Positions 1 to 38,250 of a stretch of 38,250 bases of DNA are shown here, one piece after another (position 1 is the stretch's first letter; each line of letters opens with the position of its first letter). The stretch is from the NCBI GenBank assembly GCA_945860955.1, contig CAMATH010000081.1, positions 1 through 38,250 of the forward strand. The letters run 5' to 3'. Made by a program: the position numbers and the translations under genes. The notes beneath the pieces are model-generated. The model made no database searches. It saw only the letters and a list, made by a program, of their open reading frames with translations, and was not told the origin of the DNA. This DNA comes from Planctomicrobium piriforme (GTDB lineage: Bacteria; Planctomycetota; Planctomycetia; Planctomycetales; Planctomycetaceae).

Positions 1-694
1 GAATGACCGGGGACAAAAGGGGGCGCAGATTGGGAGGCTCGGCTTGTCCTTTCGGTTCGCGCGGCACCATTTCGCGCATCCCTTCAAGTTCCTCGAGCTT
101 CGGCACTGTTCCCCCCGCCACTTCGACCACACTTTCGAGGATCTTGGGAAGATCGGCCTTCAAGCTCGGCTGCACGAGAGGGAAATTCGCAGTCACCTTC
201 CCTTCCTTCCCGACGAGAATCGTCAACATGACATTGCGATTCAGGCCGTAAGTTCCCGGCCCCTCGCGGCCATCGACGGAGATTCCCGTGGGGGCTTTGG
301 GAGCGAGGGCGTGCTTCACCCGTTTCAACGTGTTCTCGCCTTCGGTCACGTCATCGTGCAGCCAGACGACACCAGTCGCGAGACCCTCTTTCTGCCGGCT
401 GACGGTATACAGCGACAGGATCCGCGTCATGCTGATCGACTGGCGATTGACGTCATGAACGAAGATCAGCACGAGGGGCTTGCCCGCCGCCTGGGTGACA
501 AAGTCCAGTTCTTTTCCCGCGTCGGGTTCGAACACCCCCCGCACCGTGAAGGGAAGGAGCTTTTCGCCCACCTGCGGCCCCGAGAAGACGGGATCATCGG
601 CACGGGCTGGCAAGACCGTGGCGAGCGCAACCAAGGCGGTGGCGACAAGCGGCCAACACGCGACACGGCGGATGGAGACGGCGTCGAACATCAT
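1..694 (-). CDS. Secreted redoxin-like protein, C-terminus cut by window edge
   Basis: The frame is open on the minus strand from an ATG-ATG pair at 694 to the window edge, giving about 231 residues without a stop. The N-terminus is a clear signal peptide: arginines near the start, a hydrophobic stretch, then an ARA/DDP cleavage-like site at about residues 31-35. The segment GKPLVLIFVHDVN resembles the second strand of a thioredoxin fold, but no CXXC follows, so a normal redox-active disulfide is absent. A later segment (LTILVGKEGKVTANF) fits the late strands of the same fold. I infer a periplasmic, non-catalytic thioredoxin-fold protein. It could also be an unrelated secreted protein. The tRNA-Ser gene lies directly upstream on the same strand. 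Confidence 0.7.
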   Translation of the reverse strand, partial: MMFDAVSIRRVACWPLVATALVALATVLPARADDPVFSGPQVGEKLLPFTVRGVFEPDAGKELDFVTQAAGKPLVLIFVHDVNRQSISMTRILSLYTVSRQKEGLATGVVWLHDDVTEGENTLKRVKHALAPKAPTGISVDGREGPGTYGLNRNVMLTILVGKEGKVTANFPLVQPSLKADLPKILESVVEVAGGTVPKLEELEGMREMVPREPKGQAEPPNLRPLLSPVI

Positions 695-729
695 GCCAGT
701 TGCCTGGTGACTATGAACAATGTCGAGAA

Positions 730-814
730 CGGAGAGGGGGGGATTCGAACCCCCGAGAGCTTGCGCCCTGCCGGTTTTCAAGACCGGTGCAATCGACCAC
801 TCTGCCACCTCTCC
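730..814 (-). tRNA. tRNA-Ser(UGA)
   Basis: The reverse complement folds as a class II tRNA. The acceptor stem is GGAGAGG/CCTCTCC, the anticodon stem CCGGT/ACCGG encloses the loop CTTGAAA (anticodon TGA), a long variable arm follows, and the T arm is GGGGG-TTCGAAT-CCCCC. The base at 730 gives discriminator G, as expected for tRNA-Ser. CCA is not encoded. Confidence 0.95.
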
Positions 815-994
815 AAGTCGCGAGGTGAATTCTAACCTGCATGGGAATGACGTGCCAGCGGGGGGCTGGGTTCGCGCGATTTTTCAAGTGACCAAGACGA
901 CGCCCTGGGATAGTATCGCGGGGTTTGCGGGGAGCAGGGGGCTGATGCCGCCCCGCTCACCTCAAATACGCAAGTCGAACACCTGGGCTCGATC

Positions 995-2197
995 CTACTT
1001 TTTCTTCGTCGCGGGCTTGCGGCCGCCGACGCGCGGGTCGGGCAGCGTTTCCGGCTTGTAGGGGTGCTCCCGTTTCCGCAGCACTTTGGCCGACTCGATC
1101 TCGTCACCAATCCGCAACGCCAGGGCGATATCCAGTCCCTTGATCACCCGGCCAAATACTGTGTGGCCCCGTTCCTCTTCGACGTTCGGATTCAGGTGCG
1201 GCGTGGGGAGGTGGGTGATGAAAAACTGCGACCCCCCGGTGTCTTTTCCGGCGTGGGCCATGCTCAACGACCCCTGGAAGTGTATTCGGGCGTTTTCGTT
1301 ATAGCATTCGCAGGGAATGCTGTAGCCCGGGCCACCCTGACCGTCATTTTGCGGGTCATCGTCCAGGGTGTTCGGGTCTCCCCCCTGTGCCATGAAGTTC
1401 GGAATCACCCGGTGAAACTTGATGCCGTCGTACTTTTTCTTCTCGACCAGACTGATGAAATTGGCGACCGTATTGGGAGCTTCGTTTTCGTACAGTTCAA
1501 TGACAATGTCCCCCTTGTTGGTTTTGAACACCACCTGCGGCAGATCGTTGGCCTGTTTCTCTTTTGCCCGGATATCCTGCTCTTTAGTCCAGTAGTCGAC
1601 GTAGCTTTCGCAGGCTTCGAGGAATGGGCCGCCAATCAGGGGAAACACGTTTTCGTCCGCCTTGCGGGCCGCCAGCAGAGTTTTCTCCGCCGTGATGAAG
1701 TCGTGGGTCGCGAATTGGGAAATCCCCAAGAAAGTCAGCAGCGGAGCGCTCTTCTTCCCCGCCTTGGTCACCTGCCCGACCATTTCAATCACCTGGCGGT
1801 ATTTGTTCTCCTGAAACGCCTCGGCGACCACAATTTCCGCCGCGTCGACGTCGGTAGGATCTTTGGCGTAGATCTTGGGGGCCAGGTCGATCATGCCCCG
1901 CTGTACATCACTGACAAACTCCTGCTGCATCCCTTGAAACTCCTTGGCCAGCTTCTGGCGGGCGTCGTTGTCTGAGTCGTCGAATTGCTTTTTGAGTTTG
2001 TCAATCTTCTTGAGGAACTCTTTTTTACGCGTGACCAAGGTCGGCCAGTCGGCCTCGGTGTACTTGCTGGCCGCCGGTCGGGCCTTGGCACCGGTTTTCG
2101 CCTTCCCTTCCTGTCCATGCAGGAAGAGGGGCCACATCAGGAATGCAGCCGCCACGAAACTGACGGTGAACACCAGCGATTTCCGAATCGCGCGCAT
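995..2197 (-). CDS. Exported cyclophilin-type peptidyl-prolyl isomerase
   Basis: This 400-residue protein should catalyse cis-trans isomerisation of prolyl bonds outside the cytoplasm. Residues 1-28 form a signal peptide (basic start, hydrophobic core). Residues 35-215 are charged and helical and contain TPR-like helical pairs. Residues 223-375 are a cyclophilin domain with the catalytic stretch FHRVIPNFMAQGGDP, then GSLSMAH, GSQFFIT and the closing VFGRVIKGLD. The tail after residue 375 is lysine/arginine-rich. The ATG at 2197 has GGAG eight bases upstream. Simple bacterial cyclophilins are about 160-190 residues, so the N-terminal half is an addition. The neighbouring malQ is divergent, and 2198-2490 must hold both promoters. 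Confidence 0.92.
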   Translation of the reverse strand: MRAIRKSLVFTVSFVAAAFLMWPLFLHGQEGKAKTGAKARPAASKYTEADWPTLVTRKKEFLKKIDKLKKQFDDSDNDARQKLAKEFQGMQQEFVSDVQRGMIDLAPKIYAKDPTDVDAAEIVVAEAFQENKYRQVIEMVGQVTKAGKKSAPLLTFLGISQFATHDFITAEKTLLAARKADENVFPLIGGPFLEACESYVDYWTKEQDIRAKEKQANDLPQVVFKTNKGDIVIELYENEAPNTVANFISLVEKKKYDGIKFHRVIPNFMAQGGDPNTLDDDPQNDGQGGPGYSIPCECYNENARIHFQGSLSMAHAGKDTGGSQFFITHLPTPHLNPNVEEERGHTVFGRVIKGLDIALALRIGDEIESAKVLRKREHPYKPETLPDPRVGGRKPATKKK

Positions 2198-2448
2198 GAG
2201 AGCAACTCCGTTTTGTCTCGCGGCCAGCCACTCAGGGGGACCAGTCCGCGAGGTCGCGTTGAAAGGGTGACATCGTGACGAATCAAGAGAATGAGTCTAC
2301 GCCCTTTTACCCGACTCGGGTAGCCCAAACTCCCGCGCCGCATCTGGGATCGGATGGATGATACGCGGCCAATTCAACGGAAAACCCGAGATATTCCGTT
2401 TCCCACGAATCACTGCCGTTGACTCCGCCCCTGCGGTTCCACGAACAT

Positions 2449-2470
2449 GGAGTGATCGAGCGCTCACTCC
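2449..2470. promoter_or_regulatory. Inverted repeat upstream of malQ
   Basis: GGAGTGA and TCACTCC form perfect 7-bp arms around an 8-base centre, ending 20 bases before the malQ ATG. The position suits an operator or an mRNA leader hairpin. No regulator is identified. Confidence 0.35.
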
Positions 2471-2490
2471 CAGTGGAATCCACCCGTCTC

Positions 2491-4050
2491 ATGTCATCCG
2501 TTCAATCATCCCGCCGGCAGGCAGGGGTCTTGCTGCATATCACCTCTTTGCCCGGCACTTGGGGGGTGGGCGATCTGGGAAGCGATGCCTTCCGTTTTGT
2601 CGACTGGCTGGTCAGTGCCGGCCAGTCGATCTGGCAGATCCTTCCCCTCGGCCCCCCCGCTTGCGGAGCGTCCCCCTACCAGGCTTATTCCGCATTCGCC
2701 GGCAACCCGTTGCTGATCAGTCCCGAGCAACTGGTCGCCGACGGCCTGCTCGAATGGACCGACATCGACAACTGCCCCGCTTCCCCGGTCGATTGTGTCG
2801 ATTTTGAATCGATCGGTCCCTGGCGCGCCAAGCTGTTGCGGCTCGCCTGGCGACGGTTCCAAGAGCGGTCGGAACCGGAACGTCGCGAACTCTGGGATTT
2901 CGGGGCCGAGCATGCGTGGTGGCTCGACGACTACGCGCTGTTCATGGCGCTGCGCGACAACCACACCGCCGACGACTGGACCGGCTGGCCGATCGAATGG
3001 CGGGCCCGCCATCACGACGCGCTGCAAATCGCCAAACGCGATTTCGCGAACGACTTTGGGTTTCATCAGTTCGGGCAACTGCAGTTTTTCAAACAGTGGC
3101 AGACCCTCCGCCGGTACGCCAATGAACGCGGCGTGCAGATTCTGGGAGACGTTCCCATTTTCGTCGGGCACAACAGTTCCGACGTCTGGGCCCGGCAGGA
3201 TCTGTTCCAACTTGACGAATCGGGCACTCCCACGGTGGTCGCCGGGGTTCCCCCCGACTACTTCAGCGAGACCGGACAGCGCTGGGGGAATCCGCTGTTT
3301 CGTTGGGATCGTCTCGCCGAGCAGGGGTATGGCTGGTGGGTCGACCGCGTTCGATCCACATTGCATTTCGTCGATCTGCTGCGAATCGATCACTTCCGCG
3401 GTTTTCAGGCGTATTGGGAGATCCCCGCGGAATCCGAGACTGCCCAGATCGGACGCTGGGTTCCCGGCCCGGGGGAGTCGCTGTTCCACACGCTCAAAGA
3501 CCGGTTGGGGACATTGCCGATCATCGCCGAGGATTTGGGACTGATCACACAGGAAGTCGAGGCACTGCGGGACGGACTGGGATTGCCGGGGATGCGCGTG
3601 GCGCAATTCGCGTTCGGCGACGAATCCGGGACAAGCTGTCATTGGCCGCACACGTATGTGAAAAACTGCGTGGCCTACACGGGGACGCACGACAACGACA
3701 CAACCCGCGGCTGGTACGAAGCGGTTCCCGGGCCAAAGGACTCGGTCGAGTTGTGGGAAGCGGAACGGCTACGGGCGCGAGAGTACCTCGACCGGGACGG
3801 TTCGCAAATCGCGTGGGACATGGCCCGGGCGGTGTTCGCGTCGGTCGCCGACCGGTGCGTCGTACCGATCCAGGATCTGCTGGAACTGGGAACAGAAGCC
3901 CGGATGAACATTCCGGGAACTCCCGAGGGGAATTGGCGGTGGCGGCTGGATCGGTCTCTGGTGACGCCGGAAATGACGGAACGACTCAGAAAAATGACGG
4001 AGACTTACGCGCGGGGCAAGACCGATGCTCCCCATCCCAAACTTGAGTAG
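2491..4050 (+). CDS. malQ: 4-alpha-glucanotransferase (amylomaltase, GH77)
   Basis: This cytoplasmic disproportionating enzyme transfers alpha-1,4-glucan chains in maltodextrin and glycogen metabolism. From the ATG at 2491 it has 519 residues, close to the usual length of about 500. It opens with the family start (AGVLLHITSLPG, WGVGDLG). The catalytic residues are visible: nucleophile Asp300 in LLRIDHFRG, acid/base Glu347 in IIAEDLG, and Asp401 in YTGTHDND. An in-frame TTG at 2419 would add 24 residues without family similarity, so 2491 is preferred although no strong ribosome binding site precedes it. The 3' end overlaps the next gene by 26 bases, which suggests translational coupling. Confidence 0.95.
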   Translation: MSSVQSSRRQAGVLLHITSLPGTWGVGDLGSDAFRFVDWLVSAGQSIWQILPLGPPACGASPYQAYSAFAGNPLLISPEQLVADGLLEWTDIDNCPASPVDCVDFESIGPWRAKLLRLAWRRFQERSEPERRELWDFGAEHAWWLDDYALFMALRDNHTADDWTGWPIEWRARHHDALQIAKRDFANDFGFHQFGQLQFFKQWQTLRRYANERGVQILGDVPIFVGHNSSDVWARQDLFQLDESGTPTVVAGVPPDYFSETGQRWGNPLFRWDRLAEQGYGWWVDRVRSTLHFVDLLRIDHFRGFQAYWEIPAESETAQIGRWVPGPGESLFHTLKDRLGTLPIIAEDLGLITQEVEALRDGLGLPGMRVAQFAFGDESGTSCHWPHTYVKNCVAYTGTHDNDTTRGWYEAVPGPKDSVELWEAERLRAREYLDRDGSQIAWDMARAVFASVADRCVVPIQDLLELGTEARMNIPGTPEGNWRWRLDRSLVTPEMTERLRKMTETYARGKTDAPHPKLE

Positions 4051-5686
4051 GGCGATTCTGGTGAATCCACCGCAGGCGAGGAATTCCAACGAATCCTTCC
4101 GACCCCGCGCGTTTTTGACGCAACTGACCAAGGCGGTCAACAACTTCGAACGGGCGGAGGTCGGCGCCCTGTGCCAGCGGCTCGCGTCGTCGATTCGGCT
4201 GCTCGGATGGGTGCCCCCTTTGGAATTCTGCCAGCGGACATTATCGCTGCTGCGGCGGAAACGGCATTTCCCCCAGATCCTGCTGGTCGCCGACGCGTTT
4301 CTTGAGCTGGGCCAGGACTCGCCCCAGATCCGGCGACAATACATTCAGGCGCTGATCGACGAGGGACACATCGCGGCGGGAGTCGCGATGGCCCGCGAGT
4401 CGCTGGTCCATATGCGGGAATCGCCCGAGCGGATGGAAGTGCTGGGGCTGCTGGGACGCGGTTACAAGCAGTGGTTCATGCAGTCGGGGGATCCCGATTA
4501 CCTGTACCATTCCCTCGACGCGTACGGTGCGGTCTACCAGAAATCGCCCGAGGCATCGCTCTGGCAGGGGATCAATCTGGTCGCGCTGTTGTCGCGTGCC
4601 GAGCGCGATGGGATCTCCGTCGCGGGGCGTCGCAAATTCAGAGATCTGGCGCGAGAAATTCTCGCGATCATTGAAAAGCGCGGGACCGGGAGTGGAGCCG
4701 ACAACTGGGACAGGGCCACCGCGATGGAAGCGTGCATCGCGCTGGGGCGACACGACCAGGCGATGAAGTGGGCCCGCGACTACTCCGCCGACCCGAGCGC
4801 CGACGCTTTTGAACTGACCAGCGCCCTGCGTCAGTTGACGCAGGTGTGGCGGATGGACAAGAGTACGGAACACGGGCGTCAGCTCTTGTCGTTGTTGGAA
4901 GCCCGGCTGTTGCGACAGCAAGGGGGACAGGTTCTGGTCGACCCGGCCTCGGTCGCGGCGACGCGAGAACTCTCCAAGGAGCTCTCACTTCCCGGTCAGG
5001 AGAAGGTGTTTGGTGCCGACGGTCCCAAGACGCTGGAATGGTATCTCAAGGGGCTGGAACTCTGTCATTCCGTGGCGCGGTTTGAAAACCGGACGGGTCG
5101 TGGACTGGGAACGGGGTTTGTGATTCGCGGGGGGGATTTGAAAGCCGATTGGAATGACGAATTGTTGATCGTCACCAACGCCCACGTTTTGGGAGAAAAG
5201 AAGAACCCCGCCGCCCTGTCGAAAGACGAAGCGTTCCTGCGGTTCGAATATGGCGAGAAGGGCGGGCACGGTCCGTACCCGGTCCAGGAGATCCTGGCGA
5301 CCTCCGATCCGTTTCAACTCGACTTCACGATTGCGCGAATTGACGCCCCGAATCTCGAGGTCAAACCGTGCCCCCTGGTGTTTGATCCGATCGACCGCGA
5401 ATTCCCCGGACGCCTGTACGCAATCGGCTATCCATTTGGTGCGGTTCTGTCGCTGTCGCTGAACGACAACGAACTGCTGGACTTCGTCGACCCCCGGGTC
5501 CACTACCGCACGCCGACTCAACCGGGGAGTTCGGGCAGTCCCATCTTCAACGATCAGTGGCAGGTCGTGGCCCTGCACCACGCCGGCCGACCCGACATGC
5601 CCAAACTGACAGGCGAAGGAACCTATGAAGCGAACGAAGGAATCTGGCTGGCCGCGATTCGGGAAATGGTCAATGGGCGTCAATGA
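4025..5686 (+). CDS. TRAFs-binding-domain protein fused to trypsin-like serine protease
   Basis: The 553-residue protein has no signal peptide or membrane segment and should be cytoplasmic. Residues 25-330 are helical and repeat-like and resemble the TRAFs-binding (DUF4071-type) domain found in bacterial signalling and conflict proteins. Residues 345-550 are a chymotrypsin-fold peptidase with the triad visible: His387 in VTNAHV, Asp433 in QLDFTIARID, and Ser503 in PGSSGSP. Known relatives place such peptidases as effectors or processing proteases of multi-domain sensing systems. The role here is inferred. The start at 4025 lies inside the malQ 3' end. It converges with the AIPR gene 114 bases downstream, so an immune function is possible but not shown. 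Confidence 0.82.
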   Translation: MLPIPNLSRAILVNPPQARNSNESFRPRAFLTQLTKAVNNFERAEVGALCQRLASSIRLLGWVPPLEFCQRTLSLLRRKRHFPQILLVADAFLELGQDSPQIRRQYIQALIDEGHIAAGVAMARESLVHMRESPERMEVLGLLGRGYKQWFMQSGDPDYLYHSLDAYGAVYQKSPEASLWQGINLVALLSRAERDGISVAGRRKFRDLAREILAIIEKRGTGSGADNWDRATAMEACIALGRHDQAMKWARDYSADPSADAFELTSALRQLTQVWRMDKSTEHGRQLLSLLEARLLRQQGGQVLVDPASVAATRELSKELSLPGQEKVFGADGPKTLEWYLKGLELCHSVARFENRTGRGLGTGFVIRGGDLKADWNDELLIVTNAHVLGEKKNPAALSKDEAFLRFEYGEKGGHGPYPVQEILATSDPFQLDFTIARIDAPNLEVKPCPLVFDPIDREFPGRLYAIGYPFGAVLSLSLNDNELLDFVDPRVHYRTPTQPGSSGSPIFNDQWQVVALHHAGRPDMPKLTGEGTYEANEGIWLAAIREMVNGRQ

Positions 5687-5712
5687 CCAGCTTCACGGGC
5701 TTGGCGGAATAA

Positions 5713-5743
5713 CACGCTCAAGGGGACAGGTCCATTTATTGAC
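5713..5743 (+). repeat. Conserved box of the GGGGACAGGTCCATTTA type
   Basis: The sequence CACGCTCAAGGGGACAGG, followed by TCCATTTATTGAC, matches boxes at 9808, 13484 and 21309. At 21309 the same box directly precedes the start codon of a RAYT fragment and contributes the ATG. This copy lies between two convergent genes and is probably a relic of a transposase leader. Confidence 0.65.
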
Positions 5744-5799
5744 CGCAGTGCGGAAAATCGGCATTCCACTTCAACAGACGCTTGCGGTCGAGAGTTCCC

Positions 5800-7503
5800 T
5801 CACGCGAGTTCTTCGATCAGATCACCGCGACGAAATGTCGCCGAGAGTCGCTGCAGTGAGATTTTCTGGCCGCCGTAGAGTTTCTTGAGGGCCGCGTCGA
5901 CATCGATGACGGCCTGGTCAAAGTACGTTTCGGACTTCGCATTCCAGAGTGCGTTCGCGGCGTCGAAGTCTCTGTGATTGAGCTCTTCCATCGTGATGTT
6001 GAGATCGGTGAGCAGGTGCTTTCCCATGCGCATCGCCAGAAAGCACGATCCATACGCGACGAAGTCGGGTGTGTTCGTCGGTGGGCGTCGTCGCTTGTTT
6101 TCCGCGAACCTGTAGATTAATGCCGCTATGATGACCTGGGCTGCGTTGAGAGTGGGGGAAAAGATCAGGTCGTAGAGTTTCCCGAAATGCTCCCGGCTCT
6201 GGAACTTCGCTTGGTGCGGTCGTTGTCGCCAGACAGACAAGATCGCTTCGGCCGCCGTCGCACTGCTGATGTCGTTCGATTTGAGAACGCCCCCCGCGCG
6301 GTGCCGATGGTACCTGTAGCCGAGCGCCCCGATCGCCGTTTCGAGGCTGACCTGCGCCGGGTCGTTGGATTTCAGGTCTCGCAGATCAACCGGGTTCTGA
6401 CTGTTCGTGGCGTAGGTGATGCTATGCACCAGTGGGTCGGAACCGGTCGGAAGCTCGTACACTCGAACAAGAACAAACGCCTTCTCGAGACTTGCTTCCA
6501 GTTCGGCTAGAAAAGGGCGCAATCGTGGCTGGCGTGCCTCATTGGCTAAGGTCTGTTGAATTGTCTTGCAGGTCTGTCCCCCGTTGATCACCTGCAACCC
6601 GTCGACGCGAACCTGGAAATTATCGGACTGCAGCGCGTTGTAGGCGAATTTGTGGCAGACAATCGTGATGCCGTTGTTGTAGAAGTAGAACTGTGGACTC
6701 TCTTTGTGATTTGACAGTGTTGCGGAAATTGCCTGGTTGACTCGATTTCCCGACAAACCCAGAAATCGGCGGACGTTGCGTTCCAGTAACAGGTCGCCAT
6801 GGCGGTTGAACAGTTCAGCAACCTCCCGCACAGGCATCTTTCCCACGAGCACCCTGCAATAGTCGAAGTCTTCGACAATCGCCTTTCCGGCCAGTCGCAA
6901 GGTGTCGTTGACCGGCTTGACCGCTTGCAATAGACGAACAACGTCGTCGTGATTTGCATACTCCCAACTCACTTGATTTTTGGGAAACCCCGACCGATCG
7001 ATCACCTCTTGCGCGACGTCGTTCCATTTCACGCCGTTGTTGCACAGAATCACGCGGACACCCGGAATCAATCCGTCTCGAACGAGAGAGCGGATCTCTT
7101 CCATCCGCCTGGCGAGGGCCGGATTCACCGTCAGCACGGAATTCGGATCAAACAGGTAACGAACGGCCTGAACCATCTTTTCAATTCCCGATTGAGGAAA
7201 GCCACTTTCGCCTGATAGATCGTGTTTGTATTTCCCCTGAAAGAGCGTGACGATGAATTCACCGTCTTCGACGTCGCTGAGATGAATCGCATCGATTCCA
7301 AAATCATTGCCCCCCTCGGTCAAGCATTCGAGGGCGTCTTCGCGGGGCAAGAACAGCGTCGTCTGCACGACAAGAAGCACGAACGCGACGGACCGCAGCT
7401 TATTCTCGTCGTTCTTGAGATTCAGTCGAGCGGCGAACTCCGGCGCAAGGTCTTCCGCCAGTTTTCGCACCCGCTGGTCGATGATGCCGAGATTGATGCT
7501 CAT
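5800..7503 (-). CDS. AIPR family (abortive infection phage resistance) protein
   Basis: This 567-residue protein has the AIPR core in its middle: FYFYNNGITIVC, then QVINGGQTCKTIQ, and the ATNSQNPVDLRDLKSND stretch. Its N-terminal part looks like a restriction-endonuclease fold: GGNDFGIDAI (Asp71) followed by FQGKY (Gln89-x-Lys91), the usual D...QxK spacing of a PD-(D/E)xK-type nuclease site. The family is linked to abortive infection, and an N-terminal nuclease would fit DNA or RNA cleavage after phage detection. That activity is inferred. The start ATG at 7503 sits at the natural N-terminus. The gene stands alone on its strand. On one side is a convergent TRAFs-binding protease, on the other RAYT and toxin-antitoxin debris, typical of a defence-rich accessory spot. 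Confidence 0.88.
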   Translation of the reverse strand: MSINLGIIDQRVRKLAEDLAPEFAARLNLKNDENKLRSVAFVLLVVQTTLFLPREDALECLTEGGNDFGIDAIHLSDVEDGEFIVTLFQGKYKHDLSGESGFPQSGIEKMVQAVRYLFDPNSVLTVNPALARRMEEIRSLVRDGLIPGVRVILCNNGVKWNDVAQEVIDRSGFPKNQVSWEYANHDDVVRLLQAVKPVNDTLRLAGKAIVEDFDYCRVLVGKMPVREVAELFNRHGDLLLERNVRRFLGLSGNRVNQAISATLSNHKESPQFYFYNNGITIVCHKFAYNALQSDNFQVRVDGLQVINGGQTCKTIQQTLANEARQPRLRPFLAELEASLEKAFVLVRVYELPTGSDPLVHSITYATNSQNPVDLRDLKSNDPAQVSLETAIGALGYRYHRHRAGGVLKSNDISSATAAEAILSVWRQRPHQAKFQSREHFGKLYDLIFSPTLNAAQVIIAALIYRFAENKRRRPPTNTPDFVAYGSCFLAMRMGKHLLTDLNITMEELNHRDFDAANALWNAKSETYFDQAVIDVDAALKKLYGGQKISLQRLSATFRRGDLIEELA

Positions 7504-7658
7504 GGGAAGGACAGTCGTCGCTCACGCGAATGTTCGGAACTCGGTCCAGAATCGGCCGAGCGTCATCGTCTTCAATGGCGTTCCGCTTCGCAAGCCACGC
7601 CTCGGCGGAGGAAGACGCCGTTCCGGTAACGCATCGACGGTCTCTTTGAGCAACCGGG

Positions 7659-8081
7659 TTGGCCAGCCGGCTCAGCCGGACCTGCTTGGCCGGACAGAAG
7701 GAGTCACAGGAAGACGTGGTCCACATACTCAACCGAGCGGTGGCGCGTCTGACGATCTTCGAGAAGCCTGAGGATTACGACGCGTTTCTGCGGGTGATCG
7801 ACGAAACCTGGGAGATCGTCCCGTTGCCGATCCACGCGATGGTCCTGATGCGGAATCACTGGCACTTTCTGGCGCGGCCGACTACCGACGATCAGGTCAG
7901 CGAGTTCTTCCGGCGGCTGTCGGTGTGACACACGATGCGGTTTCACTCGCACTATGGGACCGGCGGAACCGGACACCTGTACCAGGGTCGCTTCAAGTCG
8001 TTCCCGATACAAAGCGACGAACATCTGCTGATCTCCATGCGTTACGTCGAGCGGAATCCGGTGCGGGGGAACTTTGTCTGA
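7659..8081 (+). pseudogene. RAYT (REP-associated tyrosine transposase, Y1/HUH) pseudogene
   Basis: The reading frame carries family signatures: HILNRAV, FEKPEDYDAF, the HUH motif in MRNHWHFL, GTGHLYQGRFKSF and RYVERNPVRG, where the Tyr is the expected nucleophile. The frame is interrupted by TGA at 7926-7928 where relatives read V-T-H-T, and it stops again at 8079-8081, before the usual C-terminal domain. The normal N-terminus (M-P-R-x-x-R) is also lost. The 3' end merges into GTCTGACCCCTTTTGCC, which resembles in reverse complement the terminal box of the other RAYT elements here. The copy is inactive and seems to have landed at the 5' end of the antitoxin-like frame that follows. Confidence 0.8.
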
Positions 8082-8087
8082 CCCCTT

Positions 8088-8303
8088 TTGCCGCTCGAAT
8101 TCGATGAAACTGCGACCATTCTGGTGGGACGTCGGGTCGTCAATCAGGCCAAATGGAATCAGGCGATGACTGCCTGGCGGACATCCTCGCGCGATGCACT
8201 GACGGGCCATCCTTGGGCCGATGTCTCTGTCGCCGAAGTGATTGACGACCTGCGCGGCGATCCGGCCGGTTCACGTGAAGCCGTTCCGGGTCGACCGCCG
8301 TGA
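8088..8303 (+). pseudogene. VapB-like antitoxin remnant
   Basis: The frame encodes LEFDETATILV at its start and ADVSVAEVIDDLRGD near its end, a layout like small antitoxins preceding PIN toxins. Its stop TGA overlaps the GTG of the toxin frame in the four bases GTGA (8300-8303), the classic coupling of such pairs. The start codon appears replaced by RAYT terminal sequence, since only TTG at 8088 is available. Identity is inferred from position and weak similarity. Confidence 0.45.
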
Positions 8304-8677
8304 TCACTGCCGTTGGCCCCTCAGTGCTGTGGTCGCTGATCAAGCTGGAGATGGGATGGCAAGATTGGGAATCCACGCTACAACAGGCGGCGGCAGACGG
8401 ACATTTGGCCATATGTCTAGGTGTTTTCGCCGAGCTGGCCTCATCAACCACCGAACTCGGCTCCCTGATCGGATACTTGAGTCGGCTGCAGATTGGCAAT
8501 GACCATTTTTCGCCAAGTGCCGCATTTCAGGCCGGTGATAACGTCTCGCCACAATCGAGCCGCAGGTGACCGAGACAGCACGTGGTGCCTGAGTTCCTGA
8601 TCACCTCTCATGCAATGTCCCAGGCGGATCGCCTGGCCGTCGTCGACCGTGGATATGCACTGCACGGCGTCAAATAG
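8300..8677 (+). pseudogene. PIN-domain toxin (VapC-like), inactivated
   Basis: The frame reads through a PIN-domain toxin: ITAVGPSVLWSLIK, CLGVFAELA, PSAAFQAG, then VPEFLITSHAMSQADRLAVVDRGY. A single TGA at 8567-8569 interrupts it where relatives have Gly (GGA to TGA would suffice), and the frame resumes unchanged with PRQHVVPEF. The first catalytic Asp, expected in ITAVD, is Gly here (GGC for GAC). The C-terminus after DRGY is also short. Active PIN toxins are RNases that need the acidic cluster, so this copy should be dead on two counts. Confidence 0.75.
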
Positions 8678-8712
8678 AACGATTCGCGTCCCAAGACCCC
8701 ATCCGGCTCGGA

Positions 8713-8812
8713 GGCTGTCCGTTTTGCAGCGACGACGCTTCGTAGCGTCGCTCAGATTGTGGTTCCCGCAGAGCGAAACCTCAATCCGGCGTGGCAAACA
8801 CGCTACCCGATC
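8713..8812 (+). repeat. REP-like hairpin unit, copy 1
   Basis: This copy contains GCGACGACGC-TTCGTA-GCGTCGC, a stem of the type seen in the four other copies, followed by TGTGGTTCCCGC and TGGCAAACACGC. It is the most diverged of the five units and lies just downstream of the dead toxin gene. Confidence 0.7.
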
Positions 8813-8920
8813 TCCTAAACCGACAGCCCCCGAGCCGAATGGGGTGTGGGGGGTCTCGTGGAGTTGATGCAGTGATAGACCTGGACCTCGGTCGGATCAA
8901 ACCCTGATCACTCCTTAGGT

Positions 8921-8980
8921 GAGAACAACGGGACTCGAACCCGCAACCGTCGGCACTCTGACCAGTTGAGCTATGTCTCC
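8921..8980 (-). pseudogene. tRNA pseudogene lacking the anticodon loop
   Basis: The reverse complement begins GGAGACATAGCTCAACTGG, a normal tRNA 5' half with D arm, and ends with GCGGG-TTCGAGT-CCCGT, a normal T arm, then TGTTCTC. Only about 10 bases (GCCGACGGTT) separate the two arms instead of about 23, so the anticodon stem-loop is deleted. The acceptor stem is also imperfect. It cannot decode. It may be a decayed tRNA or a relic of an integration site. Confidence 0.7.
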
Positions 8981-8986
8981 ATTCTA

Positions 8987-9208
8987 TCAGTGAATCTCAG
9001 TGGCATTCTCCATGGGACACTCATGTGTCTTTATGCAAAATGACGGGTCCGTCGTTGCTGGATGCAACTCCTCGCCACACTGCTTGCATACAACCCGCCA
9101 CCGGGTTCGGCCAGAGTCAATACCCCATTGACCCGAGTCGGTGATGTCGAACTTTCCGTCGTACCGCGGTGGCAGATCCTCGGGTTTCCAGCTCTCAAAC
9201 ATACTCAT
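8987..9208 (-). CDS. Small putative zinc-ribbon protein
   Basis: The 73-residue ORF contains CKQC (about residue 42) and, later, FCIKTHEC, so four cysteines spaced C-x2-C and C-x5-C could bind one zinc. A GAGG ribosome binding site lies about eight bases before the ATG (GAAGAGGTAGCCCAATG), which supports real translation. No family is recognised. It ends six bases before the tRNA pseudogene on the same strand. Function unknown. It may be accessory cargo. Confidence 0.55.
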   Translation of the reverse strand: MSMFESWKPEDLPPRYDGKFDITDSGQWGIDSGRTRWRVVCKQCGEELHPATTDPSFCIKTHECPMENATEIH

Positions 9209-9420
9209 TGGGCTACCTCTTCTAGCTGCTTCTTCGTCAGGAGTCGCGAACGCAACGACAAATCAGGGGGCCGCTGCTCTCAATAGAACTCCAGGAACCA
9301 GACGAACTCAAGTGGTGTCGCGATTTAACATCGCTACCATCAAAACGACTCCAGAATCGTGAAGCGCACAGAATCTGTTAGTCATTTTTCGAGTTTTGAA
9401 GAATTCGTTACCGGTCCGGG

Positions 9421-9510
9421 TGTTTGCCAAAGCCGGTTGTGGTTCGGCTTCGCGCTTCGCGGGAACCACGACCGGAGCGACGCCGCGGAGCGTCGTTTCT
9501 ACACAGCCAC
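9421..9510 (-). repeat. REP-like hairpin unit, copy 2 (inverted)
   Basis: Read on the minus strand it gives GACGCTCCGCGGCGTCGCTCC, then GGTCGTGGTTCCCGCG, ACCACAACCGGC and TTTGGCAAACACC, matching the copies at 12669 and 37865 in the same order but in opposite orientation. Confidence 0.7.
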
Positions 9511-10362
9511 CCGCCACCTGGCTCGGATTCATTGTCGCGTTTTCGGCCGCGTGGAGTATAGCCTTCGCTCTGATTCGCCTGCTCGGCAAGGGGGCCGGGG
9601 TTTCGCGCTCGGAATGTCTCAATGGGAGTCGCTCGTAGTTTAACAACGTTTGTGAAACGACGTGTCGCGCGGGGATCGACAACGACTCCGAAACCGGGTG
9701 GAGTTGCGAAATGGCGTGGCAGAGCCACTTCGGAGCCACTGCGGAGGCAGGGCCGATCGACGTGGGGAGATTCGGTTGGTTGTGCCCTTTGAGACGCTAA
9801 AGGGGGAGACGCTAAAGGGGACAGGTCCATTTATTGACTTACGGTCACGAAGGGAGCGACGGGTTCACGGGATACGGGATAACGGAACAGCGGATACAAT
9901 TGAGCGCCCGGCCGTTGCCCCGCCCGTGGCGGTGGATCGAAAACGTCAATCGCCCGCAGCCTGCCGACGACGACCGTGCACCGCACGAAATGGAGACGCG
10001 GTAGGGACGGGCATTGCTGCCCGCCCCCCGCACAGACCAGTACGTACGGGACTACCGCATACGGTTCTTACCTCGGAGGTTGACTGGCAAACCGCACATT
10101 CGGATACGGATGGAGGATTTTCGGCGTCGGCAGCCAGCGTTTGGAAGGCTCCGAGAACTTGTCCCATGGCAGTTGGCGGCCGCGTTGGCTGCGACGGCGC
10201 AGCGCACGGAGCCTGTACCCCTATGAACGCTTCGCCCTGCCGGTTGCCCGACGAACCGCATCACTCGGGGCCAAGGCGACTGGCTAGGTCTTACCTTGTA
10301 CGTCTCTTTCATTCGCAAATCTCCTCCGGCTCACGCCGACGCACCCTGTCCCCTTTGCCGTC
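9511..10362. other. Region without a recognisable gene
   Basis: No frame here shows a known domain. A strong hairpin CGGGCA-TTGC-TGCCCG lies at 10008-10023. A GACGCTAAAGGGG segment occurs twice in tandem at 9793-9820, the second copy forming the left part of the conserved box at 9808. The stretch reads like fused relics of mobile elements. Confidence 0.5.
9808..9838 (+). repeat. Conserved box of the GGGGACAGGTCCATTTA type
   Basis: GACGCTAAAGGGGACAGG followed by TCCATTTATTGAC is the cleanest copy of this box. The 5' half is duplicated immediately upstream at 9793. No transposase frame follows, so this is a solitary leader. Confidence 0.65.
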
Positions 10363-10799
10363 CCCGGCCGCGTGAGCAATGAGATCGTCCACGAGATGGA
10401 CACTTTCACGATATTCGCCAAGCTCGCCGGCGCTCCCGTGCTGCAAGACCGGCCGATCGACGGTGTGGACCAGACCGATTTCCTGCTCGGTAAGAAGGAG
10501 ACCACAAACCGCGAAGGCATCCTGCTTTTCTGCGCGGACCGCCTTCAGGCTGTGAAGTGGCGAAATTGGAAGCTGCACCTGTTCAACGAGCAGCGGGACT
10601 GGTTCACGCCGTCGCTCAAGCTCGGCACGCCGAAGCTCTAGAACCTCTCCTTGATCGCAACGTAGAATACCCGGTGACTGTCGAAAACACTTGGGCCGTC
10701 GAGCCGTTGACGAAGATGATCGCGAATTTCGAGTTGAGCACGCGGAACCACCCGGTCACCGATCCCGGCACACCTGACCCCTACACGCCGCCGAAGTGA
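10363..10799 (+). pseudogene. Sulfatase 3' fragment
   Basis: About 140 codons match the C-terminal end of arylsulfatase-type enzymes: GRVSNEIVHEMDTFT, RPIDGVDQTDFLLGK, NREGILLFCADR, KWRNWKLHLF and, after a one-base shift, EYPVTVENTWAVEP and PGTPDPYTPPK. The frame first breaks at a TAG (10639) where relatives have Tyr, then shifts by one base. The catalytic N-terminal part is absent. Sulfatases are abundant in Planctomycetes, which suits the host assignment. Confidence 0.8.
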
Positions 10800-10805
10800 A
10801 ATTTC

Positions 10806-10958
10806 GGGGGCAAAAAGGGGGACATAGCGCGTTCTTGACTTGGAGCCTCGTGGGGGCTTCCATCCAAATTGCCGCCCAGGCTTTTGGCCTGGAATCCTGT
10901 TTGCGATCGCCAGGACGACCGAAGAAGTCTTGAAACTCACTGAGTCCCCCATTTCTGT
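10806..10958 (+). mobile_element. Miniature RAYT-derived element (leader plus tail only)
   Basis: The 5' end (GGGGGCAAAAAGGGGGACAT, then AGCGCGTTCTTGACTTGG) matches the left ends of the elements at 12346 and 37543. The 3' part encodes FGLESCLRSPGRPKKS, the last residues of a RAYT, followed by AAACTCACTGAGTCCCCC, matching the right end of the 12346 element. Everything between is deleted. The outer 28 bases at each end are imperfect inverted repeats (AAAGGGGGACATAGCGCG against AATGGGGGACTCAGTGAG). Confidence 0.6.
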
Positions 10959-10988
10959 GCCTGCGCGATCACGCCTGTCGACGTCGTT

Positions 10989-12254
10989 TCAGGCGTTTAG
11001 ATTCGCCTGCAACGGGATTTTCTGACCGGCGACCAGCCGATCCGCCTCAATCTGCGGAGGCTTCCCCCCCGGCGGTCGATCGATCACGCTCACTCGATCA
11101 TCTCCCGGCAACAGGTGGCGAAGACTGGTCTGGCTGCGCTGGCCGTCCAGGCTGACGTACATGTCGAAATAGCAGGGTGCAACACCGGTGTTCTTCACTG
11201 TGACGCGAGTCTGGTGGCCGTCGGTTTCGAACCTCGTGACTTCGAAACGGTAGCCGCACGCGCGACCCGCCTCTCGAATGCGGTCCATCGACCGATAGCT
11301 CGGCTGGTCGCTTCCAATAAGGAAACAGATGTGAAAGCGCGCCGCAGCCTTCTCGAACGACTCGCCATACGGGCCATTGGTCGCCAGCGCCTCTTTCTGA
11401 TCGCGCGGGGTGTAGTAACTGAACTCTCCCCCGGCGGGAGCCCGCTTCCAGCGTTCACGATCCAAGGCGTTCCAATTGGGTTCGTTCTCTTTCCGATGGA
11501 CTTTGCACAGAAAGGAATCGTCGAAGACTCCAAAATTGAGCGACAGGAGATCGGCGTGCCGCGTAATCGGTGAGACTTCGTCGCTGGCAGCGTCGACCGA
11601 GATCATCCAGGGTGTCGTTCGAACAACATCTGCGAGATGCCTCAGAAACTCTTGCTGGAACTCCATCGAGGGAAACGTTTTGCCCAGCTTGAACGGGCCG
11701 TCGTAAATGTGATACTCAGACCACAGTCCAAACCCGACCTGCAGGAACGCCAGACGGGGATCCCGATCATAGCGTTCCGAGAACCGCGCAAAGAACGCCA
11801 GCAGACAGCGACGCCACTCGCCGTGTGACCAGTCGGGAAAACTGGTTGGCCGCCCCTCGCTCTTCGCGCGCGTCTCGCGGTAATCGGGCAGATTCCTGAT
11901 GTAAGCCGGGACGGTCGTCTTTTGGCCGGGGTACGTGTCGTAGAATCGCAGAATCGCCTGGTGCCTGCGACCCGCGATGGAGTCGAGTTTCTTGTCGACG
12001 GCAGTCCAGTCGTAGTTGTCTCGACCGGTGATGACGTCGTCATACTTCATGTACGAATACTCGAGTTGAATCGCGTCGGTCTCGACCTTTTCGTGCGTGT
12101 CCCACAAGACGATTCCCGTTCCCGGCGAAACGGCGTCGCTCGACAGCCGCAGGGGCACTGGTTGGAACCGAGGCTCCGCAGCAAGAATTTCCTGACGCAC
12201 CCCCAGCCCGGCGAATGCCGTGGCCCCGCTCACGAGGAATTTTCGACGATCCAT
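10989..12254 (-). CDS. Tat-exported DUF4832-like glycosidase-fold protein
   Basis: From the ATG at 12254 the product has 421 residues and starts MDRRKFLVSGATAFAGLG, a twin-arginine signal. The upstream part of the open frame (to 12494) lies antisense in a transposon remnant and is ignored. The mature part has a barrel-like region (QAILRFYDTYPGQ, PRLAFLQVGFGLWSEYH, PWMISVDAASDE) and a C-terminal beta-sandwich (FEVTRFETDGHQTRVTVKN) as in DUF4832 proteins. An extracytoplasmic role in polysaccharide handling is likely but the substrate is unknown. It stands alone between mobile-element remnants, so it may be cargo or a survivor. Confidence 0.75.
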   Translation of the reverse strand: MDRRKFLVSGATAFAGLGVRQEILAAEPRFQPVPLRLSSDAVSPGTGIVLWDTHEKVETDAIQLEYSYMKYDDVITGRDNYDWTAVDKKLDSIAGRRHQAILRFYDTYPGQKTTVPAYIRNLPDYRETRAKSEGRPTSFPDWSHGEWRRCLLAFFARFSERYDRDPRLAFLQVGFGLWSEYHIYDGPFKLGKTFPSMEFQQEFLRHLADVVRTTPWMISVDAASDEVSPITRHADLLSLNFGVFDDSFLCKVHRKENEPNWNALDRERWKRAPAGGEFSYYTPRDQKEALATNGPYGESFEKAAARFHICFLIGSDQPSYRSMDRIREAGRACGYRFEVTRFETDGHQTRVTVKNTGVAPCYFDMYVSLDGQRSQTSLRHLLPGDDRVSVIDRPPGGKPPQIEADRLVAGQKIPLQANLNA

Positions 12255-12668
12255 TCGCTGTATCCTGGTAGCTTTCAGAGGTGAACAACGGGTTTCTGAG
12301 GCGGCAGGTCCTTCGATCGACCGTGCAACGCAGTCCATTGTAGTCGGGGGCAAAAAGGGGGACAGAGCGCGTTCTTGACTTGGAAACTCGCGTCGGCTCC
12401 CCTGCGAGGATGCCACGGACCGCTCGAGCCACTTGTTGGCGGGACGGTCTATCACGCTTTGAATCGCGGGAACCGCCGCGAGGCGGTGTTCCACAAGCCG
12501 GCGGGATTCTACGCCTTTGTGACGGCAATGAACGACGCCCAGCGTCGGGTTTCGGTCGATCTCTTTGGCACGACGAGATCATCGCCATTCCGGCACGATC
12601 GGGCACGTGTAGCAGGGAGGATTCAAGGCGTTTCCATTGCAGGACGACGATCACCGGGCCACCGTGGG

Positions 12669-12765
12669 AGCTGTCGGTTTTGTAGCGACGACGCTCTGCG
12701 GCGTCGCTCCGGTTGTGGTTCCAGCGAAGCGGAACCACAGCCGGCTGTGGCAAACACGCGGCCGG
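12669..12765 (+). repeat. REP-like hairpin unit, copy 3
   Basis: Three palindromes in a row: GCGACGACGC-TCTGC-GGCGTCGC, TGTGGTTCC-AGCGAAGC-GGAACCACA, and CCACAGCCGGCTGTGG, then CAAACACGCG. It sits inside element A where the RAYT codons for the RYVERNP region should be. Confidence 0.75.
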
Positions 12766-12874
12766 ATCGTCTATACCTCGCACGGTCGGAAACGAGACGA
12801 TTTCGCGGCTCCATCAAAATGTCTCAACGCGGACCACGCAGGGTATAGCCTGCAAGCGGGCCATTCATTTTTTT

Positions 12875-13018
12875 GCAGGATGAAAGGGATGAAGAGGATG
12901 GACACGAATTGCTGAAGCGACCTTCGATCGTGTGGATTGGGAATGTTTCGATTTCAAGCACTCATTCCGAGAGCAGGAATGGCGAGCAATTTCATCCCTT
13001 TCATCCTCTTCATCCTGT
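12875..13018. repeat. Inverted AGGATGAA-type microrepeat
   Basis: GCAGGATGAAAGGGATGAAG then AGGATGGACA (from 12877) is mirrored by CATCCCTTTCATCCTCTTCA then TCCTG (to about 13018). The arms enclose about 90 bases with CATTCCGAGAGCAGGAATG, so the transcript could form a long hairpin. The same arrangement occurs in element B at 20645-20820. Confidence 0.6.
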
Positions 13019-13483
13019 CAAATTCTTTCCGTCGGTCGTACGCACTCTCAGAGCCGCTCAACCACATTCTGAACCCGAGTCGGAGGGGTGGATGAATCAG
13101 GTCTTGGGCAAGCCAGATGGCCGCCGGTGCATGGAACGCGAATCGTCTGATTGTGCGCCGTGCGGAGTATCGTGTGACAGTCTCCCTGTCCGGCTGCTTG
13201 TCCGCTGATGACCCGCTGCTCTGGCGTGGCACGCCGGTGCCGCGAGGTGCCGCGTGGTGGGAGCGTGTCAACGAGCCGCTCTCCATCGGCGACTTGCAGC
13301 GATTGCGTCGTTCGGTGCTCCGTGGTCGGCCGTTCGGCAACGACGACTGGACGCGTCCTGCCGCTCAGGGTTTGGGACCGGAATCCTGTTTGCGACCGTC
13401 GGGAAGACCGTAGAAGTCTTGAAACTCACTCTGCCCCCTCTTTTCTGTGGCGCTGTTCCGCGGAGGTCGGTCGCCGCCATGGG

Positions 13484-13517
13484 CCATTAAATGGACCTGT
13501 CCCCTTTTCCGTCCCCC
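13484..13517 (-). repeat. Conserved box of the GGGGACAGGTCCATTTA type
   Basis: Read on the minus strand: GGGGACGGAAAAGGGGACAG, then GTCCATTTAATGGCC. The ATG within it would open a frame starting M-A-H-G-G-D-R-P-P that runs only about 40 codons. It abuts the right end of element A in opposite orientation. Confidence 0.65.
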
Positions 13518-13589
13518 GAATCCGCCAACTGGCTGGAACCCGGACAAAAATTCGAAGAAATTGAAATCGAGATGTGCGGAAAGTCGGCT

Positions 13590-14309
13590 TCAGCGGCGCC
13601 GCTCCGCCCGCATCTGGAGCAGATCGACCGCCAAAGAGAACGCCATGGCGAAGTAGACGTAGCCTTTGGGGATCTTCTGGTGAAACCCCTCCGCGACCAG
13701 CAAAGTGCCGATCAAGAGCAGAAACGAAAGCGCCAGAATCTTGATCGCCGGATGTCGCTCGATGAAATCGACGATCGCCTTGGAAAAGACCAGCATGACG
13801 GCCACGGATATAAAAATTGCGGCCAGCATGATCGGCAGGGGATTCTCCAAACCTTCGGTCATTCCGACCGCCGTGATCACCGAGTCAAGCGAAAAGACCA
13901 CGTCGACCATCAGAATCTGGGCCAGAACGCCGTTTAGCGAGAGACCGGGACTTGCGGAAGCGGCGTCGGGGTTGGAATGTTCGGTCTTGCGGTGAATCTC
14001 ATAAGTCGCCTTGAACAGTAGAAACAAGCCCCCCAGGATGAGAATCAGGTCCTTGCCGGAGAACGGCGTCTCCAAGACCGTGAACCAGGGCTCGTTCAGT
14101 CGCATCACCCAGCCGATCGCCAGCACGAGGATCGCCCGGGAAACGACGGCGAGCAACAGCCCCAACTGCCGCGCTTTGTCTCGCTGGTCGACGGGGAGCT
14201 TCCCCGCGAGAATCGCGATGAAGACCACGTTGTCGATTCCGAGCACGACCTCCAGCGATGTCAGGGTCAGCAGGGCGGCCAGCGACTCGGGAGTGAAGAA
14301 CTCTGCCAT
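13590..14309 (-). CDS. TerC family integral membrane protein
   Basis: The 239-residue protein has about seven hydrophobic segments and the two family motifs with intramembrane acids: EVVLGIDNVVFIAIL near residue 20 and VDVVFSLDSVITAVGM near residue 135. Family members export or handle metal ions such as manganese, or contribute to tellurite resistance; the substrate here is not predictable. The longer open frame (to 14669) has no hydrophobic or family sequence before the ATG at 14309, so that start is chosen. It lies 149 bases downstream of the CsrA-receiver gene on the same strand and could share its transcript. Confidence 0.92.
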   Translation of the reverse strand: MAEFFTPESLAALLTLTSLEVVLGIDNVVFIAILAGKLPVDQRDKARQLGLLLAVVSRAILVLAIGWVMRLNEPWFTVLETPFSGKDLILILGGLFLLFKATYEIHRKTEHSNPDAASASPGLSLNGVLAQILMVDVVFSLDSVITAVGMTEGLENPLPIMLAAIFISVAVMLVFSKAIVDFIERHPAIKILALSFLLLIGTLLVAEGFHQKIPKGYVYFAMAFSLAVDLLQMRAERRR

Positions 14310-14458
14310 TTCGCGACTTTCAGAGGATGGAAAAGGCACGCCGACTTGAACACACCGGCTGCGTTCGAAAATTGGCCCGCAGGTGGCCCCGTCCCTGGGG
14401 CGTTCTTCACCCGGCTCGATCCCTGAGGGGTCCGGTACGAATTCCCGCGGCGGTTCAA

Positions 14459-15220
14459 TCAGACTTTCACGCCCGAGACCGAAATGCTGCCGCAGATTGC
14501 ATCCCAGAGCGTGCGCGGATTGAGTGGCTTCGAATACCAGCCGTCGATCCCCCCCGGCCCGGTCGCAACCCCCAGATCCTGCGGGGGTGTACCGCTGACG
14601 CAGAAGACTTTGAGGTCGGCGAGCCGCGGTTGCGACCGAATCGCCCGCAGGGTCGAGGGACCGTCGCACCGCGGCATCATCATGTCGAGCAGCACGACGT
14701 CGGGTCGCTCGTGCGAGGCGAGATAATCGAGCGCCTCAATCCCGTCAGCGGCGGTTGCGCAGTCGCAGCCGTTCATCCCCAGCAGGCCGGCCAGCAGTTC
14801 CCGCTCATTCGGGTCGTCTTCGACCAGCAGAGCCCGGGCCGGTCGGTCGCCGCGCTTTTCCGGACCTCCCTGAACAAGGGCTCCGACGGCGTCGCGGTCG
14901 AGCGCTTCCAGACCACTGAAGACTCTGGCCAGGGTTTCGTCGGCCGCGGCGAGCATTCCGGCCTCTCGCTGCTTCTGGAACAGGTGCAGCCCCAGCGAGA
15001 TCTTGCTGAGACGGTTGCAAATCTCGTGGGTGCCAGAGCGGGTCGCCGCTGACTGCGGACGAACACCGGACTTCTCTAGTTCTTGTCGAAGTACGACAAG
15101 CTCGGGAGGTGCGTCGATTCCGATGCGTACGACATTCCCCTTGATACGCAGCAGGTGGACCGTAAGACCGATCGCGGGGAAGACAATCTTCTCGTCGACG
15201 CGGCGGGACAGAACAAGCAT
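14459..15220 (-). CDS. CsrA RNA-binding domain fused to H-box helical segment and receiver domain
   Basis: Residues 1-50 are CsrA: MLVLSRRVDEKIVF, IKGNVVRIGIDAP and Arg45 in VVLRQE, with Arg6 and Arg45 at the positions that contact RNA in Escherichia coli CsrA (Arg6, Arg44). Residues 62-115 form two predicted helices, the first carrying THEICNRLSKISLGL, an H-E-x-x-N-x-L pattern like the H-box of histidine kinases. Residues 127-245 are a receiver: LLVEDD, phosphoacceptor Asp in VVLLDMMMP, Ser in CVSGT and Lys in SKPL. CsrA is normally about 60-70 residues alone. The fusion suggests phosphorylation-controlled mRNA binding. A GGAG ribosome binding site lies seven bases before the ATG. The hybrid kinase gene ends 140 bases upstream. 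Confidence 0.92.
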   Translation of the reverse strand: MLVLSRRVDEKIVFPAIGLTVHLLRIKGNVVRIGIDAPPELVVLRQELEKSGVRPQSAATRSGTHEICNRLSKISLGLHLFQKQREAGMLAAADETLARVFSGLEALDRDAVGALVQGGPEKRGDRPARALLVEDDPNERELLAGLLGMNGCDCATAADGIEALDYLASHERPDVVLLDMMMPRCDGPSTLRAIRSQPRLADLKVFCVSGTPPQDLGVATGPGGIDGWYSKPLNPRTLWDAICGSISVSGVKV

Positions 15221-15228
15221 GGCGGGTC

Positions 15229-15233
15229 TCCAT
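15229..15233 (-). promoter_or_regulatory. Possible CsrA site (ANGGA) over the ribosome binding site
   Basis: ATGGA overlaps the GGAG ribosome binding site of the CsrA-receiver gene. ANGGA is the core that CsrA recognises, and autorepression through the leader is known for the family. A single short match has little weight. Confidence 0.3.
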
Positions 15234-15285
15234 TCCCAAATGGTGAGGGCGCGAACAGAATCGCGCCGCAGAGGAAAACGAAAGG

Positions 15286-15314
15286 ATTCTCCAGGCGCCA
15301 GAATTGAATGTCAA
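15286..15314 (-). promoter_or_regulatory. Candidate sigma70-type promoter for the CsrA-receiver gene
   Basis: On the minus strand TTGACA (15314-15309) is followed after 17 bases by GAGAAT (15291-15286), 4 of 6 matches to TATAAT, with an A/T-rich stretch upstream of the -35. It would give the gene its own transcript apart from the kinase upstream. Confidence 0.4.
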
Positions 15315-15360
15315 GAAAATTCCGACTCGAATTTCGAGGCTCTTACGAGTCGCTGTTCAT

Positions 15361-18300
15361 TCATCTTCCCCCCTCTGCTGAAAGTGCGTGAGCCTGCAGC
15401 AGCACATTGAGTTCGCGGGGGTGGAACGGCTTGGTGATGTGTTCATCGAACCCCGCCTCGAACGCAGCCTCGCGATCACCAGGTCGGCCGTATCCGGTGA
15501 GTGCGATCAGACGCATCCGGTCGGCCCACCCGGCCCGGATTTTGCGTGCCAGTTCGTAACCGCTCAATCCCGGAATGCCGATGTCGACCAGCGCCACATC
15601 GGGCAGTGGAGCCCGCTGGAGAAAATCAAGGGCCGCGTCCCCGTTGTCAGCCGTCGTCACCTGGTGCCCGTCCAGTGTCAGAATCGCACGGAGCGATTCC
15701 CGAATGTCGGGATCATCCTCGACCACGAGGACTCGCCGCGGCCGCGTGAATCCAATCGGCGTCGGTTCGGTCGGCCGTGTTGGCGGACCGTTCGGCCAAG
15801 GCTGGGGGGCGGCTCTTGCCTGCGGGAGCCAGATCACGAATTCGCTGCCCCGCCCTGGGCCGTCGCTGAGCGCCGACACGCGTCCGTTGTGCAGCTCGAC
15901 GATCGCCCGAACCAGCGTCAGGCCGACTCCCATTCCGCCGTTCGAACGGTCCAGAGTCTCGTCCGCCTGTACGAACAGATCAAACGCCTGAGCGAGCAGC
16001 TCCGGGGTCATGCCGACCCCGGTGTCCCGGACCCGGACGACCGCCTCGGATCCCTCGGCCCCCAGGGAGTACCAGACCTCACCCCCCTCGGGGGTATATT
16101 TCGCCGCGTTCATCAACAGATTGACCTGAATCTGTTGCAGCCGGGCGGGATCCCCTAGAACCATCAACGGACCGGCGGGACGGTCGACGGTCAGCCTCAG
16201 CCCCCGTTCAACAAACGCCGGACCCACTTCCTCCAGAACGTCTCCCACCGTGGCGCCGAAGTCAAACACCGACTTGCGTACCTCGATCTTTCCCTGGGCG
16301 ATCCGGGCCACGTCGAGCAGATCGTCCAGCAGTCGGGCCATGTGTCCCGTTCGCCGCTCGATGATCGGAAACCATTCCTGTGCCTGCAGCGATTCCGGAC
16401 CGGCCCGCGCGATGACCGCGGTCGCGTTCACGACGGCGGCGAGCGGGTTTCGCAACTCGTGCGACAAGACCGCCAGAAACCGGTCCCGCTGAGCGACCGC
16501 CTCGCGCGCGTCGCATTCGGCCTGTTTGAGTTGCGTGACGTCGGTCCGCACCCCTCCCAGTCCGGTCATCTCGCCCGCCGAATTCCGGATGGGGAACATG
16601 ATCGACAAATAGGTGTGCGGTCCATCCGGCTGGGGGATGACCACTTCGGACTCAACCGGAGCCTGTTGTTCGAGCACGGCGGCGTCGAGTGCGACCAGGG
16701 TTTCCGCCACGTCGGCCGGGAACAGGTCGTGAGCCCTCTTTCCCACCGGATCGCACCCGACCAGCTTTCGGAACGCCTCATTCGCCAGAACGTAATGTCC
16801 CGTGAGATCCTTGATGAGCACACAGTTCGGCGAGTTTCGCAGGATGCCGGCGAGTTGGTCGTCTTTTCGCCGGGTATCGGCTTCGGCCTGCTTTACGCGC
16901 CCAATGTCGATGAGGGTCAGAACGACACCGTTGATGGACAGTCCCGCGCGGTACGGCAAGACCCGCAGCAGCGACCAGTTCCCTCGACGATCCCGCACCT
17001 GCCGCTCGATGGGATTCCCGTCGGCGAGGACCGCGCTCAGGTCCTCAAGCAGATTGGGGTGGTCGATCGTGTGCGTGAAATGGTCGATCCGGCGTCCGAC
17101 GTCGTGGGGCAGAAGATGAAAAGTGTCGGCGACCTTGGGTGTGAATTTTCGCACGCACAGGTCGCGGTCGAGGAAGATCGTATGAATCTCGGTGCTGGCG
17201 AGCAGATTCTCCATGTCGGACGAAAGTTCGGTCAGCTCTTCGATCTTCTTCTGGTACTCGCCATTCACCGTGTACAGCTCTTCGTTGACCGAGTGCAGCT
17301 CCTCGTTCGTGCTTTGGAGTTCTTCGTTCGACGCGGTCAGTTCTTCGTTCGTCGCCTGCAACTCTTCGTTACTCGTCTCCAGTTCTTCAATGGTCGCCTG
17401 CAGACTCTCCCGGGCCGACCGCAGTTCCGCCTCGAGCGCCAGCAGGTGTTCGTGAGACGCCTCTCCCAGGTCGATTTCGCGGGCCGCCGCCGACAAGATC
17501 GGCCCCCCGTTCTCCGTCAATGTGATCAGTGCGTACGAGTCGTTCGAGCGCTTCGAACGCAGCGGTTTGACCCGGACGTCAATCACACGATCCCCTTCCG
17601 GCAGACGGACCGGCAAGCCCTTGAAGGTCACGGGAGTCGATTCGCACAGCGCCCGGGGAATGGCTCCCGCCAGCACCGGTCGGAGTTCCGGGCGGATCGC
17701 GTCGAGCAGGTCAGCCGAAAACCAGCCGTCGCGAACGTCGAAAAAGCGGCTTGCGCCGGCGAACGTTCGCACGACCTGGCGACGATCGTTCACCAGCAGG
17801 CTCGGGGTCAGGCACTCGTCAAGCAACATGTCAAGAACGGCGGCCATCGGCGCATCGGAGGGCGCGGCCGACGCGCCTGCGGAACGGGTGCCGGCTCCCC
17901 CCAACGGATTCGCCGCGATCGGTGCGGGAAGCCGCACATCCGTCGGCAGTCGCACGTCCCGCCGTTTTCGGTAGAACTTCCAGCGAGCGTTGATCGTGTC
18001 GAACTCGTCGGCAATTTCCCCGGGGCTCTCGCTTGGTCCCAGAAACAGCACCCCGCCAGTCTTCAGTCCGAAGTGAAACAGCGACAACACTTTTTTCTGG
18101 GCGGGCTGCAGAAAGTAAATCAGCAGATTTCGACAGACAATCAGGTCGAGTCGGGTGAACGGCGCGTCCTTCAGTAGATTGTGCTGCGCGAAGACCACCT
18201 GCTTGCGCAGCTCGGGCGAAACCTGGAAGGCGTCCCCTCGGGGAACAAAAAACCTGTGCAGGCGGTCGGGGGGCATTGCGGCGACGCATTCCGCCGAGTA

Positions 18301-19419
18301 CAGGCCGACGCCGGCGATGTCGAGCGAGGCCCGGTGCGCATCGGTCGCGAAGATCTTCACCGCGACGTTTCGCGGAAGTTCGTCGAGACACTCCTGGACG
18401 ATCATCGCGATTGAATACGCTTCTTCCCCCGTGGCGCACCCGGCAACCCAGACGCGGAAATCGTCGTCGCGCCCCAAAGCGCCAACCAGCCCCGGGATCA
18501 CTTCCCGCCGAAGCAGTTCAAACGCTTCCGGATCGCGAAAAAACCGGGTCACTCCAATCAGCAGATCCTTGTAGAGCCGGTTCACCTCGGCCGGATTCGC
18601 GATCAGTCGGTCGGCGTATTCGTCGACGCTCGGCACATTCAGCAAACCCAGCCGGCGCTCGATGCGCCGCCGCACCGTTTCGGGTTTATAAGAGGCGAAA
18701 TCGATTCCACTCGCGTCCCGCAACAGTCCGAAAATGGTGTCGAGTCCCGCGGGGAGAGGAGTGTCTGCCAGTCCATCCGGCGGTTCGCGATGTCCGGGGT
18801 GTTCGGCGTGTCGCAACAGGGCTGCGGGGATCTCTTCTGGAGCGAGTGCGAAGTCGACCGCTCCCGTCGCGACGGCACTTTTGGGCATGCCATCGAATTT
18901 CGCGGTTTCCGGTGCCTGCGCAACGACCAGTCCGCCGGCGGCGTGAACGTCTCGGATCCCGCGCGACCCGTCGCTGCCGGTGCCCGACAGAATCACCGCC
19001 ACCGCCCGCTCGCCGACATCCTGAGCGATCGACCGCAGAAACCTGTCGATCGGCAGGGCGACCGTCGGGGCGGGCTCTTTGTCGGTCAGCAGCAGCCTGC
19101 CGTCCGACAAGATCATGTCTTTCCTGGGGGGCAGCAGGTAGCACATGTCGGGTTCGACCGGCATCCCGTTTTCGGCCTGGCGAATCGGGATCGCGGTCCG
19201 TCGCGCCAGCAGGGTGTCGGTCAGGCTCTTGAAGTCGGGAGACAGATGCTGAATGACGACAAAGACCATTCCTGTATCCGCCGGCATTCGTTCGAAAAGT
19301 TTCTCCAACGCTTCGAGTCCGCCGGCCGACGCCCCGATCCCCACCACAAATGGCGGCGAGCTGACTCGGGGATTTGATCCGCCGTCGATCTCCTCTGGGT
19401 CGGCATCGTGATGGTTCAT
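15361..19419 (-). CDS. CheB-CheR-PAS hybrid histidine kinase with C-terminal receiver
   Basis: The 1352-residue cytoplasmic protein joins a methylesterase (about 24-205: [25 protein letters not shown] hold Ser, His and Asp), a methyltransferase (about 225-490: [13 protein letters not shown] and the SAM-binding [14 protein letters not shown]), a long coiled coil (about 655-755, repeated E-E-L-x-S/A-T/S-N-E-E-L), a PAS-like domain, a second PAS (about 880-995), a histidine kinase (phosphoacceptor in [10 protein letters not shown], ATPase motifs NAAKYT and VRDTGVGM) and a receiver (about 1235-1350, Asp in [10 protein letters not shown]). Such CheB/CheR fusions usually signal outside classical chemotaxis, and no chemoreceptor or CheA gene is nearby. 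The receiver-bearing CsrA protein directly downstream is the obvious candidate partner; that link is inferred. Confidence 0.93.
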
Positions 19420-19648
19420 CGAAGTGATCGATCCTGTTTAAGCGGCTTCAACCTCACCATCCCGGTTTAGAGGGGTGCCCTGATTCGAACTCTAGGCCGC
19501 GCACCCGATTAATCAATTCCCCATTCGTCGAAAAATCCTCATCGACCAAATCGGGGAAACCGAGAACGGTGAAGTCGCGTCGCGTGCCGATGCAGCGGAC
19601 GGAGTCCCGCGGCGAGCCACACGGCGACAATCCGTTCGGACGCCGCGC

Positions 19649-20017
19649 TCAGCCTGGCGAAATCGATCGGCGCCAAACGGAGTCGTTCGAATCCCAGGCG
19701 ATCCGGCGACGTGCGTTGTGGAGCCGTTTGAGACGACGCCCCACATTTGAAAACAAACGATCGGCGATCCGGGAGAGCAACGGCTCGATATTCTGATCAA
19801 CGTCTTTGATGACGATGTCGCGGATTCCGTGAATTCGCGCGACGACCCGACAGGTCAAGTCGCGCCCCCCACGCGGTCCGTTGGCATCCTGCAAGAAAAC
19901 CCGCACGCTGGACACCCGATCAGAAAACCTTTCGAGGGCGAAGCTCAGCCGACGTGCCACTTGCTCGACCAAACCGAGACTCGGGATTCCGGTCGAGTGA
20001 CGAACGTTGATGTTCAT
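19649..20017 (-). CDS. HPF/RaiA-like ribosome-associated protein
   Basis: From the ATG at 20017 the product has 122 residues and starts MNINVRHSTG, typical of the sigma-54 modulation/hibernation-factor family. The alternating strand pattern continues with LERFSDRVSSVRVFLQD and LTCRVVARIHG, followed by a helix with DQNIEPLLSRIADRL, as in the short HPF form. Such proteins bind the small ribosomal subunit and silence ribosomes in stress. The basic tail (residues 92-122) is longer than needed. The longer open frame upstream overlaps transposon remnant B and is not coding. Nothing recognisable lies between this gene and the hybrid kinase start at 19419. Confidence 0.72.
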   Translation of the reverse strand: MNINVRHSTGIPSLGLVEQVARRLSFALERFSDRVSSVRVFLQDANGPRGGRDLTCRVVARIHGIRDIVIKDVDQNIEPLLSRIADRLFSNVGRRLKRLHNARRRIAWDSNDSVWRRSISPG

Positions 20018-20469
20018 GATCTGAATCTTTCTGGAGAGCGAGATCGTAAATCGGACATGTATCGGAACGTTGAATGCAATGCGATGGATCAATTCGTTTT
20101 TTGAAAGTGTATCCCGATAAAGCCGTCCCCCGGTAGGCGTTCGGCAGTGTTGCCAGATCGCGGAAATCGCCACGAGTAGTATTCCTTGAGCCGGCGAACT
20201 TCGACGCCTTTGTGGCGCCGATGAACGACGCCCTGCGTCGGGTTTCGTTCGATCTCCTTTGTCGATCTTTCCGGCAACTGCCTGATGCCAAGCCATTTCC
20301 ATTTCATGCTCAGGCCGCACAGTGATGGCGACCTGAGGCGTTGGATGCAGTGGCTGCTTGCAGCCCTTGCGCGACGAGATCATCGTCAACCCGGCACGAC
20401 CGGGCACGTGTGGCAGGGAAGATTCAAGGCGTTTCCGTTGCAGGATGACGAGCACCCAGCCACCGTGGG

Positions 20470-20530
20470 GGGCTGTCGGTTTTGTGGCGACGACGCTCCG
20501 CGGTGTCGCTCCGGCTGTGGCAAACACGGG
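20470..20530 (+). repeat. REP-like hairpin unit, copy 4 (middle hairpin deleted)
   Basis: GGCTGTCGGTTTTGTGGCGA, CGACGCTCCGCGGTGTCGCT, then CCGGCTGTGGCAAACACGG. Compared with copies 3 and 5 the segment between the two CCGGYTGTGG direct repeats is gone, consistent with a slip-type deletion. Confidence 0.65.
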
Positions 20531-20760
20531 ATCGGATCGGCTAGACCTCGCACGGTCGGAAACGAGACGATTTCGCGGCTCCATCAAAATGTTTGAACGC
20601 GGACCGCGCAGAGTATAGCCTGCAAGCGGGCCGTTCATTTTTTTGACAGGATGAAAGGAATGAAGAGGAGGGACAGGATTGCTGAAGCGACCTTCGATCA
20701 TGTGGATTGGGAATGTTTCGATTTCAAGCACTCATTCCGAGAGCAGGAATGGCGAGCAAT

Positions 20761-20814
20761 TCCATCCTGTTCATCCCTTTCATCCTGTTTATCCCTTTCA
20801 TCCTCTTCATCCTG
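20761..20814. repeat. 9-bp tandem repeat, six units
   Basis: Units TCCATCCTG, TTCATCCCT, TTCATCCTG, TTTATCCCT, TTCATCCTC and TTCATCCTG follow each other without gaps. The matching spacer in element A has only three units (12992-13018), so the array expanded or contracted after the copies separated. Confidence 0.8.
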
Positions 20815-21102
20815 TCAAATTCTTTCCGTCGGTCGTACGCACTCCCAGAGCCGCACAACCACATTCTGAACCCGAGTCAGAGCGGCGTGTGAATTGGGTC
20901 TCGGGCAAGCCAGATGGCCGCCGGTGCATGGAACGCGAATCGTCTGAATTTGCGCCGTGCGGAGTATCTTCATGATTTCCCCGGTAGGCTCGCTAGACCT
21001 GGGAGTTGAAGAGGTAATTTGCCTGAGGCGCCGCCCCGCACTTTGGGCCACCCACAACATCGCCAGACCTGCGCGTCAATCTGCTGGCGTCAAGGGAAGC
21101 GT

Positions 21103-21312
21103 TTATGGCGACGTGACACAGATTCGCATGGAGTACTTGTCGAGAGTCTCGGCCACGATTTCCTCGAACGCCTCGAAGTCGTCGGGCTTGCCGCAAAGCA
21201 GTTGTCTGCCCATGCCACGATTGAGGACGGGAAACACAATTCCGCCGGGAGTGATACGGACTGTCCGTGCCAGGACGCGTCGCGGAGGGCCGTTTTTCCG
21301 CACAGCGGCCAT
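21103..21312 (-). pseudogene. N-terminal fragment of a second RAYT
   Basis: The frame starts at the ATG of a conserved box (21312) and reads PGGIVFPVLNRGMGRQ, CGKPDDFEAFEEIVAETLDK and YSMRIC, the first 60 or so residues of a RAYT, then stops before the HUH motif. It differs from elements A-C and so belongs to another RAYT subfamily. It is oriented like the NRPS gene and lies about 60 bases from its stop codon. Confidence 0.7.
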
Positions 21313-21342
21313 TAAATGGGCCTGTCGCTTTTAGCGTCCCCG
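21309..21342 (-). repeat. Conserved box overlapping a RAYT start codon
   Basis: On the minus strand: GGGGACGCTAAAAGCGACAG, then GCCCATTTAATGGCC. The ATG in this box is the start codon of the RAYT fragment at 21103-21312. This shows that the solitary boxes at 5713, 9808 and 13484 are transposase leaders. Confidence 0.65.
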
Positions 21343-21373
21343 GCATCAATCTTCGAGGCTGAAATCGATCCCC

Positions 21374-24300
21374 TTAAACACTGGGTGGCCCCGATCTTTG
21401 TTCATTCGGGCTGCCGTTGACGGCGTCAAGCTGTGTCTGCATCGCCGCGGCGACGCGCTGAACCGTGGGTTCGCGGACGATTCCGTGGTGTTCACAGTGG
21501 GGAAATACAACGACTTGCACAGATTTGCACAGGACGCTCCAGCCGTAATCGAAAGCTCGAAATCGCCAGGGAGTCTGGCACAGAGCGCGAAACAGCGTCA
21601 CTGGTCCTGGATAGGGGCTCGGCTGATACGTCAGCCGAGCGATCCGGTACGAACGCTCCGTCTCCAGGATCGGCGTCGCCGGGGAGGCGGCGTCCGGCGC
21701 TCGGAACCGGGTCAGGAGTCCCGAGATTCGCCTCTTCAGCGACAGGAACGAGACGCGGTAGTTATTGTCCCGTGCCCAGTAGAACCAGTTGGCGAGGTAT
21801 GACGGAGCCAACCGGAGCCGACTCTCAAGTGACTGACGAACGCCGCGCGGCGAGTGATCGATGATTCCCAGAAATGCCACAGTCCGTCCCTTGATTTCGA
21901 GCTGCCGGGCTGTTTCGTAAGCGAACGCGCCGCCCGCCGAATAACCGGCGAGTCGAAACGCCCCGTTGGGTTGAAACTGGATCAACATCTCCGCGTAGTG
22001 GGCGGCAATCGTTTCGAAATCGCCGTATCGGAGTCCCAACTGCGGCGACTTGACGGGCCGAACGCCGATCAGTGGTTGATCGGGGGCGAGGTAGGGAACG
22101 AAGGCGCGCCAGAACATCACATACCCGCTCGCGGAATGCAGTACAAACAGCGGCGGTTTCGACCCGCCCGCTTGAATGGGGACCAGTTCGCAGAGGTCGC
22201 CCACTACGGTTCCACGCAGGAATTCCGCTTGCTGTTCAATGGTTGGCTGCTGCAGCAGCGCGTCGAGCGGCAGTTTCTTTCCCAAAACCTGCTCGATCCG
22301 CGCGACCAAACGAAGGGCCAGCAGCGAGTGTCCCCCCAGATCAAAGAAATTCTGCTGAACGCCAATGGTCTTGCGGTCCAGGATTTCGGCCCAGATGGCA
22401 ACCAGTGTCGCTTCCAGATCATCGCGTGGTTGCTCGCGGATCGGCGGCGACGGACTCTGAGACTCATCCGGCGCCGGCAGCGCCTCGCGGTCGAGCTTCC
22501 CGTTCCGCCCCAGGGGAAAATGCGAGAGCTGCATGAATACCGCGGGAACCATGTAGTCAGGCAGTCGCAACTTCAGTTCGCGGCGCACCGCGTCGAGGTC
22601 GATCTCTACTTCCGAGGCCGCGACCAGGTAGGCGATCAGCCGACGGCCAAGGGAACCTCCTTCATGCGCCACGACCACTGCCTGTTTCACGCTGGCCCGC
22701 TCGACCAGCAACGATTCGATCTCGGCGGGTTCGATGCGAAATCCACGAATTTTGATCTGCTGATCGATGCGGCCCAGGAATTCCAGCGTGCCGTTCGAGT
22801 TCCATCGCGCCCGGTCGCCGGTCCGGTACATTCTCGCACCGGGGGCGGCGTCGAATGGATCGGGGACGAACCGCTCGTTGGTTGATTCGGAATCGTTCCA
22901 ATAACCTCGCGCTAGGCCGCTCCCTGCCAGGTACAGCTCGCCCGCCCAACCGATCGGTGCCGGTTGACCGCCGCCGTCCAGCACATAAACCCGGGTGTTG
23001 GAGATCGGACGACCGATCGGAATCGAAACAGCGGCGTCATTCAACGGGCGTTCGATTGTGTGGCAGCACGCGAACGTCGTGCATTCAGTTGGTCCGTATC
23101 CGTTGATCAAGCGGACCTGGGGCGGCAAGACGCGCAGCGCTTCCTGAACATGGCGCACCGAAAGCGCCTCTCCCCCGGTGAGGATTTCTTGCACACCGCG
23201 CAGCGCCTCGGGCCGCTGTTCCATCAGACTGTTGAACAGACCTGCCGTGAGCCAAAGAGTAGTCACGTGATGATCGCACAACAGCCGCTCGAGTGTTCCA
23301 AAATCGGGAAGCGATTCCGGGGCCAGCACCAGTCGGCCGCCGTGCAGCAACGCCCCCCAGATCTCAAACGTCGATGCGTCGAACGCCGGGCTGGCAAGCT
23401 GCAAAAAGACCCGATCGGGCCCCAGCACGGCGTAATCGACGCCGAACACGAGCCGCGCGATTGACCGGTGCTCAACGGCCACCCCCTTGGGTTCGCCGGT
23501 CGAACCAGACGTCAGCATGACGTACGCCAGATCGCGTGACAAACCACACGACGTCGGATTCTCCGCCGACTGGTCGGCCCACGGCAACCGGTCGTGTTCG
23601 AAACTCAAGACAGTCAGTTCGGAAGGGTCCGGCAGGTCGGCGGATCCGCGGCCGCAGATCGCCCATTTCGCGCGCGTCGCCGCAAGCACTCGACGCAGAC
23701 GCGCGGGGGGCGATCGGAGATCCAGCGGAAGATACGCTCCTCCGGCCTTCAGCACGCCGAGCATTGCGACGATCAAATCGGACGATCGTTCGACGGCGAG
23801 CGCGACCAGCACATCCGAACCGACGCCACGGTCGCGCAGATAGTGGCCGAGACGGTTGGCCCGTTCATTCAATTCGCGGTAGGAATAACACTGCGAGCCG
23901 TCGATTAGCGCCACCGCATCGGGAGTCCGTTCAACCTGCCGCTCGAACAAATCTGGAATTCGCACCTCCTGCGGATAGTCGCGGGTGGTGTCGTTCCATT
24001 CCGACAACATTCGGGCGTCGTCGTCGGAGACGAGCGAAATCTGCTCGAGCGGGGCGTCGGGACTGGCGGCGACCGCTTCCAGCAGGCGCTCGAACGCCCG
24101 CACCAGGCGTTCGATCGTCGAGGGGTCGAACAGATCGGTTCGATAGGTGAACCTACCGCGCAACCCATCGGGATCGTCGACCAGCGACGCGACAAGGTCG
24201 AATTTCGCGCCGCCGTTGTGAATTGAAATCCGCTCGGCCTCGACTCCCTTCAACTGGAATTCGGACCGGGGGACGTTCTGCAACACGAACAGCACCTGCA

Positions 24301-27232
24301 CCAGCGGCGTCGGCCCCAGGTCGCGTTGCGAACCGAAATCGGCGACAAGTCGGTCGAATGGAACCTCGGAATGAGAGAACGCCCCGACCACCTCTTCGCA
24401 AACGTGGGTCAGCAAGGCCCGGAACGTCGGATGTCCCGAGAGATCAAACCGCAACGGCAGAGTGTTCACGAACAGTCCGACCAGGTTCTCGGTTTCCCGT
24501 CGCGTTCGGCCCGCGATCGGCGTTCCGAGAACGACGTCGCTCCCCGCGCCAAACCGGCTCAACACCAGGGCGAACGCCGCCGCCAGGGTCATGAACAGAG
24601 TGGCGCTCGAATCTCGCGCGAGCGCCGAGACAGCGCGGGACAGTTCCGCTGGAAATCGAAAGGAAACCCGCGCTCCCTCCCCCGCAGCCGAACGTGTTCG
24701 CGGTCGATCGCAATTCAACTCGATCTGGCCCGTGGCACCCCGCAGCTTCTCCCTCCAGTAGCCCACCTGAGACTCGAGAAGCTCGCCGCGGAGCATTTCG
24801 CGCTGCCAAGCGGCGAAGTCGGCGTACTGCACCGGCAGATCGGAAAAAACGTGCGAACGCCCCTCTGTTCTCGCGTTGTACGCTTCCGCCAGCTCGCGCG
24901 CGAGAATCCGGCTCGACCAGCCGTCGAACGCAATATGATGAACCACGATCGCCAGGACAGCCTCTTCGTCGCCAAGACGCACAAGGTCGGCCCGGAGCAA
25001 CCGGTCGCTGGAAAGATCAAACGGACGGCGCGCCCGTTCCGCGAGAAACCGCTCGACCCGGGAGAGGTCGGTCCTGTCGTCCCAGTCGATCACCGCCAAT
25101 TCCATCGGCCCCGGCTCGCCGATGATCTGCTCCACAACACCGTCGCGTTCCGCGAGCGTCGTTCGCAGAACTTCGTGTCGGTTGACGAGGTCGCTCAACG
25201 AATCCCGCAGCGCCGCGACGTCGACGCGGCCCGTCAAGCGCCAGGCCAGAATTTCGTTGTACGATCCGGAGAGCGCAGAGAGCTGATTCAGGAACCAGAG
25301 CCGCTGCTGTGCGAACGATGCGGGAAACGTCGCGCCGGCCGCGCGAGGAAGTCGGGGTATCGGCTGGATGAGGCGCGAAGGGGATGAATTCGACGGACCG
25401 GCCAGCGCCGCATCGATCGATTCCGCCTGCAGCGCCACGGTGCGCGCCTGAAACAACTCGCTCAGCGAAAGATCGACGCCAAACGTCTCCAGCATCCGGG
25501 AATGCACGAGCGCGGCCTTCAGTGAATCGCCGCCGACGTCGAAAAAATCGTCGTCGATCCCCACCACATCAACCGTCAGCACCTCGCACCAGATGCCCGC
25601 GATGGATTCCTCAGTCGCCGATCGCGGAGCCACGAGTTGGGTCGCGAGCGCGGGGCGCGACCGACCGGGCGCCGGCAACGCCTTGCGGTCGATCTTTCCG
25701 TTGGGCGTCATTGGCATGGCGTCGAGCAGCACGAACGTCGCGGGAATCATCGATTCGGGCAGTTGGCGGCGCAATGCGCCGGCCAGTTCTTCGACCGTGG
25801 GGGGGCGCGCCCCGACCGCCGCGACGACGTAGCCAACCAGTCGCTTTTCACCCGATTCGTCGTCGAGCGCGACGACCGCGGCGTCGCGGACCCCGACGAC
25901 CAGTCGCAACGCCCCCTCGACTTCTCCGGTTTCGATCCGCTGTCCGCGAATCTTGACCTGCGAATCCCTGCGGCCGACATGCACCAACACGTTGTTCGAT
26001 TCAAACCGTCCGAGATCGCCAGTGAGGTAGATTCGCTCGTCCCCCCCCGACGGATCGGGTCGGAACTTTGATTCCGTCAATTCGGCGTTGCGCCAGTAGC
26101 CCGGGGAGAGAAATCGGCTCTGAACGGCGATCTCGCCGACTTCACCGCGGGCCGCGGGGCGACCCTCTGAATCGAGCAGCAGCACCGACTTGTCCTGAAT
26201 CACCCCTCCGACCGGAGCGATGTTGCCTTGGAATGTTGTGGCGGAATCCAGGGCGAACTGCGCGATCGTGCCGGTTTCACTGGCGCCGTATTCATTCACC
26301 AGCAGGCAGTCGCCGCCGAACAACTGCTGAAAGAGTTCCACGTCCCGGCGGAACAGCGTCTCTCCGCGCAGGTTGATCAGCCGCAAGTCGGGAAACGACT
26401 GTCGCCGTCCCAAAGTCATTGCAAATTCGCGAAACACACTGGGAATCGCGTGGAGGACGGTGACGCCTTCGCTCTTCAGCCACCCGGCGAGATCGGAGAG
26501 CCCCCGTTCCTTCAAATTCCAGGGAAGGGAACTGGCGCCGTTGAGCAGAGAACGAAACTGACTCGACGACGTTCCAATCGACGCGACGCGATCTCCGGGG
26601 CCGATCCCCAGTCGACGACCGGCGAGGGCCCGATGCAGCAGATAGCGATGTGTATGGACGACCCCCTTGGGGTTTCCCGTCGAGCCCGAGGTGTAGGTCA
26701 GACTCGCGGGCCGGTCTGGGGCGTCGGCGGAAACGGGCAAAATGCGCCCGGCGCGCCGCGGCGCACTGTCGACGTTGAGAACCTTCGCATCCGACTCGAC
26801 AAGCTCCCGCGCCGCCCTCCATCGCGCCCCGTCAGTGACCAAGAATTGCGCCTGCGAGTCATCGAGCAGAAACCGCGTGCGGGCCGAGGGATGCGAGGGC
26901 TTCAAGACCACAAAGAATCCGCCGGCGCGCAGCACCCCCAGAATCGCGGCCGACAACTTCGGTCCTTGATCGAGAAACAGGGCGATCGGCCGCGTGGCGA
27001 GTGGATCTCGGTTGAGAATCGCCCGGGCGATCTCGTCCGCCAGTTCATTCAGTTCGGCATAACTGATCCGTTGCCGCGGCGTCTGAATGGCGGTTTGACT
27101 CGAGACAAAGCGGGCCACCTGGTCGAAATGCCAGGCGACGTCTCCTTCCGCCGCAGCGGGATCGTACAACAGAAAACCGCGCGCAGCGACGCTTCGACGA
27201 TCGAACGCCAGTTGCGGCAAGAGTGCGTCCAC
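21374..27232 (-). CDS. Two-module NRPS: A-T-C-A-T-TE
   Basis: The 1952-residue synthetase starts at GTG 27232 behind GGGAG, 26 bases after the GT2 gene. Order: adenylation A1 (about 30-520, YTSGSTGNPKG, NGKIDRKALP), carrier T1 (Ser about 567 in GGDSLK), condensation C (about 640-1070, active HHIAFDG about 765), A2 (about 1085-1590, LTSGSTGEPKG, INGYGPTE, NGKLDREALP), carrier T2 (Ser about 1633 in GGHSLL) and thioesterase (Ser about 1764 in GYSAGG, late His in HCEHHG). Aligned to PheA, A2 gives DAFWLGGTFK, one residue from the known valine code DAFWIGGTFK. A1 has no Asp at position 235 and an odd pocket, so its substrate may not be an ordinary alpha-amino acid. No starter C and no epimerase domain. 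A released two-unit product is inferred. Confidence 0.95.
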   Translation of the reverse strand: MDALLPQLAFDRRSVAARGFLLYDPAAAEGDVAWHFDQVARFVSSQTAIQTPRQRISYAELNELADEIARAILNRDPLATRPIALFLDQGPKLSAAILGVLRAGGFFVVLKPSHPSARTRFLLDDSQAQFLVTDGARWRAARELVESDAKVLNVDSAPRRAGRILPVSADAPDRPASLTYTSGSTGNPKGVVHTHRYLLHRALAGRRLGIGPGDRVASIGTSSSQFRSLLNGASSLPWNLKERGLSDLAGWLKSEGVTVLHAIPSVFREFAMTLGRRQSFPDLRLINLRGETLFRRDVELFQQLFGGDCLLVNEYGASETGTIAQFALDSATTFQGNIAPVGGVIQDKSVLLLDSEGRPAARGEVGEIAVQSRFLSPGYWRNAELTESKFRPDPSGGDERIYLTGDLGRFESNNVLVHVGRRDSQVKIRGQRIETGEVEGALRLVVGVRDAAVVALDDESGEKRLVGYVVAAVGARPPTVEELAGALRRQLPESMIPATFVLLDAMPMTPNGKIDRKALPAPGRSRPALATQLVAPRSATEESIAGIWCEVLTVDVVGIDDDFFDVGGDSLKAALVHSRMLETFGVDLSLSELFQARTVALQAESIDAALAGPSNSSPSRLIQPIPRLPRAAGATFPASFAQQRLWFLNQLSALSGSYNEILAWRLTGRVDVAALRDSLSDLVNRHEVLRTTLAERDGVVEQIIGEPGPMELAVIDWDDRTDLSRVERFLAERARRPFDLSSDRLLRADLVRLGDEEAVLAIVVHHIAFDGWSSRILARELAEAYNARTEGRSHVFSDLPVQYADFAAWQREMLRGELLESQVGYWREKLRGATGQIELNCDRPRTRSAAGEGARVSFRFPAELSRAVSALARDSSATLFMTLAAAFALVLSRFGAGSDVVLGTPIAGRTRRETENLVGLFVNTLPLRFDLSGHPTFRALLTHVCEEVVGAFSHSEVPFDRLVADFGSQRDLGPTPLVQVLFVLQNVPRSEFQLKGVEAERISIHNGGAKFDLVASLVDDPDGLRGRFTYRTDLFDPSTIERLVRAFERLLEAVAASPDAPLEQISLVSDDDARMLSEWNDTTRDYPQEVRIPDLFERQVERTPDAVALIDGSQCYSYRELNERANRLGHYLRDRGVGSDVLVALAVERSSDLIVAMLGVLKAGGAYLPLDLRSPPARLRRVLAATRAKWAICGRGSADLPDPSELTVLSFEHDRLPWADQSAENPTSCGLSRDLAYVMLTSGSTGEPKGVAVEHRSIARLVFGVDYAVLGPDRVFLQLASPAFDASTFEIWGALLHGGRLVLAPESLPDFGTLERLLCDHHVTTLWLTAGLFNSLMEQRPEALRGVQEILTGGEALSVRHVQEALRVLPPQVRLINGYGPTECTTFACCHTIERPLNDAAVSIPIGRPISNTRVYVLDGGGQPAPIGWAGELYLAGSGLARGYWNDSESTNERFVPDPFDAAPGARMYRTGDRARWNSNGTLEFLGRIDQQIKIRGFRIEPAEIESLLVERASVKQAVVVAHEGGSLGRRLIAYLVAASEVEIDLDAVRRELKLRLPDYMVPAVFMQLSHFPLGRNGKLDREALPAPDESQSPSPPIREQPRDDLEATLVAIWAEILDRKTIGVQQNFFDLGGHSLLALRLVARIEQVLGKKLPLDALLQQPTIEQQAEFLRGTVVGDLCELVPIQAGGSKPPLFVLHSASGYVMFWRAFVPYLAPDQPLIGVRPVKSPQLGLRYGDFETIAAHYAEMLIQFQPNGAFRLAGYSAGGAFAYETARQLEIKGRTVAFLGIIDHSPRGVRQSLESRLRLAPSYLANWFYWARDNNYRVSFLSLKRRISGLLTRFRAPDAASPATPILETERSYRIARLTYQPSPYPGPVTLFRALCQTPWRFRAFDYGWSVLCKSVQVVVFPHCEHHGIVREPTVQRVAAAMQTQLDAVNGSPNEQRSGPPSV

Positions 27233-27258
27233 GAACAGACTCCCGGCTCAACAGGGGG

Positions 27259-28308
27259 TTAAACTCGAAAACGACGTCCCATCGCCTCGGGACTGATGTG
27301 CGTCAACAGACCCCCGGCGGCGAAAAACGCGTAGTAACAGGAGATGATTGTCAGCACCGCGGGAACCTGCCAGAACTTGACTCCCACGTCGGACGCATGG
27401 CGAAAGGTCCTGGCGAAACCGCGGCACATTCGCTTCCCGGCGATCCAGAAACTTCGGCCCAGACAATAGAGCGTCCGGCGTTCGGTGTGCTTCATGTAGT
27501 GGTCCCGCCCGTGTGCGAGCGCCCGAGTGGTCAAGTGTTGAAAGTTGGCCGGTGGAGGGTGCCCGACGCGGGCGCTGCGATTCTCCCAGATCGAGATTCC
27601 AAGCTGTTCCAGGTGCTTTCGCAACAGACTGCTGGCCCCCCGCGACCGCTTGCCCAGCGACGCGAATCCGGTCTGACGAAAGACCTCGGCGTGAAACACA
27701 ATGTTGTTCGCGTAGACTTTGACCGGTTGAATGAGGCGGCCGCGCGGGTCGCGCAGGTCATAGGTCCAGCCGAGCGAAAACGCGCTGGCGTAGAGACTGT
27801 CGGGGGGAATGTAGGTCTGCCCGCAGACGACCTGCATCGAGGGATCTGCAAAGGTTCCCAACAAATGGGCCAACCAGCCCGCTTCGGGCTCGACATCGCT
27901 GTCGACGAACAGAATCAGATTTCCGGTCGCGCGCTCGGCACCGAAATTCTTGAGACCGTAATACTCGAGACCAGGCGTCACATGGAGTTCCAGATCGAAG
28001 TCGGCGGGAACGCCCGATCGAATCTCCTTTTCGACACCGTCCTCAATCGGAGTGGCGGAAATGATCAGCACCTGGGCCGGCGTGACCAGACGATCGAGAT
28101 ACTGGATCGCTTCCGGGGAAAGCCCCTCGGGATATTCATGCCGCAGAAGTTGCCCCCACTGGCGTCCCAGCAACTCCAGCAGAATCTTGGCGCGGGGAGT
28201 CCCGTTCAACTCGGTATTCGCCCACTCAATGATGATGGACACCGCGACCTGACTGGCGGAGGACGCCGCCCGCGAGGCCGACGACTCGGGAATTGTGTTG
28301 GTCGACAT
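27259..28308 (-). CDS. GT2-type glycosyltransferase with C-terminal membrane segment
   Basis: The ATG at 28308 gives 349 residues. A GT-A-like nucleotide-sugar fold is indicated by VSIIIEWANTE at the N-terminus and LILFVDSDVEPEAGWL (DxD, about residue 135), followed by an acceptor-side region (YANNIVFHAEVF, SLGKRSRGASSLLRKH). One hydrophobic stretch near the end (VLTIISCYYAFFAAGG) suggests membrane attachment. Donor and acceptor cannot be named. It sits between another glycosyltransferase (17 bases upstream) and the NRPS (26 bases downstream), so a role in glycosylating the peptide or an intermediate is the simplest inference. The open frame upstream of this ATG overlaps the previous gene and is not used. 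Confidence 0.85.
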   Translation of the reverse strand: MSTNTIPESSASRAASSASQVAVSIIIEWANTELNGTPRAKILLELLGRQWGQLLRHEYPEGLSPEAIQYLDRLVTPAQVLIISATPIEDGVEKEIRSGVPADFDLELHVTPGLEYYGLKNFGAERATGNLILFVDSDVEPEAGWLAHLLGTFADPSMQVVCGQTYIPPDSLYASAFSLGWTYDLRDPRGRLIQPVKVYANNIVFHAEVFRQTGFASLGKRSRGASSLLRKHLEQLGISIWENRSARVGHPPPANFQHLTTRALAHGRDHYMKHTERRTLYCLGRSFWIAGKRMCRGFARTFRHASDVGVKFWQVPAVLTIISCYYAFFAAGGLLTHISPEAMGRRFRV

Positions 28309-28325
28309 CAACTGAACCTCAAACC

Positions 28326-29525
28326 TTACAGGGTATCCATCAACGTCAGAGTTTGTTCGGCCCCGTCCGGAGCGATCTCGTGGATGGGCCGCGGCCGCGA
28401 CAGTCCGGCCAGAATCAGTTCCGCCAGTTCTCCGGCCGTCGCCGTCTCGGGAGTGATAGCGTCGAACACTCCCCACTCGGCGAGGCGCCGAGCCCGCAAT
28501 GGCTGATCGTAGGTTCGGCGGTTGGGGGCGAGAATGCCCCGGGTGCGGGTTTCCAGCAGGTTCATTGTCGTATTGTACCCCCCCTGGCTGATCGACATGT
28601 CGGCCCCCGCCATCCACGGGAGAAACCCGTCGCTGAACCGCCGCAACTCAAACGCCCCCTCCTGGATCGAATTCTGCCCCTGAATCGAAATCTGAAGGGC
28701 GTCGAGCTGTCGCGGTTCGGCGAACAGACCGGTGAAGATCACCATCCGCCGCCCGGCGCGAGACGACGCGTCGATCTCCTTCCAGGCCGCGACGCAGAGG
28801 TTCGCGAGCCGATTTCCGTCCCGCAGTCCGCCGCTGCTGACCAAAACATAGCCCGGGGCCGCATCGTACTGGGGACCGCTTCCCTTTTCCGGGTCCGCGA
28901 GCTTCTCGGAGACGTATCCGGTGTAGTGAACGGGAATCGCGACCTGAGACATCCAGGGGAAAAGCGTCTCCAGTCGAACGACGCGGGGATCGGAATGAAC
29001 CAGGAGCAGGTCGAACATGGCGTTGAGCGTGGGGACGACCTCGTTTCGGAACTCGGCGGAGGCGGTCGAGGCTTCGTGTCCCGCGGGATAGTCGCGAACG
29101 GAACTCACGACCTTGACTCGCGAATTCGCCGACTTCGCCGCTTTGATCGCCGCGGTCAATTCGTCGCGCAACACCCATTTGCTGAACGGAAAATGCTCGA
29201 TCAACAGCAGGTCCGGGCTGAGTTCGCCCAGCAGCCTGTCCAGCACGAAACGGCGCTGACCGAAGACTTCCGCCAGGGTCTGGGAAGAGTCGAGCGGGGC
29301 CAGCCCCACGGCCGTCCGATGGATGGCCGGAAGTTGCACCAGGCTGACGGAGCCCGCGAGTTTTGGCCCGGGAACATCGCTCCCCCCGACCACGAACCAG
29401 ACGTCATGGCGGCGCGACAGCGCGCGCACGATCTCGCGACAGCGAACGTAATGACCCGCTCCGCTCAGGTGCTGACAATAGACCACAATTCGCTTGCGGC
29501 GGCCCGACTCAACCGGATTTGCCAT
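28326..29525 (-). CDS. GT-B glycosyltransferase (GT28/COG4671-like)
   Basis: This 399-residue protein starts with VVYCQHLSGAGHYVRCREI, the glycine-rich loop of GT-B enzymes that act near MurG/GT28, and has the C-terminal donor site WMAGADMSISQGGYNTTMNL typical of the COG4671 group of predicted glycosyltransferases. The middle holds VLVSSGGLRDG, the start of the second Rossmann domain. There is no signal peptide, so it acts in the cytoplasm. Its start overlaps the Rieske gene by 17 bases, a sign of coupled translation. Two unlike glycosyltransferases in one operon suggest two sugars or one sugar and a modified carrier. Confidence 0.85.
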   Translation of the reverse strand: MANPVESGRRKRIVVYCQHLSGAGHYVRCREIVRALSRRHDVWFVVGGSDVPGPKLAGSVSLVQLPAIHRTAVGLAPLDSSQTLAEVFGQRRFVLDRLLGELSPDLLLIEHFPFSKWVLRDELTAAIKAAKSANSRVKVVSSVRDYPAGHEASTASAEFRNEVVPTLNAMFDLLLVHSDPRVVRLETLFPWMSQVAIPVHYTGYVSEKLADPEKGSGPQYDAAPGYVLVSSGGLRDGNRLANLCVAAWKEIDASSRAGRRMVIFTGLFAEPRQLDALQISIQGQNSIQEGAFELRRFSDGFLPWMAGADMSISQGGYNTTMNLLETRTRGILAPNRRTYDQPLRARRLAEWGVFDAITPETATAGELAELILAGLSRPRPIHEIAPDGAEQTLTLMDTL

Positions 29526-30759
29526 CAGGCACCTCCAGCAGTTCCAGGATCTGGTCTTTCAGCGGGCTGTACCGGGCGTGCCCCATCGCCAGAGATTCGG
29601 CGAGAAACTTCCCCCCGCGGCCGTATTTATTGGTCTCCTGGGGCAACTCGATCTGCTCGTTCTGGCTGGCGCAGCGCACGACCCCGATCGGATCTTCGCC
29701 GCGCCGCACCCGCTCGATCTGGTCGAACAGCAACCGCCTCAGCAGCACGATCCCTTCATCGGAACTCGCCAAAGTTTCGCGAGTCCGGTCGGCGACCGCG
29801 CCCTGGGTGACGCAGGCCATAATATCCTGCCCGTCGACGAAGTCGACGATGTGTCGACCGGCTGCGTCGCGCCAAGGAACGTCATAGAGGGGAATCTCGG
29901 TCTGGGCGACGAATCGATCGCGCGTCGGAGGACGATAACAGGCGTACCACAAATGCCAGGTGTGCGTGTCGTCGACCGGAACGCGGATCTGCATGCGATG
30001 CTGGCCCCCGGCACCGACCCGCAACATGCAGGGAAACACCAGCGGGTGCCCAATCTTCCAGTCGTCGTCTTCCTCAGTATTCCCTTCCAGCACACGCCGT
30101 TTGACGATGCCATAAGGGAACAGGTCGAATCCGATCTTTTCATGTCGGCGCGTGTAGTGCGTCGGCTTAGACGTCCCCTGGGCCAGACGGACAGCCGACA
30201 GGTGGCGCCCGTGCAGCGCTTCAAGGTGATAGGGGTCGACGCTGTTCTCCATGATCTGCAGCCAGTGGCAGGGAACCAGCGCCTGACCGATATCGCGGAG
30301 ACAATTGTTCCAGACGAAGAGATCAAATCTGGGAAGCAGCGGCGCGGGCTCGGGGCCAAGATACCCCCACACCAGCCCCCCCAGTTCCTGAACCGGGTAC
30401 GATCGCGCTTGAATTCGAGACTTGAGCTTCGCCTCCGCAGGCTCGGCGGGAAGTTCCAGGCAGTTTCCCCCGCCGTCGAACTTCCAGCCATGATACGCGC
30501 AGCGCAATCCCTCGTGATCGACCAGCCCGTACGCCAGCGACGTTCCCCGGTGCGGACAACGCTCCTCCAGGAGTCCCAGTCGTCCCGACGCGTCGCGAAA
30601 CACCACCAGCCGTTCCCCCAGCAGTTGCACCGCCTTGATGGGTCGTTCTGCAAGTTCGCAGACCGCCGCGACGGGAAACCAATAGCGGCGTAGCAATTCC
30701 CCCATCGGCGTGCCGCGGGCGACCTGCGTCAGAAGTTGCTGTTTCTCGGGACTGAGCAT
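29509..30759 (-). CDS. Rieske non-haem iron oxygenase, alpha subunit type
   Basis: The ATG at 30759 gives 416 residues. The Rieske cluster ligands are C68-x-H70 (ERCPHRG) and C87-x2-H90 (CAYHGW). The mononuclear iron site is D175-x2-H178-x4-H183 (DPYHLEALH). The arrangement resembles phthalate-dioxygenase-like oxygenases, which hydroxylate or demethylate aromatic or aliphatic substrates with electrons from a reductase. No reductase or ferredoxin gene lies in the window, so electrons must come from elsewhere. It follows the radical SAM gene by 53 bases and overlaps the next gene, so it belongs to the operon. A tailoring hydroxylation is inferred. Confidence 0.92.
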   Translation of the reverse strand: MLSPEKQQLLTQVARGTPMGELLRRYWFPVAAVCELAERPIKAVQLLGERLVVFRDASGRLGLLEERCPHRGTSLAYGLVDHEGLRCAYHGWKFDGGGNCLELPAEPAEAKLKSRIQARSYPVQELGGLVWGYLGPEPAPLLPRFDLFVWNNCLRDIGQALVPCHWLQIMENSVDPYHLEALHGRHLSAVRLAQGTSKPTHYTRRHEKIGFDLFPYGIVKRRVLEGNTEEDDDWKIGHPLVFPCMLRVGAGGQHRMQIRVPVDDTHTWHLWYACYRPPTRDRFVAQTEIPLYDVPWRDAAGRHIVDFVDGQDIMACVTQGAVADRTRETLASSDEGIVLLRRLLFDQIERVRRGEDPIGVVRCASQNEQIELPQETNKYGRGGKFLAESLAMGHARYSPLKDQILELLEVPDGKSG

Positions 30760-30812
30760 GAGGAATTGACGGGCGTGCGTGTGAATCCGGTTCAGAATCG
30801 GCCGGACGCCGA

Positions 30813-32168
30813 TCAGGTCGTCAATCCCATTCCCATGACCGGCTTGCGCGCGGCCAGCCAGTTCAACACGCGCGGCGGGTAAAAATTGAACGTCACACGG
30901 TCGTACAGCAGTCGGCCGGTCTCCGTCAATCGATAGACGTTCTCTGCTTCGGCGAGCAATCCACCCCGCAACAGTCTCTCGAGCGGTTCGCCGAAGTCGG
31001 CGTCGATTGAGTTGCCGAACACCCGGTTGTAGTCGCCGGCGTCGAGCGGCTGGCCATCCCCCAGAGTCGAAGCGACATACTGCGTCTTGCGGTCGTCCTC
31101 CCGCAGTTCGATGACGTGCTCCACCGGACTGCGACTCGATTCGATCCGTTCGATGTACGTGGGGCTGCGTTCGTGATTCCGATAAACCGTTGTCCCCAGA
31201 TGCGAGCGGGCGCTCATGCCGATTCCCAGTTGAAACCCGCGCCCCGAACTGTCGTGATGCGGCGCCCGTTTGTGGCGGGCGGCGACCGTGTCGAGTCGTT
31301 TGTAGGTGTGCCAGCGGGTCTGCGAGAATCCCAGTTCCGCGGCCGTCCGCCGAACGAAGAGCCGCCATTCCACCAGCCGCGCGAGTTCCAGCCGGTCCGC
31401 GTCGCTCAGGCTTCGAGCCACCGGCGTCTGCTCGTTGAGTCGCAGATCGTACGCGGTGAGCGACTGGACCCCCTGGTCGGCGATCGTCTGAAAATCACGG
31501 CGGAAACTCTCATGGGTTTGACCGGGCAGCCCGTACATCAGGTCGATATTCAGCAAGAGATCGCTGTCGACCACCAGTCGACAGGCGTCTAGAGTCTGTT
31601 GAGCGGTGTGTCGACGACGAACTTCCCCCAGAACCTCTTCCTCAAGACTCTGCGTCCCCATGCTGATTCGACCAATCCCCTGGCGTTTCAGAACGGCGAC
31701 ATGTTCAGCCGTCAGCGATTCCGGTGAGGCTTCGACGACGTGAAGATTGTCTCCCTGCGAGGGAAGCCGCTGAAAAATCGACCCGAGCAATTCGTCGAGC
31801 AGATCCGGCGGAAGCGCCGTCGGGGTCCCTCCTCCCATGAACATCTGCGACAGCGGCGTTCCCGCATCGGCCCATTCCAGTTCCCGCCGCAGGGCGCGCA
31901 CATACCGCTGCATCTCGTCGCGTTGCGCTCCGACCCGCACCGCGAAGAAACAGAATGAACAGCGATAATTGCAGTAGGGAACGTGAACGTAGAGCCGCAA
32001 TGCGTCGCCTGCGGGCCGGTCCCGCTCGGCGCAGACCTTTTCGACGTACGCGGGTGCCGACGCGGGATATGCGTGCGCAGCGGCGTACGCGACGCGCGGC
32101 GTCTCCCCCAGGGCGACCCCGATCTTCTCGAAGTCAAAATCGGCGAGTTGAACCTGGCTGGTGGTCAT
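30813..32168 (-). CDS. HemW/HemN-like radical SAM enzyme
   Basis: The 451-residue protein carries the [4Fe-4S] motif C66-x3-C70-x2-C73 in HVPYCNYRCSFC, then FMGGGTPT (SAM binding) and LLNIDLMYGLPGQT, all as in HemW/coproporphyrinogen-oxidase-like enzymes, with a C-terminal HemN-type domain (YNRVFGNSID, LTETGRLLYDR). Some relatives in natural-product clusters use two SAM molecules to methylate or cyclopropanate. The true chaperone HemW is usually encoded elsewhere. In this operon a tailoring or precursor-forming role is more likely than haem handling. It starts 11 bases after the isochorismatase-ALDH stop. Confidence 0.9.
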   Translation of the reverse strand: MTTSQVQLADFDFEKIGVALGETPRVAYAAAHAYPASAPAYVEKVCAERDRPAGDALRLYVHVPYCNYRCSFCFFAVRVGAQRDEMQRYVRALRRELEWADAGTPLSQMFMGGGTPTALPPDLLDELLGSIFQRLPSQGDNLHVVEASPESLTAEHVAVLKRQGIGRISMGTQSLEEEVLGEVRRRHTAQQTLDACRLVVDSDLLLNIDLMYGLPGQTHESFRRDFQTIADQGVQSLTAYDLRLNEQTPVARSLSDADRLELARLVEWRLFVRRTAAELGFSQTRWHTYKRLDTVAARHKRAPHHDSSGRGFQLGIGMSARSHLGTTVYRNHERSPTYIERIESSRSPVEHVIELREDDRKTQYVASTLGDGQPLDAGDYNRVFGNSIDADFGEPLERLLRGGLLAEAENVYRLTETGRLLYDRVTFNFYPPRVLNWLAARKPVMGMGLTT

Positions 32169-32179
32169 TTGGTCGTCCG

Positions 32180-34222
32180 TTAGTTTTCCGAACAGGTCGG
32201 CTCGTTCTGGTACACGGTCTGGTACCGGGTGTAAAACTCAACGTCGGCCGCGCCGTGCTCTGGCGGACCGATCCCCGACTCCTTCCAACCGCCGAACGGC
32301 GCATCCCCCGCCGCCCCCGCGGTCGACATATTGATCCGCAGGATCCCCGCCCGAGCGTCGGCGAGAAACTGCCGCTGAGTCTCGCTCGATCGAGAGAACA
32401 GCGCGGCAGCCAGTCCCTGGCGAACGCCGTTGCAGAGTTCGATCGCGTGTCGCCAGTTTTCCGCCGACTGCGCCACGACGACGGGGCCAAACGTTTCCTC
32501 TTGAACAATCTCCGAGTTCGCGGCGGCCCCGCAGATCAGTGTTGGCGGATGGTAGAATCCCGTTCGACGATCGATTCCGTCGCCGCTCGCCGGCGAATGC
32601 TCAGAATAGACTTCGGCCCCTTCGTTCCGCGCGCGTTCGACGGTCGCGCTGATCCGCCGCAATGCCGAGCCGGTAACAACCGGCCCGACGACGGTTGTTT
32701 CGTCGAGCGGATCGCCCCACGCCAGCCCCCGCATCTCCGACCGCAGCGCCTCGACGAATTCGGCCCGCACCGACTGCTCGACGACGACGCGGCGGCTCGC
32801 CGTGCAGCGTTGCCCCGCCGAGCCAAATCCCCCCAACGCGATTTGCCGCGCGGCGGCGCCGATGTCGGCGTCCGACCAGACGATCACGGCGTTGTTCCCC
32901 CCGAGTTCGGCCTGCAGCGGAACGCGGTTTCGGGCGCAAACCACCTGCGCCGCATAGCCCGCCGCCGAAGAACCCGTCAGCGACACGCCAGCGACCGCGC
33001 GAGCCTCCATGAGGTACTCCGCGGTGGTGTGATCCCCCATCACGATGTTGACGACTCCGGGAGGAAGGCCGCAGTCGCGCAGCAGCCGAAACACCGAAAG
33101 TGCGATTCCGGCGCCTGGGATCGCCGGCTTCCACACGACGGTGTTCCCATGCCGCAGCGCGGGAATAATTTTGCCAAGCGGAATCGCCAGAGGGTTGTTC
33201 CAAGGGGTGATCAGGGCGACGACGCCCAGCGGACATCGACGACTTCGCCAGCCTGTTCCCTGCAACTGTTCCCCGACCGTTTCGCCCAGGCGCGCGCACG
33301 ATCGCACCAGGTTGAGAGCGAACTCGACCTCGAGCTTCGCGTCGCGAATCGGCTTACCGGTCTCGACTGCGATTCGCAGCGCGAATTCCGGCGATCTGCG
33401 GGCGACTGCGTCGGCGATCGCGCCAAAGAGGTCGAATCGAGTCGCCGCATCGGTCGCTTGCCAACCGCGCAGCGCGCGTTCCGCGGATTGCGCCGCGGCC
33501 GCGACATTCCCCGGGTCGCCAACGGGAGCCCGCCAGAGCGGCTGGTCGATGCGAGAGGGGGAGAAATGTTCGACCAGGGAATTCTCCGGGCCAGCCGCCG
33601 CCTCGTCGTCCGACAACACCACCGGCAGAGTTTCGAGATTCTCCGAGGAGACGGGCAGGCTGACAGCCGCCCGCCCGGCGACGCAACGCCGGATCTCATC
33701 GACATTGGCGAATTTCGCCAGTCGGGCCGCCAGATACATCCGAGTGATGGCACCATGTACGGGGTCGTCGTCGCCGACAGCCTCTTCGCCGATCCAAACC
33801 TTGAACCCCCGCTGGTAAGCGTCGATCGCCGTCGTCCGCACACACGCCCGCAGGTAGACTCCGGTCAGTACAACTGTATCAACGCCGGTGGAACGCAAAC
33901 GCGATTCAAGTGAATTGTCTTCGAACGCGCTGTAGTACTGCTTTTCGACAATCTGTTCGCTGGCAAGGGGGCGCAGCCGATCGGGAGTCGCGTGGCCGAC
34001 GGAACCGGCGACGCACCGGCTGACTCCAGACGACCGCCAATGCGGCATTTGCCGACCCTCGGGGCGAATCGTCGTCCAGACATGGAAAATCGGCAACTGG
34101 GCCTCGCGAAACGTCGACAAGAGCCTCGCGATCGCCCCGCAGAGCGCTTCGCGAGGCGGCTCCAATCGGTTCGCCGACAGATAGTCGTTCTGAACGTCGA
34201 TCACGACGAGCGCCGGGCGCAT
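32180..34222 (-). CDS. Isochorismatase-family hydrolase fused to aldehyde dehydrogenase
   Basis: The ATG at 34222 gives 680 residues and has GAGGGG upstream. Residues 1-185 are a cysteine-hydrolase (isochorismatase/nicotinamidase) fold with the triad D9 (VVIDVQND), K94 (IVEKQYYSAF) and C127 (GVYLRACVRTTA). Residues about 215-680 are an NAD(P)-dependent aldehyde dehydrogenase: ITPWNNPLAIP, E439 in LQAELGGNNA, C473 in GSAGQRCTASRR, and EETFGPVV. Both active sites look intact. The two activities are normally separate proteins. The fusion suggests channelling, for example releasing an amide or ester and oxidising an aldehyde of the same intermediate. The gene starts one base after the dehydrogenase stop codon (TGA-A-ATG), so translation is coupled. 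The open frame continues past 34222 but out of any family. Confidence 0.92.
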   Translation of the reverse strand: MRPALVVIDVQNDYLSANRLEPPREALCGAIARLLSTFREAQLPIFHVWTTIRPEGRQMPHWRSSGVSRCVAGSVGHATPDRLRPLASEQIVEKQYYSAFEDNSLESRLRSTGVDTVVLTGVYLRACVRTTAIDAYQRGFKVWIGEEAVGDDDPVHGAITRMYLAARLAKFANVDEIRRCVAGRAAVSLPVSSENLETLPVVLSDDEAAAGPENSLVEHFSPSRIDQPLWRAPVGDPGNVAAAAQSAERALRGWQATDAATRFDLFGAIADAVARRSPEFALRIAVETGKPIRDAKLEVEFALNLVRSCARLGETVGEQLQGTGWRSRRCPLGVVALITPWNNPLAIPLGKIIPALRHGNTVVWKPAIPGAGIALSVFRLLRDCGLPPGVVNIVMGDHTTAEYLMEARAVAGVSLTGSSAAGYAAQVVCARNRVPLQAELGGNNAVIVWSDADIGAAARQIALGGFGSAGQRCTASRRVVVEQSVRAEFVEALRSEMRGLAWGDPLDETTVVGPVVTGSALRRISATVERARNEGAEVYSEHSPASGDGIDRRTGFYHPPTLICGAAANSEIVQEETFGPVVVAQSAENWRHAIELCNGVRQGLAAALFSRSSETQRQFLADARAGILRINMSTAGAAGDAPFGGWKESGIGPPEHGAADVEFYTRYQTVYQNEPTCSEN

Positions 34223-34223
34223 T

Positions 34224-35288
34224 TCACCCCTCGCCTTCCGAAGAATCGGAAACCGCGGCTGCGACGAGCCGGCCCATCTCCTGTGTGCCGACCAGGCGAC
34301 AGCCCGGTTCACGCAGGTCGTCCGTGCGGACCCCGCTTCGCCACACCGATTCGACCGCACGATGAATGTTCTCAGCCTCCCGCGCCATGCCGAAGCTGTC
34401 GCGCAGCAGCATCGCCAGGGAATGAATCTGCCCGACGGGATTGGCCCGGTCGGTTCCGGCCAGATCGAGCGCCGCGCCATGGTTGGTCTGATAGATCGCT
34501 GCCCCGGACGCCGAAAAGCTGCCGCCGTAGCATAATCCGCGGGAACCAAGCAGCAGGCCGCCGACGTCCGACAGAATGTCGCCGAACAGATTCGACGTCA
34601 CGACGACGTCGAATCGGTGCGGATCCTGAATCATGTGAAACGTCGCGTAGTCAATTTCGAGTTCACGTAGACGAATCGAGTGACTCGCGGCGATCTCGCG
34701 GGCGCAGTCGATCCAAAGCTGACTGATCGTGGGGACGCCATTGGGCTTGACGACAACCGCCAATTCGCCGCGGCGATCGTTCGCCAGTCTCACCGCGACA
34801 TCGACGATCTGACGGATCTGGCGTTCGGTGTATTCGAACCGTTGACTGGCGATGCGTCCGTCACCAGCGGTGCGATGTTCGCCCCAAGCCCCCTGGTAAA
34901 CGCCCCCCATGTTTTCGCGGACCACCATGATGTCGACTCCCGCAGTGTACTCCGGACGAATCCGTCCAGCTCTCAGCGGAACCGACGGGGGAATCAGGGG
35001 ATTCAACTTGCAGTACAATTCGAACCGGCGTCGGGCGTCGTAGACAAACCGGTCGCCCCCCGCCCCCGCGAGAATCGCGCCCCCCTGGGCGAAGATCTCT
35101 TCGCAGAATTGACACGCCTCTTCGCTCAGCGGCCGACCGTATTCGCAAATCGCCTGATTCCCGATGCGCCCCCCCATCCGGACCTCGAATCGGGGGCTGC
35201 TGGAGAGCGACTCAACCGCACGCAGTACCGTCAGCGCCGCCTCGACGACCTCGGGACCGCCCCCTCTCCGGAAAAGACCCCAATGCAT
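34224..35288 (-). CDS. Isocitrate/isopropylmalate dehydrogenase family enzyme, 5' end frameshifted
   Basis: The frame encodes a beta-decarboxylating dehydrogenase: GGPEVVEAALTVL, GVDIMVVRENMGGVYQG (REN motif), VVKPNGVP, VTSNLFGDILSDVGG and the dinucleotide end GAAIYQTNHGAALDLAG. The MHW start at 35288 lacks the family opening (I-G-V-x-x-G-E-G). That opening, ACIGVFSGEG, is present one frame over in 35280-35365, and adding one G to the five-G run at 35264-35260 would join the two. So a one-base loss, real or a sequencing error, is likely. True LeuB makes the leucine precursor, but RENMGGVYQG differs from standard leucine-pathway enzymes, and the setting suggests a dedicated hydroxy-acid dehydrogenase for the NRPS starter. 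First gene of the operon. Confidence 0.8.
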   Translation of the reverse strand: MHWGLFRRGGGPEVVEAALTVLRAVESLSSSPRFEVRMGGRIGNQAICEYGRPLSEEACQFCEEIFAQGGAILAGAGGDRFVYDARRRFELYCKLNPLIPPSVPLRAGRIRPEYTAGVDIMVVRENMGGVYQGAWGEHRTAGDGRIASQRFEYTERQIRQIVDVAVRLANDRRGELAVVVKPNGVPTISQLWIDCAREIAASHSIRLRELEIDYATFHMIQDPHRFDVVVTSNLFGDILSDVGGLLLGSRGLCYGGSFSASGAAIYQTNHGAALDLAGTDRANPVGQIHSLAMLLRDSFGMAREAENIHRAVESVWRSGVRTDDLREPGCRLVGTQEMGRLVAAAVSDSSEGEG

Positions 35289-35365
35289 GCGGTCTCAACC
35301 GCGTCGGACCGGGCGATTAACCGAACCGCCGCATTGCTCGGTCGACCGGCGACGCCCTGGCGCAT
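35260..35365 (-). other. Displaced 5' segment of the isopropylmalate-dehydrogenase-like gene
   Basis: From ATG 35365, behind GGGAG at 35378-35374 (eight-base spacing), the frame encodes MRQGVAGRPSNAAVRL and, later, ETACIGVFSGEG, the expected N-terminal strand and glycine loop of the dehydrogenase. It runs out of frame at a five-G run. It is the natural start of the downstream gene if one G is restored. Confidence 0.65.
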
Positions 35366-35428
35366 GATCTCGTCTCCCACGGCGGTTGGTTGCTCACAAT
35401 GACTTGGCGTAAGTAGAATCATTTTCCG

Positions 35429-35443
35429 ACGGTTGTCAACCGT
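35429..35443. promoter_or_regulatory. Perfect palindrome in the divergent promoter region (candidate operator)
   Basis: ACGGTTG-T-CAACCGT has 7-bp perfect arms. On the minus strand its middle reads TTGACA, which could be the -35 of the biosynthetic operon about 70 bases before its start, so a bound repressor would block it. No regulator gene is in the window. Confidence 0.45.
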
Positions 35444-35552
35444 GTAATGCTGGACTGCGACCTCGACGTACGAAGGGCCGCGAACGGACGCACGAATCCG
35501 CCGCGTCCACCGGGTTTTCGGCGCCGGCAAATTCAGCTTTCCGATTGAGATC

Positions 35553-37478
35553 ATGGCCCGAGACTATCGCGCCGTCCGCCGTTCGACCGATGTTCCCCGC
35601 ACCGCGATCACCCGAAAAGGGTTGAGTGAAACCTGGCGTTTATTCGCCTATTTGCGACCCTATCGCGGGCGGTTTCTGGCCGCATGGATCTGCCTGGTCG
35701 TTTCCAGCCTGGGTGGGTTGGCGATGCCGTATTTCGGCGGTCGACTGATCGATTCCGCCCAGCAGCGATTTCAGGAAGGCGGGTCGGCTTCCGGGGCATC
35801 CAGTCTCGACAAAATCGCGCTCGCTTTGGCGGGAGTCTTGATCTTGCGGGCCGCCTGCACCTATTGCCAGACGGTCTGGGGTGCCGAGGTTGGCGAGCGA
35901 ACCATGGTGGATCTGCGGCGCGACACGTTCGGTCGGCTCATCCAGTTGCCCATAGAGTTCTTTGCCCATCGACGCGTGGGAGAATTGACCAGCCGAGTCG
36001 CCGCCGATCTGTCGCAGATCTAGGGGACGCTGTCGGCTTCCATACCCCAGCTTCTCAACCAATCGGTGACGCCCGCCGGGGGAATCGTCCTGAGTACCAT
36101 GACCTCGGTCAAGCTGACGCTGATCGTCGTCGCGGTGCTGCCGGTGTTTGTGGGACTGGCGGCTGCGTTCGGCTGGCGGCTGCGCGCCTTGTCGCGGGAA
36201 GCGCAGGACTGCATGGCCGACACGAATGTCGTCGTCGAAGAGACTTTGCAGGGAATCGCCACCGTGAAAGCGTTCGCCCGCGAGGATTTCGAGAGGGGAC
36301 GATTTCGCCTGCGGACCGCCTCACTGATCGACAACGTCGTTAAGACCGCGCGGCAGCAGGGGGCGTTCCTGGCGTTCATGAGTCTCTCGGGAACCGGGGT
36401 GCTGGTCGTGGTACTCTGGTACGGTTGCCGGCTCATTGAGGCCGGCGATTTGACGATCGGGCAGATGTCGCAATTCATGTTGTACGCCATGTACGTCGGC
36501 GGCGCCGCGGGACACTTCGCCAGGCTTTACGCCGACCTGCAGCGGATGCTAGGGGCGACCCACCGCGTCCGCGAGCTGCTTGCCGAACGACCAGAATGCG
36601 CCGAACTGATCGAACTCGAGCAATCGGTCGCTGCGCCGTCGATACCACGGATCGCGGGGAGCGTGGAATTCGCGTCGGTCAGCTTTTCGTACCCCGGTCG
36701 GCGAGAGGCAGTCGTACTGCGAGACTTGTCGCTGACAGTCCAATCGGGCGAGCGCGTCGCCCTGGTCGGTCCCAGCGGCGCGGGCAAATCCACCGTGGTG
36801 TCGTTGCTGCTGCAGTTCTACCCACCCGACGCCGGGCGGATTCTGATCGACGGAAAAGACGCTGCGGCTTTTCCACGACGCGCTCTCCGTTCTCAGATCG
36901 CGATCGTACCGCAGGACGTTCTGCTGTTTGGGGGAACGATCGCGGAAAACATCGGCTACGGGAAGTCGGGCGCCACCCCGGCCGAGATCGAAGAGGCGGC
37001 TCGCAAGGCGAACGCCCACGATTTCATCTGCGGTTTTCCCGCAGGTTACGAAACGATCGTTGGCGAACGCGGAACTCAGCTTTCCGGCGGCCAACGGCAG
37101 CGCGTGGCGATCGCCCGGGCCGTGCTGCGTGATCCCGCGATCCTGATCCTCGACGAGGCGACAAGTTCTCTCGATTCCGAAAGCGAGAATCTCGTGCGAC
37201 AAGCGCTCGATTCGCTGATGGAGGGACGCACCTCAATCATCATCGCCCACCGCCTCTCGACCGTTCGCGGTGCCGACCGCATCTATGTGATTCAACAGGG
37301 CGCGGTGGTCGAAGCCGGCACACATGGAGAATTGTTGAGCCGCAGCGGCGGTTTGTACCGAATGCTCGCGGAACTGCAGTTTGGATCCGAAGTCAACGAT
37401 GTCGCAGGCCAACCGGCTCTCGAGCCGGTGAATGGGAACTCGCACACCGCCCCGAGCGGTCCCGGTCATTCGTCGTGA
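35553..37478 (+). pseudogene. ABC exporter (ABCB/MsbA type) interrupted by one amber codon
   Basis: The frame is a fused half-transporter of 641 codons, read through one TAG at codon 157 (36021-36023). Relatives read S-Q-I-Q at this point, so CAG to TAG explains it; the frame continues without shift (GTLSASIPQLLNQSV). The transmembrane domain has about six hydrophobic segments (LFAYLRPYRGRFLAAW, SRVAADLSQ). The ATPase has Walker A GPSGAGKST (about 406), Q-loop VPQDVLLFGG, signature LSGGQRQRVA (about 510), Walker B ILILDEATSS and H-loop IIAHRLSTV, all intact. The separated open frames are 35553-36023 and 36066-37478. It is divergent from the NRPS operon and would be its exporter. It is either inactivated, suppressed, or a sequencing error. 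Confidence 0.88.
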
Positions 37479-37606
37479 CCGCCAACGATTCGCTGTTTCC
37501 GATGGCAGTCCACAAGCGAGGCCGGCCACCGCTGCGCATCGCCGGGCAAAAAAGGGGGACATAGCGCGTTCTTGGCTTGAGACCCCGCGTCGGCTATTCA
37601 GCGAAG

Positions 37607-38044
37607 ATGCCACGGACCGCTCGAGCCGTTGTTGGCGGGATGATCGATCACGCTTTGAATCGCGGGAACCGCCTCGAGACGGTGTTCCACAAGCCGGCGG
37701 ACTTCGACGCCTTTTTGGCGGTGATGAACGACGCCCAGCGTCGGGTTTCTGTCGATCTCTTCGGCGCGACGAGATCATCGTCATTACGGCACGACCGGGC
37801 ATGTGTGGCACGCAAGATTCAAGGCGTTTCCTTTGCAGGACGACGAGCACCTGGCCACCGTGGGGGCTGTCGGTTTTGTGGCGACGACGCTCCGCGGCGT
37901 CGCTCCGGCTGTGGTTCCATCGAAGCGGAACCACAGCCGGCTGTGGCGAACACGCGACCGGATCGTCTAAACCTCGCACAGCCGGAAACGAGACGATTTC
38001 GCGGCTCCATCAAAATGTCTCAACGCGGACCACGCAGGGTATAG
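37607..38044 (+). pseudogene. RAYT remnant, open frame through the deletion and REP unit
   Basis: MPRTARAVVGG, DHALNRGNRLETVFHKP and MNDAQRRVSVDLF are the RAYT N-terminus. VDLFGATRSS marks the deletion that removes the HUH motif at the same point as in element A. The frame stays open for 145 residues by reading through the REP unit, so the chimeric ORF is fortuitous. No catalytic residue remains. Confidence 0.7.
37865..37955 (+). repeat. REP-like hairpin unit, copy 5
   Basis: GCGACGACGCTCCGCGGCGT with CGCTCCGGC, the stem TGTGGTTCC-ATCGAAGC-GGAACCACA and the palindrome CCACAGCCGGCTGTGG, nearly identical to copy 3 at 12669. Confidence 0.75.
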
Positions 38045-38114
38045 CCTGCAAGCGGGCCATTCAATTTTTAGACAGGATGAAAGGGATGAAGAGGATGGAC
38101 AGCAGGGCCAGCGC

Positions 38115-38250
38115 TCACTTTTTCCCTACAACAGTGATAGTTTCGACGAGAAAATCGATGCTCCATGAGCAACTGTTGCGTTTCATTGCGACACTGTCCT
38201 TGCCGGGATGCTGCTTGAGCAGGGACAGGGTAAAGCGATTGAGCCAGGCA
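38115..38250 (-). CDS. ISAs1-like transposase, C-terminal end (runs off the window)
   Basis: The minus strand reads AWLNRFTLSLLKQHPGKDSV, then AMKRNSCSWSIDFLVETI, ending at TGA 38115. This matches the last 40-50 residues of ISAs1-family DDE transposases (R-x-A-L-x-L-L-K then K-R-x-x-x-x-W). The catalytic part lies outside the window, so completeness cannot be judged. Confidence 0.65.
   Translation of the reverse strand, partial: AWLNRFTLSLLKQHPGKDSVAMKRNSCSWSIDFLVETITVVGKK

Follow-up and report, generated by a model that had tools for sequence, protein, structure and literature searches.

A DHp-like H-box hairpin within a widespread planctomycete CsrA-receiver protein encoded beside hybrid histidine kinases

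CsrA is a classic posttranscriptional regulator, best known for its control through titration by small RNAs (sRNAs). Phosphotransferases with a DHp fold are known from a different setting, the sporulation relay, in which Spo0B passes the phosphoryl group between the intermediate and the output receivers. ChpT takes the same role, with the same fold, in the CckA-ChpT-CtrA relay, as a passage of PMC9981736 describes. A sensor-kinase system that ends in altered CsrA activity is found in the BarA/GacS-UvrY/GacA-CsrB-CsrA pathway, according to PMC4682653. Finally, receiver and CsrA are joined in one chain in response regulators with a CsrA output: a passage of PMC2222644, which cites an earlier survey, names CsrA among the RNA-binding outputs of response regulators, while in a part of PMC1183210 the RNA-binding regulators were set aside. 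Since the class has thus been named, the fusion of CsrA to a receiver is not new, as the original prediction had already suspected.

The window analyzed here, a stretch of 38,250 nucleotides from Planctomicrobium piriforme (contig CAMATH010000081.1 of assembly GCA_945860955.1), encodes a protein, here called csrA-Hbox-REC, in which a hairpin with an H-box motif lies between the CsrA and the receiver domains. The gene and its parts are as follows, in coordinates of the window.

14459..15220, minus strand: csrA-Hbox-REC gene, stop codon included (ATG start, 253 aa; open reading frame listing)
15071..15220, minus strand: CsrA RNA-binding domain, residues 1-50 (Pfam PF02599, 50.5 bits against a cut-off of 27)
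14867..15049, minus strand: DHp-like two-helix hairpin, residues 58-118 (AlphaFold2; HisKA/DHp homology)
15008..15028, minus strand: H-box core H65-E-I-C-N69-R-L71, with His65 as the proposed phospho-acceptor (conservation in 105 homologues)
14474..14845, minus strand: receiver domain, residues 126-249, with E134, D135, D179, S209, W228, and K231 (PF00072, fold comparison, residues)

The three parts that had been read from the DNA alone are all borne out. The claimed complete CsrA is covered by the PF02599 match, and the receiver, said to have all its key residues, gives a Response_reg match at residues 131-242 (65.7 bits against a cut-off of 30.2) and holds E134, D135, D179, S209, and K231. 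The claimed H-E-x-x-N-x-L helix with a second helix behind it corresponds to the H-box core and to the helices that AlphaFold2 places at residues 58-86 and 90-118. A Pfam search with this single sequence gave no match in the linker, and it found no HATPase_c domain in the protein, which is thus not a histidine kinase. In its own genome, where 11 CsrA matches lie above the cut-off, the window gene is the sole CsrA frame long enough to include a receiver, the other ten having 87 to 149 codons. Directly downstream, on the same strand, lies a gene for a TerC-family membrane protein (window 13590-14669), whose listed frame overlaps the csrA gene; its true start is probably closer to the TerC part.

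Set beside the described systems, the locus differs from each of them. Unlike ChpT and Spo0B, it shows no ATPase-like domain and holds putative phosphotransferase, target receiver, and RNA-binding output in one chain. In the BarA/GacS pathway the regulator induces sRNAs that titrate CsrA, whereas here the putative phosphotransferase and the receiver are fused to CsrA, so that no sRNA step would be needed. As for the response regulators with a CsrA output, the passage of PMC2222644 mentions neither an internal H-box hairpin nor a pairing with hybrid kinases. Another genome of the phylum holds a protein of comparable layout (L128, 3350-5125), in which two HisKA matches without HATPase_c are followed by a receiver and an effector; there, in contrast, the effector is an adenylate/guanylate cyclase domain and HisKA matches above the curated cut-off. 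Among the papers listed in a search of open-access literature, none had a title or opening of the abstract that describes a CsrA protein with an internal H-box. Judged by its sequence record, the csrA-Hbox-REC architecture is real and widespread, and a prior description was not found within that scope.

A homologue at an E value of 1e-20 or better is present in 39 of 170 genomes of the same order, and 100 of 397 genomes drawn from the class match the profile at 1e-32 or below; a few of these matches are partial. Outside the class, all listed matches among 392 genomes drawn from the phylum begin no earlier than profile position 61 and so lack CsrA. Further family copies may be missed, since the number of candidates scored per genome was limited to 15 in the order search and to 6 in the class and phylum draws. 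A scan of genome contigs gave four receiver-only matches (L046-L049) and one close relative (L045), a Planctomycetota metagenome bin whose csrA-Hbox-REC protein is 98% identical to that of the window. The family set, drawn from 120 DNA stretches and the window, came to 125 proteins, 122 of them with CsrA, and to 124 and 121 once a duplicate (L123 19110, the same as L131) was dropped. The CsrA-only tables leave out three ORFs that have H-box and receiver but no in-frame CsrA (L126, L127, and L216); in L216 a CsrA frame overlaps the ORF, while those at L126:7899-8615 and L127:7878-8678 each have the H-x3-N motif and are matched by Pfam in the receiver only. In a further member (L124:7756-8523), with intact H-box and receiver, the CsrA part has Asp instead of the key Arg, and RNA binding may have been lost.

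Conservation was counted in 105 CsrA-bearing homologues, less than 85% identical and unselected for the motif. His65 (kept in 91), Asn69 (88), and Leu71 (96, with Ile in another 4) are the three best-kept columns of the linker, followed by Gly88 (83), and position 68 is Arg in 72. By this measure the H-box motif is kept beyond chance, and the histidine, on whose conservation the original prediction depended, is indeed conserved among aligned homologues. The residue after the histidine is free (E in 23, A in 19, D in 19, Q in 13, G in 7, and R in 6, among others). In kinases an acidic residue at this place serves autophosphorylation; the free position, together with the kept Asn at +4, fits a phosphotransferase or a phosphatase and not an autokinase. 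In the receiver, D135 is kept in 104 of 105, D179 in all 105, and S/T209 and K231 in 103 each, so that all four stand in at least 103. Proteins of the CsrA/RsmA family recognize A(N)GGA sites in RNA; CsrA Arg45, which we take to be the RNA-contacting Arg44 of Escherichia coli CsrA, is kept in 101. An earlier alignment of 32 sequences, all matched by the CsrA profile, gave an unchanged picture.

A hairpin that acts as a cis phosphatase or docking platform, with the kinase phosphorylating the receiver directly and H-x3-N speeding or gating dephosphorylation, would also account for the asparagine, which is kept in 88 of 105 and stands where HisKA kinases, some of them bifunctional, have their phosphatase residue. 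In HisKA kinases, however, phosphatase activity is not strictly dependent on the histidine, which is kept here about as often as the asparagine (91 versus 88 of 105), and the pairing with hybrid kinases described below would be left unexplained. We consider this explanation rather unlikely, even when the first helix of the receiver is counted for it; this helix, the part of a receiver that contacts DHp domains in a passage of PMC9981736, has the well-conserved residues N, E, R, L, L, and A. It is likewise conceivable that the hairpin serves only to pair the chains and to hold CsrA at a distance from the receiver, and that its histidine is a relic of a kinase ancestor. This would agree with the remainder of the hairpin, kept as the hydrophobic and polar columns of two helices, with a clade in which H and N are gone but the linker is of similar length in most members, and with two members that have lost the linker hairpin entirely. 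One would not expect a relic, however, to have H, N, and L as the best-kept linker columns throughout the class, and the clade without H and N suggests that the linker can persist without them; we regard a mere spacer as unlikely.

The kinship of the hairpin was examined in 83 segments, among which the His and the Asn are invariant because the segments were picked for an intact motif. HisKA was the commonest Pfam family (27 of 83, best E value 4.1e-6), followed by TPR_19 (7); SPOB_a matched weakly in 5 of the 83, as a likeness to Spo0B. One full-length member (L208) matches HisKA at 3.3e-4, below the curated cut-off. Against a model built from 55 kinase DHps of the fetched loci, chosen by a HELRNP-like pattern, 61% of the 83 segments scored at least 5 bits, compared with 1.9% of 4150 shuffles, none of the 83 segments when reversed, and 10.5% of the 19 members whose H-box is broken. 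Since shuffles that keep the core reach this score in 28% of 4050 cases, against 61% of the segments, the likeness as scored comes in part from the H-box core itself and in part from beyond the core. In hhalign the hairpin aligned to the DHp at 97.3% over 47 columns, His on His and Asn on Asn, while a reversed profile gave 0.9% and 60 column shuffles at most 3.5%. In the window's own genome, the best nonself match of the hairpin (E value 1e-4) lies directly upstream of a HATPase_c, the place expected of a DHp, with an open frame of equal length given for both.

These comparisons indicate kinship between the hairpin and the DHp domain of kinases. The proposed likeness to the DHp hairpin of a kinase without its ATPase thus stands, with conservation, profile-profile homology, and the helical model in agreement. 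A DHp hairpin with a conserved histidine and no kinase ATPase in the chain is the makeup of a DHp-type phosphotransferase. Because the receiver directly follows the hairpin, and no degenerate ATPase-like domain was found after the DHp, the protein is not filed as a Spo0B or a ChpT, though it may work alike. An HPt identity was rejected: Hpt (PF01627) is not among the best 25 of 64 Pfam families, the last of which match a single segment each, so that at most 1 of the 83 segments can match it, and the hairpin has only two helices as opposed to a four-helix monomer.

In single-chain runs, AlphaFold2 modeled the full protein (32 sequences) with a mean pLDDT of 88 and a pTM of 0.62, and the hairpin alone (83 sequences), again as two helices, with a mean pLDDT of 91.6. 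The linker is accordingly predicted to be ordered, and the disorder that would have spoken against the original prediction was not found in the models. Averaged over ten residues, the pLDDT of the full model is 56 (residues 51-60), 79 (61-70, which include His65), 92 to 97 (71-100), 87 (101-110), and 63 (111-120); both models are less confident about the start of the first helix, where His65 lies (block means of 79 and 73 in the full and the hairpin model, respectively), and with its low pTM the full model does not fix the mutual placement of CsrA, hairpin, and receiver. The best 50 fold matches listed for the full model all cover the receiver part, the second to fifth being RR468 chains. Searched by itself, the hairpin found HK853 chains at Z scores of 7.2 (4jav_A) and 6.7 (6rh7_A), the latter with 58 residues on positions 252-309, where model residue 9 (His65) falls on 260 if the alignment is ungapped. 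Such Z scores of 6.7 to 7.2 are common among helical hairpins, generic two-helix hairpins head the list, and unrelated hairpins reach up to 8.3; the fold searches with the hairpin do not single out a DHp. Foldseek gave the hairpin no match reaching 0.001. Spo0B and ChpT are absent from the best 50 fold matches listed, an absence that is not informative, and neither a kinase nor Spo0B occurs among 28 solved-structure sequences from a profile search with the hairpin, the best of which (E value 0.0023) is a designed protein.

The neighboring gene, 140 bp upstream of the csrA-Hbox-REC gene and on the same strand, encodes a kinase whose single chain comprises HisKA, HATPase_c, and a C-terminal receiver; it is hence a hybrid kinase.

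15361..19419, minus strand: hybrid histidine kinase, 1352 aa, with CheB, CheR, PAS, PAS, HisKA, HATPase_c, and a C-terminal receiver (Pfam)
16291..16491, minus strand: HisKA of the kinase with HELRNPL, residues 977-1043 (Pfam; motif located)
15817..16155, minus strand: HATPase_c of the kinase (Pfam)
15403..15732, minus strand: C-terminal receiver of the kinase, the proposed second relay step (Pfam)

A sigma-70-like site in the 140-bp intergenic gap was discarded as being at chance level, with 1 found in the region and 1.1 expected. Across the family, pairing was counted for the 102 members that have CsrA and an intact H-box, close relatives included. Within 3 kb the nearest kinase is hybrid in 78 of the 102 and not scored as hybrid in 7, and there is none in 17; within 1.5 kb the counts are 73, 6, and 23. 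Five of the 17 members without a kinase within 3 kb lie within 1.5 kb of a sequence end, and the other 12 have at least 1.5 kb on both sides. In six of the seven nonhybrid cases (3 kb), a receiver is encoded near the kinase, while the seventh (L187) is cut by a contig end. Five of these six have a receiver frame between the kinase and the CsrA gene or overlapping them: in L178, L191, L195, and L196 its start coincides with the end of the kinase ATPase, and L081 has two receiver genes after the kinase. In L211, a receiver gene lies beside a kinase that bears an N-terminal receiver. For comparison, the window's own genome has 33 HATPase_c matches, of which only 11, by manual count, run on into a receiver in the same frame; it also has five Hpt matches, none of them in the window kinase.

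That the H-box might be phosphorylated in trans by the ATPase of the neighboring kinase, whose own receiver would go unused, is suggested by the DHp kinship of the hairpin and by the presence of a kinase within 3 kb in 85 of 102 loci. We hold it to be quite improbable, however: the acidic residue after the histidine is not kept, the window kinase has a HisKA of its own, and the preference for receiver-bearing kinases would be left unexplained.

We favor instead, as moderately probable, a two-protein His-Asp-His-Asp phosphorelay formed by the hybrid kinase and the csrA-Hbox-REC protein, with its last two steps on CsrA. The hybrid kinase would autophosphorylate its DHp histidine, and the phosphoryl group would move to the kinase's own C-terminal receiver. 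From there it would be taken by His65 of the CsrA-protein hairpin and handed to Asp179 of the receiver in the same chain. With no ATPase present, His65 cannot phosphorylate itself and has to obtain its phosphoryl group from a receiver or, in trans, from another kinase; and since the neighbor is a hybrid kinase that ends in a receiver, a four-step relay is likelier than simple transfer from kinase to receiver. CsrA is a dimer, and the hairpins of the two chains would therefore pair into a DHp-type four-helix bundle beside it. Phosphorylation of the receiver, or its docking on or release from the bundle, would then change the access of CsrA to RNA.

A comparison of 75 pairs of CsrA protein and kinase (73 with an intact H-box, close relatives not thinned) bears on the roles of the two receivers. 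Three positions before the conserved Lys, Trp stands in all 75 CsrA-protein receivers, while the kinase receivers have His (67) or Tyr (8); we infer that the Trp is the aromatic switch of the CsrA-protein receiver. Passages of PMC9981736 describe a relay receiver of a hybrid kinase without an allosteric response and output receivers that couple Ser/Thr to an aromatic residue, and state that many hybrid-kinase receivers fit no single profile. The differing switch residues are in line with an output receiver in the CsrA protein and a relay receiver in the kinase.

Members without an intact H-box allow a further comparison. Fourteen CsrA-bearing members have lost the histidine, and 5 more have kept it and lost the asparagine. 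Within 1.5 kb, the nearest kinase of the 14 is receiver-less in 8 and hybrid in 1 (L220, whose receiver has also lost its Ser/Thr), with no kinase in 5; for the 5 Asn-less members there is a hybrid kinase in 1 and none in 4. The association of H-box loss with a receiver-less kinase gives an uncorrected Fisher P value of 3.9e-7 with ancestry ignored. On the tree, 9 changes are needed, and one supported clade contains 11 of the 19 members that lack an intact H-box; tree-aware pairing leaves 2 starred independent pairs (4 on all branches), for which the sign test is not significant. Because so many of the losses form one clade and only 2 pairs are independent, the association is weak as statistics. 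H-box loss thus goes, suggestively, with a receiver-less kinase, in what is near to a single event, mainly in one clade and not exclusively.

Twin clusters, in which pairs of a CsrA-receiver gene and a CheB/CheR-kinase gene lie side by side, are found in 7 of the 9 loci examined (L123/L131, L190, L203, L204, L205, L207, and L210). In these, the H-box copy lies beside a hybrid kinase of 1342 to 1355 aa, and the copy without an H-box is nearest to a receiver-less kinase of 1085 to 1137 aa. No comparison is possible in L182, where the H-box-less copy lies beside a CheB/CheR frame without a kinase match, or in L212, where no kinase was found. A separate receiver gene adjoins the H-box-less copy in L123, L190, L204, and L205; some 0.7 kb away on its other side, L123 and L204 have a two-receiver hybrid kinase, and L205 has a kinase frame that bears a receiver. 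The rule that the absence of every receiver explains H-box loss was therefore rejected. The twin-cluster pattern is compatible with a relay.

For the relay we count the conservation of H65, N69, and L71 above all other linker columns while the residue after the histidine is free, the hybrid nearest kinase of 78 of 102 H-box members, the DHp kinship, the differing switch residues of the two receivers, and the twin clusters in 7 of 9 loci. Against it we count the 17 of 102 H-box members without a kinase within 3 kb, the fold searches that do not single out a DHp, the position of His65 in a less confident part of the model, and the other receivers near H-box-less copies.

Several other features of the window deserve a mention. 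A dispersed repeat of several hundred bases is present in three copies (12347-13171, 20179-20968, and 37544-38102) that are 82 to 93% identical in most parts. A protein of the AIPR family, which has a link to abortive phage resistance, is encoded at 5800-7503 (PF10592, 164.5 bits). Positions 21374-37478 hold, as read by eye, an apparent biosynthetic cluster with a 1952-aa ORF like a nonribosomal peptide synthetase and with ORFs like those for a glycosyltransferase, a Rieske protein, a radical-SAM protein, an aldehyde dehydrogenase, and an ABC transporter.

In conclusion, the fusion of a DHp-like hairpin and a receiver to CsrA probably lets the neighboring sensor kinase pass phosphate straight to an RNA-binding protein. 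Tentatively, and with little to choose between its being right or wrong, we extend this to the family: hybrid kinases would directly control an RNA-binding protein without regulatory sRNAs, and the H-box would be shed where the partner kinase is receiver-less. Relay and direct transfer could be compared naturally in the twin clusters, where copies with and without an H-box lie side by side. If true, a phosphorelay whose last steps take place within the CsrA protein would link sensing directly to the control of mRNA, and it would illustrate the reuse of kinase parts as modules for phosphotransfer.
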